From assembly GCF_000981585.1 (NCBI RefSeq), contig NZ_LN831776.1, positions 2,743,001 through 2,807,000 of the forward strand: a stretch of 64,000 nucleotides of DNA, given 5' to 3'. Source of the stretch: Paenibacillus riograndensis SBR5. GTDB lineage: Bacteria > Bacillota > Bacilli > Paenibacillales > Paenibacillaceae. The position numbers were made by a program, and so were the translations under genes. The notes beneath the pieces are model-generated. The model searched no databases and was not told where the DNA came from. It saw only the letters and a program-made list of their open reading frames with translations. Below are positions 1 through 64,000 of the stretch, in pieces. The stretch's first letter is position 1, and every line of letters begins with the position of its first letter.

Positions 1-1
1 G

Positions 2-409
2 CCATGGCTGGAACGCAGCATCCGCGCCTGCCTGATCTGGACGAACGAACGCCAGGGCAAGCAGATTGCCGGTATCCGGGGGGAAGTGATGGATGCGCTT
101 CTCGCGCATCCGTGGCAAGGTAATTTTACCGAACTGAGCACGGTAATGGAGCTCTTTGTATCCGCGGCGGAGGGGCCGTTCATTGAACGGGAAGCGCTGG
201 CGATGCTGGAGGAAGGAAGCCGGAAAGCCCGCAGCGGCTTGGCCCCGGCGCCCGGCAGAGAAGGACTGAACCTGCGTCAGCCGCTGGTAGACATTGAGCG
301 GGACATCATCCGGACCGTGCTGGAGCAGGAGGGCATGAACCAGTCGCTGGCTGCCAAGCGGCTTGGCATCAACCGCTCGACCCTGTGGCGCAAATTAAAA
401 GAAGACTGA
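2..409 (+). CDS. Sigma-54-type transcriptional activator, C-terminal part (5' end outside window)
   Basis: The frame is open from the left edge, so the gene starts outside the window. The visible part has the end of an AAA+ domain (AHPWQGNFTEL, matching the family's H-W-P-G-N-x-R-E-L element) and a C-terminal Fis-type helix-turn-helix (EGMNQSLAAKRLGINRSTLWRK). This arrangement is typical of enhancer-binding proteins of the PrpR/NtrC class that activate sigma-54 promoters. The usual R of the NxREL element is T here. The stop lies 64 bases before the DUF1537 kinase gene on the same strand, so it probably controls the downstream sugar-acid operon. No -24/-12 promoter is visible in that 64-base gap, so the operon may share the regulator's promoter. 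The sensor domain cannot be judged. Confidence 0.75.
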   Translation, partial: PWLERSIRACLIWTNERQGKQIAGIRGEVMDALLAHPWQGNFTELSTVMELFVSAAEGPFIEREALAMLEEGSRKARSGLAPAPGREGLNLRQPLVDIERDIIRTVLEQEGMNQSLAAKRLGINRSTLWRKLKED

Positions 410-473
410 CAGGGCGGCTGAGCAGCGTTCTGCCGTACTTGTATGATTGCTGTTGTATGGAGGGGGTTAGAAA

Positions 474-1835
474 ATGAACTTCGCCGTCATCGCGGATGAC
501 TTGACTGGGGCGAATGATACAGGGGTGCAAATGGCCCGTCAGGGCTTGGCCACTTCTGTACTGCTTGAGCTGAAGACGGGCGGGGGGAAACAGGAGGCTG
601 TTGTGTTTGATACCGACAGCCGCTCTCTTCCTCCCCTGGAGGCTTATCAGAAAGTCAAGGATGTATGCCTGTTTCTGGGGCGCCGCGGAGAAGCTTCCTC
701 TCCTGTCATCTACAAAAAGTTTGATTCCACGCTGCGCGGAAATATCGGCAGTGAGCTGGACGCCGTCTATGAGACGCTGCAGCCTGATTTTGTTGTCATC
801 GCCCCTTCTTTTCCAAGGGTCGGGCGCACGCTGGCGGACGGAATTGTGTATGTGAACGGGATGCCGTTGCACGAGACAGAGATGGCTTGTGATCCCAAGC
901 ATCCGGCAACGGAATCGGCTTTCTCTGCCATTCTTGAGCGGCAAAGCCGTTATCCGGCAGCCCTTATTTCGCTGGAACAGCTGAGAGGAGAGCGTGCTGC
1001 GCTTGATGAACTGATTGCCGGGTATCGCCAGTCAGGCATTCCCTATCTGGTGTTCGACGCGGAGCGTGAAGAGGATCTGGCCTTGATCGCTTCTTTGTTT
1101 CCCGAAGGACCGGGACGTCCGAAAGTTGTTTGGGCCGGGTCAGCGGGTTTGGCAGGCGCCCTGACGGGGCAAATTCTCCGCAGCTTGAGAGAAGCCCCGG
1201 AGCAAGCGGGTGTTGTATTAAATAAGTCAGGCAATAAACAGGCAGCATCCTGCGATAATGTCGTGTATTACGATACGAATTGTGTACTTATTGTCGTCGG
1301 CAGCGTCAACCCGTGGTCCCGCCGCCAGCTAACCGAACTGGTGAAGGAGGACAGTGTTTCTGCTATCGTCGTTGAGTCGGATAAGCTGCTCTTCCCAAGC
1401 TCATGCGAGATGGAATTGAACCGGGTCCGCGAGCTTGTAACCGGCATCATCTCCCGGGAGGGGAAGCATGTGGCGCTCTATACGTCGGGCGATCCGGACG
1501 AGGTCGACCGGGTCCGCAAGCTTGGGCGCGCCAGCGGCCTGAGCGCTACGGAAGTGGGCAAGCGCATCAGCGCCGCGCTTGGCCGGGTGGCTGCTGATAT
1601 TATCGCCGAATGCGGAATCCGCCATATGGTGCTGACCGGAGGCGATACCGCGAAGCAGGTCTGCCGCCATTTAAGCGATGTGGAGATCAAGCTCATTGAT
1701 GAGGTGGAGAACGGAGTCCCGCTCGGGCGGACGCCGGGCGAATCCGGCAGATATATTATTACGAAAGCGGGGGCTTTCGGAAGCGATCAGGTACTGGTCC
1801 GCTCCGTGAAGGCTCTGCAGAAAGGCGTGACATGA
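474..1835 (+). CDS. Four-carbon acid sugar kinase family protein (DUF1537)
   Basis: Predicted ATP-dependent kinase that phosphorylates a four-carbon sugar acid (threonate or erythronate type), in the cytosol. The N-terminus carries the family signature IADDLTGANDTG, the substrate-binding domain. The C-terminal nucleotide-binding domain contains GSVNPWSRRQL and VLTGGDTAKQV. At 453 residues the length is normal for the DUF1537 (OtnK/DtnK) family. The ATG follows a GGAGGGGG ribosome binding site. Its stop overlaps the start of the PdxA2 gene (ATGA overlap), so the two are translationally coupled. In characterised pathways this kinase and PdxA2 convert D-threonate or D-erythronate to dihydroxyacetone phosphate. 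The exact substrate here cannot be read from the sequence, and the nearby lyase and Asp-box hydrolase suggest it may differ. Confidence 0.88.
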   Translation: MNFAVIADDLTGANDTGVQMARQGLATSVLLELKTGGGKQEAVVFDTDSRSLPPLEAYQKVKDVCLFLGRRGEASSPVIYKKFDSTLRGNIGSELDAVYETLQPDFVVIAPSFPRVGRTLADGIVYVNGMPLHETEMACDPKHPATESAFSAILERQSRYPAALISLEQLRGERAALDELIAGYRQSGIPYLVFDAEREEDLALIASLFPEGPGRPKVVWAGSAGLAGALTGQILRSLREAPEQAGVVLNKSGNKQAASCDNVVYYDTNCVLIVVGSVNPWSRRQLTELVKEDSVSAIVVESDKLLFPSSCEMELNRVRELVTGIISREGKHVALYTSGDPDEVDRVRKLGRASGLSATEVGKRISAALGRVAADIIAECGIRHMVLTGGDTAKQVCRHLSDVEIKLIDEVENGVPLGRTPGESGRYIITKAGAFGSDQVLVRSVKALQKGVT

Positions 1836-2839
1836 TGAAGCCGATTATTGCCATTACTATGGGGGATGCGGCCGGTATTGGGCCTGAGGTTATTGTGAAA
1901 GCGTTATCGCACCCTGATGTTTACGAGATGTGCCGGCCGGTTGTCATCGGCGATGCCGGAACACTGAAGCGGGCAGCCGCCGTCACCGGCCGGAGTGATA
2001 CGGGAATTCACCCGGTAGCGGGAGTCGCGGAGGCGCTTTTCCAGCAAGGAATCATTGATTGCATCAACCTGAATCTTCTGCCGGACACTGTGCCTTTCGG
2101 GCAATTGTCTGCCGCGGCGGGAAATGCGGCGTTCCATTATATTGCCAAGGCCGTTGAGCTGGCTAAGGCCGGTGAAGTCCAGGCAATCTGTACCGCGCCG
2201 CTGAATAAGGAAGCGCTGCACAAGGGGGGGCATCTCTACCCCGGACATACCGAAATTTTGGCCCAGCTGACTGAAACGGAAGATTTCTCGATGATGCTGT
2301 CCACTGACCGGCTCAAGGTTATTCACCTGACAACCCATGTCGGGCTGATCAAGGCAGTGGAGATGATTACGCCAGAGCGGACGTACAATGTGCTGAAGCT
2401 CGCGGATCAGGTGCTGCGAACAGCAGGAAATGAGCATCCGCGCATCGCCCTGTGCGGCATCAATCCCCATGCAGGGGAGAACGGCTTGTTCGGAAACGGG
2501 GAGGAAGAAGAGAAACTGCTTCCGGCCGTAGAAAAAGCGCGGGCGGAAGGGATGGAAGTATATGGTCCCGCTCCGGCGGACACTCTTTTTTATAGGGCCA
2601 TGCGGGGAGACTTTGATATCGTCGTCGCCTGCTACCACGACCAGGGGCATACGCCGATCAAGGTGCTTGGCATTGAGGCCGGTGTCAATATCACCGTTGG
2701 CCTGAAGGGCGGCATCATCCGTACCTCCGTTGATCATGGCACGGCTTTTGACATCGCCGGAAAGGGCATTGCGGATGAACGAAGCATGCTGGCGGCGCTC
2801 CGCTCCGCTGTCGAGCTGGCACCGCGGCAGGCAGTTTAA
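1832..2839 (+). CDS. pdxA2: PdxA2-type 4-phospho-acid dehydrogenase (4-hydroxythreonine-4-phosphate dehydrogenase family)
   Basis: NAD-dependent oxidative decarboxylase of the PdxA family. Visible signatures are MGDAAGIGPEVIVKAL at the N-terminus, PLNKEALHKGG and GHTEIL in the middle (the latter with a metal-binding His), and the second metal/active-site block CYHDQGHTPIK with the downstream TSVDHGTAFD. Length 335 residues is normal. PdxA itself acts in pyridoxal phosphate synthesis. Position directly after a DUF1537 kinase, with overlapping start and stop, points instead to the catabolic PdxA2 subgroup, which oxidises 4-phospho-threonate or -erythronate and releases CO2 and dihydroxyacetone phosphate. 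That assignment rests on gene context plus known family behaviour. Confidence 0.87.
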   Translation: MMKPIIAITMGDAAGIGPEVIVKALSHPDVYEMCRPVVIGDAGTLKRAAAVTGRSDTGIHPVAGVAEALFQQGIIDCINLNLLPDTVPFGQLSAAAGNAAFHYIAKAVELAKAGEVQAICTAPLNKEALHKGGHLYPGHTEILAQLTETEDFSMMLSTDRLKVIHLTTHVGLIKAVEMITPERTYNVLKLADQVLRTAGNEHPRIALCGINPHAGENGLFGNGEEEEKLLPAVEKARAEGMEVYGPAPADTLFYRAMRGDFDIVVACYHDQGHTPIKVLGIEAGVNITVGLKGGIIRTSVDHGTAFDIAGKGIADERSMLAALRSAVELAPRQAV

Positions 2840-2902
2840 GCGTAATCCTTGGGGCACACAAAAATCCTTATATTTTGAGATAACAGGGAAGGGCTGAGGA
2901 CA

Positions 2903-3793
2903 ATGCTGGAAGTGAAGGGAATTATACCTGCGATGGTCACTCCGCTGGATCAGCGGGAGGAAATCGACGAGAAGGCGCTGCGGCAGATGGTGAACCGTTA
3001 TATTGACGCCGGAGTGCATGGACTTTTTTGCCTGGGAACCAATGGCGAATTCTTTAATCTTTCTTTTGAAGAAAAGCTGACGGTAGCGCAAATCGTCATC
3101 CATGAGGCGCGCGGCCGCGTGCCTGTGTATGCCGGAGCAGGCTGTGCCGGAACGGGCGAGACCCGCCGCCTTGCGCAAAGACTGGAGCAGGCGGGAGCGG
3201 ATGCCCTTTCCGTGATTACGCCTTATTTTCTGACCTACACGCAGCCGGAGCTGCAATACCACTTTGAAGCCGTAGCGGGAGAGACATCGCTGCCCCTCGT
3301 GCTGTATACGATTCCTGCCCGTACAGGCAACACGCTCAGCGTGCAGACTGTGGCCAAGCTGGCGGAATTGCCGAATGTGGTTGGCATCAAGGACAGCAGC
3401 GGCAGCTTCGATAACATTTTGCAATTAATCGACCACACACCGGAATCTTTCTCTGTGCTTGCCGGAACCGATTCACTCATCTTGTCCACACTCATGGCAG
3501 GAGGCACGGGGGCTATTGCAGCAACGGCCAATATTTTCCCGTCTACGGTAGTGGCGATTTATGAGCATTGGCAGTGCGGCGAATATGAGCAGGCAGAGCA
3601 GGCACAGCGCGTCCTCCGTGATTTGCGGGCAGCCTTCGCGCTTGGCACCCTGCCTTCCGTGCTGAAAGCTGTGCTGGACGAAATCGGTTTGCCGGCAGGC
3701 CCGGCCCGCCGGCCTGTGGCTCCGTTGACACCTCAGGCGCTGGAGGAAGTGCGCCGTATGGTGGCCGGTTACGCGGAGAGAGACTTACTGTAA
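2903..3793 (+). CDS. DapA-family (dihydrodipicolinate synthase-like) class I aldolase/lyase
   Basis: TIM-barrel Schiff-base lyase of the DapA/NanA superfamily, 296 residues. Seen: GTNGEFFNLSFEEK (family phosphate/carboxylate-binding loop), tyrosine near residue 135 in LVLYTIPARTGN, and the Schiff-base lysine near residue 163 in VGIKDSSG. Members split or form 2-keto acids using pyruvate as a common partner. A biosynthetic DHDPS role is less likely because the gene is embedded in a catabolic operon after DUF1537 kinase and PdxA2. A 2-keto-3-deoxy-acid aldolase or sialate-lyase-like activity is the inference. A GAGGA ribosome binding site precedes the ATG, and the gap after pdxA2 is 63 bases. 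Confidence 0.82.
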   Translation: MLEVKGIIPAMVTPLDQREEIDEKALRQMVNRYIDAGVHGLFCLGTNGEFFNLSFEEKLTVAQIVIHEARGRVPVYAGAGCAGTGETRRLAQRLEQAGADALSVITPYFLTYTQPELQYHFEAVAGETSLPLVLYTIPARTGNTLSVQTVAKLAELPNVVGIKDSSGSFDNILQLIDHTPESFSVLAGTDSLILSTLMAGGTGAIAATANIFPSTVVAIYEHWQCGEYEQAEQAQRVLRDLRAAFALGTLPSVLKAVLDEIGLPAGPARRPVAPLTPQALEEVRRMVAGYAERDLL

Positions 3794-3812
3794 AATTTTT
3801 TTGCCAATAACA

Positions 3813-3842
3813 TTGCAAATTGCAACATGTTTTTAATATAAG
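3813..3842 (+). promoter_or_regulatory. Possible promoter with TTGCAA palindrome before importer 1
   Basis: TTGCAA at 3813-3818, an 18-base gap and TATAAG at 3837-3842 fit a sigma-A promoter. TTGCAA recurs at 3820-3825, making a symmetric TTGCAA-A-TTGCAA element (3813-3825) that may be a regulator site overlapping the -35 region. The region lies between the lyase stop and the binding-protein gene, so importer 1 may have its own promoter. Sequence-based guess only. Confidence 0.35.
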
Positions 3843-3920
3843 TAGCACAAATAAGATTTTATGCACAATTTTCCATGAGTTATAGCTATTTTTGCATTAA
3901 AATTAGTCTTGGGTTGTGAG

Positions 3921-3948
3921 ATACTAGTCATATCGACACTCCTAGTAT
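3921..3948. promoter_or_regulatory. Inverted repeat upstream of importer 1 binding protein
   Basis: Perfect 7-base arms ATACTAG (3921-3927) and CTAGTAT (3942-3948) are separated by 14 bases. They end about 30 bases before the binding-protein start codon. They could be an operator or a leader hairpin. No U-run follows, so a terminator is unlikely. Confidence 0.35.
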
Positions 3949-3978
3949 TTCAAATTACACTATGAGGGGGAACCAATA

Positions 3979-5568
3979 ATGAGAAAAAAGAAAGCGTTTT
4001 ATTTAGTCTTTGCCGCTCTGCTTGCTTCAGGGTCCGTACTGGCCGGCTGCTCACAAAATGCAAAAACGAACACTGCCAACATCGCCAACAACGGAAACAG
4101 CGGAAACGGGGGTACGGAAGGAAGCAGCAGCTTTTCTTATTTGATGCATGATAAATTTATTAACTGGCTCAAGGAGGACAAGTGGTATCCTTATGTGGAA
4201 AAGGCAACGGGCACGACAGTCGAATTTGTTCCCGGCGGCTCCAACGACGATGAGTACTACGCTTCCGTTGACCAGAAAATTATTAGCGGCACCTTCCCTG
4301 ATTCAGGCATCGTTTCCGTTTCGCAGGCTACCGTATACGGCGCCCAAGGCGCGTTTGTCGATCTGGCTCCTTATATTGATAAATTCGGGCCTAATATCAA
4401 GAGTTATATTGAAAAGAACCCAACCTATAAAACCATGATTACCGATAAAGAAGGACATATCTATGGACTGGTTGCCGAGGCTCCACGTTTTGCAGACTTC
4501 ATCTTCTATCGCGCCGATCATTTTGAGAAGGCCGGCATTACCAAGGCGCCGCAGACGATTGACGAGCTGACCGATGTGATGCGCAAATTGAAAGCGTATT
4601 ACGGCAAGGATAATAAAAACTACTATCCGATGGTCGGCCGTGAACACTATTTCCGCTTCCAGAGCGTATTCAATGCAGCCGCGAACTTCGATGACGGCAT
4701 ATCCAAAGGTATATACGCCAACGGTAAAACAGGCACTGACCTGTATTCCGACGGGTACAAGAAAATGGTGGAGTGGTATAAAACACTCTATAGTGAAGGC
4801 TTGATCGATCCTGAATGGGTGGCAGGTTCCGGCACGGAGGAAAGCTGGGAATCGAAAATGCTGACAGGACAAGGCTCCATCAGCTATGACCACCTGACCC
4901 GTCCATCGTGGTTCATGGATAACGGAGGACCGGAGAATGATCCGGACTATAATATTGCCATCCTGCCTTATCTGAAAGACCTGAACGGCAAACCTTCCGT
5001 GCAGACAACAGAAACCCAGTACAACACCTTAAGAGCGATGGTTGTTAACACGAACAGTAAAGACAAGGCGGAAACGATTATTAAATTCCTGGATTACCTC
5101 TATTCCGACGAAGGCCAGACGCTTGTTTCATGGGGTGTTGAAGGAGAAAGCTATAAAGATGAGGGCGGAAATAAGCAGTACATCGTGGACTTCTCGGAGC
5201 AGGAAGCAACGCCTGCCGGAGAGCCGCGCTGGTCTTTCCTCAACGACCGTCTCACATTCGTCAAGCCGGTAGACAACGACGCGTTCTACTCCTGGAACAC
5301 CGAGCTTGTACACAATGCCGCACATGAGCTGTTCACGGACGAAAATTTGAAAACCGGCGTAACGGTGACGTACACGGCTGATCAGGCCAAACAATTGGCT
5401 GACCTTTCCGCCAAGGTCAATGAGGCTGTTACCTCACTAGTGACGGAATTCGTCAACGGCAAACGCCCAATGAGTGAATGGGACACCTTCCTCGGCGAAA
5501 TGGAAACGGCAGGGTACAAGAAGATTGTAGCCCTCCAGCAAGAAGCTTACGACGCAATGTATAAATAA
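3979..5568 (+). CDS. Extracellular solute-binding lipoprotein, ABC sugar importer 1
   Basis: Membrane-anchored binding protein of a carbohydrate ABC importer (LplA-like, family 1 binding-protein fold). The N-terminus has KKK, a hydrophobic stretch and the lipobox LAGC at about residues 21-24. A low-complexity Asn/Gly/Ser linker follows, as usual for Gram-positive lipoproteins. The mature part contains the typical YPMVGREHYFRFQS and ASNNG-like substrate-lobe features. Length 529 is in the range of the long LplA class, which tends to bind oligosaccharides rather than monosaccharides. A GAGGGGG ribosome binding site precedes the ATG. Two permease genes follow, and no ATPase gene is present. The ligand is unknown; enzymes around it suggest an acidic or sialidase-like oligosaccharide. 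Confidence 0.9.
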   Translation: MRKKKAFYLVFAALLASGSVLAGCSQNAKTNTANIANNGNSGNGGTEGSSSFSYLMHDKFINWLKEDKWYPYVEKATGTTVEFVPGGSNDDEYYASVDQKIISGTFPDSGIVSVSQATVYGAQGAFVDLAPYIDKFGPNIKSYIEKNPTYKTMITDKEGHIYGLVAEAPRFADFIFYRADHFEKAGITKAPQTIDELTDVMRKLKAYYGKDNKNYYPMVGREHYFRFQSVFNAAANFDDGISKGIYANGKTGTDLYSDGYKKMVEWYKTLYSEGLIDPEWVAGSGTEESWESKMLTGQGSISYDHLTRPSWFMDNGGPENDPDYNIAILPYLKDLNGKPSVQTTETQYNTLRAMVVNTNSKDKAETIIKFLDYLYSDEGQTLVSWGVEGESYKDEGGNKQYIVDFSEQEATPAGEPRWSFLNDRLTFVKPVDNDAFYSWNTELVHNAAHELFTDENLKTGVTVTYTADQAKQLADLSAKVNEAVTSLVTEFVNGKRPMSEWDTFLGEMETAGYKKIVALQQEAYDAMYK

Positions 5569-5627
5569 ACAGCAGTGCCGGCCGCGCCATCCTCCCAAGG
5601 GACGGCGGTACAATACAGAGCAAATGG

Positions 5628-6599
5628 GTGGTGGAGAAAGTGATAACAAGTGAAAGAATGACCCCTCTTCCCCAAAAAACGAGGATACGCCGTTTTCTCG
5701 CCTATATGAATACGAACAAGCTGCTGCTGCTCATGCTATTGCCCGGTTTGATCAGCCTGGTATTGTTCAAACTGGCTCCGCTGGGCGGCATGATTATCGC
5801 TTTTCAAGATTTCAGCGCCTTTCGCGGGGTGCTGGGCAGTCCCTTTGTCGGTCTGGAACATTTTCAACGTATCTTTGAGGACCCGTATATTTGGACCCTT
5901 GTCAAAAATACAATCATTCTCGCCTTCTATTCCCTTCTGTTCACGTTCCCCATTCCGATTCTGTTCGCCTTGCTGCTGAACGAGGTGCGGGTCCGCTGGA
6001 TCAAAGGAAGCGTGCAATCGCTAAGCTTTTTGCCTTATTTCATTTCTTCAGCCGTTATGGTCAGCATTCTGTACACGCTGCTCTCGCCTTCCACCGGCCT
6101 TGTTAACGATATTCTGGCCCGCTTTGGCCTGGATACGATCTATTTCGTGGCTGAACCGGGATGGTTCCGCAGCAACTATGTGCTGCTTCAGGTATGGCAG
6201 ACCTTCGGCTATTCGGCCATCGTGTATATTGCTGCAATGGCGGCTATTGATCCATCCGTTTATGAATCGGCTTCGCTGGACGGCGCCAGCCGCTTTCAGC
6301 AAATGCTTCACATCACGCTGCCTTCCCTTAAGCCGACAATTGCCATCATGCTGATTATCAGCGTCGGCAACATTTTTACGGTCGATCTGGACCGGATTCT
6401 TCTCATGTACAATCAAAGCGTCTATGAGACGGCCGACGTCATTCAGACTTATGTATACCGCCTGGCTTTCGCCAGCACGGGATTCCCGGAATACAGCTAC
6501 GGCACGGCAGTCAATCTGCTGAAATCCGTTGTCGCCTACATTCTGGTTGTTGGTACCAACAAGCTGTCCACTAAATATTCGGATACGCGGCTATTCTGA
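5628..6599 (+). CDS. ABC sugar importer 1 permease, LplB-like
   Basis: Integral membrane permease with about six transmembrane segments. The N-terminal sequence resembles LplB/YteP proteins (LLLMLLPGLISLVLFKLAPLG, GMIIAFQDF). The EAA loop that contacts the ATPase is visible as YESASLDGASRFQQMLHITLPSLKP. It is 59 bases after the binding-protein gene and 12 bases before the next permease. The start is uncertain. The first in-frame GTG is 5628; a GTG at 5640 sits close to a GGAG, and an ATG at 5658 has no clear ribosome binding site. The C-terminal YSDTRLF ending is common in this family. Confidence 0.9.
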   Translation: MVEKVITSERMTPLPQKTRIRRFLAYMNTNKLLLLMLLPGLISLVLFKLAPLGGMIIAFQDFSAFRGVLGSPFVGLEHFQRIFEDPYIWTLVKNTIILAFYSLLFTFPIPILFALLLNEVRVRWIKGSVQSLSFLPYFISSAVMVSILYTLLSPSTGLVNDILARFGLDTIYFVAEPGWFRSNYVLLQVWQTFGYSAIVYIAAMAAIDPSVYESASLDGASRFQQMLHITLPSLKPTIAIMLIISVGNIFTVDLDRILLMYNQSVYETADVIQTYVYRLAFASTGFPEYSYGTAVNLLKSVVAYILVVGTNKLSTKYSDTRLF

Positions 6600-6611
6600 G
6601 AAAGGAGAAGG

Positions 6612-7487
6612 ATGATGAGAACGAAGATCAGTCTGTTCGACATCTGCAACAATATTTTTCTGCTAATGATCGCTCTTGTCTGCACGTATCCTTTCCTGTA
6701 TATATTCTTTCTTTCCATCAGTGACGGAAGAAGCATCGCCTCAGGGGACGTCGCGTTCTTTCCGAAGAACGTTAACTTTGAAGCCTATCAATATATTTTG
6801 ACGAATTCGAAGCTCGGGATTTTCCGGGGGCTGCTGAATTCAGGCATCTATACGGTGGTCGGCACGGTTGTTGCACTTCTGCTGACATATATGACGGCCT
6901 ATGTATTGTCCCGTAAGCAGATTAAAGGCCGCTTTCTGATTATGAGCCTGTTCGTGTTCAGCTGGGTATTTGAAGCGGGAATTATTCCGGCCTATATCGT
7001 CCTGAACAAGCTTGGTTTTGTGGACAACTGGCTGGTGATGATCATTCCCAATGCGATCAATGTGCAGTTTCTGATTATTACAAAAACATTCCTGGACGGC
7101 CTGCCGGTTGAGCTTGAGGAAGCAGCCAAAATCGACGGCGCCAACGATTTCCAGATTATGAGCCGCGTCTTTCTCGCCATTTCCAAACCGATTCTGGCCA
7201 CAATCGGCGTCTTCTACGCCGTGTTTATCTGGAACCAGTATCTGATGCCGCTCATTTATCTGCAAAATCCCAACTTGCAGACGATTCAGGTTATGCTGAA
7301 AAAACTTGTCATCAGTTCGGGCGATTCTAATACGGCTTTCCGCACGATTATCCAGGACGGCATTATGCTGAATCCCGGCAACCTGAAGGCTGCGGCTATC
7401 TTCGTAGCGATGGTGCCCATCGTGCTGGTCTATCCGTTTGTGCAGAAGTACTTCAAGAAGGGGATTCTGCTCGGTTCCGTGAAGTAA
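6612..7487 (+). CDS. ABC sugar importer 1 permease, YtcP/AraQ-like
   Basis: Second permease of importer 1, 291 residues with about six transmembrane segments. The EAA loop is EEAAKIDGANDFQIMSRVFLAISKP, where the E and G that dock on the ATPase are intact. The C-terminus VYPFVQKYFKKGILLGSVK is characteristic of YtcP/LplC permeases, which partner LplB-like subunits. An AAAGGAGAAGG ribosome binding site precedes a double ATG (6612 or 6615). It probably forms a heterodimer with the upstream permease and is energised by an ATPase encoded elsewhere. Confidence 0.9.
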   Translation: MMRTKISLFDICNNIFLLMIALVCTYPFLYIFFLSISDGRSIASGDVAFFPKNVNFEAYQYILTNSKLGIFRGLLNSGIYTVVGTVVALLLTYMTAYVLSRKQIKGRFLIMSLFVFSWVFEAGIIPAYIVLNKLGFVDNWLVMIIPNAINVQFLIITKTFLDGLPVELEEAAKIDGANDFQIMSRVFLAISKPILATIGVFYAVFIWNQYLMPLIYLQNPNLQTIQVMLKKLVISSGDSNTAFRTIIQDGIMLNPGNLKAAAIFVAMVPIVLVYPFVQKYFKKGILLGSVK

Positions 7488-7553
7488 GCTCGTTTGCCTG
7501 CAAGGAGCCGCCCGGCCATTTCCTGCAATTTGTTAAAATAAGGAGCGAACATT

Positions 7554-8681
7554 ATGTTAAATCATCCGATACTCGAATTAAACGACCTTACGGAAGACGG
7601 AAAGCTGTATTTCAACCGCCGCCTCGGACTGGTGGAATCCCTTTTGCCCTGCGATCTCGAATCAAGCCATGCCTGCGACCTGCAGGAGCTGCCTAATGGC
7701 GATTTGCTCTGCGTCTGGTTTGCCGGCTCGGATGAAGGCAACTCGGATGTCAGCATCGTGATGTCCCGTTTGAACGCCGGTTCGGACGCCTGGACGCCTG
7801 CTGTGAGAATTTCCGACGACAACGGCTTCAGTGAGCAAAACCCGTCCTTGTTTCTTCATCCGAACGGCGAATTATGGGTCGTGTACACTGCCCAGCGGGC
7901 CCGTACGGGCGACGAGTCGCCGGAGTTCAACCTGCAGTACACCTCCAAGATTTACCGTAAAGTTTCCAGGGACAACGGGAAGACCTGGGGGAAGGCGGAG
8001 GTGATGTTCTCGCGTGAAGGCTCGTTCTGCCGCCAGAAAATCCAGATTCTCTCCAGCGGAAGATGGATCTTTGAGAACTGGATCTGCTTCAATGACGACA
8101 CCCGCAACGGCAGCGACATTACGGTCATGAACATCTCCGACGATGAAGGCGCCACGTGGCGCAATGTCGAGGTTCCCGGCAGCCGCGGCCGCGTGCACTG
8201 CAACGTGATCGAGATAGCGCCCGGGAAGCTGATCGGGCTCTTCCGCAGCCGCTCAGCGGACAATATTTATTTTGCGAAATCGGACGACAACGGGGAGACC
8301 TGGACGGAACCGGTGCGCACCGAGCTGCCGAACAACAACTCCAGCATTTCCGCCATTAAGCTTGCGAGCGGCAAGCTCGCCGTCATCTACAATGATTTGC
8401 GCTTCAACGACAAGCCGGATATTACCGTCTGGCCGTTTGAACGCTGCCCTGTTACTGTAGCCATTTCAGAGGACGAGGGCAGAACGTGGCCTTACCGCCG
8501 CCATGTGGAGACAGGTGAAGGCTTCAGCGGCCACAAAAACTTAATCCGCAACCGCCGCTACGAGTATCCATGCATGATGCAGGCCGCGGACGGAAGTCTG
8601 CATGCAGCCTATTCCTTCGGCAACCGCCGCACGATGAAGTTTGTCTCCTTCACGGAGCAGTGGGTTACCGGCGCCGAATAA
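7554..8681 (+). CDS. Asp-box (BNR) sialidase-like hydrolase, intracellular
   Basis: Six-bladed beta-propeller protein of the sialidase-like superfamily (BNR_2 type), 375 residues. Four Asp boxes (S-x-D-x-G-x-T-W) are seen: SRDNGKTW, SDDEGATW, SDDNGETW and SEDEGRTW. The N-terminus shows no signal peptide or lipobox, so the enzyme should be cytoplasmic and act on something imported. The canonical sialidase FRIP motif is not apparent, so true sialic-acid hydrolysis is doubtful. It is 66 bases after importer 1 with an AAGGAG ribosome binding site, and is probably the last gene of the unit because a strong terminator follows. Its likely task is to release an acidic sugar for the upstream kinase, dehydrogenase and lyase; this is inference. 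Confidence 0.8.
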   Translation: MLNHPILELNDLTEDGKLYFNRRLGLVESLLPCDLESSHACDLQELPNGDLLCVWFAGSDEGNSDVSIVMSRLNAGSDAWTPAVRISDDNGFSEQNPSLFLHPNGELWVVYTAQRARTGDESPEFNLQYTSKIYRKVSRDNGKTWGKAEVMFSREGSFCRQKIQILSSGRWIFENWICFNDDTRNGSDITVMNISDDEGATWRNVEVPGSRGRVHCNVIEIAPGKLIGLFRSRSADNIYFAKSDDNGETWTEPVRTELPNNNSSISAIKLASGKLAVIYNDLRFNDKPDITVWPFERCPVTVAISEDEGRTWPYRRHVETGEGFSGHKNLIRNRRYEYPCMMQAADGSLHAAYSFGNRRTMKFVSFTEQWVTGAE

Positions 8682-8700
8682 CCGGACTGCTGCCGGGCTG

Positions 8701-8723
8701 AGCCCCCTTTTGGGGCTTTTTTT
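8701..8723 (+). terminator. Rho-independent terminator
   Basis: Stem AGCCCC / GGGGCT with a five-base loop followed by seven or more T residues. It closes the sugar-acid operon just after the Asp-box hydrolase. Confidence 0.9.
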
Positions 8724-8729
8724 GATCGG

Positions 8730-8758
8730 TTGACAAAGAAAAAGCGGTGCGGTACAGT
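8730..8758 (+). promoter_or_regulatory. Sigma-A promoter for the AraC regulator gene
   Basis: TTGACA at 8730-8735, a 17-base spacer and TACAGT at 8753-8758. It sits directly after the terminator, so the AraC regulator, and perhaps the kinase and phosphorylase after it, form a separate transcription unit. Confidence 0.75.
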
Positions 8759-8800
8759 GAGAGGCTCAATTTATGGCAACTTTTTTGGGGTGAAGCAGAA

Positions 8801-9649
8801 ATGAAAGATCATATTGTACAGCATTTTTACACACCGACAAAAACACAAATGGAGCAGTCCGCCTACATTACCTGGGCCGGTCACCGGAAGTGCGGCAAAG
8901 ACCATGTCGTAGGCCCCCGCGTCCTGGAGACTTATAAAATGGTGTTTGTCCTCAGCGGCAAAGGTTATTTAACCCAGGGCGATCATGTCAACAAAATGCT
9001 GAAACAGGGAGACATTTTTATCCTGCTTCCCGGGGAAAAGCATTTTTACTATGCCGACCCCGAAGACCCGTGGGAAATCATGTGGGTCTCCTTCAACGGC
9101 CAGCATATTCCCTACTATCTGAGCCTGATGGGTCTGGATATTAATCACTGCTGCCTGGAGGGAATTGCGACGCATACCATTATTAATAAAATGCTGCTGC
9201 TGATCCAGGAGCTCCCGGAAGCGGGGGACGGGCAGCTGCTGTGCATCAGCTATCTGCTGCATATTTTTCACCTGATTGAGCAGGGCGCGAAGCATTACGG
9301 CGAGGCCGGCAAGCGGACAGGCTCCGAAAGCGTGGTGCAGCAGGCCGTTCTTTTTATTGAGCAAAATTATTACATTCATATTGATGTTGATATATTGTGC
9401 AAGCACGTCAACTACAGCCGTTCCTACCTTTCCCGTTACTTCAAGCAGATTACCGGTATGTCCATCCCGGAATATATCAGCAAAATCCGTATCCAGAACG
9501 CCAAAGTACTGCTGCAGAAGACAGGCCTCAACATTCAGGAGATTTCGGCTTCCGTCGGCATAACGGATTCCCTCTACTTCTCTAAGCTGTTTAAAAATGT
9601 AACGGGAACCTCTCCCATGTCCTACAAGAAACACAACCAGGAACGCTGA
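8801..9649 (+). CDS. AraC family transcriptional regulator, cupin plus HTH
   Basis: Sugar-responsive DNA-binding protein of 282 residues. The N-terminal half has the cupin-like AraC sensor pattern (VFVLSGKGYLTQGD, LKQGDIFILLPGEKHFYY). The C-terminal ~100 residues are the double helix-turn-helix domain (YSRSYLSRYFKQITGMSIPEYI, followed by ISASVGITDSLYFSKLFKN). The ATG at 8801 is chosen because GGGGTGA lies eight bases upstream and the predicted promoter would start transcription near 8765; an earlier in-frame GTG overlaps the -10 element. Sitting between importer 1 and the sucrose phosphorylase pair, it could regulate either one. Confidence 0.9.
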   Translation: MKDHIVQHFYTPTKTQMEQSAYITWAGHRKCGKDHVVGPRVLETYKMVFVLSGKGYLTQGDHVNKMLKQGDIFILLPGEKHFYYADPEDPWEIMWVSFNGQHIPYYLSLMGLDINHCCLEGIATHTIINKMLLLIQELPEAGDGQLLCISYLLHIFHLIEQGAKHYGEAGKRTGSESVVQQAVLFIEQNYYIHIDVDILCKHVNYSRSYLSRYFKQITGMSIPEYISKIRIQNAKVLLQKTGLNIQEISASVGITDSLYFSKLFKNVTGTSPMSYKKHNQER

Positions 9650-9687
9650 ACCAAAGCCGTATCTATACATGAATGGGGGAAATAACC

Positions 9688-10644
9688 GTGTTTGATTTTG
9701 ATAATAACGTGAAATTTGAAGAGAAAGACCTGGATCTTTTAACTGTTGGGGAACTGCTGGTGGACATGATACCGGGGGATTACGGCGATTCCTTTGAGAA
9801 CGGCACGTACCACCGGTATTTTGGAGGCTCGCCGGCCAATATCGCCATGAATACGAAGCGGCTGGGCATCCGCCCGCTTGTGGCATCCACGGTGGGGACG
9901 GATGGGCTTGGACAATTTCTGGTGGAGCATTTGAGAAGAGTTGAGATGGATACAAGCTGCGTTCAGCGTGTGGACGAAGCAACCAGCCTGGTGGTCGTGA
10001 CCAAGAGCAGGTCCACACCGGTCCCGATCTTCTACCGGGGAGCCGATTACCGGTTGGCCTACACAGAGGAATTGCGCACAGCCCTTCTCCGGACGAAGAT
10101 CGTCCATTTCTCCTGCTGGCCTTTGTCCAGGCAGCCGGTAAGATCGGCGGTGGAGCAAGTGATCCGGGACGCCCGCCGGAACGGGATTCTCGTCTGCTTT
10201 GACCCCAATTACCATCCGGCGCTTTGGGAGAAAGGGGAGGACGGAGTTAAGTATATCCAATCTATTCTTCCCCTTGTCGATATCGCCAAGCCGTCGGAAG
10301 ACGATGCCGAGCGGCTGTTCGGGAAAGACACCCCGGAGAATCAGATGCAGAAGTTTCTGGATCTGGGCGTGAAGCTGGTCATTCTGACTTTGGGCAAGGA
10401 CGGCGCGCTCGTCTCCAACGGTCAGGAAACAGTGAAGTTCGATACTCTGGCTACGCAGGTGACAGATACAACAGGGGCAGGAGATGCCTTCTGGTCCGGC
10501 TTTTATACGGCGCTCGTCAAGGGGTATCCGGTTCGCAAAGCGCTGGAGTTCGGGCTGGCGGTCAGCGCGTACAAGCTGCAATATACGGGGGCGGTCGTAG
10601 AGCTGCCGGCACTTGAGACATTCAAGACGAGGTACCAAATCTAG
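9688..10644 (+). CDS. PfkB-family sugar kinase, probable fructokinase
   Basis: Ribokinase-fold kinase. Seen: the glycine-rich substrate motif FGGSPANIAMNTKRLG near the N-terminus and the C-terminal ATP/catalytic motif DTTGAGDAFWSG with its catalytic Asp. The GTG at 9688 is preferred because GGGGGA lies seven bases upstream; an ATG at 9673 overlaps that site. The next gene is a sucrose phosphorylase whose ribosome binding site overlaps this gene's stop. Sucrose phosphorylase yields fructose and glucose 1-phosphate, so a fructokinase role is the natural inference. Related PfkB kinases for 2-keto-3-deoxy sugar acids share these motifs, and given the upstream sugar-acid genes this remains an alternative. 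Confidence 0.85.
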   Translation: MFDFDNNVKFEEKDLDLLTVGELLVDMIPGDYGDSFENGTYHRYFGGSPANIAMNTKRLGIRPLVASTVGTDGLGQFLVEHLRRVEMDTSCVQRVDEATSLVVVTKSRSTPVPIFYRGADYRLAYTEELRTALLRTKIVHFSCWPLSRQPVRSAVEQVIRDARRNGILVCFDPNYHPALWEKGEDGVKYIQSILPLVDIAKPSEDDAERLFGKDTPENQMQKFLDLGVKLVILTLGKDGALVSNGQETVKFDTLATQVTDTTGAGDAFWSGFYTALVKGYPVRKALEFGLAVSAYKLQYTGAVVELPALETFKTRYQI

Positions 10645-10657
10645 GAGGGCGAGAGTA

Positions 10658-12127
10658 ATGGCAATTCATAATCAAGTACAACTAATTACGTATCCCGACT
10701 CGCTGGGCGGGAGCCTGCAGACCTTAAACCACGTGCTGGATGAGCATTTTTCAGATATTTTCAAGGGCGGCATTCATATCCTTCCTCCATTTCCCTCCTC
10801 GGGAGACCGCGGATTCGCTCCGCTTACTTATTTTGAGATTGAGCCTGCATTCGGTGCTTGGGAGGACATTAGGGCGATCGGGGCGAAACATGATGTGCTG
10901 CTGGATGTGATGGTCAATCATATTTCCCGGCAGTCGGAGTATTTTCAGGATTTCCTGAGGCAGGGAAGACGCTCGCCCTACGCGGATTTATTCCTGACAC
11001 TCGACAAAATCTGGGCAGGCGGACAGCCTGTTCAAGCCGATATCGACAAAATGTTTCTCCGCCGTCCCTTGCCGTATTCCACGTTCACTATTGAAGAGAC
11101 GGGTGAAGAGGAGAAGGTGTGGACGACTTTCGGCAAAACCGATCCTTCGGAACAGATTGACCTCGACATTCATTCGGACAAGGTAAAACGTCTGCTGGCC
11201 GATATCTTTGAAAATTTCCGTAACAACAACGTCAAGATTGTGCGGCTGGATGCCGTAGGCTACATCATCAAGAAGCTGGGCACGAGCTGCTTCTTCGTGG
11301 AGCCTGAAATTTACGGCTTTCTGGACTGGATCAAGGAGGTGACCGATTCGCTGGATATCGAGCTGCTGCCGGAGGTTCATTCCCACTACAGCATTCAATA
11401 TAAACTGGCGGAGCACGGTTTTTGGATTTATGATTTCATCCTGCCTTACCGCATTCTCGATACTCTCGTCAATAAAAATGCAGAAGCGCTGAAGGAATAC
11501 CTGACCACGCGTCCTGCAAAGCAGTTCACGATGCTGGACTGCCATGACGGCATCCCCGTCAAGCCCGATCTCGACGGATTGATCGACACGAAGGAAGCGC
11601 GCAGGCTGGTCGATACTTGTCTTGAACGCGGCTCCAACCTGAGCCTTATCGTCTCCGATGAGCATAAGGCTGAGGACGGGTTCGATGTGCACCAGGTCCG
11701 CTGCTCCTACTATTCCGTGCTGAACAGCGATGATGACGCTTATCTGGCGGCCCGTGCCATCCAGTTCTTCGCTCCGGGCATCCCGCAGGTGTATTACGTC
11801 GGACTTTTGGCCGGAGAGAACGATGAAGAAGGAGTTCGCCGCACAGGAGAAGGGCGGGAAATCAACCGTCATAACTTCAGTATAGACGAGATTGAGCAGG
11901 CGCTTGGCAAAAGCGCAGTCCAGCGTCTTCTTGCGCTGATCCGGTTCCGCAACGAATACGGCGCCTTTAACGGCGATTTCCGCGTACTGGAAGCGGCAAG
12001 TAATGAGGTCCGGCTGGAGTGGACCAAGGGTGATCTGCGCTGCACACTGTATATTGACCTGAGCACTAACCGGACGGTCATTGATTACGTGGAGACGGAA
12101 GGGATGAGTGTTCAGTTTGAGGTGTAA
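10658..12127 (+). CDS. Sucrose phosphorylase family glycoside phosphorylase (GH13 subfamily 18)
   Basis: Cytosolic phosphorolytic enzyme that would cleave sucrose, or a close relative such as sucrose 6-phosphate or glucosylglycerate, into glucose 1-phosphate and the remaining moiety. It is collinear with known sucrose phosphorylases from NQVQLITYPDSLGG onward. Catalytic residues from this start: nucleophile D198 (VRLDAVGY), acid/base E239 (LPEVHSHY) and transition-state D297 (LDCHDGI). Length 489 is normal. The ATG at 10658 is chosen for the AGGAGG at 10643-10648; an open extension upstream would overlap the kinase. Acceptor-loop residues that separate sucrose from sucrose-phosphate specificity cannot be judged by eye. 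Confidence 0.9.
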   Translation: MAIHNQVQLITYPDSLGGSLQTLNHVLDEHFSDIFKGGIHILPPFPSSGDRGFAPLTYFEIEPAFGAWEDIRAIGAKHDVLLDVMVNHISRQSEYFQDFLRQGRRSPYADLFLTLDKIWAGGQPVQADIDKMFLRRPLPYSTFTIEETGEEEKVWTTFGKTDPSEQIDLDIHSDKVKRLLADIFENFRNNNVKIVRLDAVGYIIKKLGTSCFFVEPEIYGFLDWIKEVTDSLDIELLPEVHSHYSIQYKLAEHGFWIYDFILPYRILDTLVNKNAEALKEYLTTRPAKQFTMLDCHDGIPVKPDLDGLIDTKEARRLVDTCLERGSNLSLIVSDEHKAEDGFDVHQVRCSYYSVLNSDDDAYLAARAIQFFAPGIPQVYYVGLLAGENDEEGVRRTGEGREINRHNFSIDEIEQALGKSAVQRLLALIRFRNEYGAFNGDFRVLEAASNEVRLEWTKGDLRCTLYIDLSTNRTVIDYVETEGMSVQFEV

Positions 12128-12396
12128 TGAAGGGCTCCCTGCCGCATCCAAACTCTTCATGTAAGTGGCGGTCAGATTTTTCGGGATGGGCTTCTCCTGG
12201 AACCACTCGAAAAAGGCTATGCGCTCTGGCTTGGTTTCTTGCGTATGCTTGTAAGTTCAAAAGCCTCTTTAGGAATCCCGAGTTCTTGAGCCTTCTTCTT
12301 TTTAACCACCATGGCTTGTTGTAAGCTAGTGGCTTGAAATTCAATTGTAATGCCCTGGGGATCCTCAAATGCATAGTAACTTTTTTTATTGGACAT
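12128..12396 (-). pseudogene. Small gene, probably frameshifted and truncated
   Basis: A minus-strand ATG at 12394-12396 has a good ribosome binding site (GGAGGCGC, about seven bases upstream). The frame starts MSNKKSYYAFEDPQG and runs 59 codons to a stop near 12220. Just before that stop, the neighbouring frame continues with protein-like sequence (KPERIAFFEWFQEKP, then IPKNLTATYMKSLDAA) down to the end of the sucrose phosphorylase gene. A single indel near the AAGAAACCAAGCC tract would join them into one protein of about 85 residues. The far end runs straight into the neighbour's coding end, suggesting loss of the original 3' end. The family is not recognised. It could alternatively be an intact 59-residue gene. 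Confidence 0.5.
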
Positions 12397-12589
12397 AAAC
12401 TTTAGCGCCTCCTCATCATATATGGCAAATCACCCCAATAGTATGCGTCTCATCATAGAGAACTATGCGAGAAGGCCCGCCTCATAAATCAGCAACGAAC
12501 TCCAGTCACATCCTGCCAGTTGCAGAGAAAAACATGAATCAGGACTTTACAATAAGCAATCCCTCGAGATATGGCCACTGGATTATTGG

Positions 12590-12608
12590 ACTAACGTTTT
12601 CCGTTAGT
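12590..12608. other. Short hairpin downstream of fabZ
   Basis: Perfect 7-base arms ACTAACG (12590-12596) and CGTTAGT (12602-12608) around a five-base loop, in the gap after the fabZ stop. No U-run follows on the minus strand, so it is a weak terminator candidate or a remnant end. The rest of 12397-12630 holds nothing else recognisable. Confidence 0.4.
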
Positions 12609-12630
12609 TCAATCTTCCAATTGTATCCCA

Positions 12631-13071
12631 TTAGTTGAATGCCTCAATAGAATTAAATGCAAACATTATTTCTGCTTCACAAACCATTTCATTGTTTACC
12701 GTTGCGATGCCTGTTCCTTTGACAATCTGTCCCTTGGTTCGGGTCACTTCGAATTCAAGATGGAGCTGATCCCCTGGTTTTACTTGCTTTTTGAACCGAC
12801 AATTATCAATACCAGTCAGTAACCCTATCGTATGGTTGTTTCTCTCTACATTGGACATAGCGATACCACCCACCTGTGCCAGTGCTTCTACAATCAAGAC
12901 TCCAGGCATGACAGGATAATCGGAAAAATGACCAAGGAAATAAGGTTCATTGAAAGTCACATTTTTGATTCCAACGGCTTTCTTTCCCTCAACAATTTCT
13001 AAGATTCTATCGACCAAAAGAAAGGGATATCTATGGGGAATAAGCTCTTTAATTTGATTAATATCAAGCAT
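12631..13071 (-). CDS. fabZ: 3-hydroxyacyl-ACP dehydratase FabZ
   Basis: Hot-dog-fold dehydratase that removes water from 3-hydroxyacyl-ACP during fatty-acid elongation. The 146-residue protein shows the family's [10 protein letters not shown] near the start and the active-site region [23 protein letters not shown], with catalytic His in GHF and Glu in VEALAQ. GHF is followed by SDYP where GHFPxxP is usual. The ATG at 13071 is chosen for AGGAGGAAATCA directly upstream; an earlier ATG at 13104 lacks a site. It stands alone among unrelated genes rather than in a fatty-acid or flagellar cluster, in AT-rich DNA. It may therefore be an extra copy; that cannot be tested from this window. Confidence 0.9.
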
Positions 13072-13398
13072 TGATTTCCTCCTCAAATATTGGCTTATAA
13101 CCATTCTAACGTCATTTGGAGAAATCAGCCATTATTAAACTGACATTCCCGTTCGCTTAATGAAATGCCTGCCAGTCTAATACTTTATTTTCTCTGAACA
13201 ATCGAGCCATTTCTTATCCGCTGCGTCCGACACATGGCTGCGTAAGACTTTAGAATAATGACCAAGCTAGTTTGATCTATGTTCTTTCAACATTGGGTGG
13301 AGGCACTGGAAAGGTGACTATCACTGAAAGTTAATCGAAGAAGCAGAATAAGGATGGACTGAAGCCCATCCTTATTCTTGCTTTTATTTACATATTAT
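13072..13398. other. Intergenic stretch with one strong hairpin
   Basis: No convincing gene is visible in these 327 bases between fabZ and the lipoprotein gene. The only clear feature is the 13-bp stem described at 13343-13380. Confidence 0.4.
13343..13380. terminator. Hairpin, probable terminator of the lipoprotein gene
   Basis: Perfect 13-base arms, AGAATAAGGATGG (13345-13357) and CCATCCTTATTCT (13366-13378), with an eight-base loop. It lies 20 bases past the stop of the minus-strand lipoprotein gene. The tract after it on that strand is only moderately T-rich. Confidence 0.6.
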
Positions 13399-14277
13399 TT
13401 ATTCTATTTTTACTGGTAAAAATTTTGTGGTTAAGGTTGCTTGTTCGTTTTCAGTGAGATTATCCGTCACCTTGCTGATCGAATTATCTTTTAATGTATA
13501 CTGGTAAAGAATTACAGGATTCTTAGTATCATCTGTCTGACTTAAAAAATCGAAACCTTGACCGTCCTTATGCCAAACTACCGATGTAATCAGTGTAAAG
13601 TCTTTCTCAGAAAGATTCGAAAAGGTTTTATCCTCTGTATTGTACAATGCAATGTAACTGGAACCTATATCACCAATGCCAAAAGCAATGGTATTCCCAT
13701 CAGGGGACCAATTGTAACTATCTATTTTTTCACTAAAAGCCTCTTTATTGGGAAGGTCGTTCAGCACGATCTGTTTTCCGCTTGAAAGACTTAATAGTAT
13801 TAATCTTGATCCTTCATGATCTCTTACATGAACAGCTAACTGGTTGTTTTTAGATAAGCCCACCGACTGAATACCTAATGGTTTTTTATCAAGGTCAATA
13901 ATATACTTTCCGTTACTGCTTTCTACTGTTATAGAGCTAATCACTGTATTGGATTGGGAAACTTGTTCCCCCTCCGCCTTAGAAATCGCGGCGGTAAGCA
14001 CAACATTCCCTTCTTTCCAAACAATTTGGTTATCAGAATTCTTTATTGTTGGATTGTTTTCTGAGGCATAATATATCGAAGAATCAAACGAATTCCTTCC
14101 TACAGCCTCATTGTCCTTAACTTTTTGAGGAATTGAATTCCCATTTTTACTTTGGGATACATTATTTTGAGATACGTTACTTTGATTGGTTGCTACTTTT
14201 ACATCAGCGTTGTTGTTACAACCCAGTATAGATGTCAAGGCCAATAAAATAATAGAAAAACTAGCGATCTTATTCAT
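13399..14277 (-). CDS. Lipoprotein of unknown function with beta-propeller-like repeats
   Basis: 292-residue predicted lipoprotein. The signal MNKIASFSIILLALTSILGC ends in a clear lipobox (SILGC), followed by an Asn/Ser/Gln-rich linker. The mature part has TolB/WD-like strands, notably SYNWSPDGNTIAFGIG and SVVWHKDGQGFDFLSQ, similar to PD40 propeller blades. No enzyme motif is seen. GGGAG lies four bases before the ATG. The gene is AT-rich compared with the sugar loci on either side. It is probably an envelope or binding protein; function is unknown. Confidence 0.75.
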   Translation of the reverse strand: MNKIASFSIILLALTSILGCNNNADVKVATNQSNVSQNNVSQSKNGNSIPQKVKDNEAVGRNSFDSSIYYASENNPTIKNSDNQIVWKEGNVVLTAAISKAEGEQVSQSNTVISSITVESSNGKYIIDLDKKPLGIQSVGLSKNNQLAVHVRDHEGSRLILLSLSSGKQIVLNDLPNKEAFSEKIDSYNWSPDGNTIAFGIGDIGSSYIALYNTEDKTFSNLSEKDFTLITSVVWHKDGQGFDFLSQTDDTKNPVILYQYTLKDNSISKVTDNLTENEQATLTTKFLPVKIE

Positions 14278-14453
14278 CTCCCGATTTCCACCCTTTCAAG
14301 GACTACAGCTGGGAATTCCTATGTTCTAATGATCTGCAAAGCCACTTATGGCATTATTATCCTTTTTCTCTTCTTATTAGACGCTTATTATTAAATAATG
14401 TTTCTCTAAATACCGACCCAATCATAGCTGTAGTTTTCTAGCAGATCCGGTTA

Positions 14454-14482
14454 TTGAATTTTTATTACACCTATGTTATATT
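14454..14482 (+). promoter_or_regulatory. Sigma-A promoter for padR-btrH pair
   Basis: TTGAAT at 14454-14459, 17-base spacer, TATATT at 14477-14482. It lies 35 bases before the PadR start codon and is the only good promoter match in that gap. Confidence 0.65.
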
Positions 14483-14517
14483 ACACGCATGAAATACTTA
14501 AGATAAGGAGACTCTCT

Positions 14518-15069
14518 ATGCATACATTGTCGAATGTCGAATTTATGCTCCTGCAAATGATCGCGGAATATCGTCAAGCTTCCGGATACGATATTATGAA
14601 GTTAGTCGAGCAGCGGGGGTATAAAGAATGGGCGAATATCGGTACAACTTCGATATATGTGGGATTGAAGAAACTTAGCGATAAAGGTTGGATCTCACCT
14701 GAGACAGCCGACGAGAAATCCGGCAAGGGGCCGACGCCGACCCGGTTTGTCCTTACCGAAGAGGGTATACGTAAGCTGAGAAATGAAATTCTTGATAGTC
14801 TGTCGTCTACACGGGAGCGTGACAACCGCTTCGATCTCGGTTTGGCCGCTTTGCCCCATATCGGGAAGGAAGAGGCCGTCATTGCTTTACGGAAACGGCT
14901 GGATTTTCTTGGACAAGCCTCGATAAAAATAAGACAGAAGTACGAATCACAAGGCGGAGCGAGCTTGCCGCTGAACGTAAGGGCGTTGTTCTTGCATCCG
15001 TTCAGCTTAATCGAGAGCGAGCAAGCGTTCGTTAGCCGTTTAATACATGAATTATTGGAGGAGGCGTAG
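14518..15069 (+). CDS. PadR family transcriptional regulator
   Basis: Winged-helix repressor of 183 residues. The PadR N-terminal domain is clear (SNVEFMLLQMIAEYRQASGYDIMK, then SIYVGLKKLSDKGWI and the wing PTRFVLTEEGIRKL), followed by an alpha-helical C-terminal dimerisation region. PadR proteins usually repress a neighbouring gene and respond to small molecules. AAGGAG lies seven bases before the ATG at 14518; an in-frame GTG-like extension upstream overlaps the promoter. The stop is two bases before the BtrH-like gene, so the pair is one operon and the regulator probably controls its own partner. Confidence 0.88.
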   Translation: MHTLSNVEFMLLQMIAEYRQASGYDIMKLVEQRGYKEWANIGTTSIYVGLKKLSDKGWISPETADEKSGKGPTPTRFVLTEEGIRKLRNEILDSLSSTRERDNRFDLGLAALPHIGKEEAVIALRKRLDFLGQASIKIRQKYESQGGASLPLNVRALFLHPFSLIESEQAFVSRLIHELLEEA

Positions 15070-15071
15070 AC

Positions 15072-16052
15072 ATGGTCAAATTTATTGAAGGTTTCATTCC
15101 TTATCAAGGCGAACATTGCGAAACAACCGCCGTGGGCAATTTAATGCAATATGCGGGGGTCCGCTTGTCTGAGCCGATGTTGTTCGGACTCGGGCAAGGG
15201 CTTGGATTCATATACTGGGATTCGAAGGGAATGGACTTCCCCTTCATCGGAGGAAGGGTAAAACCGGATAAACTGACCGCTCATCTCGCCGAACGACTCG
15301 GCTTGAACGTCAGATATCAAGAAACCTCGTCCGTCAATAAGGCGTGGCAGAACGTCCGAAGCAGCATCGAACACGGCATTCCGGTTGGGCTTAAATTAGA
15401 TGCCTATTACTTGGATTATTTTAAGAACAAAGTGCACTTCGCCGGTCACTATGCGGTACTTTACGGTATAGATGACGAATACGCCTACATGGCGGACACC
15501 AGACAACAGGGTGGACTTGTGAAGACGCGTTTGACCAGCCTGGCCGCTGCCAGAAATGCAAAGGGACCCATGAGCTCCCGGAATCGCTCCTTTACGATCG
15601 AGTCAAACGACGTATTGCTTCCGCTTGATCCTGCTATACGCGAATCCTTGACCATGAATGCGCATGACTATCTGAACCCGCCCATTGGGAATATTGGCAA
15701 TAAAGGTATTGTTAAAATGAGCAATGAAATCCTGAAGTGGCCTTCCCGCAGCAACAATTTCGAACATGACTTATGTCTTACCGCAACGCTGATGGAGCGG
15801 GCGGGAACCGGCGGCGCTTTATTCCGGAATCTGTATAGGGATTATTTGAGAGAGTGTGCTGATCGGCTGGAGGACCCGAGGATCGAACAAGCCCACAGTA
15901 TGTTTACAGAGATCGCTCCAATGTGGGTTAGCGTCTCTGCTTCAATCGACCATGCAGGAAGAACAGGTGAGCACCAAGAGCTCGTGCGTGCGTCTAAGCT
16001 GTTGCTCGAGATTGCGGATAAAGAACGCGCAGCCATGGAGCTATTGTTGTGA
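15072..16052 (+). CDS. BtrH N-terminal domain protein (butirosin-type acyltransferase-like)
   Basis: 326-residue protein with the BtrH_N fold, cysteine-peptidase-like. The N-terminal GEHCETTAVGNLMQYAG carries the likely catalytic Cys, and HFAGHYAVLYGIDDEYAYMAD carries the His and Asp-rich part. The C-terminal ~150 residues match the helical DUF4872-like region. BtrH in butirosin synthesis transfers a gamma-glutamyl-aminobutyryl chain from an acyl carrier protein to the aminoglycoside. Relatives outside that pathway are common and largely uncharacterised. Here there is no carrier protein or NRPS beside it, only the PadR regulator in the same operon. GAGGAGGCG precedes the ATG. Confidence 0.8.
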   Translation: MVKFIEGFIPYQGEHCETTAVGNLMQYAGVRLSEPMLFGLGQGLGFIYWDSKGMDFPFIGGRVKPDKLTAHLAERLGLNVRYQETSSVNKAWQNVRSSIEHGIPVGLKLDAYYLDYFKNKVHFAGHYAVLYGIDDEYAYMADTRQQGGLVKTRLTSLAAARNAKGPMSSRNRSFTIESNDVLLPLDPAIRESLTMNAHDYLNPPIGNIGNKGIVKMSNEILKWPSRSNNFEHDLCLTATLMERAGTGGALFRNLYRDYLRECADRLEDPRIEQAHSMFTEIAPMWVSVSASIDHAGRTGEHQELVRASKLLLEIADKERAAMELLL

Positions 16053-16123
16053 TAGCCTTACACGTTCGCTTCCATTATCATGAATCTGTTTATATCAATA
16101 TTTTCTGTCCTAGGTCTCTTAAC

Positions 16124-16855
16124 TTAGGAATTGAATATTTCTCTATTTGCTTTAACAATATCTTGAATTGAAAGCGCACCTTGAGAAGCTGACAGCTTTT
16201 CCATCACCTTATCACGCAGAAATGGAGCTTTTTCTTTATTTGCTTGATTTAAGGCTATGGCTAGTTCCTCTTTGGTAAGTTCTGTACAGTACGCTGGGGT
16301 TCCTGGCTGTTGTCTCCACGAATCGCTTAAAGAACCACTATCAACGGCGTCAAAGCCTAGAACATTTGCGACACCTATGATTATTTGTTTATGGGACAGG
16401 TTATCACCAGCAATTGCTATGGCAATGCGTCCATGAGTTCCTTCGGGAGTTCCATGATGTTCTAACGTATAGGCTAAGAAATTGTTGAAAGCTTTAATGA
16501 TAGGTCTACCTAAATGATTGGATACCCAGACACTTTCAACCATCCCGTTCTCAATTTCCTCAATTTTACCGCTCATTTGAGGATAATAATTTGAAGTGTC
16601 GACAACAACAACTTCCTCCCCAACTTTATTTACAACGTTACGAATGCTTGGCAGTGCGTGAAAAGGGATAGATGTTATAAGAACATCAATATTTTTAATT
16701 ACATCTTCTACGATCACAGGTGTTCCTGTAAGTTTTTTTCCTTCCAAGCGTTCAATTCCACGAGCATCTGCAATCTTAACATCATGTCCATTCTCAACCA
16801 ATTTTTTCGCAATATTAGACCCAATGGGTCCAGCACCTATAATTCCGAATCTCAT
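16124..16855 (-). CDS. NADP-binding oxidoreductase, F420-dependent-reductase-like fold
   Basis: Rossmann-fold protein of 243 residues. The N-terminal FGIIGAGPIGSNIAKKLVENGHDV is the dinucleotide-binding motif of the NADP oxidoreductase/coenzyme F420 family, and VLITSIPFHALP follows as in this family. The ATG at 16855 is taken because AGGAGG lies seven bases upstream; the ATG at 16861 is too close to the site. The substrate is unknown. It is divergent from an HxlR-type regulator with 152 bases between, a very common arrangement for redox-regulated oxidoreductases. Low GC matches the rest of the accessory stretch. Confidence 0.82.
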   Translation of the reverse strand: MRFGIIGAGPIGSNIAKKLVENGHDVKIADARGIERLEGKKLTGTPVIVEDVIKNIDVLITSIPFHALPSIRNVVNKVGEEVVVVDTSNYYPQMSGKIEEIENGMVESVWVSNHLGRPIIKAFNNFLAYTLEHHGTPEGTHGRIAIAIAGDNLSHKQIIIGVANVLGFDAVDSGSLSDSWRQQPGTPAYCTELTKEELAIALNQANKEKAPFLRDKVMEKLSASQGALSIQDIVKANREIFNS

Positions 16856-16964
16856 TTTCATTCCTCCTATTTCCATTTACATTGACCCGATTGAGTAATT
16901 TGTACTACATGCACTAATATATATACGTTACTTGTTTTTTTGAAGAGGGCAATAAATAATGACA

Positions 16965-16985
16965 TAGTACTTTTTTTTGTACCTA
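16965..16985. promoter_or_regulatory. Candidate HxlR operator (GTAC inverted repeat)
   Basis: TAGTAC (16965-16970), eight T residues, then GTACCTA (16979-16985). GTACTA occurs again at 16903-16908 near the oxidoreductase start. GTAC-type half sites with a T/A-rich centre resemble known HxlR-family operators. Proposed from sequence symmetry only. Confidence 0.4.
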
Positions 16986-17007
16986 ACCGCAGAATGAGGT
17001 GGAACCG

Positions 17008-17367
17008 ATGTCTAGAATAAACAAAGATGGATTTAATGAAGAATGTAAGACGGATCACAGAGAAATATATAGCATTGCCTATACCCAAAACCTGCTTTCA
17101 GGACGTTGGAAGTATCTGATTCTTTGGTTTTTAAAGTTTAAACCGCATCGGTACAATGAAATCAAGACTCTTTTATGGGGAATTTCGCAGGGGTCTCTAA
17201 CAAAGCAACTTCGGGAATTAGAAGAGGATGGCTTAATTAATCGTAAAGTTTATCCCGAGGTGCCACCGCATGTTGAATATTCATTAACATCAAAAGGGGA
17301 GCAATTGATTCCAATTATTGATCTAATGAAGGAATTCGGAGAGAATTTTGGAGACAAATTAGATTAA
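17008..17367 (+). CDS. HxlR family transcriptional regulator
   Basis: Winged-helix regulator of 119 residues. The HxlR pattern is clear: YTQNLLSGRWKYLILWFLK, FKPHRYNEIKTLLWGISQGSLTKQLRELEEDGLI and EVPPHVEYSLTSKGEQLIPI. One Cys near the N-terminus (EECKTDH) is at the position used for thiol or aldehyde sensing in HxlR proteins such as YodB and HypR. The ATG at 17008 follows GAGGTGG by five bases. It is divergent from the oxidoreductase it likely regulates. Its stop overlaps the convergent gerAB-like stop by four bases. Confidence 0.87.
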   Translation: MSRINKDGFNEECKTDHREIYSIAYTQNLLSGRWKYLILWFLKFKPHRYNEIKTLLWGISQGSLTKQLRELEEDGLINRKVYPEVPPHVEYSLTSKGEQLIPIIDLMKEFGENFGDKLD

Positions 17368-18479
17368 CCATTATCCGGATTCCCCCTTATGCGGAAGACC
17401 ATGGAAATGAGGAGAAGCACCAAGGGTACTGCCGCGCACATGATGATTCCAAAATACCCCGCTACTGTATCAAAGTTATCTATTACAACAAAATTTTTGG
17501 GGTATATGCTCACGGCAAATATGAAAATCAACGGGAGATAATAAATGTATCCGTTCCACTTTTGGGTGAGCTGGCTGATCCCGGCTACAAGATAAAAATA
17601 ATAATTTGCGGTGGTCATGAAAATTTTGATCGTCCACAAAATGATAAAAAATATTTCAAACCGTTCCAGGAACGACCCGGGGAACTCAATTTGCTGTGCA
17701 AAAGAAACAACGGGCCATTGCAAACGGGAAACTTCTTCAACCGACATACATCCAATGACCATTGTTACCATCAAGACATACAAAGCCATGGCAATTGAAT
17801 ATCCGATCGCCCCCGCCTTCCATGCTTTTTGTGGATTGACCATAAAATTAGTTAAAATGAGCATGGATTCATAACCCAGCGTCGCAAAAGGTACAACTTT
17901 AAGAGATTTGAAGATCGGCCCCCATCCCTGATGGAAAACAGGGCGCAGATGATCTAAGTCAAAATGGTTGATATTGAGAATAATCAGCAATAAATAAACA
18001 ATCAAGGTTAAGGGAAAAAAAAGCTCGATCAGGCGAACCATCGCATGAAGGCCGCCAGAGGTCAAATAACCAATAAGCAGAAGAAACGGCAAAAGAATCA
18101 TGCTTACCGGAGTTTTCTCCAATGCAAGGGCTTTGAGGAATTCTGCCATCATTCTGCATACAAGAGAGCAGATCATCACGCAATATACCATGAACGCAAT
18201 ATTGATGAGAAGGCTGATAAATTTACCTGTGATCACAGAATTAAGCTCATAGAACGTCTTCCCTGGAAATCGCTGGCACAATTTCACGTTGATAAAAACG
18301 ACCCCTACCCCAAACAGACTTGCCAGCAAAAGCCCCTGCCACACGTCAGGCGTTTGCGTCTGTTCTGCGATGGTCCGTGGTAAACTGACAATTGCCACAG
18401 CGTACACGGTCGAAGTTACTGTTAATAGGGCTTGAAGTGTAGATATTTTTTCCTGTTTTATGGAAGGTATATTGGGCAT
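17364..18479 (-). CDS. GerAB-family spore germination permease subunit, receptor 1
   Basis: Inner-membrane B subunit of a nutrient germinant receptor, of the amino acid/polyamine transporter-like GerAB family; it forms the germinant-binding part. The 371-residue protein has about ten hydrophobic segments. The N-terminus is typical (KISTLQALLTVTSTVYAVAIVSLPRTIAE), as is GYESMLILTNFM in the centre. Its ATG overlaps the stop of the C-subunit gene (18479), so it is the last gene of an A-C-B operon. In Bacillus gerA operons the order is usually A-B-C. Confidence 0.92.
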   Translation of the reverse strand: MPNIPSIKQEKISTLQALLTVTSTVYAVAIVSLPRTIAEQTQTPDVWQGLLLASLFGVGVVFINVKLCQRFPGKTFYELNSVITGKFISLLINIAFMVYCVMICSLVCRMMAEFLKALALEKTPVSMILLPFLLLIGYLTSGGLHAMVRLIELFFPLTLIVYLLLIILNINHFDLDHLRPVFHQGWGPIFKSLKVVPFATLGYESMLILTNFMVNPQKAWKAGAIGYSIAMALYVLMVTMVIGCMSVEEVSRLQWPVVSFAQQIEFPGSFLERFEIFFIILWTIKIFMTTANYYFYLVAGISQLTQKWNGYIYYLPLIFIFAVSIYPKNFVVIDNFDTVAGYFGIIMCAAVPLVLLLISMVFRIRGNPDNG

Positions 18480-19630
18480 TACGCTCCCGCTCCTTTGGTA
18501 TAAGCACCTGTTCGTTCAATCTGTACTTTAACCTGAACATTGACCGGTATTTCACTGAATGTATCCTGCCATTTGTCTTTTACCTGATCCCAATAGGCAG
18601 GATAGTTCACTTTTACCTTTGTGCCGAAACCGGCTACATCTGCTCTCAATTCTTTTTGGAGCTTGTTTAACGATTGGAGCGCCATCCGTCTGATTTCATC
18701 TTCCACCGTTTCTTTAGCGGATCGGATGAACGGTTCCTTCAGGAGCTCCGCAGAAATAACAGAGGTTTCGTTTAATTTGATATCTGTTTTGATACGAACC
18801 GTGAATGAGAGATCTTTTCCATTGACGCGGGGAATAAGTTTACTATGAACATCCTCAACTTCAAAGACCATGTGTTGTTGCGTCTTGGGGTCCTCAACTT
18901 TAATAATGGAACCCTTCGACCTGCCTTGTATCCAGTTGATTCCAGTAACCTCCGCTTCATTAACCCAGCCAGCAAATCTCTTCGTTTTGCCGCTGACCAA
19001 TGCTGCGCCTGACAAATGATTGTCTTCATTGGTTTCCAGACGTTGAATGATAAAGTCAGTTCCTTGCGAAATATGTATAGAAATTTCCCCAAATCGTATT
19101 TTACGGGGGATTTTAGAGTTGAAGGCACTGTTATCGGCCAGTTCTTCAAGGTCAATGGAAGGCATCTCTTTATGTTTGCCGAGCATATTGAGTGCTTCTT
19201 TTGCATTGCCCTTCACGATCATAACAAGGGATTTTCGGCTTGGCTTATAGGAACGGGTAAACGTATCTAATAATTGATCGATTCTTGTATGTTCTAGAGC
19301 CTGGTCACTAATCAGCACTATGCGAATAAAATTATATAAGGGAGAACGGGACACTAGCTTTGCCTGATCCCTGGAAGCAGCTTGGATGGAATCTTTATTC
19401 AAGGTTGTTACATTGGTATACGTATTTTTTTGAGATTTCTGCGCTATTAAATGCTGATAGGTAAGCTCCAGCATATCCTGATTCGTATCAATGGCAACCC
19501 CTTGAATGATACTCAACTTATCGATCTCCTTGCTATCCCAGCAACCGGTGAGAAAGGCACAAGCCATACATGCGGCAATACATTTTCGTACCGGTACGAT
19601 CCGGCGGGACCGAAAGCTGAAAACGGTCAT
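18479..19630 (-). CDS. Ger(x)C-family spore germination lipoprotein, receptor 1
   Basis: C subunit of a germinant receptor, a lipoprotein on the outer face of the spore inner membrane. After a basic start, the lipobox ACAFLTGCWDSKEID includes the GCWD sequence typical of GerAC. The C-terminal GerAC domain contains FGTKVKVNYPAYWDQVKDKW and the closing VQVKVQIERTGA. Start 19630 is used because AGGAGGTGAGCTT directly precedes this ATG; an upstream ATG overlaps the A gene. Only four bases separate it from the end of the A gene. Confidence 0.92.
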   Translation of the reverse strand: MTVFSFRSRRIVPVRKCIAACMACAFLTGCWDSKEIDKLSIIQGVAIDTNQDMLELTYQHLIAQKSQKNTYTNVTTLNKDSIQAASRDQAKLVSRSPLYNFIRIVLISDQALEHTRIDQLLDTFTRSYKPSRKSLVMIVKGNAKEALNMLGKHKEMPSIDLEELADNSAFNSKIPRKIRFGEISIHISQGTDFIIQRLETNEDNHLSGAALVSGKTKRFAGWVNEAEVTGINWIQGRSKGSIIKVEDPKTQQHMVFEVEDVHSKLIPRVNGKDLSFTVRIKTDIKLNETSVISAELLKEPFIRSAKETVEDEIRRMALQSLNKLQKELRADVAGFGTKVKVNYPAYWDQVKDKWQDTFSEIPVNVQVKVQIERTGAYTKGAGA

Positions 19631-19634
19631 AAGC

Positions 19635-21113
19635 TCACCTCCTTTTCCTGTTAGCGGATGTTTCATCCTGTGTCTTTAGCATTATAGGACGCTTTTTCTG
19701 ATATTTAAAAGGAACCCGGACCAAAGTATCTTGTTGATCTCTTAAGCGGATTGGGGCCAGAGGTGACATGTAAGGAACCCCAAAGCTTTTGATCTGGACC
19801 ATGTGCGCACCTAAAAAAATAAAGGCTAAAATCACACCATAGAGGCCATAAATCGCTGCGATGATCATAATAGGGAACCGAAGGAGCCGAATTCCAATAC
19901 TGCCGCTGTACTGCGGGCTTGCAAAGGATGCAATGGCAGTGAGACCCACGATAATAATCAGGAAAGAACTTACGACGGCCGCCTCGACGGCTGCTTGTCC
20001 AATTACAAGGCCGCCTACAATACCTATAACCTGTCCTATGCCTTTGGGCAGCCGCAGACTTGCCTCGCGCAATATTTCCAATGATACCTCCATGATTAAA
20101 GCCTCCACAAAAACGGGAAAAGGAATCCCCTCTCTTGAGGAAATGATAGATATCACCAGCTCGGGCGGGATCAGTCCGGGATGGAATGAAATGAGTGCGA
20201 CGTACAGCGAAGGTAGGAATGTTGCAATGAAAAGGGCCGTTAATCGAAGCAAACGAAAAAATGTTCCTAAAGGAAACCGCTCGTAATAATCCTCTGGGGA
20301 TTGGGCCAGCATCCAGAAGGTCATGGGAGCTATCAGAGCGAATGGCGTGCCATCCAGGAGAATGACGACTCTTCCGGACATTAAAGCAGTGATTGCTTTA
20401 TCCGAGCGTTCAGAAGCTTGAATCTGAGGAAATGGAGACCATGAACTTTCCTCGATCCATTGCTCAATAATCCCGGTGTCGGAAGCATCATCCACATCAA
20501 TTGTTTCGACTCTTCGTTTAACTTCCTGGACCAGCTTCGGGTTTGCGATATCCGATATGTACAAGACCGCTAATTTTCGAGAAGATCTTCTTCCTATCCT
20601 TATTTTATCAATTTTGAAACTGAGATCTTTGATGTGCCGTCTTATCATGGCCAGGTTGCTTTCCAGATCCTCGATAAAACCTTCTCTTGGCCCTCTCACC
20701 AGAGTCTCGGTGTTTGGTTCTTCAACACTGCGCAATGGGAACTTGCCCGTAGAAACAACAAAAAATTCCTCGTTTCCTTCGATCAGGAGACAAGTATTTC
20801 CTGATAACACTTCAATCACGCATGCCTCAATATCTGCTGCTTCTTTCGTATTGATCGTAAAAGCCGTCTGCTGTATCAATTCTTCCTTCAGTTTTTCCGG
20901 ATTAAATTGGGAATGTCTTTCACGGATTCCGGTTAAAATGAGCGGCTTAACGATATGTTCGTTTAGCATATCTGCATCTGCAATTCCGGAGAGATAGACC
21001 ATAGCTATCTGAATCCCCGGTTGCCCCACATGCATTTTTTTGAAGATGATATCAGGGAGGTGATCAAGGGTCTTTTTTAGATAATCTAAGTTCGCCTCGA
21101 ATGCGCTTTTCAT
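19635..21113 (-). CDS. GerA-family spore germination protein (A subunit), receptor 1
   Basis: A subunit of a nutrient germinant receptor, 492 residues. The hydrophilic N-terminal half contains the family block VRGPREGFIEDLESNLAMIRRHIKD. The membrane half has ERFPLGTFFRLLRLTALFIATFLPSLYVALISFHPGLIPPEL and the conserved GIPFPVFVEALIMEVSLEILREA. Start 21113 has GAAGGAGG upstream. It opens the minus-strand A-C-B operon and lies 37 bases downstream of a predicted sigma-G promoter. GerA receptors sit in the spore inner membrane and trigger germination on binding amino acids or sugars; the ligand is unknown. Confidence 0.93.
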   Translation of the reverse strand: MKSAFEANLDYLKKTLDHLPDIIFKKMHVGQPGIQIAMVYLSGIADADMLNEHIVKPLILTGIRERHSQFNPEKLKEELIQQTAFTINTKEAADIEACVIEVLSGNTCLLIEGNEEFFVVSTGKFPLRSVEEPNTETLVRGPREGFIEDLESNLAMIRRHIKDLSFKIDKIRIGRRSSRKLAVLYISDIANPKLVQEVKRRVETIDVDDASDTGIIEQWIEESSWSPFPQIQASERSDKAITALMSGRVVILLDGTPFALIAPMTFWMLAQSPEDYYERFPLGTFFRLLRLTALFIATFLPSLYVALISFHPGLIPPELVISIISSREGIPFPVFVEALIMEVSLEILREASLRLPKGIGQVIGIVGGLVIGQAAVEAAVVSSFLIIIVGLTAIASFASPQYSGSIGIRLLRFPIMIIAAIYGLYGVILAFIFLGAHMVQIKSFGVPYMSPLAPIRLRDQQDTLVRVPFKYQKKRPIMLKTQDETSANRKRR

Positions 21114-21149
21114 GATGACCTCCTTCAAAATCTTCAATATGCATACATG

Positions 21150-21178
21150 TAATATGTGCAAGATAAGGATAAATATCC
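21150..21178 (-). promoter_or_regulatory. Sigma-G-like promoter of receptor 1 operon
   Basis: On the minus strand: GGATA (21174-21178), 17-base spacer, CATATTA (21150-21156). This fits the forespore consensus GNATA / CATNNTA. The same architecture occurs at the other two ger transcription units in this window. Confidence 0.6.
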
Positions 21179-21290
21179 GTTGATGCCTTCATACTTTTGC
21201 AGTAACCCGGCTTACTTCCATAAGCTGCTGATTATCGCTATCTATGCGATAATAACACTGCTATATAAAGTGAACTTGAAAAGCTAACAA

Positions 21291-21449
21291 AAGGGAAAAG
21301 GGATGGAGGGGAAGTTTGGAACTGGAGGAGCGGTAGCGTCCGCCTTTGTCTGCAGATTTCCACCGCGAACAGCGGTATAAATTCAAGAAATCTGCAGATG
21401 GGCAGCGGCCGGAAGTTCAAACATTCTCCGTAGTCCCGACGAAGTCCCT
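21291..21449 (+). repeat. Dispersed ~155-bp palindromic repeat, copy A
   Basis: Copy A of an element also found at 44578-44735 (same strand) and 51729-51880 (opposite strand). The shared core includes GCGTCCGCCTTTGTCTGC and CAGCGGCCGGAA. Internal arms CTGCAGATTTC and GAAATCTGCAG, with a smaller ACCGC / GCGGT hairpin between them, make a long imperfect stem. This copy is also flanked by AGTGAACTT (near 21270) and AAGTTCACT (near 21464), inverted to each other. It has no coding capacity of its own; the short open frames across it are by-products. Confidence 0.85.
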
Positions 21450-21520
21450 AATGTAAATATCTTAAGTTCACTCTGTACAGCATCCTTTACGCTTATAGAG
21501 AACGGAGGAAGAAAAGAGTA

Positions 21521-22336
21521 ATGGCATTTGAGTGGTGGCGGGGATTTGTCCGGGCCTGGCGGGATTATCCGCTCCCGGAGGGGACGGGGATCGGCGAACG
21601 ATATAAGATAGAATCATTGTTGGGGCAAGGGAGCTACGGGCTGACCTACCGGTGCTGGGACAATAAGGGTGGGGCTTTTGTGGCCGTCAAACAGTCCAGA
21701 CCGAGCAAGAAAGCGGTGGGCCGGGTTTTGCTTGGCAAGGAAAGTGATGTCTTGAGGTCCATGGATCATCCCAACATTCCCAAGTGCCGTGATTATTTTG
21801 AGTACAAAGGCTCCAACTGGCTGGTAACCGATTATATCGAGGGGAAAACGCTGGAAGATCTGATCTTTGATGAGCATATCGTCTACGGGGAGCGGGAGTG
21901 TCTGGCCGCGACATTGAAACTGATGGAACTGGTAGCCCATGTCCATGCCCGTGGATATGTTCACCTGGATCTGCGCATCCCTAATGTGATCCTTAAAGGA
22001 GAAGAAATGTACTTAATTGATTTCGGGCTGGCGAGGCGGATCGGCGAGAAAGAAACCGTGTGTGATGAACGGAAGCCGGCGACGGGGGAGCTCCCGAAAC
22101 AGATGCCGCCGGTTATCGCCTCGGATTTGTATGACATCGGACAATTCATGCTGTTCATGCTGTATTCCGGTTACCAGCCTGAACCGGGAGAAGCGGAACG
22201 GAACTGGCGCGAGGAACTGGATTTGTCGCCCGGGATGCTGCATCTTCTTTCCCGGCTTCTTGGTGAGCGGGAGTCCTATTCAGATACAACTTTGTTTGTC
22301 CGCGAGGCGGAGGTTTTGCATGAGAGCCTGCGTTGA
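21521..22336 (+). CDS. Hanks-type Ser/Thr protein kinase
   Basis: Cytosolic protein kinase of 271 residues with no transmembrane or PASTA segment. Glycine loop GQGSYG at residues 35-40, ATP-binding Lys57 in VAVK, catalytic loop HLDLRIPN with Asp150 and Asn155, and DFG at 167-169. The catalytic-loop Lys found in most Ser/Thr kinases (HRDLKxxN) is Arg152 here, and the Arg before the catalytic Asp is Leu, so it is not an RD kinase. CGGAGGA precedes the ATG. It sits between two spore germination loci and faces a Ser/Gly/Tyr-rich small protein across a shared terminator. A spore-related phosphorylation role is inference. Confidence 0.87.
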   Translation: MAFEWWRGFVRAWRDYPLPEGTGIGERYKIESLLGQGSYGLTYRCWDNKGGAFVAVKQSRPSKKAVGRVLLGKESDVLRSMDHPNIPKCRDYFEYKGSNWLVTDYIEGKTLEDLIFDEHIVYGERECLAATLKLMELVAHVHARGYVHLDLRIPNVILKGEEMYLIDFGLARRIGEKETVCDERKPATGELPKQMPPVIASDLYDIGQFMLFMLYSGYQPEPGEAERNWREELDLSPGMLHLLSRLLGERESYSDTTLFVREAEVLHESLR

Positions 22337-22351
22337 GATCCTAACACAAAA

Positions 22352-22379
22352 GCGCCTTCAGCCAAAAGCTGAAAGGCGC
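22352..22379. terminator. Shared bidirectional terminator hairpin
   Basis: GCGCCTTCAGC (22352-22362) and GCTGAAAGGCGC (22368-22379) pair around a CAAAA loop. On the minus strand TTTTGTGTT follows, so it terminates the small Ser-rich gene best, and probably also the convergent kinase gene. Confidence 0.75.
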
Positions 22380-22412
22380 CTTGTGATTCGTGCAGGGAGG
22401 GTCAAGCAAGGA

Positions 22413-22625
22413 TCAGCTTGAGCTGCCGTAGCGATTCTTATAATATTTATGTCCGTTTCCTCCGCGGTGTGAGTCCGATGACGAGTAGCTCTTGTATCCG
22501 CGGCTGCTGCTTGAATGTCTGCCGTATACAGGCCTCCCTTTATGACTGCTTGAAGATCTGTACCGCCCTCCATGTTGGGAGTGCTCCATGGAGTGCATCA
22601 CTTTGCCAAGAAGTTTTTTTAGCAT
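22413..22625 (-). CDS. Small Ser/Gly/Tyr/His-rich basic protein
   Basis: 70-residue protein of low complexity. A short amphipathic start (MLKKLLGKVMHSMEHS) is followed by a Ser-, Gly-, Tyr-, Arg- and His-rich tail with SSSS twice and YSSSDSH. The composition resembles spore-coat proteins such as CotG, whose Ser-rich tails are phosphorylated by a coat kinase; homology is not claimed. AGGAGG lies seven bases before this ATG (a second ATG is three bases earlier). A small perfect hairpin (CCGCAC / GTGCGG, 22654-22668) lies in its leader. It is convergent with the protein kinase gene, which makes it a candidate substrate. Confidence 0.65.
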   Translation of the reverse strand: MLKKLLGKVMHSMEHSQHGGRYRSSSSHKGRPVYGRHSSSSRGYKSYSSSDSHRGGNGHKYYKNRYGSSS

Positions 22626-22748
22626 CATGTTTCCTCCTCTAGGGTTGTATAAGCCGCACATAGTGCGGTCTTATTCTTTAATTACCCTATAGTACGATAT
22701 TCATACCTGCTGGTTTTGCCCCAGTTCTGCAGCAGAAAATAGTCTAGT

Positions 22749-23858
22749 TTACCCTTGTTCCCTGGCTTGGGCGGAGCGTTTCCTGAAATAATTAACAATG
22801 AGCAGGAGCGACGGGAAGACAAATGCATAGGTGAAGTCCCAATCCACCCAATAAGGTGGAATTCCCTTAACGTAGAAAATAATATCTTTGGCCAGCAGAT
22901 TCGTCATGCCGTAAATCAGAAAACCCGCCGGAAAGATCAGATGCTTGTAGGTTTTCAGCTTCAGCAACTGGGCTGTCCCTAAGACAAAGGCGTAGAGATA
23001 AAGCGCTGTTTTGAAGTAAGTGCTGATAATCCAGGTGGTGGCCAACAGTGCTTCAACCCGCTGCAGAAAATTGCCGATGTTGATTCGTTGGGCAAGAATA
23101 TAGGCCGGATAAAATTCATGCTCGGAAAAATAGGGCCCGAGTACCGACAGAGAAAGAAACACAATCAGGTTAAGGCCGATAGCTCCGATGAAAAGGGAGA
23201 TGAATATATCGCGGCTCGTTTTGCTGTGTTTTTGGGCAAAGGGATAAACCATGAAGAACACGCACATTTCCCCGTACGGATAATATACACCGTACATAAT
23301 GGTGTGCAGCATATCAGGAAAAGGAGTATTCAGAATAGGATAGATCCGGTCCATTTCAATATTGGGATACAGCAGGATCAGGGAGAGCAGAAACAGGGCA
23401 AAAAAAGGAAAAAAGATCTGTGCCGACCGGCCCAGATTCTCCAGACCCAGCCGCAGGCCGTACACCAGGAGGACAATGGCCATGAAGCGGATCACCCCGC
23501 CGGGTGTCGCCTCATAAATTTGTGTGCACATGAAATCTTCAATTTCTCTGACATAAACGGATGCAGCCATCAGGAAAAAGAACAAATAACTCACCGCTAC
23601 AGCTCCGCCTACCCATCTTCCTAAAACTTGGGTTGAAAGCTCGATAATTGTCTGATTTGGATTGATATTTGCGGCGGATATCATTAATTTAACGGTTGCC
23701 AGCCCCAACGGAATACTAATGAGCCCGGCAATCCACGCATCCTCGTGGGCGCCGGCTGCCATGACTGAAGGATATACAAGCGCCATATCACCAATAAGCG
23801 TCAAAAGTCCCAGTATGACCATTTGAGCCGAACTGATCCGGTCCTTTTCAAGACTCAT
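22749..23858 (-). CDS. GerAB-family spore germination permease subunit, receptor 2
   Basis: B subunit of the second germinant receptor, 369 residues and about ten transmembrane segments. Typical elements are ISSAQMVILGLLTLIGDMALVYP at the N-terminus, YGEMCVFFMVYPF in the middle and a basic C-terminus. Start 23858 follows CGGAGGAATATC; the frame is open further upstream but without a site. The gene is transcribed away from the A-C-D genes, so receptor 2 is split over two divergent units, each with a sigma-G-like promoter in the shared 176-base gap. It is diverged from the B subunit of receptor 1. Confidence 0.9.
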   Translation of the reverse strand: MSLEKDRISSAQMVILGLLTLIGDMALVYPSVMAAGAHEDAWIAGLISIPLGLATVKLMISAANINPNQTIIELSTQVLGRWVGGAVAVSYLFFFLMAASVYVREIEDFMCTQIYEATPGGVIRFMAIVLLVYGLRLGLENLGRSAQIFFPFFALFLLSLILLYPNIEMDRIYPILNTPFPDMLHTIMYGVYYPYGEMCVFFMVYPFAQKHSKTSRDIFISLFIGAIGLNLIVFLSLSVLGPYFSEHEFYPAYILAQRINIGNFLQRVEALLATTWIISTYFKTALYLYAFVLGTAQLLKLKTYKHLIFPAGFLIYGMTNLLAKDIIFYVKGIPPYWVDWDFTYAFVFPSLLLIVNYFRKRSAQAREQG

Positions 23859-23914
23859 GATATTCCTCCGTATCGGCTGCAAGCTGTCCTTCAGCCATTT
23901 TTTCACCCTTTTCT

Positions 23915-23943
23915 TAGCATGCAAATTTCTTCCACAATTATGC
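23915..23943 (-). promoter_or_regulatory. Sigma-G-like promoter of receptor 2 B gene
   Basis: On the minus strand: GCATA (23939-23943), 17-base spacer, CATGCTA (23915-23921). Both boxes match the forespore consensus. Confidence 0.6.
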
Positions 23944-23970
23944 ACCATAGCTTCAAATAGGGGCCGGCAG

Positions 23971-23999
23971 GGATAATTATCAAATTCTGCATCATACTA
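23971..23999 (+). promoter_or_regulatory. Sigma-G-like promoter of receptor 2 A-C-D genes
   Basis: GGATA (23971-23975), 17-base spacer, CATACTA (23993-23999). The -10 box is the exact consensus for sigma-G. It lies 35 bases before the chosen start codon. Confidence 0.65.
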
Positions 24000-24034
24000 T
24001 TTACACCATGTCTATGGAAAGTGGAGGATGCGAC

Positions 24035-25531
24035 TTGAAGGATACGAACTTTGCCACATTGTCATCCTGTCTTAAGGAAAATCAGCAGCAGCTGGTTCAG
24101 CTTTTCGGGAAAAGCACGGATCTGGTGATCAAAGAGCTGCAGCCGGATCCTTGTACGCAAATCGCCGTGATTTATATAGACGGCCTTGTGGATACGCAAG
24201 TGCTGCATAATTCCATACTTTTTTCGCTACAGGAAGGCTGTACTCCGGACCGGCTGAAAGCTCTGGATGCCGGGCAGAAGCTTGAGCTTCTGCACAAACG
24301 CATTCTGATGGCAGGAGATATATCCGTCACCCGTGACCTGGAGCCATTTGTTCACCAGCTGCTGTCCGGCAATGTGATGGTGCTGGTGGATGGAACCTCA
24401 AGTGCGCTGCGGATCGGGCTGCCCGGGTGGGAGGACCGCAATGTCAGTGAACCAAGCTCACAGACGGTTGTACGGGGCCCGATGGAGGGATTCACCGAGA
24501 ATTTACGGACGAACACGGCGCTGATCCGGAGAAAAATCAAAGACCCCCAGCTATGGCTGGAGACTTTGCAGATCGGAAGAGTGACACAGACCAGCGTATC
24601 TATTATGTATCTCACCCACATAGCCAACCCTGATCTTGTACAGGAGGTCAAACGCCGGCTGGACAAAATTGATACAGACAGCATTCTGGAGAGCGGATAT
24701 ATCGAGGAATTTATTCAGGATAAGGCAGCGACGCCTTTTCCGACTGTGTATAACAGCGACCGGCCGGACACCATCGCGGCAGGAATTCTCGAGGGCAAGG
24801 TGGCGATTCTTGTTGACGGCACACCGTTTGTCCTGCTGGTGCCCACTTTTTTTGTTTCCTTTTTTCAATCGGCAGAAGATTACTATCAGCGGGCGGATAT
24901 TGCCACCTTGCTGCGTTTCATCCGTTTTTTATCTTTTTTCATTACCTTGCTTGCCCCCTCTTTTTATGTAGCGGTCACTACTTATCATCAGGAGATGATC
25001 CCTACCACGCTCGTCATCAGTCTTGCCGCACAGAGGGAGAGCGTTCCCTTTCCGGCGTTCGTGGAAGTAATCCTGATGGAATTGACGTATGAGATCTTGC
25101 GGGAAGCGGGCGTGAGAATACCGAAGAACATAGGGCAGGCTATCTCCATCGTCGGTACGCTGGTGATTGGCCAGGCGGCGGTTTCAGCGGGCTTTATTTC
25201 ATCAGCGATGGTTATCATCGTCTCCATTACGGCCATTTCAAGCTTTGTCATCCCTGAAACGGGAATGGCCATTGCCGCAAGAATCCTTCGTTTTGCATTA
25301 ATCATCCTGGCCGGCTTTATCGGATTGTATGGCATTTTGTTCGGTGTCTTTATCATTGTGATGCATTTGGCCAGCCTGCGTTCCTTCGGGATGCCGTATA
25401 TGAGTCCAATCGGTCCATACCAATCCAAGGATCTGAAGGATTCGCTCTTCCGCTTCCCCTGGCCGTTCTTAAAGTCAAGACCGACAAACAGTAAAATTCA
25501 AAACCCTAACCGCCAAGGCACATCTAAGTGA
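24035..25531 (+). CDS. GerA-family spore germination protein (A subunit), receptor 2
   Basis: A subunit of the second receptor, 498 residues. Conserved blocks: VVRGPMEGFTENLRTNTALIRRKIKD, then the membrane half with ATLLRFIRFLSFFITLLAPSFYVAVTTYH and SVPFPAFVEVILMELTYEILREAG. The TTG at 24035 is preferred because GTGGAGG lies seven bases upstream; an in-frame ATG at 24008 has no site and would add nine residues. It is clearly homologous to, but different from, the A subunit at 19635-21113, so the two receptors probably answer different germinants. Confidence 0.92.
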   Translation: MKDTNFATLSSCLKENQQQLVQLFGKSTDLVIKELQPDPCTQIAVIYIDGLVDTQVLHNSILFSLQEGCTPDRLKALDAGQKLELLHKRILMAGDISVTRDLEPFVHQLLSGNVMVLVDGTSSALRIGLPGWEDRNVSEPSSQTVVRGPMEGFTENLRTNTALIRRKIKDPQLWLETLQIGRVTQTSVSIMYLTHIANPDLVQEVKRRLDKIDTDSILESGYIEEFIQDKAATPFPTVYNSDRPDTIAAGILEGKVAILVDGTPFVLLVPTFFVSFFQSAEDYYQRADIATLLRFIRFLSFFITLLAPSFYVAVTTYHQEMIPTTLVISLAAQRESVPFPAFVEVILMELTYEILREAGVRIPKNIGQAISIVGTLVIGQAAVSAGFISSAMVIIVSITAISSFVIPETGMAIAARILRFALIILAGFIGLYGILFGVFIIVMHLASLRSFGMPYMSPIGPYQSKDLKDSLFRFPWPFLKSRPTNSKIQNPNRQGTSK

Positions 25532-25540
25532 GGAATGTTT

Positions 25541-26764
25541 ATGAGCCCTAAAAAAAGTAGAACTCTTTTCATGCTGCTGTTTACTCTTCTCGCCCCCTTC
25601 CTGCTCAGCGGCTGCTGGGAAAGAAGGGAATTAAATGAAATGGGCTTTATATTGGGAATGGGACTGGATAAGGCGGAATCCGGCTACAGGGTCACGATGC
25701 AGGTAGTTATCCCTTCTGCGATTTCCTCACAGACGGTTGGAGGAACGGGTGGGGGCGGGGTACCAGTGGTTGTATCCGACTTCACAGTCCCGACAATTTA
25801 TGAAGCTGACCGGCAGTACAGTCTTCTCAGTTCGAGATCAGGCTACAAAGGGCATATCCGGGTCCTGGTGATCGGGGAGGAACTCGCACGTGCCGGTATC
25901 GCCGAGACTCTTGATGTGCTGATACGGAGCCGGGAGCCGCGAAATGATTACTATGTCATGGTCGCAAAAGACACCACTGCAAAAGAGGTTCTAAAGATTC
26001 TTACCCCGATGGATAAATTGCCGGCGAATAAATTGTTTAATGCGATGGATAAATCCCATAAGGAATCCGCCAGGACAGTCGCTGTTCCTTTGATCAAATT
26101 TATTGAAAATCTGATCTATGAAGGAATAAATCCGGTATTGACCGGAGTTGAGATAACCGGCAATGCTAAAGAGGGTGACAAGAAGAGCAATCTCGAAGAG
26201 AGTACCCCCAGGGCCAGTTTGCGTTACCGCAGTGTCGCTGTATTCAAGAAGGACAAGATGATCGGGTGGTTAAGCGATGGAGAGGTGATCGGCTTCAATT
26301 ATATCTCCAATAATATTGTCCACAGCTCGGGTCCGATCATAGGAGACGACGGCCGGCCCATTGTTATTGAAGCGCTGCACTCATCCACTAAACGTAAGGT
26401 GAAAATAATCAATGGAGAGCCGCATATTTACATTCATGTAAAGGCGGAGTGCAATGTGGAAGAGGTAGAAAGCCGGGATAATCTGGAGTCGGAGAAGGTC
26501 ATCACAGAGCTGGAGAAGAAATCGGAAGAGCGGATAGTCTACCTGATGAAGTCGGCAGCTGAGCAGATTAATGAGAAATACAATGTGGATATCATGGGCT
26601 TTGGACAGATGATCTACCGTGCGAAACCGCAGGCCTGGGCCAAACTGCAGCAGCGGAAGGGAGAAGATTACCTGAAGTCGCTGCCCGTTCATTACAGTGC
26701 CAGCGTGTCGATTACCCGGATCGGCGTTACAGACAAATCTTTTGTTGACGATATCAAGGAGTGA
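25541..26764 (+). CDS. Ger(x)C-family spore germination lipoprotein, receptor 2
   Basis: C subunit lipoprotein, 407 residues. Lipobox LLSGCWERREL with the GCW signature; a Gly-rich loop near residue 65 (VGGTGGGG). The C-terminal GerAC domain includes YNVDIMGFGQMIYRAKPQAWAK. The ATG at 25541 has GTGAGGA seven bases upstream, and an ATG six bases earlier is too close. It lies nine bases after the A subunit and overlaps the small D-type gene by four bases. Confidence 0.92.
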   Translation: MSPKKSRTLFMLLFTLLAPFLLSGCWERRELNEMGFILGMGLDKAESGYRVTMQVVIPSAISSQTVGGTGGGGVPVVVSDFTVPTIYEADRQYSLLSSRSGYKGHIRVLVIGEELARAGIAETLDVLIRSREPRNDYYVMVAKDTTAKEVLKILTPMDKLPANKLFNAMDKSHKESARTVAVPLIKFIENLIYEGINPVLTGVEITGNAKEGDKKSNLEESTPRASLRYRSVAVFKKDKMIGWLSDGEVIGFNYISNNIVHSSGPIIGDDGRPIVIEALHSSTKRKVKIINGEPHIYIHVKAECNVEEVESRDNLESEKVITELEKKSEERIVYLMKSAAEQINEKYNVDIMGFGQMIYRAKPQAWAKLQQRKGEDYLKSLPVHYSASVSITRIGVTDKSFVDDIKE

Positions 26765-27000
26765 ACCCCAATATGCTGCTGTTTTTTCTTGTGATTGCGG
26801 CCGGCTGTATTGCCATCGACCTGCCCTTGCTGAAGCGGAAAGGCAGGACCCGCGACCGCCTGGTATGGTTCCTGTTCTGGGCCATGGGCATTGCCGCGGT
26901 CTACTGTTCGCTCAACAAAGTAAAAGTCCCCAGCCCGCTGTACCTGGTCATAATGATCTACAAGCCAGTCAACACTTTGTTTGAGTCTTGGTTTTATTAG
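26761..27000 (+). CDS. Small membrane protein, probable germinant-receptor D subunit
   Basis: 79-residue protein with two hydrophobic segments (about residues 5-22 and 35-51, flanking a basic RKGRTRDR loop) and a short tail. It starts with a GTG overlapping the stop of the C-subunit gene, after AAGGAG, so it is coupled to the receptor operon; an ATG at 26773 is an alternative. Small two-helix 'D subunits' encoded in or near gerA-type operons and modulating germination are known in Bacillus. Size, topology and position fit that group. The sequence itself was not matched to a family. Confidence 0.7.
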   Translation: MNPNMLLFFLVIAAGCIAIDLPLLKRKGRTRDRLVWFLFWAMGIAAVYCSLNKVKVPSPLYLVIMIYKPVNTLFESWFY

Positions 27001-27036
27001 GCTGCAGACACTTCCTCGTACCCGTTCTCCCTCCGC

Positions 27037-28791
27037 TCACTCCGCCCCTCCGCTGAGATTCTGCGGGGTGAAGATCATGTCCTCGACGGGCCCGGTGATC
27101 TCTTGGGAATGGCGGCCGACGGTTACTCTGCCTGCGTCCATTTTGCGGACACTGATTTTATGGCCGGCTTTTAGCAATGAATGGGCGCCTGATTCGCCGC
27201 TTACTATTGGTGCAGTCAGGTTCCCGCCGGCCTCCAGCTGTGATTCCCGGCAGACTGCCTCCGGCAGCAAGAAGGTGATGTCTGCCAGGGAAAGCAGATC
27301 GCTTTGCAGGGTCCCGTCCTTGCGAATGCAAATATCGCCGCTTGATTTGATGATGGTGTTATGGCACTCGGGGATGTCAACACAGACGTTGGCTTCCTCC
27401 ATGCGGGCTACCCCGGTATACAGATCCTTCAGCAATTTCAATAACGACACCAGCAAGGCATCATTAAAGGCATCGATGAACTGGGCTGGCCGTAAGAAAA
27501 TGTCCAGAATCCGCTGCAGCTGGCTGTTGTCTGGATGAGAGGTATATTTAATGCCGGCAACTATGGACTCCAGATCACGGGTCAGGACGGGAATCTTCTT
27601 ATATTTAGTCTCCATGAGCAGCAGAATGACCTGCCCGAACTTTACCGTCTGCTGTCGGGACTGTAATTCATAGGTCAGCAGTCTGGAGGCTTCCCGCAAG
27701 AGGTTGACTTCTTCGATCAGCTTCTCGGAGAGGTGATAGAGACGGTTGTAGGTTACGCCGAAGGAGCCTGAATACAACTGGCTGTTGCCCACATTGCCCA
27801 GTATATAAATACTGCCTGTTGCTGTAATGGTAGAATTCTGGACATTGCCGCATACATACACATTCCCTAAGGACTCGATGATCGAGTTGTCTTCCACGTC
27901 CTGGTGTACAATTACATCGCCGGAGAAGACGATATTGCCTGTATGGCGGTTCACACAGCCCGGAACGGTATATGCGGTTGTGATATCGAAAGTTTTGACC
28001 TTTGTGCCGGTCACACGCGGCCGGCCTTCTGTAAGGGCTGTAATTTCATGGCTTGGCAGCAGCAGAGTGCCCTCTTTGGCTACAACTTTGATATCCCTGG
28101 GAGGTGCGGCGGGCAGAATACTGCCGTATACATCGTACCCGGGTACACCGTCGCGGGGAAGGTGCTTGCGGGCAATGACATCGCCTTTCCGGGCACAGGG
28201 AATCCGGAGTGGATCGGGGGAATCCGCAGCCTCTTCTAAGGGATTGAAAGGGTTTCCGGCAAGCCCGGAAAAAAACAAATCAAGCTTGGCGTCTTCGCCT
28301 GCAGCAGGCGGCCTGCCTTCCGCCACACAAATCGGCAGATGGGTCGGATGATTCAATTCTGCATAGATGGCGGGGATATTCAGGTTTTGCGAAATCGTTT
28401 TTTTCTCCAAATCGGCAATAATCTGTTCAATCCCGAGGGTGGACAGCAGAGCGGAAGAGTCCATTTCAGCCCTTACCGCGAGATGGCTCGACGCCGGGCT
28501 GTTCACCAGATTCCATTTATACTGTTCGACACGGTTCAGGGTAAGGAAGGCTTGGAGTTTATCGTCGGAGACGGTGATCTCATAGGGAGGCGGTTCTTGT
28601 ATGGACCAGGTAACCCGGTCGGAGGATACAACGGGTACGGGACCAGCTACCGGCTGATGATTAAGCTCCAGCACAACAGGCGGGATAGCGGAAAGGATTG
28701 CCGGCTTGCCGCCGGGCAGCGGGGAGGTAATGTAGAACTGGTTGTTCTGGACAATAATAATGCCGTTTTTCTCGGTGGTGCGCTGTGGCAT
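27037..28791 (-). CDS. FapA-family (DUF342) polymer-forming protein
   Basis: Cytosolic protein of 584 residues with the FapA/DUF342 layout: an N-terminal alpha/beta part and a central right-handed beta-helix (TGNIVFSGDVIVHQDVEDNS, VYVCGNVQNSTITATGSIYI, LGNVGNSQLYSG). A coiled helical stretch (LSEKLIEEVNLLREASRLL) and further beta repeats follow. AAAGGAGCC precedes the ATG. FapA-type proteins have been linked to flagellar assembly and the cell surface, but the biochemical role is not settled. The cyclic-di-GMP-I riboswitch in its leader ties expression to the motility/biofilm second messenger. Confidence 0.85.
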   Translation of the reverse strand: MPQRTTEKNGIIIVQNNQFYITSPLPGGKPAILSAIPPVVLELNHQPVAGPVPVVSSDRVTWSIQEPPPYEITVSDDKLQAFLTLNRVEQYKWNLVNSPASSHLAVRAEMDSSALLSTLGIEQIIADLEKKTISQNLNIPAIYAELNHPTHLPICVAEGRPPAAGEDAKLDLFFSGLAGNPFNPLEEAADSPDPLRIPCARKGDVIARKHLPRDGVPGYDVYGSILPAAPPRDIKVVAKEGTLLLPSHEITALTEGRPRVTGTKVKTFDITTAYTVPGCVNRHTGNIVFSGDVIVHQDVEDNSIIESLGNVYVCGNVQNSTITATGSIYILGNVGNSQLYSGSFGVTYNRLYHLSEKLIEEVNLLREASRLLTYELQSRQQTVKFGQVILLLMETKYKKIPVLTRDLESIVAGIKYTSHPDNSQLQRILDIFLRPAQFIDAFNDALLVSLLKLLKDLYTGVARMEEANVCVDIPECHNTIIKSSGDICIRKDGTLQSDLLSLADITFLLPEAVCRESQLEAGGNLTAPIVSGESGAHSLLKAGHKISVRKMDAGRVTVGRHSQEITGPVEDMIFTPQNLSGGAE

Positions 28792-28894
28792 TGCGTTTGG
28801 CTCCTTTTTATATAATCAATGGGCATTTGGACATAAGAGTATCCCGGCAGCAGATACGGTACCCTAACGGATACCCGCACAGTTCAGCGTCTTC

Positions 28895-28978
28895 TTGGCA
28901 GCCTGGCAGCCATGGATGCGATGTTTGCATCTTTAGGCCCATTGCTTTGCGTCCTATCCTTTCAGATAGTTTGCCGTT
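28895..28978 (-). ncRNA. Cyclic-di-GMP-I (GEMM) riboswitch upstream of fapA
   Basis: Read on the minus strand, the region has the GEMM-I core in order: GGCAAAC, a P2 stem CTATC / GATAG closed by a GAAA tetraloop, GGACGCAAAGC, the receptor GGGCCTAAAG, a P3 stem-loop, and the closing GGCTGCCAGGCTGCC. The P1 ends (GGCA with TGCC) pair. These are the conserved elements that bind c-di-GMP. It ends about 100 bases before the fapA start. No U-run is present in that stretch, so control may be translational. A possible switch stem is GTATCC / GGATAC between the aptamer and the gene. Confidence 0.88.
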
Positions 28979-29172
28979 ATGAAATGGATCAATGATTAGC
29001 CGAATCAGGTATGTAACCCGACTGAAGCCGGCAAAGGAATCATAATTAAAAATTCAAATATATAAACTTTTGCAACCTTCATTTTAGTACTAAAGTCACT
29101 AATTTACAATATTTAATTATATATTTATATAGATTAAATGGCTACCGGCCAGCAGGTGTCTGTACGGTTGGA

Positions 29173-29222
29173 TTGACAAATGCGGGGGAGCCATGTGATA
29201 ATTCTTCCTGACGGTCGTCAGG
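29173..29222 (+). promoter_or_regulatory. Promoter and probable autoregulatory operator of the TetR gene
   Basis: TTGACA (29173-29178), 18-base spacer, GATAAT (29197-29202). A perfect palindrome, CCTGAC / GTCAGG around GGTC (29207-29222), sits at the expected transcription start, an ideal place for repression by the TetR protein encoded right after it. The remaining upstream stretch (28981-29172) is AT-rich with nothing else recognisable. Confidence 0.6.
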
Positions 29223-29236
29223 GAGGCGGTAGAAAA

Positions 29237-29818
29237 ATGACAGCCCACGCTATTTTGCAAGCCGCATTGTCCGAATTTGCCGAAAAAGGCTTTGAAGGAG
29301 CTTCATTGGCGGGGATTGCCCAGTTGGTAGGGATTAAAAAACAGTCCATTGCGACCTATTTTCCCAAAAAAGAGGATTTGTTTATAGCGGCCTTTCAGGA
29401 AATGGCCCGGCATTATATTGAATTTCTTGACCAGCTGTACAAGGAAATCCTTGGCACACCTGTAGAGGCCAGACTGCGTGAGATTGTATACCGGACCTAT
29501 TATTATAGGGTGGAGTACCCGGTGCTGACCGCTTTTTATAAAAGGAGTGTCCAATTCCCGGCGCCTTTTTTTCAGGAGATGCTGGAGCAGCAGATTTCAA
29601 TGATGGAGCAGCGCTCAGCGGCATTTTACCGGGCTGTTTTTGAGGAAGGCATGAACTCCGGGGAGATCCGGCGGCAGCATACGGAAAGTCTTCTCTCGGC
29701 TTATTATTGTTTACAGGATGGCATTGCCATGCAGATGTTTTTTTATAATCAGGAGGAATTCGGGCGGCGCCTGAAGGATATCTGGGAGATCTTCTGGGCA
29801 GGCATTAAGCAGATATAA
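29237..29818 (+). CDS. TetR family transcriptional regulator
   Basis: 193-residue repressor. The N-terminal helix-turn-helix reads AALSEFAEKGFEGASLAGIAQLVGIKKQSIATYFPKKEDLF, the standard TetR pattern. The C-terminal ligand domain is helical and variable. The ATG at 29237 is chosen because a GGGAGG site lies about ten bases upstream. The frame's first ATG at 29180 would place the -10 box and the palindrome inside coding sequence. Downstream, on the same strand, are a GNAT acetyltransferase (20 bases away) and a methyltransferase. No efflux pump or enzyme that would betray the ligand is adjacent. Confidence 0.85.
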   Translation: MTAHAILQAALSEFAEKGFEGASLAGIAQLVGIKKQSIATYFPKKEDLFIAAFQEMARHYIEFLDQLYKEILGTPVEARLREIVYRTYYYRVEYPVLTAFYKRSVQFPAPFFQEMLEQQISMMEQRSAAFYRAVFEEGMNSGEIRRQHTESLLSAYYCLQDGIAMQMFFYNQEEFGRRLKDIWEIFWAGIKQI

Positions 29819-29837
29819 TGAAGGAGCGGGATCGAAC

Positions 29838-30260
29838 ATGCGGGTAGAGCGGGTGACCACCGAAGAACAATTGCAGGAGGCTTTCAGAATCAGGCGGGAA
29901 GTGTTTGTGGAGGAGCAGGGCGTGGCGCTGGCAGATGAATTTGATGATCATGAAAAAGACGCGGAGCATATATTGCTCTATCAGGAAGGGCTTCCTGTGG
30001 GAACGGCCAGACTAAGGAGTGTGGAAGGGTGGGCTAAGCTTGAACGGATTTGCCTGAGCGCTCCTTACCGCAAAAGCGGACTGGGGTCCGTTATAATCGA
30101 TACGCTGGAAAAAATGGCGGTTGAACAGGGGCACCGGCAAGCCAAGCTGCATGGCCAGAAGCAGGCCGAGGGCTTTTATCAACGGCTGGGATATGTAACG
30201 AGTTCGCCGGTTTTCATGGAGGATGGCATTCCGCATGTGCTTATGGTCAAGCAACTGTAG
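29838..30260 (+). CDS. GNAT family N-acetyltransferase
   Basis: 140-residue acetyl-CoA-dependent acetyltransferase resembling the YjcF/ElaA group (AFRIRREVFVEEQGV near the N-terminus, EFDDHEKDAEHILLY). The acetyl-CoA loop is present as ERICLSAPYRKSGLGSVII (R-x-x-G-x-G/A pattern). The substrate is unknown. It follows the TetR gene by 20 bases with a GGAGCGGG site, so probably co-transcribed. Confidence 0.85.
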   Translation: MRVERVTTEEQLQEAFRIRREVFVEEQGVALADEFDDHEKDAEHILLYQEGLPVGTARLRSVEGWAKLERICLSAPYRKSGLGSVIIDTLEKMAVEQGHRQAKLHGQKQAEGFYQRLGYVTSSPVFMEDGIPHVLMVKQL

Positions 30261-30345
30261 ATGATCACGGTGTAAGGTTTGGCATGAAACAGCGATTTTT
30301 GAATATACTCTCACTACCGAATTTCCTTTAAAAGGAGTCCTGGCC

Positions 30346-31005
30346 ATGCCAACACATCCGTATGTTTCGCGTTTTTTTGTGAATGCCGATGCCCGCCGCG
30401 ACAAGCTGATTTATGATTTGCCGGAATCCTGGTGGAGCCGGCCTTATGAATACGAATGGTGCACGAATTTTGTTTCCTCCCATGATGTGGTGCTGGATGC
30501 TGCCTGCGGAATCTCCCATCCGCTCAAGTTCTACCTTGCCGGTTACAGCGCGGAGGTTCATGCCTGCGATATCGATGCGCGGATTCTCTCCCGGGATGCG
30601 ATTATTCAGGAGATTGCCAGCGACATCGGCGAGGAAGCGGCACGGCTGGTAGAAGCCAGGCGGACCACCCGCTTGCATCTGGCCCAGGCTAATCTGACCG
30701 CATTGCCTTATGAGAATGAAAGCTTTGATACAATATTCTGTATCTCGGTCCTGGAGCATTTGTCCCTGGAGGATTCCGTGCGGGCCGTAAAGGAATTTCA
30801 CCGCACACTGAATGGGGAGGGGCTGCTTGTACTGACTTTTGATTACCCCACGGTTAATCTGCTGCGGATGAATGAAGTGCTGCTGCAGGCCGGATTTGAG
30901 TACTGGGGCGAGACGGATTTCAAGCTTCCTGCAGATGCTGTACGGACAGAGCAGTGGGGTGGACTGAGCTGTTTCCGGGCCGTGCTTAAAAAGGCGCCAA
31001 TCTAG
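30346..31005 (+). CDS. Class I SAM-dependent methyltransferase
   Basis: 219-residue methyltransferase. Motif I is VVLDAACGISHPLKFYL, with the acidic residue at the end of strand 2 in VHACDIDARIL. Motif IV lies in the NLTALPYENESFDTIFCISVLEHL block, typical of Methyltransf_11-type enzymes. The substrate cannot be inferred. AAAGGAGT precedes the ATG. The 85-base gap from the GNAT gene leaves open whether it is in the same unit. Confidence 0.85.
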   Translation: MPTHPYVSRFFVNADARRDKLIYDLPESWWSRPYEYEWCTNFVSSHDVVLDAACGISHPLKFYLAGYSAEVHACDIDARILSRDAIIQEIASDIGEEAARLVEARRTTRLHLAQANLTALPYENESFDTIFCISVLEHLSLEDSVRAVKEFHRTLNGEGLLVLTFDYPTVNLLRMNEVLLQAGFEYWGETDFKLPADAVRTEQWGGLSCFRAVLKKAPI

Positions 31006-31042
31006 CAGAAATCAGAACCCCAGCAGCATACCAACCCTTAAT

Positions 31043-31071
31043 TTGGATTTTTCCCTCTATTATAGTAGAAT
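31043..31071 (+). promoter_or_regulatory. Sigma-A promoter for the CapA-like gene
   Basis: TTGGAT (31043-31048), 17-base spacer, TAGAAT (31066-31071), 34 bases before the start codon. Confidence 0.6.
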
Positions 31072-31104
31072 AATTGGCAGATTAAGAGAGAGGGGTCCAA
31101 GATT

Positions 31105-32133
31105 TTGCGCAGATTTGCAGTCATCACTTTAGTATTGTTTTTGCTGATTCCCGGGCAGGCAGCTTTCAGTCAGGGGGCTTCCCCGCAGGAGAAGATTAAC
31201 CTTGCTTTTGCCGGAGATATTTTGCTGGATGGATTTGTCGGCGATCAGATCGCCAAGTATGGAGTCAACTTTCCTTTTGCGAAGGTAGCACCTGCCCTGA
31301 AAAAAGCAGATATAGCTTTTGCCAACCTGGAGACACCCGTATCGGTTAGAGGTGAGGCGGCAGAGAAAACCTTTGCTTTCCGTTCCAAACCGGCGGCACT
31401 GGCGGGGCTGAATGCTGCCGGGATCGATGGTGTGACCTTGGCCAATAATCATATTCTTGATTTTGGACAGGATGCCATGCTGGATACGCTGGTTCATCTG
31501 GATAAATACAAGATCGGCCATACCGGGGCGGGGAAAAACAGCAATGAAGCTTTCCGGCCCTATGTCCAAACGGTAAAAAACCAAAAAATCGCCATACTTG
31601 GGGTAAGCCGCGTGCTCTCCAGCCCGTCCTGGTATGCAGGAACAAACAGTCCGGGTGCAGCTTCGGCCTATACGCCTGAGCCCATGCTGGGGGCTATCAA
31701 GAAATCGGCCAAAGAAAACGATTATACCATCGTGTACATCCACTGGAACAATGAGTTTAAGGATTACCCTGAGCCATACGCCCGCAATCTGGCGAAGCAG
31801 ATGATCGACAGCGGTGCGGATATCATTATCGGCGCGCACAGCCACTGCCTGATGGGGATCGAATATTACAAGCATAAGCCGATCTATTATTCACTGGGCA
31901 ATTTTGTGTTCAACCGGTCCACACGCGGCGGCGACAAGACCATTCATTCTATGCTGGTGAACTTTGAGATCAGCAATAATAGGGTGAAGAGCCGGATTAC
32001 GCCGGTCAAAATTACCGGCGGTCAGCCGAATTTTATGGGTGAGGCCTACAATAAAGATACTATTAAGCGGATGAACCAGCTCTCGTTCAATGCCGTGATC
32101 GCAGCGGACGGAGCCGTTAGCGAGAAGCTGTGA
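31105..32133 (+). CDS. CapA-family (PgsA-like) metallophosphoesterase-fold protein, secreted
   Basis: 342-residue exported protein. The N-terminal FAVITLVLFLLIPGQAAFSQ is a signal peptide ending in a plausible AFS/Q cleavage site. The CapA metallophosphatase-like motifs follow in order: FAGDILLDG, ANLETPV, LANNHILDFG, IHWNNE, GAHSH and YSLGNFVFN. In poly-gamma-glutamate producers CapA/PgsA takes part in polymer export. Here the other cap/pgs genes are absent, so a general envelope or polymer role is all that can be said. The start is TTG with GAGAGAGGGG upstream. It is monocistronic, between its own promoter and a strong terminator. Confidence 0.87.
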   Translation: MRRFAVITLVLFLLIPGQAAFSQGASPQEKINLAFAGDILLDGFVGDQIAKYGVNFPFAKVAPALKKADIAFANLETPVSVRGEAAEKTFAFRSKPAALAGLNAAGIDGVTLANNHILDFGQDAMLDTLVHLDKYKIGHTGAGKNSNEAFRPYVQTVKNQKIAILGVSRVLSSPSWYAGTNSPGAASAYTPEPMLGAIKKSAKENDYTIVYIHWNNEFKDYPEPYARNLAKQMIDSGADIIIGAHSHCLMGIEYYKHKPIYYSLGNFVFNRSTRGGDKTIHSMLVNFEISNNRVKSRITPVKITGGQPNFMGEAYNKDTIKRMNQLSFNAVIAADGAVSEKL

Positions 32134-32190
32134 ACTGCCCTTCCGGACAGAAGCCCTGAGCGGAACACCACTGAACCGGATAGAACGTCC

Positions 32191-32237
32191 AAGCCCAAGC
32201 CTGAGCGGTTAGCTGACAATCGCTTGGGCTTTTTTTG
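32191..32237 (+). terminator. Rho-independent terminator
   Basis: AAGCCCAAGC (32191-32200) pairs with GCTTGGGCTT, followed by a run of T residues. It isolates the CapA-like gene from the galactosidase locus. Confidence 0.9.
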
Positions 32238-32241
32238 CTGT

Positions 32242-32294
32242 AATGTGGATCTCTCACATTCAGATTGTGCTATTCCATATTAGCATTTTGCTAA
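32242..32294. promoter_or_regulatory. Two palindromes upstream of GH2 beta-galactosidase
   Basis: AATGTG / CACATT with a seven-base spacer (32242-32260) and TTAGCA / TGCTAA with a TTT spacer (32280-32294). AATGTGA occurs again near 32319. They occupy the space between the terminator and the ribosome binding site, where a sugar-responsive regulator would bind. No good -35/-10 pair was found, so the promoter itself is not placed. Confidence 0.45.
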
Positions 32295-32354
32295 CTATAT
32301 TCTAATAATCTCATCTACAATGTGAATATAGTCTAGCAAGGAGGCGGTTGCAGG

Positions 32355-34730
32355 GTGAGTACGGCAGCAGGAAGAAGCAGAAGCCGGTTTGATGAGAATT
32401 GGAGTTTTTATAAAGGGGATATCCGTATTCCTCACGCTGTTAAGGCCGGAATGACAGGCGGGATTACCGACTGCGGCTCCCTGCAGGAGGGGGAGTGGCT
32501 GGATATCGCGTTTAACGATAAAGGCATGGGCCATCAGCAGCTGGAATGGAAGCCTGTAAGCCTGCCGCATGACTGGTGTGTGGAACAGCAGTATGTGCAG
32601 GATGCCTCACTCGGTTCAAGAGATGGCAGCCACGGCTATTTGCCGGGCGGAACCGGGTTTTACCGTAAAACCTTTGAGCTGCCCCCGGAAGCGGCAGACC
32701 GCAAGTGGACGGTCACCTTCGACGGGGCTTCGGGCCTGAGCACGGTCTGGGTTAACGGGCACCTCATCGGAGAACACCGGGGAGGGTATATCGGCTTCTC
32801 CTATGACCTGACCGATGTGCTCCGGTATGGGGCAGAGGGCCGGAATGTTATTTTGGTTAAGGTAGAGGCGCTGGAGAATGAAGGCTGGTGGTATGAAGGC
32901 TGCGGCATCTACCGCCATGTCTGGCTGGAGCAGACGGACCGCCTGCATGTGGCGGAATATGGAACGTATATCACAACACCTGAAGCAGAGAAGGAGCAGG
33001 CTCTGGTGCATATCAGCACCCGTATTTGCAATGAATACACGGAGAGCCGGGCGGTCTCGCTGCATACGGAAGTATACAACGCTGCCGGGGAGCAGGTCTG
33101 CGCTAAGGCGGAACAGGCATTTGCCGACTGGTACGGAGAAACGGAGCTGGAGCAGATGTTCAGGCTGGAGCACCCGGCCTTATGGTCCCCGGAGACTCCC
33201 CATCTCTATAAGGCCGTATCCATCCTGAAGGTAGAGGGTACAGAGGTGGACCGGTATGAGACTCCTTTTGGCATCCGCAGCATCCGCTTTGACCCGGAGG
33301 AGGGGTTTTTCCTGAACGGGGAACCGCTGCTGATCAAAGGCACCTGCAACCATCAGGATTTTGCCGGAGTGGGAGTGGCGCTGCCGGACAGCCTGATCGA
33401 ATACAAGCTGCGGCTGCTGAAGGAGATGGGCTCCAATGCCTACCGCAGTGCGCATCATCCGCCCACCCCGGAACTGCTGGATCTTTGCGACCGGCTCGGG
33501 CTGCTCGTAATGGATGAGAACCGCAAGCTGGACAGCAGCCGCAGCGGATTGGACCAGCTGAAACGGATGCTTTTCCGGGATAGGAACCATCCCAGCGTCA
33601 TCATCTGGAATCTGGAAAATGAGGAGGTTCTGGAAGGAACCGTGACCGGCAGACGCCTGCTGAAGACGCTTGCGGATACGGTGCGCCGGATCGATCCGAC
33701 GCGCCCTGCATCGGCTGCAATGAATCATGGCTGGTATGAGAATGGATATAATGAGGTTGTAGATATTACAGGGTACAATTACGGACACCGGGATCATCTG
33801 GATATCCGGGACCATGAACAGCATCCCGGCCGCCTGATGATTGGAAGTGAATGCGCGAGCTACACAGCGACCCGGGGCATCTACGAGAACGACCCGGTGC
33901 GCGGCTACTGCTCGGAATACGGCACGAATATTCCTTCATGGGGCTGCACCCCGCAGCAGGCGTGGAGTGATGTTGTGAACAACCGGTTTCTTACAGGCGT
34001 CTTCATGTGGACCGGATTCGATTACCGGGGTGAGCCAACTCCCTATCTGTGGCCCTGTGTGAATTCGCATTTCGGGCTGATGGACACCTGCGGCTTCCCC
34101 AAGGACAGCTATTACTATATGCAGGCCGTTTGGAAAGACGAGCCGATAGTGCATTTATTGCCCCACTGGAATTGGCCAGGGTCGGAAGGCAAACCGGTTG
34201 AAGTGCGCGTGTTCGCTAATACCGAGACAGCGGAGCTGATACTGAACGGCAGCAGCCTGGGTGAACAGCAGGTGGACCGGACCGGATATTTGACATGGGA
34301 GGTTCATTATGAGCCGGGGGAATTGAAGGTCATCGGCCGGAACGGCGGCAAGGAGGCAGCTGTCAAAAAGGCGGTTACCGCAGGTCAGCCGCGTCAGATC
34401 CGCCTGTACCCGGACCGGGCAGCCGGTCAAGCGGACGGTATGGATACCATCCCGGTCCGTGTGGCTGTTCTGGACGAGCTGGGGCATGTGGTTCCAACGG
34501 CAGATCATGAAATCCGGTTCGAAGTGGAAGGTGCCGGTATTCTTCTCGGAGTAGGCAACGGGAATCCCAGCAGCCATGAGCCGGACAAGTCGCCGGTGCG
34601 CCGGGCATTCAATGGCTGGTGTCTGGCCTTGATCCAGGCTGCTCCCGAAGCGGGACCGGTCACACTAAGGGCAGTGTCCACGGGACTCGCACCGGCAGAG
34701 GTGCTGCTGCATTTCTCTGCGGTTACTTGA
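32355..34730 (+). CDS. GH2 family beta-galactosidase with C-terminal DUF4982-like domain
   Basis: Retaining glycoside hydrolase of 791 residues, probably cytosolic (no signal peptide). Sugar-binding domain at about 60-200 (VWVNGHLIGEHRGGY is diagnostic), immunoglobulin-like domain at 205-305, TIM barrel from 310. Acid/base Glu423 in WNLENEE and nucleophile Glu499 in IGSECAS. The C-terminal ~200 residues contain further beta-sandwich domains (EVRVFANTETAELILNG). GH2 with this tail is usually beta-galactosidase; beta-glucuronidase or mannosidase cannot be excluded by eye. The start is GTG after AAGGAGGCGG. The two-component system and importer 2 that follow fit beta-galactoside use. Confidence 0.88.
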   Translation: MSTAAGRSRSRFDENWSFYKGDIRIPHAVKAGMTGGITDCGSLQEGEWLDIAFNDKGMGHQQLEWKPVSLPHDWCVEQQYVQDASLGSRDGSHGYLPGGTGFYRKTFELPPEAADRKWTVTFDGASGLSTVWVNGHLIGEHRGGYIGFSYDLTDVLRYGAEGRNVILVKVEALENEGWWYEGCGIYRHVWLEQTDRLHVAEYGTYITTPEAEKEQALVHISTRICNEYTESRAVSLHTEVYNAAGEQVCAKAEQAFADWYGETELEQMFRLEHPALWSPETPHLYKAVSILKVEGTEVDRYETPFGIRSIRFDPEEGFFLNGEPLLIKGTCNHQDFAGVGVALPDSLIEYKLRLLKEMGSNAYRSAHHPPTPELLDLCDRLGLLVMDENRKLDSSRSGLDQLKRMLFRDRNHPSVIIWNLENEEVLEGTVTGRRLLKTLADTVRRIDPTRPASAAMNHGWYENGYNEVVDITGYNYGHRDHLDIRDHEQHPGRLMIGSECASYTATRGIYENDPVRGYCSEYGTNIPSWGCTPQQAWSDVVNNRFLTGVFMWTGFDYRGEPTPYLWPCVNSHFGLMDTCGFPKDSYYYMQAVWKDEPIVHLLPHWNWPGSEGKPVEVRVFANTETAELILNGSSLGEQQVDRTGYLTWEVHYEPGELKVIGRNGGKEAAVKKAVTAGQPRQIRLYPDRAAGQADGMDTIPVRVAVLDELGHVVPTADHEIRFEVEGAGILLGVGNGNPSSHEPDKSPVRRAFNGWCLALIQAAPEAGPVTLRAVSTGLAPAEVLLHFSAVT

Positions 34731-34849
34731 ATAGCGCGGCAGCCGGCGCAAGAAGGCATCCCGGTGCTTTTTGCCGCTGCCTGTTTATTTCTTGACAGGG
34801 GAACGTTAATATAGACATACCGAAATTCATACCGGAGGATGTTCTGCCA

Positions 34850-36589
34850 TTGATGCCCAAGCTGAAGAAGTATATGCCGTTCACCTACAAAATGATGATT
34901 CCCTATCTGCTGCTAGTACTCCTGACGGATGTGACCATCGGTTATATCTCTTATTCCATGCTGACCGATTCCCGGACAGAGATGGCTGAGTCGAACATCC
35001 GGACAGGCATGGAGCAGGCCAGGAATAATATCCGCTATCAGATGGACGAGATTCAGCGGATGTCGGACAATCTGTTCGGGAGCCAGCCCTTTCAGCGCGC
35101 CCTTGAGCTGAAGGGGACGCCGTTCGAAATTTATCTGGCAATGCTGGACGAGATTGTTCCCCAGATTACCGCGCCGCTGCAGCTGTTCGGGAACAAGATC
35201 CGCTTCATGCTCTATACCCCGAACAGTCAGCTTAACATTGTATCCGGCGACAATCTGAATGAACCGATCTATGACAGCGATTATTACATTCTGCCGCTTA
35301 AGGATATCGCTGATAGCGGGTGGTATCAGTCCCTTAAGGATTCGAAACGGGACAACCTCTGGCTGCAGATTGATACAGACCAGAAGCTGGATAACCTTTC
35401 GCATGTCCGCAGGCTGGTCAACTTCAGCGATTACAAAACCGTGATCGGCTACGTGCGTATTACCGTATCCCTTGAGGACCTGTTCGGGGGCTTTGACACC
35501 TTCCCTGTCGAAGAGGGAATTACGCTCCGGCTTGTCGAAGAGACAACCGGCGATATTCTGTTCCAGCGCGGGCCGGCGAACTATGACGATGCAGGCGGGG
35601 ATTATCTCAGTCTGCATGAAAAGATTCCCGGCAGCAGCTTTGTCATTGAATCACTGGTACCCGACACCTATCTGACCAAGGATGCCGGGAGGCTGGGCCG
35701 TGTGATTTTTGCGTTATGCGCACTGAGCTTTCTGGTGATGACCGTGATCGGATATGTGGTGGCGCGGTTGTCCGGACGCAAGATGAGCCGGATCGTGGGG
35801 CTGGTGCGTTCCTTCCAGGAAGGGAACTTCCAGAAACGCATCCGGTTCTCCGGCAATGATGAATTTGTACAGATAGCGGATTCCTTCAATGTGATGGCAA
35901 CCAATATCCAGGAGCTGATCAACAGCGTGTATGTGCAGGGCATCCAGAAAAAACAGGCGGAGCTGGAGGCGCTGCAGGCGCAGATTAATCCGCATTTCCT
36001 CTATAATACACTTTCAACGATAAGCAGTCTGGCCAATCTCGGGGAGATCGAGAAAGTCACCGGCATGGTGCAGGGGCTCTCGCGTTTCTACCGGTTGACC
36101 TTAAATCAGGGCAATGTCTACATTGAATTAGAGAAGGAGCTGGAGCAGGTCGCCACGTATCTTGACATCCAGCGGGTGAAATATGCTGATGCGTTCACGG
36201 TATATGTGGATGTGGAAGAGGAAATTCTCCACATGCAGGTCATCAAGCTGGTGCTTCAGCCTTTTGTGGAAAATGTGTTCAAGCATGCCTGGTTTGGCGA
36301 GACGATTGCCATCCGTCTGACCGGCAGGCGGGTTGGCGACAATATTGAGCTGAAGGTCATCGACAACGGAATCGGCATGCGGCCTGAGGACATTAAGCGA
36401 ATGATGCAAGGACCGAGCCAGGCCGGCGGCTATGGAGTGAAGAACGTGAACGAGCGGATCAAGCTCAGATACGGGGACGACTACGGGGTGACCATTGCCA
36501 GCTTTTTTGGGGCAGGGACAACCGTTCGGCTCCTGCTCCCCGCCGGGATGAAAGACAACGAAGAAATGGATGAAGGGCTTGTCCCGTAA
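34850..36589 (+). CDS. YesM-type sensor histidine kinase (importer 2)
   Basis: Membrane sensor kinase of 579 residues. Transmembrane segments lie near residues 15-35 and 288-310, with an extracellular sensor domain between them. A HAMP linker follows (VARLSGRKMSRIVGLVRSF), then the His_kinase domain with phosphorylated His in QINPHFLYNTL, and a HATPase domain (DNGIGMRPEDI; GGYGVKNVNERIKLRYG). These Lyt-type kinases usually sense oligosaccharides with a solute-binding protein. A TTG and an ATG are adjacent at 34850/34853; GGAGG lies 11 to 14 bases upstream. It is 38 bases before its response regulator. Confidence 0.92.
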   Translation: MMPKLKKYMPFTYKMMIPYLLLVLLTDVTIGYISYSMLTDSRTEMAESNIRTGMEQARNNIRYQMDEIQRMSDNLFGSQPFQRALELKGTPFEIYLAMLDEIVPQITAPLQLFGNKIRFMLYTPNSQLNIVSGDNLNEPIYDSDYYILPLKDIADSGWYQSLKDSKRDNLWLQIDTDQKLDNLSHVRRLVNFSDYKTVIGYVRITVSLEDLFGGFDTFPVEEGITLRLVEETTGDILFQRGPANYDDAGGDYLSLHEKIPGSSFVIESLVPDTYLTKDAGRLGRVIFALCALSFLVMTVIGYVVARLSGRKMSRIVGLVRSFQEGNFQKRIRFSGNDEFVQIADSFNVMATNIQELINSVYVQGIQKKQAELEALQAQINPHFLYNTLSTISSLANLGEIEKVTGMVQGLSRFYRLTLNQGNVYIELEKELEQVATYLDIQRVKYADAFTVYVDVEEEILHMQVIKLVLQPFVENVFKHAWFGETIAIRLTGRRVGDNIELKVIDNGIGMRPEDIKRMMQGPSQAGGYGVKNVNERIKLRYGDDYGVTIASFFGAGTTVRLLLPAGMKDNEEMDEGLVP

Positions 36590-36627
36590 TCCGCAACCCG
36601 CACGGATACAGGAGGAACATTACGATT

Positions 36628-38199
36628 ATGAGCATCAATGTATTGCTGGTAGACGATGAAGCAGTGGATCTGGAATGGCTGCGCCGGAGAGTGCTGTCCA
36701 GCGGACTTAATATTACTGTAGTAGGCACGGCAAGCAGCGGCTTTGGTGCACTAAAGATTATGGAGGAAGCACAGGTTGATATCATATTGTCCGACATCCG
36801 GATGCCGATCATGACCGGGACCGAATTTGCCCGCAGAGCGAAGGCGGTGAGCCCGAAGACCAAAATTGTGTTCATCAGCGGCCATGAGGACTTCAGTTAC
36901 GCCAAGGAAGCAATCGAGATCAACGCCTCCGGTTATTTGCTGAAGCCTGTTCAGGATAAGGATCTATACGAAATGCTGGGCACACTTTGCGCCAAAATGG
37001 AACAGGAAAGAGAACAGGACCGTTCCTTCAGCGAAGCCCTGTCCCTGGTGAACAAAGAGCTGCTGCTGCGCTGGTTCGATGAGGCATCGCCGGATTCAGC
37101 GGAGCCGCATCTGAAGAGCATCCTGACACCCTTGCTGCAGAAAGGTGCAGCGGCGGCAATCGTGGAGATCGATGATCTGGAGTGGAAAATGCGCGATTTC
37201 TCTGAGGAGGACGCCCGCAATATCACCCGGCAGATTGCCGGTGTGATTAAATCGTTTGTCGAAGAGGGGAAGCTGGGCACCTGGATTGCGGTCCACCATA
37301 CCCGGTTTGTCATCCTGTCTTCCTTCCCGCAGGAGCGCTTTCTGAATCAGCTGGAAGAGCTGATCCGCAAGGTAGCTGAAGCTTCACCCTGTACCGTAAC
37401 TGTAGGCGTCGGACGGTATGCGGCGGACGAGGCCGGACTGCATGAGTCCTACCGGCAAGCACAGGCTGCGCTCAGTGCCAAATGGCTGCTCGGCAAGAAC
37501 CGCCTGATCCGGGACACGACACAGTCATCCCCGCGGGGAACGCCCGGGGCACAGATTGAACTTACGGTGGAGCGGCTGCTTGAGGCCATCATCCAGTATG
37601 ATCTTGTATCGATCGACGACCATCTGCTGGAGCTGTTCACGAAGGATCTGCCGTCTGCCGGAAGAAAAGAGGTCTATGAGCTGATCATCCGCATTACCTC
37701 GAAGCTTCATGCGGACCTTCAACAGCAGAACGAAAATCTGTATGAGCTGCTTCAATGGGAATCCCATCAGCCGGATATCCTGTTCCAGTTCGAGACGATC
37801 CATGACATCCTCTCCTGGCTGCGGCGCAGATTCTTTGAGCTTTCGGAGCTGCTGTATGTGAAGCGGCAGCGGCAGAAGCGCAAGCTGATCGATGAGATCA
37901 TGCGTTATGTGGAGGAACATCTGGAGCAGAAGATTACGTTAAAAGAGGTGGCCGCCCACTTCGACTTCACACCGAATTATCTGGGCTATCTGTTCAAGGA
38001 GGAATACGGGCTGCCTTTCAGTGAATACGTGAATGAGCGCAAGACCAGCCGGGTATCCGAGCTGCTGAGGGACCCGACCCTCAAAATCTATGAGATTGCC
38101 GAGCGCATGGGCTACAAGAATATTATCTATTTCAACCGGCAGTTCAAGCAGATTACAGGCATGACCCCGGGAGAATACCGCAAAAAACATAAAATATAG
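36628..38199 (+). CDS. YesN-type response regulator with AraC DNA-binding domain (importer 2)
   Basis: 523-residue transcription factor. The N-terminal receiver has VLLVDDEAVD and the phosphorylated Asp in IILSDIRMPIMTG, with the Lys switch in YLLKPVQDKD. A long middle region of ~250 residues follows, and a C-terminal double AraC helix-turn-helix (VAAHFDFTPNYLGYLFKEE; EIAERMGYKNIIYFNRQFKQITGMTPGEY). It should be phosphorylated by the upstream kinase and activate importer 2 and the galactosidases. AGGAGGAACATT precedes the ATG. Confidence 0.92.
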   Translation: MSINVLLVDDEAVDLEWLRRRVLSSGLNITVVGTASSGFGALKIMEEAQVDIILSDIRMPIMTGTEFARRAKAVSPKTKIVFISGHEDFSYAKEAIEINASGYLLKPVQDKDLYEMLGTLCAKMEQEREQDRSFSEALSLVNKELLLRWFDEASPDSAEPHLKSILTPLLQKGAAAAIVEIDDLEWKMRDFSEEDARNITRQIAGVIKSFVEEGKLGTWIAVHHTRFVILSSFPQERFLNQLEELIRKVAEASPCTVTVGVGRYAADEAGLHESYRQAQAALSAKWLLGKNRLIRDTTQSSPRGTPGAQIELTVERLLEAIIQYDLVSIDDHLLELFTKDLPSAGRKEVYELIIRITSKLHADLQQQNENLYELLQWESHQPDILFQFETIHDILSWLRRRFFELSELLYVKRQRQKRKLIDEIMRYVEEHLEQKITLKEVAAHFDFTPNYLGYLFKEEYGLPFSEYVNERKTSRVSELLRDPTLKIYEIAERMGYKNIIYFNRQFKQITGMTPGEYRKKHKI

Positions 38200-38208
38200 C
38201 ACATCCAA

Positions 38209-38250
38209 ACGTTGTCCGGCCGGTTTCCAGGCCGCAGGCAGCGTTTTTTG
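38209..38250 (+). terminator. Probable terminator after the two-component system
   Basis: CGGCC / GGCCG inner stem with outer ACGTTG / CAGCGT pairing, followed by six T residues. It separates the regulators from importer 2, so the importer probably has its own promoter in 38251-38385. Confidence 0.65.
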
Positions 38251-38385
38251 CATTCCGGGAAAGCGAATGTTTTAACCGATCGTTGGAAAAGTATTAGTTT
38301 TAGTTGATGGGCTGAATCCTCACGAAGTAAGCGCTTCTCTATAATAAAGACATAGAGAAATAGTGAGATGGAAAGGGGATTCGAG

Positions 38386-39312
38386 ATGAAACAGAAACAA
38401 CACGGCTTCTGGGATGATGTCAAGAAGTATAGAACCCTGCTTCTTATGCTGACTCCGGCGGTATTGTTTTTCCTGGTGTTTGCTTACGTGCCTATGGCGG
38501 GAATTGTGCTGGCCTTTAAGCAATACAACTACACCGACGGTATTCTTCACAGCCCATGGAACGGACTGGACAACTTCAGATTTTTCTTCGGTTCCGGTGA
38601 CGCCTGGCGCGTAACCCGAAACACGGCGCTGTACAATATTGCTTTTATTGTTGTTAACAACGTGCTTCAGATCTTTGCGGGGATTTTATTGTTCGAGGTT
38701 GCCGGCAAATGGTTCCGGAAGATTACGCAAACGATATTGTTCCTGCCTTACTTTATTTCCTGGGTAGTGGTCGGGGCCATTGCCTATAACCTGTTCAACT
38801 TCGATGTGGGTACCGTTAATGTATTGCTGAAGGGGCTGGGCATGCAGCCGATTGACATTTACAATACGGCAGCCTACTGGCCGGTTATTCTTGTGGTGGT
38901 GTCCGCCTGGAAGGCGCTGGGCTACGGAACGATTATGTATCTCGCGGCAATCACCAGCATTGATACCGAAATGTATGAAGCTGCTGAGATTGACGGCGCG
39001 AATATTTTCCAGCGCATTATGAAGATTACAGTTCCGAACCTGATCCCAACGGTGATCATTCTGGTTCTGCTGGCCATCGGCAACATCTTCCGCGGTGATT
39101 TCGGGATGTTCTACAATATGGTCGGCAACAACGGCCTGCTGTTCTCGTCCACTGACGTTATTGATACCTTCGTATTCCGGTCGCTCACAACCTCGAATGA
39201 GATTGGGATGTCCGCTGCGGCAGGCTTCTATCAATCACTGCTGGGCTTTGCAACGATCATGCTGGCCAACTATGCGGTACGCAAATACGACAAAGACCGT
39301 GCGCTGTTCTAG
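38386..39312 (+). CDS. ABC sugar importer 2 permease, LplB-like
   Basis: 308-residue membrane permease, about six transmembrane segments. LplB-like N-terminus (KYRTLLLMLTPAVLFFLVFAYVPMAG; VLAFKQYNY) and EAA loop YEAAEIDGANIFQRIMKITVPNLIP. It ends in KYDKDRALF, common in LplB proteins. The ATG at 38386 is chosen because AAGGGGA lies seven bases upstream, and an ATG 18 bases earlier is not supported. The gap ahead contains a near-palindromic AAGTAAGCGCTT and a TATAAT. It precedes the second permease by 17 bases. Confidence 0.92.
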   Translation: MKQKQHGFWDDVKKYRTLLLMLTPAVLFFLVFAYVPMAGIVLAFKQYNYTDGILHSPWNGLDNFRFFFGSGDAWRVTRNTALYNIAFIVVNNVLQIFAGILLFEVAGKWFRKITQTILFLPYFISWVVVGAIAYNLFNFDVGTVNVLLKGLGMQPIDIYNTAAYWPVILVVVSAWKALGYGTIMYLAAITSIDTEMYEAAEIDGANIFQRIMKITVPNLIPTVIILVLLAIGNIFRGDFGMFYNMVGNNGLLFSSTDVIDTFVFRSLTTSNEIGMSAAAGFYQSLLGFATIMLANYAVRKYDKDRALF

Positions 39313-39329
39313 GAAAAGGAGGTAATGCC

Positions 39330-40256
39330 ATGAGTACAACTACTGCAAAAATCCAAACTACAAAGGTGCGCAAGCGGGTCAACACGGACCGGCTCACCCT
39401 GTCAATTATCGGATACGCGACCCTTATAGTGCTCGCTGTATTCTGCATCGTTCCCTTCCTGCTGGTGGTGTCCGCCTCACTAAGCGAGGAGAGCTCCATC
39501 ATCGAGAAAGGCTTCCAGCTGATCCCGTCTACCTTTTCCACAGAGGCCTACGGCTTGCTGTTCAAGTATCCGGCTGAAATGCTCAGAGCTTACGGTGTAA
39601 CGATCACCGTTACCCTAATCGGCACCGTGCTTGGATTGTTCCTGACCTCCATGACGGCTTACGTGCTGTCCCGGAGAGATTTTAAATGGCGCAGCCGCTT
39701 CTCGTTTTTCTTCTTCTTCACTACGCTGTTCAGCGGCGGTCTGGTGCCTTCTTATCTGTTGATTATCAACTTCCTGCATCTCAAAGATACACTGCTGGTG
39801 CTGATTCTGCCCATGCTGATGAACGTATTCTACATTATCGTCATGAAGTCGTTCATGAGCAGCATCCCGGATGCGATCACAGAATCCGCCAAAATTGACG
39901 GCGCAGGCGATTTCCGGATCTTTTTACAGCTGATTGTGCCTTTGTCCAAGCCTGCACTGGCTACGATTGGTCTGTTCATAGCCTTGGCTTACTGGAACGA
40001 CTGGTATAACGCGCTGCTCTATATTTCCAAGTCCGAATTGATGCCGCTTCAATACTATTTATATAAAATGCTTGGTAATATGGATGGTATGCGCAAGGCG
40101 ATGATGGCCTCGGGTGCAGTGGTGAATACCGATCTGCCTACCGAAAGCCTGAAGATGGCCATGACCATCGTGGCTACAGGACCGATTCTGCTGGCTTATC
40201 CGTTCATTCAAAAGTATTTTGTGCAAGGTCTCACGATTGGCGCTGTCAAAGGATAA
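39330..40256 (+). CDS. ABC sugar importer 2 permease, YtcP/AraQ-like
   Basis: 308-residue partner permease. Transmembrane segments begin at LSIIGYATLIVLAVFCIVPFLLVVSASL, and the EAA loop is TESAKIDGAGDFRIFLQLIVPLSKP. The C-terminus LLAYPFIQKYFVQGLTIGAVKG is the typical end of YtcP-like subunits. AAAAGGAGGTAATGCC precedes the ATG. It assembles with the upstream permease and takes sugar from the binding protein encoded next. Confidence 0.92.
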   Translation: MSTTTAKIQTTKVRKRVNTDRLTLSIIGYATLIVLAVFCIVPFLLVVSASLSEESSIIEKGFQLIPSTFSTEAYGLLFKYPAEMLRAYGVTITVTLIGTVLGLFLTSMTAYVLSRRDFKWRSRFSFFFFFTTLFSGGLVPSYLLIINFLHLKDTLLVLILPMLMNVFYIIVMKSFMSSIPDAITESAKIDGAGDFRIFLQLIVPLSKPALATIGLFIALAYWNDWYNALLYISKSELMPLQYYLYKMLGNMDGMRKAMMASGAVVNTDLPTESLKMAMTIVATGPILLAYPFIQKYFVQGLTIGAVKG

Positions 40257-40322
40257 ATCCGGGGGAACCCGGTTATCAATATATAACCCAACCAACTATT
40301 CGATTAGGGGGAAACAAAGGTC

Positions 40323-41912
40323 ATGACAAACAAGAAAAAGAAACTCACCGTTACGCTGGCAACGATGATGGCACTGGGGACAATCCTCAGCGCATGCGGT
40401 GGCGGGAACAACAACAATACAGCTGCGGAAGCAACGAACGCCGGGGCAACCGCTGCAACGACAGAAGGCGCAGCCGCGGATTCCGGCGCTCCTGACACCT
40501 CTAAAGAGGTCAAGCTCAAAATGATCCTGGTCGGCGGCCAGCCCGGCGATTACGACAAGGTATTCGGAGAGCTCAATACCAAATTGAAAGAAAAAATCAA
40601 TGCCACCGTGGAAACAGAGTTCCTTGACTGGTCTGACTGGACCCAGAAGTATCCGCTGAAATTTGCCGCCAATGAGGATTTTGACCTCGTGTACACTGCT
40701 AACTGGGCTTTTTATAATGATCAGGCACTGAAAGGCGGATTTTTGGAGCTGACCGATGATATGCTGCAAAAGTACATGCCAAAAACCTGGGAAGCAATGC
40801 CTAAGGTGAACTGGGAGCAAGCGAAAGTGAACGGCAAGCTCTATATGGTTCCAAACAACAACGTTGAAGTTACCGACAAGGTAGTGCTGTATCGTGAGGA
40901 TCTGCGCAAAAAGTACAATCTTCCGGAGATCAACAATCCCGAAACCTACGCCAATTACTTGAAAACGGTTGCTAAGAACGAAAAAGGAATGAATGCGTTC
41001 GGAGCTAAGCCTGCTGATGGCTGGAAGTTTCATGAGTTAGACCAAACTCTGCTGGAGCAGAACAACAACTTCAACCTGGTGGATGCCAACCTGCTGCCGC
41101 TGGCTTACAAGCTGGATGATGCTTCCGGCAAAGTATTCAACATCTACGACACTCCTGAGTTCACATCGCTGCTGAAATATTATAAAGATCTGGCCGACAA
41201 TGGCGCCTGGTCCAAAAACGTAGTCAGCAACAAAAACGATGTATGGCAGGATATCAAAGCCGAGAAGGTGTCCTCTTATGCCCATAACCTGGGTACTGTG
41301 GCTGCTAACCTTGCCGAAATGCGCCGCGACAAACCGGATGTAGAGCTGGCGATTGCCGACCTTACACCGGATAAGAAAAAGATCGCCGCAATCGCGACCC
41401 AAAACGGGATGTCCATTCATGCTACCTCTAAGAATGCAGAGCGTTCCCTGATGCTGATCGATCTGCTGCAGAACGACAAGGAAATTCACGACTTGACCAT
41501 GTACGGCATTGCCGGAACCAACTACATCCCTGAAGGTGATGACAAGTACAAGGCTGGTCCTGCGGCTGCGAATTACACCGGCTTCTCGAACTGGGGCTGG
41601 AATTCCCCGCTGAACCGTCAAGATGCGGCTTATCCGAAGGAAGCCGACGATATGTTCAACAGCTGGCAGTCGAGTGTTTACCACTTCCCGCTGGAAACCT
41701 TTGTCTTCGACTCGGCGAAAGTGAAGAACGAAGTGGCGAATATCGGGAACGTCATGCTGCGCTACGCGATTCCGCTGGAATACGGATTGATCGATGATAT
41801 CGAAAAAGGCCAGGCTGACCTGATCAAGCAGTTGAAATCCGCTGGCATCGATAAGGTCCAGACTGAAATGCAAGCCCAAATCGATGCCTTCCTGGCAGCG
41901 CAAAAACAATAG
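40323..41912 (+). CDS. Extracellular solute-binding lipoprotein, ABC sugar importer 2
   Basis: 529-residue lipoprotein with a KKKKL start, hydrophobic stretch and lipobox ILSACGGG, then an Asn/Ala/Thr-rich linker. The mature domain resembles the LplA/family-1 binding proteins. It closes the importer 2 unit: permease, permease, binding protein, then a terminator. The order is opposite to importer 1, where the binding protein comes first. Neighbouring GH2 and GH35 enzymes suggest a beta-galactoside ligand. Confidence 0.9.
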   Translation: MTNKKKKLTVTLATMMALGTILSACGGGNNNNTAAEATNAGATAATTEGAAADSGAPDTSKEVKLKMILVGGQPGDYDKVFGELNTKLKEKINATVETEFLDWSDWTQKYPLKFAANEDFDLVYTANWAFYNDQALKGGFLELTDDMLQKYMPKTWEAMPKVNWEQAKVNGKLYMVPNNNVEVTDKVVLYREDLRKKYNLPEINNPETYANYLKTVAKNEKGMNAFGAKPADGWKFHELDQTLLEQNNNFNLVDANLLPLAYKLDDASGKVFNIYDTPEFTSLLKYYKDLADNGAWSKNVVSNKNDVWQDIKAEKVSSYAHNLGTVAANLAEMRRDKPDVELAIADLTPDKKKIAAIATQNGMSIHATSKNAERSLMLIDLLQNDKEIHDLTMYGIAGTNYIPEGDDKYKAGPAAANYTGFSNWGWNSPLNRQDAAYPKEADDMFNSWQSSVYHFPLETFVFDSAKVKNEVANIGNVMLRYAIPLEYGLIDDIEKGQADLIKQLKSAGIDKVQTEMQAQIDAFLAAQKQ

Positions 41913-41946
41913 CTGAATAAGAGTGAAGTTTTATGTAACGGCTCTC

Positions 41947-41987
41947 AGGGCTGCTCTCAAAGCATGGGCTTTGGGGCAGTCCTTTTT
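41947..41987 (+). terminator. Terminator between importer 2 and the GH35 gene
   Basis: GGGCTGC ... CAAAGC pairs with GCTTTG ... GCAGTCC, followed by TTTTT. It may only partly terminate, allowing read-through to the beta-galactosidase 40 bases on. Confidence 0.8.
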
Positions 41988-42027
41988 AAAAATATTAGGG
42001 TTAATATGTTTAAAGGAGCGCAAGAAT

Positions 42028-44397
42028 ATGGCCTACACAATTCATGCGGGCATTGCCCCGAAGGAGATTTATCCGGCGTCCCTGAAGCTGGGCGGAACCA
42101 ATCCGCAGGGAGACCGGATCAGCTTCACCAATTACTACATGGAGCTGAACGGCAAGCCGTATTTTGCTGTCTGCGGGGAGTTCCACTATTCCCGTTACCC
42201 GGAAGAGAGCTGGGAAACCGAAATCCGCAAGATGAAGATATCCGGGATCAATATTGTAGCCACCTACATCTTCTGGAATTACCATGAGGAAATCGAAGGG
42301 GAATTCGAATGGCAGGGCAACCGCAATCTGCGGAGGTTCGTAGAGCTGTGCGCACAGAATGGAATGTATGTCATCCTGCGTGTGGGCCCTTTCTGCCACG
42401 GAGAGGTCCGCAACGGCGGACTGCCGGACTGGCTGTTCGGGCGTTCCTTTGATGTGCGCTCCAATGACGAAGGCTACCTGCATTATGTCCGCCGGCTGTT
42501 CCAGGAGATTGGAGCGCAGGCAGCGGGACAGATGTTCAAGGACGGGGGGCCTGTGGTTGGCATTCAGCTGGAGAACGAATTTAATGCCGCTGCGGCCCTG
42601 TGGGAACTGACTGCCAAGCAAGGGGATGAATACCTGAGCGGCGGAATTGGAGGCGAAGCTGGGTCTGAGCATATGCGCCTGCTTAAGCAGTATGCTGTAG
42701 AAGCGGGAATGGTAGCGCCGGTTTACACCAGTACGGGCTGGGGGGCTGCGCCATTGCTGGAGGATGAGGTGCTTCCGCTGTACGGCGGCTATGCCTATAC
42801 GCCTTGGAGTATCAGCGCGCAGAATCCTGACCAGAAGCCTACACCGGAGTATGTGTTCGTGAATTATCACAATGAAACGGCCGGAACCGGCGAGTTCAAT
42901 CCTCCATATGCCAAAACCAAATATCCGTTTGCCTGCTGTGAGATGGGCGGAGGCATGCAGACCTGGTATTTGTCGCGGTTCCAGGTGGAGCCGGAAAGTG
43001 TGCTGGCGATGAGCCTGATGAAGATTGCAGGCGGGTGTAATTTTGTCGGCTATTATATGTTCCATGGCGGTACAAATCCGGTGGGGAAAACAGGCTACCT
43101 GAATGAGAGCACCACGCCCAGAATCACCTACGATTTTCAGGCTCCTCTTGGTGAATTCGGCCAGATCCGTGATTCGGCCCATCTGCTGCGGCCGCTGCAT
43201 TATTTTCTCCACCGGTTCGGGGAGCGGCTGGCACCGCTGGCAACGGTTCTGCCGCAAGGCGCGGAGAACATTACTCCTGAAGATGCGCATACGCTGCGGT
43301 ACGCAGTCCGTACAGACGGCAGCACCGGGTTCCTGTTCGTGAATAACTATCAGGACCATGTGGAGATGGATATGCATGAGAATGTCCGGTTTGCCGTCCG
43401 GCTGGCTGAGGAGACGATTGAATTCCCAAGAAAAAGCCCGCTTACCGTCCGCAAAAACGCCTCATTTATCTTTCCGTTCAATTTTGCGCTGGACCGGCTG
43501 AACCTGCGCTATGCTACGGCCCAGCCGGTAACCTTGGTGGAGTCTGCGGAGGTGGCCACCTACTTCTTCTCCATGCCGGAGGGGGTGGACGGGGAGTTTC
43601 GGATTGATGCCCATACGGACATCACCAGCGTTGCCGCAGACGCCGGAACCGTGGAGATGGATGCCGGGAACCATTACACGGTGCTTATCCCGCATGACCG
43701 CTCAGGAATGATCCGGATTACACAGGAGGGAGCGCGGGAAATCCGCATTTATGCTATGAATGCCCAAGAAGCCGCGATGCTGTGGGAGATGGAGGAAGAA
43801 GGGCTGCCGCGGATCATATTCTCGGAGATTCCGCCTGTACAGACGGGGGATGGCATCGAGTTTTTCAGCAGCGGCAACAATAGCTTCTCTTTCCGGGAGT
43901 ATGCCGGAGGTCCGGCGGCTGCGGCCAAGTGGGCAACAGCGGATGCAGCCTGCTCCATCGCTCAGCACAGCGGCGGGTGGTTTCACAGCTGTGACCTGGA
44001 GCTTCCGGCCAAGGAGGCCGGGCTGAAGATACGGAAGCTCCATGACCACAAAATAGCACTTGAGTTTGCTCCAAGGATGCTGGAGGACGTGGAAGAGGTG
44101 CTGCTGAGCATCGATTACACAGGAAATGTAGGTTATGCTTTTGCCGCTGGCCGGCTTTTCCATGATCATTTCTATAACGGGGCGCCCTGGGAGATCGGCT
44201 TGTCCCGCTTCAAGGATGTTCTGAAGGGCGGGGAGATCATCCTCGAAACCACACCGCTGCGCCGGGGTGTAACGACTGTGGCCGCAGATGCCGCCATGGC
44301 GGCCCAAAAGCAGTTTACCGGGGAAGCGACGGCTGTGTTCCACAGCGTTACAGTGGTTCCGGTGTATCGGGTGGCGTTGAGTAAATTGGCTGACTGA
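42028..44397 (+). CDS. GH35 family beta-galactosidase
   Basis: 789-residue retaining beta-galactosidase. The TIM barrel starts with YFAVCGEFHYSRYPEESWE and carries the acid/base Glu184 in GIQLENEF and the nucleophile Glu305 in CCEMGGGM. Beta-rich domains occupy the C-terminal half, ending near TLVESAEVATYFF and beyond. No signal peptide, so it should act on imported oligosaccharide. The ATG at 42028 has AAAGGAGCG upstream; the open frame further upstream overlaps the terminator and is not credible. It gives the locus a second beta-galactosidase of an unrelated family to the GH2 enzyme, probably with different linkage preference. Confidence 0.92.
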   Translation: MAYTIHAGIAPKEIYPASLKLGGTNPQGDRISFTNYYMELNGKPYFAVCGEFHYSRYPEESWETEIRKMKISGINIVATYIFWNYHEEIEGEFEWQGNRNLRRFVELCAQNGMYVILRVGPFCHGEVRNGGLPDWLFGRSFDVRSNDEGYLHYVRRLFQEIGAQAAGQMFKDGGPVVGIQLENEFNAAAALWELTAKQGDEYLSGGIGGEAGSEHMRLLKQYAVEAGMVAPVYTSTGWGAAPLLEDEVLPLYGGYAYTPWSISAQNPDQKPTPEYVFVNYHNETAGTGEFNPPYAKTKYPFACCEMGGGMQTWYLSRFQVEPESVLAMSLMKIAGGCNFVGYYMFHGGTNPVGKTGYLNESTTPRITYDFQAPLGEFGQIRDSAHLLRPLHYFLHRFGERLAPLATVLPQGAENITPEDAHTLRYAVRTDGSTGFLFVNNYQDHVEMDMHENVRFAVRLAEETIEFPRKSPLTVRKNASFIFPFNFALDRLNLRYATAQPVTLVESAEVATYFFSMPEGVDGEFRIDAHTDITSVAADAGTVEMDAGNHYTVLIPHDRSGMIRITQEGAREIRIYAMNAQEAAMLWEMEEEGLPRIIFSEIPPVQTGDGIEFFSSGNNSFSFREYAGGPAAAAKWATADAACSIAQHSGGWFHSCDLELPAKEAGLKIRKLHDHKIALEFAPRMLEDVEEVLLSIDYTGNVGYAFAAGRLFHDHFYNGAPWEIGLSRFKDVLKGGEIILETTPLRRGVTTVAADAAMAAQKQFTGEATAVFHSVTVVPVYRVALSKLAD

Positions 44398-44511
44398 GGG
44401 AGGAAGCTAGACAGTTTTGAGCGCAAACGGATGAAATCTTGTGGACTTGCATTCAGGTTTCGAATGTTCATCGTCAGGTACGCAGGCTGTATAGAATAAT
44501 ACTCAAACTTC

Positions 44512-44558
44512 AAAAAGCACCGCCCAGGCAGTGAAATCTGCTTAGGGCGGTGCTTTTT
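44512..44558. terminator. Bidirectional terminator between GH35 and importer 3 permeases
   Basis: AAAAGCACCGCCC pairs with GGGCGGTGCTTTTT. T-runs appear on both strands, fitting convergent genes on either side. Confidence 0.9.
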
Positions 44559-44577
44559 AACTTGAATAATTAAGAAT

Positions 44578-44735
44578 AAGGGGAAAAGTGGCGGAGGAGA
44601 AGTTTGGGACCGTAGGAGCGGTAGCGTCCGCCTTTGTCTGCGGATTTCCACCTTTAATAACGGTATACAATCAAGAAATCTGCAGACAACAGCGGCCGGA
44701 AGTCCAAACATTCTCTGTAGTCACGGCCAGTCCCA
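44578..44735 (+). repeat. Dispersed ~155-bp palindromic repeat, copy B
   Basis: Same orientation as copy A and nearly identical across GGAGCGGTAGCGTCCGCC and AGAAATCTGCAGAC. The central loop differs (ACCTTTAATAACGGT), which is what a conserved stem with a free loop would show. It sits between the bidirectional terminator and the end of the minus-strand permease operon. Confidence 0.85.
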
Positions 44736-44758
44736 AAATCGAAAAATCTCAAGCTATA

Positions 44759-45595
44759 TCAGCCCTTCACCGCTCCGGCCACTACGCCTTTGACGATGTA
44801 TTTCTGAAGGAAGATGAACACGATGATGGAAGGCAGCACGGCCATTACCATCGCTGTCATCGCATACTGCCAGTCGGAAGTGTACTGTCCGACGAAGGTG
44901 TAGGCGGCCAGCGTCAGCGTCTTCGTATCCGGCGAGCCGTTGACCATCAGGAGCGGGAGCAGGAAGTCATTCCAGATCCACATCACGTCGATGATGACAA
45001 TGGTCGTCGTGACCGATTTCAGCAGCGGGAAGATGACACTGAAGAACAGCCGGAAGCTGGAGGCGCCGTCGATTGTGGCGCTCTCGTCGATCTCTGTCGG
45101 GATGCCTTTTACAAATCCATGATAGATGAACACGGCCAGCGGTGCGCCGAAGCCCCAATACAGCAGCCCCAGTCCCCAGGTGCTCTCGGAGAGGTTCAGG
45201 TTCTTGGCGGTTTGCAGCACGGTCAGCATGATGGATTGGAACGGAATCAGCATCGGCATAATGCACAGGAAGTAGATGATTCCGCTGAGTCTGGATTTGG
45301 TCCGTGCCAGCTTATAGGCGGCAATGGAAGAGATGAACACGATGCCCAGCAGGCCAAGGCCGGTAATGATGAAGTTGTTCAGGAACAATCTCGGATAGTT
45401 GATAAATTTCCAGACATAAGAGTAGTTGCTGAGCGCCAGATGCTGTGGCAGAGCGATAACATCCGTCATGACCTCGCTGAAGCTTTTTAACGAGTTGATG
45501 ATCGTCAGGAACAGCGGATACAGGAACAGAAGAGAGAGGATCACCAGAACCACTTCGAGAATGATCCGGCCTGCTTTGGTGTTGTTTGTTTTCAT
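44759..45595 (-). CDS. ABC sugar importer 3 permease, MalG/AraQ-like
   Basis: 278-residue permease with about six transmembrane segments (starting IILEVVLVILSLLFLYPLFLTIINSL). EAA loop: DESATIDGASSFRLFFSVIFPLLKS. C-terminal VFIFLQKYIVKGVVAGAVKG is typical of MalG/MsmG-like subunits. It follows the MalF-like permease with overlapping stop and start. This type (MalF/MalG-like, shorter binding protein) differs from the LplB/YtcP type of importers 1 and 2 and is usual for raffinose/melibiose-like or maltose-like sugars. Confidence 0.92.
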   Translation of the reverse strand: MKTNNTKAGRIILEVVLVILSLLFLYPLFLTIINSLKSFSEVMTDVIALPQHLALSNYSYVWKFINYPRLFLNNFIITGLGLLGIVFISSIAAYKLARTKSRLSGIIYFLCIMPMLIPFQSIMLTVLQTAKNLNLSESTWGLGLLYWGFGAPLAVFIYHGFVKGIPTEIDESATIDGASSFRLFFSVIFPLLKSVTTTIVIIDVMWIWNDFLLPLLMVNGSPDTKTLTLAAYTFVGQYTSDWQYAMTAMVMAVLPSIIVFIFLQKYIVKGVVAGAVKG

Positions 45596-46485
45596 TATGC
45601 CTCTACCTCTCTTCGTTTGAAGACTGTCAGCTGGATGATCGTTACGACCAGTACAGCCAGGAACAGGATAAGCGCTTTCGCGGTTCCGTATCCGTATAGA
45701 TTATTCTGGAAGGTATCCCGGTAGATATCGTAAGCGATACTGTAAGTAGTTCCTCCGGGACCGCCACCGGTCAGCGACAGAATGACGTCGAATACCTTGA
45801 TTGAGTTGGTCAGTGCCATAAAGACCGAGATTGTAATGGAGGGTGCAAGCAGCGGCAGCGTAATGCTGAAGAATCTTCTCATCGCTCCGGCACCGTCCAC
45901 CGTTGCAGCTTCCTTAAGATCGTCAGGTACAGACTGCAGGCCCGCGATATAAATCACCAGGTAGAATCCGATCGACTGCCAGATGGAAACCCCTAGAATC
46001 GAGATGAATGCCAGCCCCGGCGTTCCCAGCCAGCTGAGCCCGAAGAACGACCAGCCTGTGCTTTCCCCCAGGGAGTTGAAGCCCTGCATGAAGATGAATT
46101 TCCAGATGAAGCCGACAATCACAAGGCTGAGAATGTAAGGGATGAAAAAGGCCGCTCTCAGCCAGGAGGTGGACTTCAGCTTCATATCGAGCAGGACGGC
46201 CAGCAGAATGGCCAGCACGTTAACGATTACAATGTAGAGCACCGCGTATTTGATCGTGAACCATGCCGAATTGGCAAAGTTGCTGTCTCCGGTAAAGATC
46301 TGCTGGAAATTATCCAGGCCGACGAATTTGGGATGTTTGGAGATTCCGTTCCACTTGGTCATGGAATACCGGATGGTCATGACAAAAGGAATGTAGAACG
46401 CAACAGCGATACAGATTAGAACGGGGAGGGTGAACAGCCCGAAATCTAATTTCTCGCGCCATCTTCTGCCGAGTGTTTTTAACAT
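45595..46485 (-). CDS. ABC sugar importer 3 permease, MalF/UgpA-like
   Basis: 296-residue permease. The first transmembrane part is FGLFTLPVLICIAVAFYIPFVM; EAA loop KEAATVDGAGAMRRFFSITLPLLAP. It is the first gene of a two-permease minus-strand operon. Its start faces the plus-strand sensor kinase across a regulatory gap of ~190 bases with a long inverted repeat. Its binding protein is not next to it but downstream of the kinase and regulator on the other strand (50301-51641). Confidence 0.92.
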   Translation of the reverse strand: MLKTLGRRWREKLDFGLFTLPVLICIAVAFYIPFVMTIRYSMTKWNGISKHPKFVGLDNFQQIFTGDSNFANSAWFTIKYAVLYIVIVNVLAILLAVLLDMKLKSTSWLRAAFFIPYILSLVIVGFIWKFIFMQGFNSLGESTGWSFFGLSWLGTPGLAFISILGVSIWQSIGFYLVIYIAGLQSVPDDLKEAATVDGAGAMRRFFSITLPLLAPSITISVFMALTNSIKVFDVILSLTGGGPGGTTYSIAYDIYRDTFQNNLYGYGTAKALILFLAVLVVTIIQLTVFKRREVEA

Positions 46486-46579
46486 GGATGCACCTCTTTA
46501 GGATTTATAGGGTGGAGTCTGGTACTGGCTTGCCACACATAACCATTCCGGTTAGTCTATATTGTGTATTATAGAGCAG

Positions 46580-46621
46580 ACCCCTATACTCAAAAATGGA
46601 TTTAAGAGTACAGTTAGGGGT
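46580..46621. promoter_or_regulatory. Long inverted repeat in the divergent promoter region
   Basis: Left arm ACCCCTA then TACTC (46580-46591); right arm GAGTA, CAGT, then TAGGGGT (46606-46621). It lies midway between the importer 3 permeases and the sensor kinase, so one bound regulator could control both directions. It could also form a leader hairpin. Confidence 0.5.
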
Positions 46622-46709
46622 AAAAAGGTGAACTGAACATTTTCATGTAATCCTGTGCTAGAAGGAGGCCGGCATCATCAAAAGTACCCTTTACAAGCTG
46701 TTTGAGCCT

Positions 46710-48554
46710 GTGCTGGAGCGGGTTTCACGCCGCCTGGCCAACAAGCTGATTCTGCTGTTTACGATCATTATTATTCTGGTCGTTGCCTCACTGACGTTCA
46801 TTTCTTACGGGATGCTGCGCAAGGAATCAGTGAACAACAGCATCTCCAGCACCCGCAGCAACCTGCTTCTGGTCGGGCGCAATCTGGAGAGTTATCTGGA
46901 CGGGATCGGCCAGCTGTCGCTGCCGCAGATCTCTTATGATGAGTTCAATTATGCGATTCTGCATGAATCCGAGGACTATGCATCCAAGATGTATGTGGAG
47001 GATTATTTGAAGAATCTTTATTTTTCCCGCAGCGATCTGGAAGCGATTTATCTGTATGTCATCAAGGAGCACAAATATTATTATGTCACCAAGGAGAACT
47101 ATAATATTACTGTCCGGGTGGTAGAGCATCCGCCGATTGAGAATCTCCCGTGGTACAAGCGGGCGCTGGCCAGTCCCTTCAACCGCTCGTATCAGTCCTT
47201 TGTGAAGGAGCGGACCCCGGAGGAGAGCCAAGGCGATTACCCTATCAATTCTGAGAAAAGCTTCATGGGCTATCACCGTCTGCTGCGTTCGATTGTGACC
47301 CGGGAGCCGCAGGCGGTTCTGTCCCTATACTTCAATTCCAGTGTGACGGATGAGATTATGAAGGATATTCCCTTTAGTGACGGGGAGCATCTGATGTATA
47401 TCAGTCCGGACAATGAGCCGTTTGTGGTCGATGACCGTGAATTTTATCTGCAGAGTGAACAAGCGGGGCTGCTGGAGCAGCTGACCCCGGCCCAAGGCGG
47501 CCGCCTGACCTGGTCCGACACGGAGCAGAAGTATCTGGTGATGTATGACATCAGCCAAAAAGAGGGCTGGAAGCTCGTCAAGCCGATTCCCTACAAGCAG
47601 ATTTATGAAGCGGCGACGACGACGCGCAAATTGAGCTATTCGATCGGGCTGCTGTTCCTGATTGTGTCCGTTGTTCTCGTCAGCTTCACCTCCAACAGAA
47701 TCACGAATCCGCTGAAGAATCTGTCGCTGCAGATGAAGCGCTTCAGCACCGGCAGCTTCGATGCCGAAGCCGCTGTAGATGGAAACGATGAGATCGCCTA
47801 TCTGTCCAGGCACTTTAACAAGATGGTAGAGAAGACGAACGAACTGATTAATGAACGGTACAAGATGAAGATTGTCGAGAAAAACGCTGTGCTAAAAGCG
47901 CTGGAGGCGGAGATCAATCCGCATTTCCTCTATAATGCGCTGCAGGCCATCTCCACCAAGGCACTCAAAAACAACAATGATGATATTGTCGAGATGGTGG
48001 ACAACCTGGCGCTCACTCTGAGATACTGCATCAGCGGCAGGGATGTGGTGCAGGCCCGGGAGGAGCTGAAGCATATCGAACGTTATCTGGCGCTGCAAAA
48101 AGCCCGCTTCGGCAGCCGCATGCAGGTCGAATACGACTGGAATGACAGTCTGCTGGAGCTGAGGATTCCCAAGCTGTCGATTCAGACGCTGGTGGAGAAC
48201 TGCATTAAGCACGCGCTGGAGAAGGTGTCCAGCACAGTTACCATCCGGATTGAAGCCCATATTACAGCTGCCCACAGTGTGATCTCTGTGCTGGATGATG
48301 GGCCGGGGATCACGGAGCAGCGGCTCCAGCAGGTGCTCAGCTCGCTGCAGATCCAGTGGGAGGACCGCGGGGGCGAAGGAGCTGAAGAAGGGGACAACGA
48401 AAGTATTGGTTTGAAGAATCTGAATACACGCCTGAAGCTCTTATACGGTGAAGAGGCAGGACTTGTTATTGCCGGCAATGAGCAGGGCACACGGATAGAT
48501 ATGCGGTTACCGCGGGGAGGGCTGGGACAACATGTACAAAGTACTGATTATTGA
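46710..48554 (+). CDS. YesM-type sensor histidine kinase (importer 3)
   Basis: Membrane sensor kinase, about 614 residues from the first standard start (GTG at 46710). Transmembrane segments at 10-32 and near 310, HAMP-like linker, phosphorylated His in EINPHFLYNAL, ATPase motifs DDGPGITEQRL and GLKNLNTRLKLLYG. A strong GAAGGAGG lies at 46661-46668, but the codon at proper spacing is ATC (46674), followed in frame by IKSTLYKLFEPV. GTG at 46710 is 40 bases from that site. Translation may therefore start at ATC or the start may be damaged. Its 3' end overlaps the regulator gene by 23 bases. Confidence 0.9.
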   Translation: MLERVSRRLANKLILLFTIIIILVVASLTFISYGMLRKESVNNSISSTRSNLLLVGRNLESYLDGIGQLSLPQISYDEFNYAILHESEDYASKMYVEDYLKNLYFSRSDLEAIYLYVIKEHKYYYVTKENYNITVRVVEHPPIENLPWYKRALASPFNRSYQSFVKERTPEESQGDYPINSEKSFMGYHRLLRSIVTREPQAVLSLYFNSSVTDEIMKDIPFSDGEHLMYISPDNEPFVVDDREFYLQSEQAGLLEQLTPAQGGRLTWSDTEQKYLVMYDISQKEGWKLVKPIPYKQIYEAATTTRKLSYSIGLLFLIVSVVLVSFTSNRITNPLKNLSLQMKRFSTGSFDAEAAVDGNDEIAYLSRHFNKMVEKTNELINERYKMKIVEKNAVLKALEAEINPHFLYNALQAISTKALKNNNDDIVEMVDNLALTLRYCISGRDVVQAREELKHIERYLALQKARFGSRMQVEYDWNDSLLELRIPKLSIQTLVENCIKHALEKVSSTVTIRIEAHITAAHSVISVLDDGPGITEQRLQQVLSSLQIQWEDRGGEGAEEGDNESIGLKNLNTRLKLLYGEEAGLVIAGNEQGTRIDMRLPRGGLGQHVQSTDY

Positions 48555-50178
48555 TGATGAAGAGCCGCTGCGCGAGGCCATTCATATCCTCGGGGACTGG
48601 AAAGGCCTGGGAGTGGATCAGGTGCTGGAGGCGACCGACGGCAGGGTGGGGCTTGAGATGCTCCGGAAGCACAAGATTGATCTGGCGCTCGTGGATATGA
48701 AGATGCCCGAGCTGAACGGAAGCCAGCTGCTGCAGATTGCGGAACGTGAATTTCCCGATCTGCTGCTGATTGTGATCAGCGGCTACAATGATTTTGAATA
48801 TACCCGGCAGGCCATCCGCTCCAAGGTGGTGGATTATTTGCTGAAGCCGGTGAACCGGAGTGATCTCAACAGTGCGCTGCGCAAGGCCATGGATGTGCTG
48901 GAGGCAAAACGCAAGCGGGAAAGCGAGTTCATCACCCGGAACATCACTCTGAACATGTCCCTTCCCAAGCTCAAGGAGAAGATGTACCTGTCGATCATTG
49001 AACGCAGCTTCAAAAACCAGTCCAATGAAGCCTTCCTGCCGCTGATTGGTGCGGACAAGCCGGGGAACCATTTCGCGGTAGGCGTTCTGCGGATGCTTAA
49101 TGTGGAGCAGGTGCGCCATGCCAGGTTCCATGAGGACAGGGATTTGCTGCATTTTGCGGTGACAAATGTAATCAACGAGAACAGCGGCGGCCATTTCGAA
49201 GCGTTCAGCTTTGCCAGCCCGAGAAGCGAGCGGGAATTTATTGCGATTTTTACCTTGAAGGGCAGCTATGGGGAAGATGCGGCTTTTCTCTCGCTTCATC
49301 ATATGAAGAAGACGGTTTCAACCCTGAAGGAACTGTTCGGCATTCTTTGCGCGGGCGGTCTTGGACAGCCGTACAGCGAGGTTATGGGGATTGCGCAGTC
49401 CTACGAGCTGGCCAAGGCCGCGCTGGACGGGACCGATCTGCTGACCCTGAAGGGCAGCACGGTTTCGAACAGCGGATACACGAAATCCGCAGCCAAGGAC
49501 AGCCCCTCTCTGACAGGGCGGATGCCGCTGATCCGCAGCAGCCTGGAGAGCGGAAACGCGGGCCATGCCAAGAGTATTCTCAGCGATTTTACCCGCAAAT
49601 GGAAATCCTCGGAGCATTTCAGTCTGGGGGAAGCAGACCGGATCATTCAGGAGTTCATTATTTTGCTGGGAGACATCGCTGTAGAGCTGGATGCGGTCCC
49701 CGAACGGCTGCGGAGCGGAAAAAGCAAAGGGCTGCGGGGGCTGGGCATCAGCAGTGATTTTGCCTCCTTTGGAGAGTTTGAGGCGGTGCTGAGCAGCATC
49801 CTGGATGTCTATGCGGGAGAAATCAGCAGATCGCTTGCCGGAGACCGGAGCAGTGTGCTGGAAAATATTAAAGCATACATTGATAACCATTATTTTGAGA
49901 ATATTAAAATATCGATGTTCACGGATAAATATTTCCTGAGCAGAGAATACTTGATGAAGCTATTCAAGGGCCAGTACGGGTACGGCATTCATGAGTATGT
50001 GCAAAAGGTTAGAATGGACAAGGCCAAGGAGCTGCTGTCGGACCCCGCCCTCAAAATCCAGGATATTTCCGAGAGGCTGGGATATAAGGACAAAAACTAT
50101 TTCAGCAAGGCGTTCCGCAACTATTATGACTGTTCGCCTTCTGAGTTCCGGCTGCTGCTTACAGAGGGAGAAAAGTGA
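48532..50178 (+). CDS. YesN-type response regulator with AraC domain (importer 3)
   Basis: 548-residue regulator. Receiver domain: VLIIDDEEPLREA, phosphorylated Asp in LALVDMKMPELNG, Lys switch in YLLKPVNRSDL. The middle region is long. The C-terminal HTH pair reads FTDKYFLSREYLMKLFKGQYG and ISERLGYKDKNYFSKAFRNYYDCSPSEFR. GGGAGGGCT precedes the ATG. It probably activates both the downstream binding-protein gene and the divergent permease operon. Its stop overlaps a LacI/CcpA-like pseudo-palindrome. Confidence 0.92.
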   Translation: MYKVLIIDDEEPLREAIHILGDWKGLGVDQVLEATDGRVGLEMLRKHKIDLALVDMKMPELNGSQLLQIAEREFPDLLLIVISGYNDFEYTRQAIRSKVVDYLLKPVNRSDLNSALRKAMDVLEAKRKRESEFITRNITLNMSLPKLKEKMYLSIIERSFKNQSNEAFLPLIGADKPGNHFAVGVLRMLNVEQVRHARFHEDRDLLHFAVTNVINENSGGHFEAFSFASPRSEREFIAIFTLKGSYGEDAAFLSLHHMKKTVSTLKELFGILCAGGLGQPYSEVMGIAQSYELAKAALDGTDLLTLKGSTVSNSGYTKSAAKDSPSLTGRMPLIRSSLESGNAGHAKSILSDFTRKWKSSEHFSLGEADRIIQEFIILLGDIAVELDAVPERLRSGKSKGLRGLGISSDFASFGEFEAVLSSILDVYAGEISRSLAGDRSSVLENIKAYIDNHYFENIKISMFTDKYFLSREYLMKLFKGQYGYGIHEYVQKVRMDKAKELLSDPALKIQDISERLGYKDKNYFSKAFRNYYDCSPSEFRLLLTEGEK

Positions 50179-50188
50179 AACGGTTACA
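50175..50188. promoter_or_regulatory. LacI/CcpA-like pseudo-palindrome before importer 3 binding protein
   Basis: GTGAAACGGTTACA resembles a catabolite-response element (TGNAANCG-type halves) with one base missing. A similar site, TGTAAGCGTTTCAC, occurs at 55906-55919. Only sequence resemblance supports it. Confidence 0.3.
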
Positions 50189-50300
50189 TCAGCCCACTTT
50201 TTTACCCTCAGAAGATCACTTATGTACATTCTTATCCTTTTTCTTTTTATTTAAAATAACACCAAGACCACAAGAAACATAAGGAAAAGGGGGCAACATC

Positions 50301-51641
50301 ATGAAGGGAAAAAGAATAATGGCTCTATCGGCGAGCCTGCTGCTCGCAGGGGGGCTGCTGGCCGGCTGTGGCGGGAATAACACCAATAATGCCGCTAACA
50401 ACGCAGGTGGAACAAACAAGGGGGCGAACGCAGGCACTACGGCTACCGACTCAACCAAACCTGTCACGATTAATATGTTCACTGCGTCTCCCGAGTACAC
50501 CGATGCTTTCAACGCATATATCGCCGAATACAAAAAAGTTAAGCCTAACGTGACCATCAACCTGGAAATTATGCAGGCCGACTACAATACAGTGCTCAAA
50601 TCAAAAATTGCCGCAGGCAGCACCCCGGATGTTTTCCAGACTACCGCCGGCGGTGACATTGATACCTTTGCTGAATACAGTGCCGACCTGACCAATGAGC
50701 CGCTGGCATCCGCCATGACCGATGCGGTCCGCTCCAATATGACCTCCTCCGACGGCAAGGTGCTTGGACTTCCGGTCAAAGGCAATCTGTTCGTGCTGAT
50801 GTACAACAAAAAGCTGCTTGCCGATGCAGGCATTACCAACGTTCCCAAAACGACAGCCGAGCTGGACGATGCCATCACCAAGCTGGAAGCCAAGGGAATT
50901 ACACCGTTCGCCAATGCCTATAAAGAGTGGTGGGTCTGGAAGCACATCTTCCAGCACTTCGTGGATGCGGCCGCTACAGACGCCGGAATTGATGCCAAGA
51001 CACTTGTTGGCAACTTTATCGCCGGAGATACCACCTTCAAGGATCATCCGGTGCTGTACAACAACTTCTTCAACTTCATTGACACTACGATAAAACACGG
51101 AACAGACAAGCCGCTGGAACGCGACAGCAATGCTGAAGTCAGCGACTTTGCTCTTGGCAAAGCGGCATTTATGACCGGTAAAGGCGCATGGGATGAAGAA
51201 GCCATCAAAAAAATCACCCCTGACTTTGATCTCGGCATCGCCGGATATCCGGTCAGTGACAAGCCGGAGCAATCGCAGATTATCACCGGCGCCGATCAGG
51301 CGCTGCGCATTAACAAGGATTCCGCTGTAGCCGCACAGACCATTGAATTCTTCAACTGGCTGTATACGTCCGAATACGGCAAGAACTGGTTCTCCACGGT
51401 GGCCAAAGTCATTCCGCCAATCAAGGATGCTCCAATGCCTGACCTGCAAATGCCTAAGGAAATGGAAGAAATCCTCAAAACCGAGAAATCCGGCGACCTG
51501 TCGGTCAACTATTCTCTGGATACCTTCCACCAGAAATTCGGCGAGCTGATGCAGGCCTATATTGGCGGCAGCAAAACCAAGGATCAGGCCATCGACGAAA
51601 TCCAAAAAGCCTGGATTCAATTCGGTTCCGCTGAACAATAA
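50301..51641 (+). CDS. Extracellular solute-binding lipoprotein, ABC sugar importer 3
   Basis: 446-residue lipoprotein. KGKRIM start, hydrophobic segment, lipobox LLAGCGGN, Asn/Gly/Thr-rich linker. The mature domain is the shorter MalE/MsmE-like type (VTINLEIMQADYNTVLKSKIAAG; TPDVFQTTAGGDI), matching the MalF/MalG-like permeases. An AAAAGGGGG site precedes the ATG. The adjacent alpha-galactosidase suggests raffinose- or melibiose-like ligands; this is inference from neighbours. Confidence 0.92.
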   Translation: MKGKRIMALSASLLLAGGLLAGCGGNNTNNAANNAGGTNKGANAGTTATDSTKPVTINMFTASPEYTDAFNAYIAEYKKVKPNVTINLEIMQADYNTVLKSKIAAGSTPDVFQTTAGGDIDTFAEYSADLTNEPLASAMTDAVRSNMTSSDGKVLGLPVKGNLFVLMYNKKLLADAGITNVPKTTAELDDAITKLEAKGITPFANAYKEWWVWKHIFQHFVDAAATDAGIDAKTLVGNFIAGDTTFKDHPVLYNNFFNFIDTTIKHGTDKPLERDSNAEVSDFALGKAAFMTGKGAWDEEAIKKITPDFDLGIAGYPVSDKPEQSQIITGADQALRINKDSAVAAQTIEFFNWLYTSEYGKNWFSTVAKVIPPIKDAPMPDLQMPKEMEEILKTEKSGDLSVNYSLDTFHQKFGELMQAYIGGSKTKDQAIDEIQKAWIQFGSAEQ

Positions 51642-51663
51642 ATCTGAATAGCTTCCATTCCGG

Positions 51664-51708
51664 GACGGTCTCGAGGGTAAGATTCTTTTACCGGGGGGGC
51701 CGTCTTTT
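51664..51708 (+). terminator. Terminator after importer 3 binding protein
   Basis: GACGG (51664-51668) pairs with CCGTC (51700-51704). An inner GGTAA / TTACC stem and a trailing TTTTG tract complete it. Confidence 0.8.
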
Positions 51709-51728
51709 GTATGTGGGGGAGGCGCGGA

Positions 51729-51880
51729 GAATGGGCGTAACTGCGTGGAATGTTTGGATTTCCGGCCGCTGTTGTCTGCAGATTTCCTGATTATACCGCT
51801 GCTAGCGGTTGAAATCCGCAGACAAAGGCGGACGCATTCGCTCCTCCAATTCCAAACTTCCCCTCCGTTACTTCTTCACC
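51729..51880 (-). repeat. Dispersed ~155-bp palindromic repeat, copy C (inverted)
   Basis: On the minus strand it aligns with copies A and B along GCGTCCGCCTTTGTCTGC, the central stem, and CAACAGCGGCCGGAAA. Its stem arms are CTGCGGATTTC and GAAATCTGCAG, where one A-to-G change gives a G-U pair in RNA. The inner hairpin is AACCGCTAGCAGCGGT. It lies between the terminator and the alpha-galactosidase gene. Confidence 0.85.
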
Positions 51881-51988
51881 GCTTCTCTTTGGAGTGGGTA
51901 GCAGATTAAAGATAAAGCCCTTTAAAAGCAATGAAAACGCCTTATAATCAGGAGAGACACCAACATTTGTCAGGAGGTCAAACAATCT

Positions 51989-54085
51989 ATGGACAGCAAG
52001 CGCATCGATATTGCCGAAAACGGACTTTATCTTACGATTGAAATTACAGGGGAGCAGGATGTCCGGCTGCTGCATTTTGGCGCAGCGCCTTTGCAGGACG
52101 GAAGCATTGCGGAGAAGAACAAGCCGGGGTTCCGGCTGCTGGAGCTGCAGCTCTCGGGAGAGGACCGGGATGAATATCACGGGCGCACGCACCGGGCCTC
52201 TTATCCGGGGCTGCGGATGGTGTATGGCGGACACAGCGACAGCGTAAATGCACTTGGCCGCAAGCTGGAGATCACCCTTACTGACCCGGTAACCGGCATA
52301 ACAGCAGTGCAGCATTTACAGTTTTATACAGGTGTGCAGACGGTCCGCTGCTGGACGGTGCTGAAGAATACAGGCACTGGCGAAGCCGCTGTGGAATACG
52401 TCTCGACCTTTGCGCTTACCGGAGTGGACAAAGAGGGCAGCGGCGACCGCAACGACAAAATCGAGGTCACCATCGCCCACAGCGGCTGGCAGAGCGAGCT
52501 GCAATGGCGGACCTACCGGCTGCCGGAGCTGGGCATGTCCCATCTGGCCGACCGCGGCTCCAAGCGGATCGCCGCCAGCAACACCGGCTCCTGGTCGGCG
52601 GCAGAGCTGCTGCCGATGGCAGTGCTGCACAACAAGGAGAGTGGGACAAGCCTATTCTGGCAGATCGAACACAATGGCTCCTGGCACTGGGAGCTGACCG
52701 ATCAGTATGACCAGCTTACCCTGCTGGTCAGCGGGCCGACAGAGCATGACAACCACTGGTGGCTGAAGCTGGCGCCGGGAGAGGAATTCACCTCGGTGCC
52801 GGTAGCCGTTGGTGCTGTGCAGGGCGGCTTCCAGGGCGCGGCAGAGCAGCTTACGGCCTACCGGCGGATGATCCGCCGGCCGAATGAAGACAATGAGCTG
52901 CTGCGGATTATTTTCAACGACTATATGAATTGTCTGTGGGGAAGCCCCACCACCGGGAAGCTGCTGCCCCTGATCGATGCCGCCGCCGATGTCGGCTGCG
53001 AATATTTCTGCATCGATGCCGGTTGGTATGCGCCTGGAGAGTGGTGGGACGGCGTAGGACAATGGGAGCCTTCCGCCGAGCGGTTCCCGGAGGGGATTAA
53101 ATATGTGCTGGATTATATCCGCAGCAAAGGCATGATTCCCGGGCTCTGGCTGGAGCTGGAGGTCATGGGGATCAACAGTCCGAAGCTCACAGAAACCGAC
53201 GACAGCTGGTTCTTTATGCGCCACGGCAAGCGGGTCAAGGACCGCAGCCGCTATCAGCTGGATTACCGGAATCCCAAGGTCATTGCCCATGCGGACGGAG
53301 TGATTTCAAGATTGGTGGAGCAGTATGGGGTGGGCTATATTAAAATGGACTACAACATCAACGCCGGCATCGGGACGGAAACGGATGCAGACAGCTTCGG
53401 CGACGGTCTGCTGCAGCATAACCGGGCATATTTGGCCTGGCTGGACAGCATCTTTGCCCGTTACCCGAATCTCGTAATCGAGAACTGCTCCAGCGGGGGC
53501 ATGCGCATGGACTATGCCATGCTCAGCCGACACAGCATCCAGTCCACCAGCGACCAGGAGGATTACGTGCAGTATGCGGCGATTGCCGCAGGTTCTCCGG
53601 CGGCCCTCACCCCCGAGCAATCTGCAGTGTGGTCGTATCCGCTGCGCGAGGGCGATGATGAAGAGGTTATCTTCAACATGGTCAATGCGCTGCTGCTCCG
53701 TGTGCACCAGAGCGGCCATCTGGCCGAGCTTGAGCCCCGGCGCAGGGAACTGGTGAAGGAAGCGCTGGATTATTACAAATCGATCCGTGCGCATATCCCG
53801 CAGGCAACCGCCTTCTGGCCCTTGGGCCTGCCGGACAGCGAAGGCGAGTGGGTGAGCTTTGGCCTGCGCCATGGCGATACCCGCTATCTGGCGGTCTGGC
53901 GGATTGCCGGAGAAGCAGCAGCAGTCAAGCTGCCGATTCCTGAGCTGCAGGGCCAGGCAGCAGGAGTAAGCTGCGCATATCCTCAGCGGCATCATTCGGA
54001 TTGGAGCTGGAACCCGTCCGAGGGTGTACTGACCGTTTCAATTCCCCAAGGCAAGACGGCCCGGCTATTTGAGATTCACGCTTGA
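51989..54085 (+). CDS. GH36 family alpha-galactosidase
   Basis: 698-residue retaining alpha-galactosidase, cytosolic. N-terminal beta-supersandwich to about residue 300, then the TIM barrel with YFCIDAGWYAPG. Nucleophile Asp454 is in YIKMDYN, acid/base Asp522 in TSDQEDY, and the conserved ENCSSGGMRMD lies between. A C-terminal beta domain ends the protein. It would remove alpha-1,6-galactose from melibiose, raffinose or galactomannan fragments. CAGGAGG lies about ten bases before the ATG. It is transcribed alone between a repeat and a terminator, and complements the two beta-galactosidases of the same locus. Confidence 0.93.
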   Translation: MDSKRIDIAENGLYLTIEITGEQDVRLLHFGAAPLQDGSIAEKNKPGFRLLELQLSGEDRDEYHGRTHRASYPGLRMVYGGHSDSVNALGRKLEITLTDPVTGITAVQHLQFYTGVQTVRCWTVLKNTGTGEAAVEYVSTFALTGVDKEGSGDRNDKIEVTIAHSGWQSELQWRTYRLPELGMSHLADRGSKRIAASNTGSWSAAELLPMAVLHNKESGTSLFWQIEHNGSWHWELTDQYDQLTLLVSGPTEHDNHWWLKLAPGEEFTSVPVAVGAVQGGFQGAAEQLTAYRRMIRRPNEDNELLRIIFNDYMNCLWGSPTTGKLLPLIDAAADVGCEYFCIDAGWYAPGEWWDGVGQWEPSAERFPEGIKYVLDYIRSKGMIPGLWLELEVMGINSPKLTETDDSWFFMRHGKRVKDRSRYQLDYRNPKVIAHADGVISRLVEQYGVGYIKMDYNINAGIGTETDADSFGDGLLQHNRAYLAWLDSIFARYPNLVIENCSSGGMRMDYAMLSRHSIQSTSDQEDYVQYAAIAAGSPAALTPEQSAVWSYPLREGDDEEVIFNMVNALLLRVHQSGHLAELEPRRRELVKEALDYYKSIRAHIPQATAFWPLGLPDSEGEWVSFGLRHGDTRYLAVWRIAGEAAAVKLPIPELQGQAAGVSCAYPQRHHSDWSWNPSEGVLTVSIPQGKTARLFEIHA

Positions 54086-54102
54086 CGTACGGCATAATTA
54101 AT

Positions 54103-54153
54103 CACCCTTTCTGAAGCAGGGGCAAATTCATCTGCTGAGAGAGGGTGTTTTTG
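54103..54153 (+). terminator. Terminator after GH36
   Basis: CACCCTTTCT pairs with AGAGAGGGTG, followed by TTTTTG. Confidence 0.75.
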
Positions 54154-54295
54154 CTGCGGGAATATTCAGGTGAACGGCGGGGTTTCTTATTCTGTAAATA
54201 GGTCTAATTAGTTTTGTAATACTTGTATTAATTTTTTAAAATAAAAAACTGTTAATTGGAGCGGATTTTGGATAAAATAATCCCTGGACTAATAT

Positions 54296-54337
54296 TTTGT
54301 CGAATTTACCCTGAACTTTGTCGAATTATTTGTCGAT
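54296..54337 (+). promoter_or_regulatory. Three Spo0A boxes upstream of abrB
   Basis: TTTGTCGAA at 54296-54304 and at 54317-54325, and TTTGTCGAT at 54329-54337. The first two match the 0A-box consensus exactly and are 21 bases apart, two helical turns. In Bacillus, phosphorylated Spo0A represses abrB through such boxes, so this link appears conserved. Confidence 0.75.
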
Positions 54338-54363
54338 AAATATCAAAAGATGTAGAAATAAAA

Positions 54364-54392
54364 TTGACAGGAAAGAACTAGCACTTTACAAT
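54364..54392 (+). promoter_or_regulatory. Sigma-A promoter of abrB
   Basis: Consensus TTGACA (54364-54369), 17-base spacer, TACAAT (54387-54392). The Spo0A boxes lie 27 to 68 bases upstream of the -35 element, unlike the downstream placement in B. subtilis. An additional upstream promoter (TAAAAT near 54273) is possible. Confidence 0.75.
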
Positions 54393-54489
54393 GCAGATAG
54401 AGGTTAATCATTTCTACTATATTGAAGCATTGATAGCTTTTAACACCACAAGATTATTTAAGGGTTATTTCAAGGGAGGATGCATAGTG

Positions 54490-54744
54490 ATGAAGGCAAC
54501 AGGAATAGTAAGAAAAGTGGATGAACTGGGACGTATCGTGATTCCGATTGAACTGCGCAGAACGATGGGAATTGACATAAAAGACCCTCTCGAAATTTTT
54601 GTCGACGGTGAGAAGATCATTCTCAGAAAATATGAGCCTACCTGCATCTTCTCCGGCAGTGCAGAAAACCTCATTAACTTCAAAGGCAAAATGGTCAGCA
54701 AAGATGTGCTGGACGAATTGATTGCCAGCTTCGACCGCGTATAA
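54490..54744 (+). CDS. abrB: AbrB family transition-state regulator
   Basis: 84-residue DNA-binding global regulator. The N-terminal swapped-hairpin domain is textbook AbrB: MKATGIVRKVDELGRIVIPIELRRTMGI, then DPLEIFVDGEKIILRKYEP with CIFSG. The C-terminal part (KGKMVSKDVLDELIASF) is the multimerisation domain. GGGAGGA lies nine bases before this ATG; a GTG three bases upstream is an alternative. AbrB represses post-exponential genes until Spo0A~P shuts it down. The 0A boxes and own promoter upstream agree with that circuit, although Paenibacillus-type genomes may carry several abrB paralogues. Confidence 0.92.
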   Translation: MKATGIVRKVDELGRIVIPIELRRTMGIDIKDPLEIFVDGEKIILRKYEPTCIFSGSAENLINFKGKMVSKDVLDELIASFDRV

Positions 54745-54777
54745 TCAGCAACCGGCATCCAGCGCTTTATAACAGCG

Positions 54778-54835
54778 GGGACCGGAGGACGGACACCTTA
54801 ACGGTGCTGCCCTCCGGTCCCTTTTGCATTGCATT
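54778..54835 (+). terminator. Terminator after abrB
   Basis: GGGACCGGAGG pairs with CCTCCGGTCCC, followed by TTTTG. A long stem with an extra inner CACC / GGTG pairing. Confidence 0.85.
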
Positions 54836-54953
54836 TGAAGCTTGTGAGCATGGACAATACCTGCTGGAATCCTATATTATAGGGCGTGAGACAAAAGCAT
54901 CTGCCCGCAGAAGGCGGAAAATGCAGAACACTACAGAAGGGCTGGGTCATCAC

Positions 54954-55637
54954 ATGAGTACGAAGTTGAAGAAGCCGGAAGCGATTATTTTTGATATGGA
55001 CGGAACGTTGTTTCAGACAGAAAGTCTGCTGTTGCCCGCTTATCATAAAATGTTTGACATTTTGCGGGCGGAGGGCCTGTACGCAGGACCCACTCCACCG
55101 GAGGAACGGATTCTCAGCAGTCTGGGCATGCTGCTGTCCCAAATCTGGAAGAATGTCATGCCGGATGCTGATGAGGCTGTGCACCGCCGCGCAGATGAGC
55201 TGCTGCTGCAGCTGGAAGTCGAAGGGCTGGAGGCAGGCGGCACACTGCTGTACCCTAAGGTTACCGAGACCCTTGTGGCGCTTCATGAGCGTGGAGTCAA
55301 GCTGTTCGTAGCGAGCAACGGACTGGAAGACTACATTCACAGTATTGTAGTGGTGCACGAGCTGAAAGAGCTGTTCGACGGCCTGTATAGCGCCGGCGGA
55401 CAGGGCACTGCCACCAAAACCGAGCTGCTGCGCATCCTGCTGGATGAGCACGGCATCAAGGAGGCTTGGATGGTCGGTGACCGTTCATCCGATGTCGAGG
55501 CAGGCAAAGGAAACGGGCAGACGGTAATCGGCTGCGCCTATGCAGGCTTCGGACGCCAGGATGAGCTGAAAGGGTCCGATGTTATCATTTCCTCATTTGA
55601 TGAGCTGATTGGCCTCTACGACAACAGCACGGTGTAA
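54954..55637 (+). CDS. HAD-superfamily hydrolase (phosphatase, PGP/beta-PGM-like)
   Basis: 227-residue phosphatase-fold enzyme. Motif I is IIFDMDGTLFQTE with both catalytic Asp, motif II LFVASNGLEDY, motif III the Lys in TATKTELL, and motif IV WMVGDRSSDVEAGKGNG. This is subclass I with a helical cap, as in phosphoglycolate phosphatases. The substrate is not determinable. The ATG at 54954 has AGAAGGG upstream with long spacing; an ATG at 54921 (AGAAGGCGG upstream) is also possible. It is monocistronic after the abrB terminator. Confidence 0.87.
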   Translation: MSTKLKKPEAIIFDMDGTLFQTESLLLPAYHKMFDILRAEGLYAGPTPPEERILSSLGMLLSQIWKNVMPDADEAVHRRADELLLQLEVEGLEAGGTLLYPKVTETLVALHERGVKLFVASNGLEDYIHSIVVVHELKELFDGLYSAGGQGTATKTELLRILLDEHGIKEAWMVGDRSSDVEAGKGNGQTVIGCAYAGFGRQDELKGSDVIISSFDELIGLYDNSTV

Positions 55638-55988
55638 GAGCGTTCTGCAACGGTGTAAAAGCGTACAACAATCGAAATGTTCTCCGTAATTACTGCCGGG
55701 TTATAGTCCAGGGCTGAATTGCCCATATTATAACAAGTAAGTCCACACGGGTGTCACTGCCGCCGCATAATCCGGCGTAAGGGCACCCTTGCTGGCGTTT
55801 AGGGTATGGAATTACGTTAAAGGATTTCGGATATATCTCGAAATTTCATACCTTTTCTCGAATGTGCACCGTTTCTTCTGGTGCGGTCAGAATTTATACT
55901 GATATTGTAAGCGTTTCACAAAAAGAAAGCCTTGGAGCTTGGCGAAACTGCGCATGGCGGTTCGCTATTCCGCATTGGAGGGATGGGG
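55638..55988. other. Non-coding stretch with structured segment before the response regulator
   Basis: 351 bases without a convincing gene. A hairpin-forming segment (about 55750-55795) pairs GGGTG with CACCC around GCCG / CCGGC. Near the end a pseudo-palindrome TGTAAGCGTTTCAC (55906-55919) resembles a catabolite-response element. No known riboswitch class was recognised. The promoter of the downstream operon should be here but was not placed. Confidence 0.35.
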
Positions 55989-56735
55989 TTGCACAAGCTG
56001 TTTCTGGTTGAAGATGAAGCCTTAATCCGGTCAGGCCTCAAGCATTTGGTTGAGGAGGTTATCGGCGGGTTTAAGGTCGTGGGAGAAGCAGAGAATGGCA
56101 GGCTTGCTTTGGAAGCGCTTAAAAGCATAAAACCTGATGTCCTAATTACGGATATACGGATGAATGAAATGAACGGCCTGGAGATGATCAGGCGGATTCG
56201 TGACCAGTACCCGGACCTGTATATTTTAATTTTGAGCGGTTATGCCGACTTTGAATATGCAAAGCAGGCGATTAAATATGGCATCAGCGATTATCTGCTG
56301 AAGCCGGTGGACCGCACAGAGCTGGCACAGGCGCTGGGGGAGTTCAAGCGCAAGCACGGAAGCGGAGGGGATATTTCGGATTCAACGGGGGAAGGAGGAA
56401 CAGATAACAAAGGCAGGCAGCTGATCCGTAAGGTAAAGGAACTGGTGGCACAGCGGCTGGACCAGGAAATTTCTCTGCAATATATGGCCGAGCAGGTGCA
56501 TCTGAATCACCAGTATCTGTCCGTTCTTTTTAAATCTGAAACCGGTCAGAACTTTACGGATTATGTCTCGCAATGCCGGATGAACCGGGCCAAACAGCTG
56601 CTGAAGGAAACCAATCTCAAAATCTATGAGGTGGCCAAATTGTCCGGCTATTTAAGCTCCAAGCATTTCATGGCTGTATTCAAGGACTACACCGGCAGAA
56701 CACCGTCACAATTCAGGGAAGATAAGACATATTGA
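55989..56735 (+). CDS. Short response regulator with receiver and AraC domains
   Basis: 248-residue regulator, about half the size of the two other YesN-type proteins here because the middle region is missing. Receiver: LFLVEDEALIRSG, phosphorylated Asp in VLITDIRMNEMNG (Asn replaces the usual Pro after RM), Lys switch in YLLKPVDRTEL. A short Gly/Ser linker (HGSGGDISDSTGEGGTDN) and a C-terminal AraC domain follow (MAEQVHLNHQYLSVLFKSET; VAKLSGYLSSKHFMAVFKDYTGRTPSQFR). The TTG at 55989 is preferred, with GGAGGG six bases upstream. Only 14 bases separate it from the FAD oxidoreductase, so it leads that operon. A sensor kinase lies at the operon's far end. Confidence 0.88.
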   Translation: MHKLFLVEDEALIRSGLKHLVEEVIGGFKVVGEAENGRLALEALKSIKPDVLITDIRMNEMNGLEMIRRIRDQYPDLYILILSGYADFEYAKQAIKYGISDYLLKPVDRTELAQALGEFKRKHGSGGDISDSTGEGGTDNKGRQLIRKVKELVAQRLDQEISLQYMAEQVHLNHQYLSVLFKSETGQNFTDYVSQCRMNRAKQLLKETNLKIYEVAKLSGYLSSKHFMAVFKDYTGRTPSQFREDKTY

Positions 56736-56749
56736 GGAGATGAAGATGG

Positions 56750-58099
56750 ATGCGGAAGTATGATGTTGTTGTAGCGGGGGGCGGAGTTTCCGGCTCCATT
56801 GCGGGAATCGCTGCCGCAAGGGCGGGGGCGAAAACACTGATCGTGGAAGCCGGAGGGTTCCTGGGCGGGACATTGACCGCCGCCGGGGTGGGGCCGATGA
56901 TGACTTTTCATGCGGGACACAAGCAGGCGATCCAAGGCATCACGGATGAGCTGGTGCAGCGGCTCCGCGCCCTCGGCAAATCACCGGGGCATATTGCGGA
57001 CGCGACGAACTATACCTACTCGGTTACCCCCTTTGATGCCGAAGCGATGAAGCTTGAGCTGGATCTGATGCTGCAGGAGAGCGGAGGCGAGGTGCTGTAC
57101 CATACGATGCTGGCCGGAGCCGAAGTGTCAGACCGGCGGATCAGGTCGCTTACCCTGTGCAACAAGGCAGGCCTCAGCCGGATCACGGCAGATGTATTTA
57201 TCGATGCTACCGGCGACGGTGATCTGGCGGTCTGGTCCGGTGTCCCGTTCACCAAAGGGCGTGAAGCCGACGAGCAGTCGCAGCCGATGACGCTGAAGAT
57301 GAAGATGCGGGGAGTGGATACCGGGAAGATCAAGGCCTATATCAGAGAGCACCGCGAGGACTTTCCCCGGATGAATCTCGACATCACCGTGATGGACTCG
57401 GCTGCGAGGTTATCCGTTATCGGCTTCGACAAGCAGTTCCGTGAAGCTAAGGTGCGAGGCGAGATCAGTATTCCAAGAGAGGATGTCCTGTTCTTCGAAA
57501 CGAGCAATCCCGGTGAGATTATCATGAACACAACGCGGATTCTGGGCAAGGACAGCACTGATCCGTGGAGCCTCAGTGAGGCTGAGATTGAAGGGCGCAA
57601 GCAGTGCCGTGAGCTGGAAATCTTTCTGAAAAAGTACATTCCCGGCTTTGAAGAGGCTGTGGTCGTCTCCACGGGTCCTTCCATCGGCGTCCGGGGCTCC
57701 CGCCAGATCAAGGGAGTGTACACCTTAACCGCACAGGATATTTTGGCGAAGCGGCCGTTTGAGGATGTCATTGCCCACTCCGGCTATCCGATCGATATTC
57801 ACAGCCCGGATGGAGAGGGCACTGCAACAGAGCATTTGGAATGGGGCGCCATGTACGGCATTCCTTACCGCTGCCTGATCACAAATGAAATCGATAACCT
57901 GATCGTTGTCGGCAGATGCCTATCCGCTACCTTTGAAGCCCAGGCAGCTGTCCGCACCACGCCAACGGTGGGAGCCATCGGCCAGGCGGGCGGAACTGCA
58001 GCGGCGTTGGCTGCAAAGGGGGGAGTACCCGTACAGGAGGTAGATACCGGCAGGCTGCAGCAGACACTTGTGGCGCATGGCGCTTATCTGGAGCTATAA
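56750..58099 (+). CDS. FAD-dependent oxidoreductase (FAD_oxidored family)
   Basis: 449-residue flavoprotein. N-terminal dinucleotide fold VVVAGGGVSGSIAGIAAARAG, substrate-side block GFLGGTLTAAGVGPM, and DVFIDATGDGDLA as in the GidA/BFD-like FAD_oxidored group. The C-terminus has the second FAD contact (LIVVGRCLSATFEAQAAVR). Members oxidise varied small molecules, often in catabolic operons. GGAGATGAAG precedes the ATG. It is the first enzyme of an operon with a transporter, a HyuA-like protein and a zinc protease, so it may perform the first oxidation of an imported compound. Confidence 0.85.
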   Translation: MRKYDVVVAGGGVSGSIAGIAAARAGAKTLIVEAGGFLGGTLTAAGVGPMMTFHAGHKQAIQGITDELVQRLRALGKSPGHIADATNYTYSVTPFDAEAMKLELDLMLQESGGEVLYHTMLAGAEVSDRRIRSLTLCNKAGLSRITADVFIDATGDGDLAVWSGVPFTKGREADEQSQPMTLKMKMRGVDTGKIKAYIREHREDFPRMNLDITVMDSAARLSVIGFDKQFREAKVRGEISIPREDVLFFETSNPGEIIMNTTRILGKDSTDPWSLSEAEIEGRKQCRELEIFLKKYIPGFEEAVVVSTGPSIGVRGSRQIKGVYTLTAQDILAKRPFEDVIAHSGYPIDIHSPDGEGTATEHLEWGAMYGIPYRCLITNEIDNLIVVGRCLSATFEAQAAVRTTPTVGAIGQAGGTAAALAAKGGVPVQEVDTGRLQQTLVAHGAYLEL

Positions 58100-58214
58100 C
58101 CGAAGTTATGTATGCCTTAGACGTATGCTTTGGCTGTCAGTTATAGTGCGAGGTAAATCCAGCTAAACTTCATCTAACACAGTAAGTTATTATGTTTAAT
58201 TAGGGGGAATCGGT

Positions 58215-59507
58215 TTGGAAACTGTACAAATCATCGGAATTTTGCTTGTATTTATTGTTTTTGTGGGGCTTATGATGACCCGGAAGCTGACGACCTTGCT
58301 CGCGCTGCCGATGATGGCCATACTGCTTGCTGCCATCGCGGGCATCCCGCTGCTGTCTGATAATCCCGACACCTTCACGATTACAAAGGGTGTTCTTGCG
58401 GGTGGAGCCATGAAGCTGTCCACGGCGATTGCCGGGCTGATTTTCGGGGCCTGGTTCGGCCAGATTCTCAACAAGGTCGGCATTACCAAGACGATTATCC
58501 GCAAGGCTGCAGAGCTTGCCGGTGATAAGCCGCTGGCCATTGCCATCATCTTTTTTCTCGCCGCTTCTGTAATCTTCTCTGCCGCCAACGGGCTCGGCAT
58601 GGTCATTCTGGTCGGAACCATCGCCATTCCCATTATGCTGACCGCCGGACTGAAGCCTTTCGTAAGCGGTCTGGTCGTGCTGCTGGCCAATGCGGTCGGC
58701 GTAGTGTTCAATGTCTCCACCTGGGCGATTTACACGGATGTGCTTAAGGTTCCTACAGACACCATCGCTTCTTATTCCTTGATCTGCGCTGTTCCGCTAA
58801 TTGTGATCGCACTGATCATGATCGTCTACTATACCCGCAAGGACGGGAAGGTCCGGCGGGCCTGGGCGATGCCGCTGAAGCAGGAATTCCAGAATCAGGA
58901 CACCAAAAACGTAAGATCCATCGCGCTGCTCAGCCCGCTCGTTCCCGTATTGCTGGTATTTTTCCTCAAGGTGGATATTGTCTCCGCTGTCTTCATGGGG
59001 GCACTGGTCACGCTGCTGCTGGCTACGCCCAAACGTCCCATCCATGTGCTGTCCAGTGCGCTCGTTGAAGGCATTCAGGATGTAGCCGGCGCACTCGGCC
59101 TGATGATTGGCATCGGGATGCTGCTCAGCGCTGTAACCGCACCGCAGGTAGCCTCACTGATCCAGCCGCTGATCGAGGGGATGATTCCAACCAGTCCGCT
59201 GATGTACATTCTCGTCTTCACCCTGCTGTCGCCGCTGGCCATATACCGTGGACCGCTGAACGTGTGGGGACTCGGCAGCGGCATCGCCGCGCTGATTGTT
59301 GCCGGGGGCATGGCACCCGTTGCGGCTATGCTGGCCCTGCGTATCGTCAGCAATCTGCAGGCCGTCAGCGATCCTACCAACTCGCACAATGTCTGGATCT
59401 CCGACTATACCAAAACGGATATTATTGAAACGCTGCGAAAAACGCTGCCATGGATGTTCGTGGCCGTTTTGATCTCGATGGTTATCGCCGGTCTGGTCGC
59501 CTTCTAG
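58215..59507 (+). CDS. Ion-transporter-superfamily permease (GntP/citrate/dicarboxylate type)
   Basis: 430-residue protein with about 10-12 hydrophobic segments. The opening (IGILLVFIVFVGLMMTRKLTTLLALPMMA) and internal duplication resemble the citrate/gluconate:H+ symporter group of the IT superfamily. STAIAGLIFGAWFG and AVSDPTNSHNVW are re-entrant-loop-like. It would import an organic acid or related anion. The start is TTG with GGGGGA six bases upstream. A 115-base gap separates it from the oxidoreductase, with no terminator seen. The substrate is unknown. Confidence 0.8.
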   Translation: METVQIIGILLVFIVFVGLMMTRKLTTLLALPMMAILLAAIAGIPLLSDNPDTFTITKGVLAGGAMKLSTAIAGLIFGAWFGQILNKVGITKTIIRKAAELAGDKPLAIAIIFFLAASVIFSAANGLGMVILVGTIAIPIMLTAGLKPFVSGLVVLLANAVGVVFNVSTWAIYTDVLKVPTDTIASYSLICAVPLIVIALIMIVYYTRKDGKVRRAWAMPLKQEFQNQDTKNVRSIALLSPLVPVLLVFFLKVDIVSAVFMGALVTLLLATPKRPIHVLSSALVEGIQDVAGALGLMIGIGMLLSAVTAPQVASLIQPLIEGMIPTSPLMYILVFTLLSPLAIYRGPLNVWGLGSGIAALIVAGGMAPVAAMLALRIVSNLQAVSDPTNSHNVWISDYTKTDIIETLRKTLPWMFVAVLISMVIAGLVAF

Positions 59508-59567
59508 CCCCCGGCAAACAGCAGCCGGTATGTACAGATAAAAGCTTTATGGAGAGGAGAACCTGTT

Positions 59568-61712
59568 ATGGGCAATAAACAAATCAGGATCGGTATAGAT
59601 GTCGGGGGCACCTTCACGGATGCCGTTGCGATTGACAATGAAACCTTTGAGGTGCTGTCGAAGGTTAAAATGCCTACCACGCACCACGATGAGCGCGGGG
59701 TTGCCAGCGGAATCGTCCAGATTATTCAGCGGATCATGAGCGAGAACGGCATTCAGCCTGAGGATATCAAGTTCATCGCCCACGGTACCACGCAGGCAAC
59801 CAATGCCCTGCTGGAGGGAGATGTTGCCCGTGTGGGTATTCTGGGGATGGGTACGGGGCTGGATGCCCGCAGTGCCCGTTCCGAAACCAATGTGGCAAAT
59901 ATTGAGCTTGCCGCAGGCAAATATCTCACAACCTATCATAAGTTCATCGACTCCAAGGAATTGACCCGGGAAGCTATTGATGATGCGATTGAACAGCTGC
60001 TGGCCGAAGGCGCTGAAGTTATTGTGGCATCAGAAGCCTATAGCGTCGATGATCCGGCCAATGAGCTGCGGGTGATAGAAGCGGCGCGCAGCCGGGGAGT
60101 GTACGCTACGGGCGGACATGAAATCTCCCAGCTGTACGGGCTGAAGACCCGGACCCGGACCGCAGTTGTCAATGCGAGCCTGATTCCGAAGATGATGGAG
60201 ACGGCCAATATGACCGAGCAGGCCGTCAAGGAGGCGGGGATCACCTCGCAGCTGATGATTATGCGCTGCGACGGCGGCGTGATGAGCATCGACGAGGTGC
60301 GGAAACGGCCGATCCTGACCATGCTGTCGGGCCTTGCGGCGGGGGTCGCCGGAGCGCTCATGTATGAGAAGATCTCGGATGGCATCTTCTTCGAAGTCGG
60401 AGGCACCAGTGTGGATATTTCCGTCATCAAGAACGGGAAGGTCATGATCGAAAATGCCCAGGTCGGCGGGCACAAAACGTATCTGCGTTCACTGGATGTG
60501 CGGACGCTCGCTGTTGCCGGAGGAAGCATGATCCAGATCGGCGCAGGGAAGATTACCGATGTCGGCCCCCGCAGCGCCCACATCGCCGGGCTGGAATACG
60601 AATGCTTCACCGGCAAAGAAAACCTGCAGCAGCCTTCCATCGGACTGGTCAGTCCCCGCAAGGGCGATCCTGATTATGTCACCGTGCGCGGTGCGGAAGG
60701 GCATGAATATGCGCTGACCCTGGCCGGAGCTGCCAACCTGCTGAATCACGTGCCTGATGAGGATTATGCCCGCGGCAATATGGAGAGCACCCGGATCGCC
60801 TGGGAGGCGCTGGGTGCCCATCTGGGAATGTCTGCGGAAGAGGCGGCAAGAGCAGCGATGGATATCGCTATCCGCAAAGTGATGGCCGTAGTGAACCAGA
60901 TGATCAGTGATTATGAGCTGGACACCGGATTTATTACGCTAGTGGGAGGAGGAGGCAGCGGAGCTGTTCTGGTTCCGGCCATGGCCGCCAAGGAGGGCTT
61001 CAAGCACCAGATTGCCAATAATGCGCCTTATATCTCAACAATCGGTGTAGGCATGGCGATGGTCCGTGAACAGATTGAGAAGACCGTCGTGGGCGCGACA
61101 GAACGGGATATCAAGCTCATCCGGGCTGAGATTATGGAGAAAATCGTGCAGTCCGGCGCGAATGAATCCACCGTTGATGTCACGATCGAAATTGATTCCC
61201 AGCGCAATATTCTGCGCGCCATCGCCACCGGCTCGACAGAGCTGCGCTCGAAGGACCTGGCGAGCCGGGAGGTGCCGGTGAACGAGCTGGTGCTGACGGC
61301 GGCAGAGGCGCTGGGCCAGCCGGCAGAACGGACGGAGCTGAAGGCGGCATCCGGCAGATGGTTCCTGTTCGAATCCAGTGAAGTCAAAAAATCGATGTTC
61401 GGCCTGGTGAAGAAAAAGCTCAGCCATGTCGGTGTGCTGGACCGTGAAGGAGTGGTGCGCTTCAAGAAGACGAATGCTTATCACCTGGCTTTTCTGAAAA
61501 AGAATATCGATGACCGGTTCGCTTCCTTTCTGGAGGAGAATACTGTCTATTCAGATGCCAACGCCACCATCCCGAAGACATTTATCTTTTATAAGGAAAA
61601 AATGCTGGATCTGACCGGGATGCAGACCAAGGAGCAGCTGTTTTCCATTCTCGAAGTGGAAACGCAGCTGCTAGAGGACAACAGCGAAATGCTCGCCGTC
61701 GTCTATCAATAG
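59568..61712 (+). CDS. HyuA-like hydantoinase/oxoprolinase family protein, without HyuB partner
   Basis: 714-residue ASKHA-fold protein. N-terminal Hydant_A_N: IRIGIDVGGTFTDAVAID (phosphate loop) and IAHGTTQATNALLEG. The central Hydantoinase_A domain contains CDGGVMSIDEVRKRPI, EVGGTSVDISVI and TLVGGGGSGAVLVPAMAA. The last ~200 residues (from about AEIMEKIVQSGANES) are a distinct domain not typical of HyuA. Classical enzymes of this class (N-methylhydantoinase, 5-oxoprolinase, acetone carboxylase-like) need a B subunit of the HyuB family, absent here. ATP-dependent opening or activation of a cyclic amide or ketone is the family theme; the reaction here is unknown. GGAGAGGAG precedes the ATG. 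Confidence 0.85.
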   Translation: MGNKQIRIGIDVGGTFTDAVAIDNETFEVLSKVKMPTTHHDERGVASGIVQIIQRIMSENGIQPEDIKFIAHGTTQATNALLEGDVARVGILGMGTGLDARSARSETNVANIELAAGKYLTTYHKFIDSKELTREAIDDAIEQLLAEGAEVIVASEAYSVDDPANELRVIEAARSRGVYATGGHEISQLYGLKTRTRTAVVNASLIPKMMETANMTEQAVKEAGITSQLMIMRCDGGVMSIDEVRKRPILTMLSGLAAGVAGALMYEKISDGIFFEVGGTSVDISVIKNGKVMIENAQVGGHKTYLRSLDVRTLAVAGGSMIQIGAGKITDVGPRSAHIAGLEYECFTGKENLQQPSIGLVSPRKGDPDYVTVRGAEGHEYALTLAGAANLLNHVPDEDYARGNMESTRIAWEALGAHLGMSAEEAARAAMDIAIRKVMAVVNQMISDYELDTGFITLVGGGGSGAVLVPAMAAKEGFKHQIANNAPYISTIGVGMAMVREQIEKTVVGATERDIKLIRAEIMEKIVQSGANESTVDVTIEIDSQRNILRAIATGSTELRSKDLASREVPVNELVLTAAEALGQPAERTELKAASGRWFLFESSEVKKSMFGLVKKKLSHVGVLDREGVVRFKKTNAYHLAFLKKNIDDRFASFLEENTVYSDANATIPKTFIFYKEKMLDLTGMQTKEQLFSILEVETQLLEDNSEMLAVVYQ

Positions 61713-61727
61713 GAGGTGCGCAGGGTG

Positions 61728-62396
61728 ATGAAGACCGCAACACGAACACTGCCAAGCGACCAGGTGCTGGGCTATGCCGAACTGAAAAATGATCTGCTGT
61801 TTCATCGGATACCTAGCAGCAAGCGGCGTTATTACGTGGAGCGGCCGCTTGCGATCGGCAGGGAGAAGGCTCTGGAGTACAAAGCCCGCTATGGTACAGA
61901 TGTCGGGGCAATCTGCAGGGACAGGGGCATCCGGGTCAGCCTGAATGAACGGCAGGGGACCATCGGACAAATCCGCTTCCGCGCGCAGATTGAGCTGTCA
62001 TCCCAAGAACGTGTCATTACGCTGTATAAATCGTCCATGGAGGAGCTGCGGCAATGCGCGGGTGTGCTGCTTCCCGGCCGCTCCTTCAGTCTGCAGGAGG
62101 TCACGGATATTCATCTTGCGCATGAGCTGTTCCATGATCTGGAATTCACGGAGCTTGGCTATACCAATAAGCGGCTTGACGATATCAGCAGCCTGTCACT
62201 GGGGCCGCTGCGCATCCGGGCCAGTGTGGCAAAGACCTCCGAGATCGCCGCGCATGCGTTCAGCTGCCATCTGCTGGGTCTGCCCTGCCTGCCCAACCTG
62301 CTCGATTTTGCCTATATGATTCACAGCGGCACTCTGACTGCTGCCGAATTCTGGCAGGAGATGGAGCGCTGCTCCGAAGCGCTTGAGAACGGCTGA
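61728..62396 (+). CDS. ImmA/IrrE-like zinc metallopeptidase domain protein
   Basis: 222-residue protein with a gluzincin motif HELFH at 132-136 (LAHELFHDLEFTEL) and a later SEIAAHAFSC, where the Glu could be the third zinc ligand, as in ImmA/IrrE peptidases. The N-terminal ~120 residues are unrecognised. AGGAGG lies ten to twelve bases before the ATG; a GTG at 61725 is equally possible. It starts 15 bases after the HyuA-like gene, so it is in the same operon. ImmA-type proteases usually cleave a repressor, but no Xre-type repressor is adjacent. A maturation or processing role for the operon is conceivable. Confidence 0.72.
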   Translation: MKTATRTLPSDQVLGYAELKNDLLFHRIPSSKRRYYVERPLAIGREKALEYKARYGTDVGAICRDRGIRVSLNERQGTIGQIRFRAQIELSSQERVITLYKSSMEELRQCAGVLLPGRSFSLQEVTDIHLAHELFHDLEFTELGYTNKRLDDISSLSLGPLRIRASVAKTSEIAAHAFSCHLLGLPCLPNLLDFAYMIHSGTLTAAEFWQEMERCSEALENG

Positions 62397-62497
62397 TCCG
62401 CCATTCTGCTTGCGGCGGGGTGAATGGTTCTGCCTTCGAACTTAAATTATGGTATGTTGGAGTGTGTATCCGTAGAGTTTGGGGAGGCAGCTGTCGC

Positions 62498-64000
62498 ATG
62501 CCATTCAGGAAAATGTCAAAAAAATCAATCTATGTGCCGCTGCGCACCAAGTTTATCGTGCTGTTCTGTCTGCTGATTACCGTTCCGTTTCTGGTCATTG
62601 GCGCCATCAGCTATAAGAAGTATACCGCAGGAGTGGAACGCAGCACTGTGGAGCTTTCCTATCAGGTCGTCAATCAAATCAATATCAATTTGGAGCATTA
62701 CATCAAGGAGCTGGACCGGCTTACGTTAATGCCGTTGTACGATGAGGACGTGATGCATATTCTTCAAAGCCACAGCGGCTCCGGTTCAGCAAGCACTTAT
62801 CTGACCACGGACGAGACGCTGAAGATGAATCTGTTCATTTCCTCCCTCGCCTTCGACAGAGGTGAAATCGAGAGCATCCTGGTTTTTACCAATGACGGGG
62901 GCATCTTCAGCAATCTGGACCAGAGCGTAAGAAAACGGTGGGACCGCAGCATGGCGGAATGGATGGGGAGCGTGAAGCAGGAGGATGGGGGCCTTGCGAT
63001 CATTCCGCCGCACAATGCCGCTTATTACACAGAACCGAAACAGGGGATTATCTCCGTTGCCCGGGTCATCCGCGAGCCCTATACCAACAAAATGCTGGGA
63101 ATTGTCAAAGTCGATCTGACGCCGCAGGGCTTTGGCTCCATTTTGTCTACGGTCCGTTTAGGCGGCAGCGGCCTGCTTCAAATTACAGGCAAGGACCAGG
63201 TGATGCTGTATTCGGCTGCCGCAGGACTTCCCGATTCAAGCGAATCCTACATTACGGCTTCCGCCCAATCTGCGTATACGGGGCTGAAGGTAACCTCGCT
63301 GATTCCGCGCACGCAGCTGCGGGAGGACGCCCGCGAATTGACCAATTCGACGCTGATCGTGTCCATCATTGCCCTGATGGCGGCCTATGCCGCAGCTATC
63401 CTGCTGTCGAACCGGCTGATTAAGCCGATCGCCCATCTGCAGTCGAAGATGAGGCAGGTGAAGCGAGGACTGTTCCGTGAGCGGGCAACCGTCACCACGA
63501 ATGATGAAATCGGGCAGTTGACCGAGGGGTTCAATACGATGATTGGCGAGATCGACCGGCTGGTCAAAGAGGTATATGAGACCAGGCTGAAGGAGCGGGA
63601 GGCTGAGCTGCTTGCGCTGCAGAGCCAGATTCATCCCCACTTCCTGTACAATACGCTGGAGATGGTGAACATGCTGGCACTCCAGGGCAGCACCCGGGAG
63701 CTGTCCGGTGTGGTGACCAGTCTGGGGAAGCTGCTGCGTTATACGGTAGGCCGCCAGGACCCGATGGTATATGTGCTGGACGAGGTGAAATTTGTGGAGG
63801 CGTATCTAAAAATACAGGGCATGCGCCTTGGAGACAAGCTGCAGGCTGTCATTCATATGGATTCATCCTTCGATTACTGTCTGGTGCCGAAGCTGATTCT
63901 GCAGCCGCTGATCGAAAATGTTATCGAACACGCCATGGGACCGGACACGGTGCATCTTGCCTTGACGGCTGCCGTTCAGGAGGATGACCTGATCCTGTCG
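62498..64000 (+). CDS. YesM-type sensor histidine kinase, 3' end outside window
   Basis: 501 residues are visible without a stop. Transmembrane segments near 20-42 (FIVLFCLLITVPFLVIGAISY) and 285-307 (STLIVSIIALMAAYAAAILL) enclose an extracellular sensor. A HAMP linker follows (LIKPIAHLQSKMRQVK), then the phosphorylated His in SQIHPHFLYNTLEMVN. The N-box begins at LILQPLIENVIEHAM just before the edge. GGGGAGG lies about nine bases before the ATG. It probably partners the short response regulator at 55989 or another beyond the window. Confidence 0.9.
   Translation, partial: MPFRKMSKKSIYVPLRTKFIVLFCLLITVPFLVIGAISYKKYTAGVERSTVELSYQVVNQININLEHYIKELDRLTLMPLYDEDVMHILQSHSGSGSASTYLTTDETLKMNLFISSLAFDRGEIESILVFTNDGGIFSNLDQSVRKRWDRSMAEWMGSVKQEDGGLAIIPPHNAAYYTEPKQGIISVARVIREPYTNKMLGIVKVDLTPQGFGSILSTVRLGGSGLLQITGKDQVMLYSAAAGLPDSSESYITASAQSAYTGLKVTSLIPRTQLREDARELTNSTLIVSIIALMAAYAAAILLSNRLIKPIAHLQSKMRQVKRGLFRERATVTTNDEIGQLTEGFNTMIGEIDRLVKEVYETRLKEREAELLALQSQIHPHFLYNTLEMVNMLALQGSTRELSGVVTSLGKLLRYTVGRQDPMVYVLDEVKFVEAYLKIQGMRLGDKLQAVIHMDSSFDYCLVPKLILQPLIENVIEHAMGPDTVHLALTAAVQEDDLILS

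Follow-up and report, generated by a model that had tools for sequence, protein, structure and literature searches.

A conserved five-enzyme gene set in Paenibacillus riograndensis SBR5 with a probable role in the use of Dha, an acid sugar of pectin

Sialic acid catabolism combines a sialidase with the lyase NanA. Dha (3-deoxy-D-lyxo-2-heptulosarate) is a rare C7 diacid sugar that occurs in RG-II, a domain of pectin; GH143 is the hydrolase that releases it. Bacteroides RG-II utilisation loci contain GH138 and GH143, both of which stand in the glycoside hydrolase list of PMC7922503. RG-II is an essential wall component that PMC12168206 describes as conserved across plants, and the passage on its sugars there places plant Dha and Kdo in RG-II only. 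The D-threonate pathway consists of the DUF1537 kinase DtnK and PdxA2 (Zhang et al. 2016 as cited in PMC9997740); in the account given in PMC10079672 a kinase and a dehydrogenase convert D-threonate to dihydroxyacetone phosphate. The locus described here shares features with each of these systems.

The window (the whole stretch of 64,000 nucleotides that was analysed) comes from P. riograndensis SBR5. The genes named in a first-pass annotation all lie on the forward strand, where it had placed them. The C-terminal part of a PrpR_N/Fis-type regulator (REG, 2..409; PrpR_N 1.6e-50, HTH_8) is followed by a DUF1537 four-carbon acid sugar kinase that resembles D-threonate kinases (KIN, 474..1835; SBD_N 2.5e-65, NBD_C 7.5e-35). 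The start of a PdxA2-type 4-phospho-acid dehydrogenase (PdxA, 1832..2839; PF04166 1.8e-105) overlaps the end of KIN by 4 bases. Then come a DapA-family pyruvate lyase/aldolase (DapA, 2903..3793; motifs GTNGE, YTIPARTG and GIKD), the sugar-binding protein of a CUT1/LplA-like importer (SBP, 3979..5568; SBP_bac_8 2.1e-15) and two importer permeases (5628..6599 and 6612..7487, both BPD_transp_1); SBP and permeases together span 3979-7487. The last gene encodes an Asp-box protein (ASP, 7554..8681; BNR_2 5.3e-56). These genes are linked, as had been claimed, but the unit reaches further than the window: it extends into the gene of a fifth enzyme, an iron-containing alcohol dehydrogenase (FeADH), just upstream. 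Gene order is identical in all 10 distinct genomes that have a close orthologue.

The five enzymes form a real module and are functionally linked. The first-pass annotation had proposed such a link and tied it to co-occurrence in other genomes. Of 18 plasmid neighbourhoods picked by hand around the ASP gene, 15 do contain ASP, DapA, FeADH, KIN and PdxA. A 16th neighbourhood lacks the kinase only, and in two loci (L067 and L085) KIN and PdxA are fused into one protein. The set recurs in Firmicutes and proteobacteria, across gene orders, and is conserved widely among bacteria. Over 150 relatives, ASP (any group, E≤1e-20) and FeADH (E≤1e-70) occur in 24 genomes each and coincide in 23 of them (Fisher p 8e-25); with a stricter FeADH threshold (E≤1e-100), ASP is found in 19 of 20 FeADH genomes (p 1.5e-18). 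The relatives share ancestry, so that these p values make the genomes look more independent than they are; ASP proteins of three groups are pooled in the count (G113, G117 and G148 have group 3 only). Partial sets also exist. G106 has FeADH-KIN-PdxA without ASP, DapA or GH138, and L092 has FeADH-PdxA-KIN with no DapA nearby.

Kinase and dehydrogenase could also serve ordinary threonate or erythronate use, or vitamin B6 synthesis, next to unrelated neighbours. Such arrangements are common: 15 of 20 fetched KIN regions consist of KIN-PdxA without FeADH, DapA or ASP in the stretch, and one more has KIN alone. However, ASP, DapA and FeADH travel with KIN-PdxA across phyla and gene orders, and the genome has PdxS but no PdxJ, the partner in vitamin B6 synthesis. 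The co-occurrence strongly disfavours this explanation, to which we give hardly any credence.

The best NCBIfam match of KIN is D-threonate kinase (NF047819; 289.9 bits, below the cut-off of 450). For PdxA it is D-threonate 4-phosphate dehydrogenase (NF002891; 367.5 bits, below the cut-off of 583), in a near tie with a second model, 4-hydroxythreonine-4-phosphate dehydrogenase (364.5 bits). The window PdxA scores above the cut-off of the general pdxA model TIGR00557; for the PdxA of RG-II locus L096, 4-hydroxythreonine-4-phosphate models give the higher score. DapA exceeds the cut-off for 4-hydroxy-tetrahydrodipicolinate synthase (TIGR00674; 225.3 vs 206.15), which does not imply a role in lysine synthesis because the genome has four paralogues. 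The DapA of Firmicute modules and of FeADH-bearing RG-II loci has, wherever aligned, the Arg found in YNVPxRT, a motif of DHDPS; this residue presumably binds the carboxylate when the substrate is a C4 aldehyde acid. It is absent from 8 of 16 module-bearing plasmid loci (L067, L069, L070, L077, L079, L080, L081 and L085), where DapA belongs to a different subfamily.

We infer every substrate, and the order of the steps, as follows. A small Dha-containing molecule would be imported. ASP, a relative of sialidases, would then release Dha, either by cleaving a ketoside or by hydrating a 2,3-ene form. The DapA-family enzyme would split Dha into pyruvate and 2,3-dihydroxy-4-oxobutanoate, which FeADH would turn into D-threonate. 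The DUF1537 kinase would make D-threonate 4-phosphate, and PdxA would convert this to dihydroxyacetone phosphate and CO2. FeADH and PdxA would balance each other's redox demand if both use NAD(H). The C5 and C6 stereochemistry of lyxo Dha yields D-threonate, which supports the route because the best family matches of KIN and PdxA in the window are D-threonate models. We regard the unit as probably a catabolic route for Dha, although the scores of KIN and PdxA below their cut-offs and the DapA proteins that lack the Arg speak against it. Kinase, dehydrogenase and lyase had already been proposed to act in one route, and this part of the proposal stands; the order, however, is probably different, with KIN and PdxA acting only after DapA and FeADH. 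The claim that the route had not been described is borne out in so far as our full-text literature searches found no description of Dha catabolism.

Like the D-threonate pathway, the unit uses these kinase and dehydrogenase families, and probably both reactions too. In contrast to it, aldolase and FeADH would supply the D-threonate, and a sialidase-like enzyme would act first. The route would offer a natural origin for D-threonate. Our literature searches found no bacterial use of Dha, and the named five-gene set makes such use directly testable.

The first-pass annotation left the substrate open, and it is the linkage to RG-II loci in relatives that points to Dha. As in the Bacteroides loci, the DapA-FeADH genes of Paenibacillaceae relatives are surrounded by GH138, a family that acts in RG-II degradation, and by GH95, GH78 and GH106. 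The gene at L043:16268-18985 matches BPa0997 (3.8e-214), whose gene type we take to be GH138. GH138 is present in 16 of the 150 relatives, and 14 of these 16 have this FeADH (p 1e-11), the exceptions being G111 and G116. The distance between FeADH and GH138 is 2.1-28.4 kb in 11 of the 16 genomes. DapA lies near FeADH inside the GH138 locus in 10 genomes, and KIN and PdxA are also within it in G007, G119, G122 and G136. The KIN-PdxA pair of G132, G137 and G141 is located elsewhere than the RG-II locus, as would be expected if the kinase's substrate came from DapA and FeADH. Ten RG-II clusters carry two Asp-box genes of different groups, in keeping with the two 2-keto-3-deoxy acids of RG-II.

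RG-II loci carry another ASP group than the ASP-bearing modules, which occur in 8 of the 150 genomes (G000, G022, G027, G031, G033, G078, G089 and G129). GH138 is found in G129 only of these eight, which weighs against the Dha reading; the other seven would therefore only scavenge. The lack of GH138 in the window's own genome sets it apart from the Bacteroides loci, as does the proposed release and use of Dha by ASP, DapA and FeADH in Paenibacillaceae. The gene set points to RG-II loci in Paenibacillaceae. A 974-aa open reading frame at L096:194-3118 matched no family and is an antisense shadow of GH138; L096:16745-19900 has a weak PDB match only.

RG-II contains further acids, and the unit might serve Kdo or aceric acid. 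Both are named as RG-II sugars in PMC12168206 and PMC12282258, and the DapA family includes ulosonic-acid aldolases. By chemical reasoning, however, cleavage of Kdo gives pyruvate and D-arabinose, so that tetronate kinase and PdxA would be unneeded, and aceric acid is branched and offers no DapA-type substrate. Hence we find this alternative very unlikely.

The transporters are not a constant part of the module. The first-pass annotation saw an oligosaccharide importer as such a part, but relatives have SSS, TctC, CitMHS, MFS/GntP or Dpp-type transporters. This variation weighs against its view that an acidic oligosaccharide is imported and then cleaved by ASP, here taken as one not derived from RG-II or Dha, as does the linkage of DapA and FeADH to RG-II loci. 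We are also aware of no further sugar common in oligosaccharides from which aldol cleavage and reduction would give D-threonate. The CUT1/LplA-like importer in the window and its orthologues, the Asp-box homologues of pectin loci and the absence of GH138 from most of the genomes, among the 150 relatives, that hold an ASP-bearing module speak for this view, which we nevertheless judge improbable.

Dha release would fall to ASP, which shows the six-bladed sialidase fold of GH33 in VIA-align structure lists that leave other folds possible. As had been noted, ASP lacks the FRIP motif and is no standard sialidase. Our map of ASP onto NanI places H39, D65, H215, R231, R297 and Y338 at the presumed active-site positions, those of H39 and R297 in particular being presumed. 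H39 takes the first position of the Arg triad, that of the FRIP Arg, and R231 and R297 are kept; His is found there in 23 of 23 module-linked ASP proteins (6 of them close orthologues). The catalytic Glu that activates the Tyr is likewise replaced, by His (H215) in 23/23 module-linked proteins and by Gln in 12/12 group-2 homologues. The presumed acid/base Asp (D65) and nucleophile Tyr (Y338) are invariant and spaced as expected. By eye, neither the window ASP nor its 22 module-linked homologues have a signal-peptide-like N-terminus, in line with the earlier view.

As in sialic acid catabolism, a sialidase-fold enzyme would precede a DapA-family lyase that yields pyruvate, and YhcH accompanies them in some relatives. 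The differences are the C4 acid branch, the lack of amino-sugar genes and the changes of the first Arg and of the Glu to His. ASP probably either releases Dha by cleaving a ketoside or adds water to the glycal of Dha; hydrolysis is not assured because the catalytic Glu is missing.

Daucic acid is a free plant acid and the 2,3-ene glycal of Dha. ASP might be no glycosidase at all, and instead hydrate daucic acid or open or anomerise free Dha. These compounds would enter by small-solute transporters, so that the route would differ at its first step and be unchanged below. The SSS, TctC, CitMHS, MFS/GntP and Dpp-type transporters of relatives fit this alternative, as do the His for Glu in all 23 module-linked ASP proteins and the binding of Neu5Ac2en by sialidases in the structure match list. 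No glycoside hydrolase is listed around 12 annotated proteobacterial units, an esterase adjoins the module in L073, and hydroxycinnamoyl-daucic acids have been tentatively identified in carrot, as stated in PMC7589261. On the other hand, the importer in the window is of the CUT1 type, which usually takes up glycosides. YhcH/YiaL, which we take to be an anomerase, adjoins ASP in L036, L071, L074 and L075 and makes a second anomerase less needed. A non-glycosidase ASP is possible but rather unlikely. Our broader reading is that this is the first Dha pathway, leading via free D-threonate to pyruvate and dihydroxyacetone phosphate, and that ASP, as a cytoplasmic enzyme acting on Dha ketosides or daucic acid, begins a branch of its own within the sialidase superfamily (His/Gln for Glu); we put it forward tentatively, at slightly less than even likelihood. 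The five-gene set suggests a function for this BNR_2 group; many of the listed plasmid rows give its members the name exo-alpha-sialidase or sialidase family protein.

The idea that GH143/BT1020 is the solved structure nearest to ASP was rejected: the match to 5mqr, presumably BT1020, is insignificant (E 0.24), and ASP groups 2 and 3 have no match with this structure. A Bacillota-wide sample of 398 genomes has ASP in three at E≤1e-40, the window's own genome included, so that ASP is rare there; the other two loci (L087 and L088, both short) have ASP and at most one permease. Haloarchaeal and Streptomyces homologues (L082 and L072) lack the core enzyme set, and the viral collections contain no relatives. 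Asp-box homologues also occur in pectin loci.

The regulator had been called a sigma-54-type activator. The full protein (593 aa, starting upstream of the window at G000:C1:2741628) has PrpR_N, a Fis HTH and a degenerate AAA domain, with no GAFTGA and no Sigma54_activat match, and is probably not a sigma-54 activator because of this degenerate domain and the missing GAFTGA. The regulators of L036, L056 and L084 keep a Sigma54_activ_2 match. In a one-strand scan for sigma-54 promoters, matches of 8-9/10 fall within genes; the one exception, a 9/10 match, lies between FeADH and the regulator in L064 and is absent from the other loci.

A terminator-like stem-loop with a T run (8700..8718, forward strand) would close the unit after ASP. 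The call rests on its own sequence and place because the scan total is not above shuffles (13 observed vs 14.6). A promoter-like site follows at 8730-8758 (16 such sites overall vs 10.3 in shuffles). Beyond it, AraC-PfkB-sucrose phosphorylase appears to form a unit of its own. PfkB and sucrose phosphorylase are conserved neighbours in 10 genomes but were set aside as pathway parts because of these two sites and because in L064 an inserted LacI gene precedes them. This LacI gene, after AraC, is the one extra gene of that locus.

The palindrome TTGCAAATTGCAA (3813..3825, no strand assigned), between DapA and SBP, is a candidate operator. Its pattern, TTGC-N5-GCAA, stands at the same place in the DapA-SBP gap of all 11 scanned loci (10 distinct genomes), and a similar site lies 124 bases before FeADH (L031:4296).

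The Asp-box protein (ASP), the DapA-family lyase, the DUF1537 kinase (KIN), the PdxA2-type dehydrogenase (PdxA) and an iron-containing alcohol dehydrogenase (FeADH) form a five-enzyme module that is real and conserved. The first-pass annotation had described a regulator, KIN, PdxA, DapA, an importer and ASP; all of these genes are present, and the observation is correct and of greater interest than that annotation suggested. FeADH lies just upstream of the window (locus L031), 50 bases 5' of the regulator (385 aa; PF00465, 9.2e-44). PdxA starts 4 bases before KIN ends. The other gaps are 64 bases (regulator-KIN), 63 (PdxA-DapA), 185 (DapA to the sugar-binding protein, SBP), 59 (SBP-permease), 12 (permease-permease) and 66 (permease-ASP), and a terminator-like site follows 3' of ASP (window 8700-8718).

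The order FeADH-regulator-KIN-PdxA-DapA-SBP-permeases-ASP-AraC-PfkB-SucP is retained in all 10 distinct genomes with a close orthologue, where named Paenibacillus and Fontibacillus (the identical contigs L033/L061 and L034/L063 were each scored once). L064 carries an extra LacI gene 3' of AraC and otherwise has the standard order. In G033 (L035 9976-11900) ASP and AraC are each broken into two frames, through either assembly error or decay; KIN at this locus is 98% identical to that of the window. The PfkB kinase and sucrose phosphorylase genes (window 9673-12127; TIGR03852 exceeds its cut-off), which adjoin the module in 10 genomes, apparently form a separate unit with the AraC regulator.

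For ASP, the co-occurrence that the first-pass annotation proposed to look for is found elsewhere. Plasmid records carrying an ASP homologue numbered 315; 18 neighbourhoods among them were hand-picked for diversity, and in 15 ASP occurs with KIN, PdxA, DapA and FeADH, all within about 10 kb. Pantoea L071 has four of the five enzymes, KIN alone missing; Streptomyces L072 has only DapA, and the haloarchaeal L082 is without the set. KIN and PdxA are a single fused protein in L067 and L085. Gene order varies across the plasmid neighbourhoods and also in relatives of the window's genome (L036/L037 and L056). The adjoining transporters differ as well: sodium:solute symporter, TctC-type, Dpp-type ABC or CitMHS (the last in L056, L073 and L074). 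YhcH/YiaL is found in L036, L071, L074 and L075. A Niallia taxi megaplasmid (L084) carries DapA-FeADH-KIN-PdxA with ASP absent within 10 kb, beside an MFS carrier, GntP, a sugar-diacid regulator and a D-2-hydroxyacid dehydrogenase.

We also counted the genes in 150 genomes, including the window's own (7.92 Mb). Because this sample comes mostly from the genus and family, the p values overstate independence: ASP of any group (E<=1e-20) and FeADH (E<=1e-70) each occur in 24 genomes and together in 23 (p 8e-25), and under a stricter FeADH cut-off (E<=1e-100, excluding the weaker matches of G022, G031, G113 and G117) 19 of 20 FeADH genomes have ASP (p 1.5e-18). DUF1537 is present in 47 genomes, among them all 24 with FeADH.

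In relatives, the tie of the module's DapA and FeADH to the pectin domain RG-II is strong. A second ASP group (42-48% identity) is located in pectin clusters, which, where annotated, hold GH95, apiosidase-like, GH106, GH78 and pectinesterase proteins. One large protein of such a cluster (L043:16268-18985) is closely related to BPa0997 (PDB 6hzf/6hze, 3.8e-214), which we take to be a GH138 RG-II galacturonidase. PMC7922503 places GH138 in a group specific for RG-II debranching and reports it chiefly in Bacteroidetes and Acidobacteria; GH138 RG-II-type loci also occur in same-order relatives of the window's genome (L039-L052, L117-L124).

Sixteen of the 150 genomes carry a GH138-type gene (BPa0997 homologue). 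This FeADH is present in 14 of the 16, as is ASP (p 1e-11 each, independence likewise overstated), and G111 and G116 have neither. FeADH lies 2.1-28.4 kb from GH138 on one contig in 11 of the 16, and on a separate contig in G118, G129 and G134. DapA is near FeADH on the GH138 contig in 10 genomes (G005, G007, G083, G103, G119, G122, G132, G136, G137, G141); nine of these stretches also contain GH138 or GH78, the exception being G119 with GH138 18.8 kb away. KIN and PdxA join them in G007, G119, G122 and G136. A KIN-PdxA pair is located elsewhere in G132, G137 and G141 (L095, L098, L103), the DapA-FeADH locus of G141 also having an ORF that weakly resembles KIN (60 bits). In 10 genomes the RG-II cluster has a pair of Asp-box genes that belong to separate groups (G073, G103, G118, G122, G129, G132, G134, G136, G137, G141). 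Against a simple RG-II reading speaks that seven of the eight genomes among the 150 with an ASP-bearing module, the window's own included, are without GH138.

Cleavage of the DapA type, followed by reduction, should produce the substrate of KIN. To our knowledge, 3-deoxy-D-lyxo-2-heptulosarate (Dha) is the sole C7 2-keto-3-deoxy diacid among known RG-II sugars, and its cleavage would leave a C4 aldehyde acid. By stereochemical derivation, the lyxo configuration yields D-threonate after reduction, the product of two of the four D-configurations. In plants, Dha is exclusive to RG-II, according to PMC12168206.

The enzyme models can be set beside this scheme. The top KIN model is D-threonate kinase in the window, L056, L095 and L101 (285.8-328.7 bits, below the cut-off of 450). 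For the window's PdxA, D-threonate 4-phosphate (367.5) and 4-hydroxythreonine (364.5) models nearly tie, and in L096 the latter scores higher (358.6 against 334.6). The top FeADH models are ErcA, sulfoacetaldehyde reductase and lactaldehyde reductase, every score below cut-off, matches that would fit a small-aldehyde reductase. DHDPS likewise joins pyruvate to a C4 aldehyde acid, and its characteristic Arg (YxIPARTG, close variants) is retained by DapA in Firmicute modules and in aligned RG-II loci with FeADH (DapA of L089 and of L101 was left out as too short). This argument is weaker in 8 of the 16 module-bearing plasmid loci because their DapA is without the Arg. Among the full-text matches listed, mostly the starts of abstracts, we found no description of Dha catabolism or of this gene set. 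Dha is our best candidate for the substrate, and a moderately probable one.

The full-length regulator combines PrpR_N (1.6e-50) with a Fis-type HTH. Its earlier designation as sigma-54-type probably does not hold: the AAA region has no Sigma54_activat match, and the full protein has no GAFTGA motif. PrpR_N-type regulators also adjoin modules in L036, L056, L084 and L092, and the first three retain a Sigma54_activ_2 match. The palindrome TTGC-N5-GCAA is a candidate operator. Scanning 11 loci from 10 genomes placed it at the same position of the DapA-SBP gap in every case, and its half-sites fall in columns of the gap alignment that do not vary; a similar site lies 124 bases 5' of FeADH. Overall, the pattern occurs at 0.033 per kb (1.92 Mb of partly overlapping fetched loci). 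In 18 further loci of the module or RG-II kind, a scan found no such palindrome upstream of the module genes; it is thus a trait of the window's branch.

A distinct DapA-family protein (motifs VCQSSEMF/YECPxPYK/FLKDT) occurs in L053, L054, L055, L057 and L118. In the first four it adjoins group-3 Asp-box genes, accompanied in L053 by GH88 and enolase-family genes, and it possibly marks another sugar-acid route. Elsewhere in the window, a c-di-GMP-I riboswitch (28894-28985, minus strand, 76.7 bits) closely precedes a FapA-like gene (27037-28791, same strand). A further glycan-use region (32355-54085) holds GH2, GH35 and melibiase genes and two histidine kinases, and a gene of hydantoinase/oxoprolinase type lies at 59568-61712.
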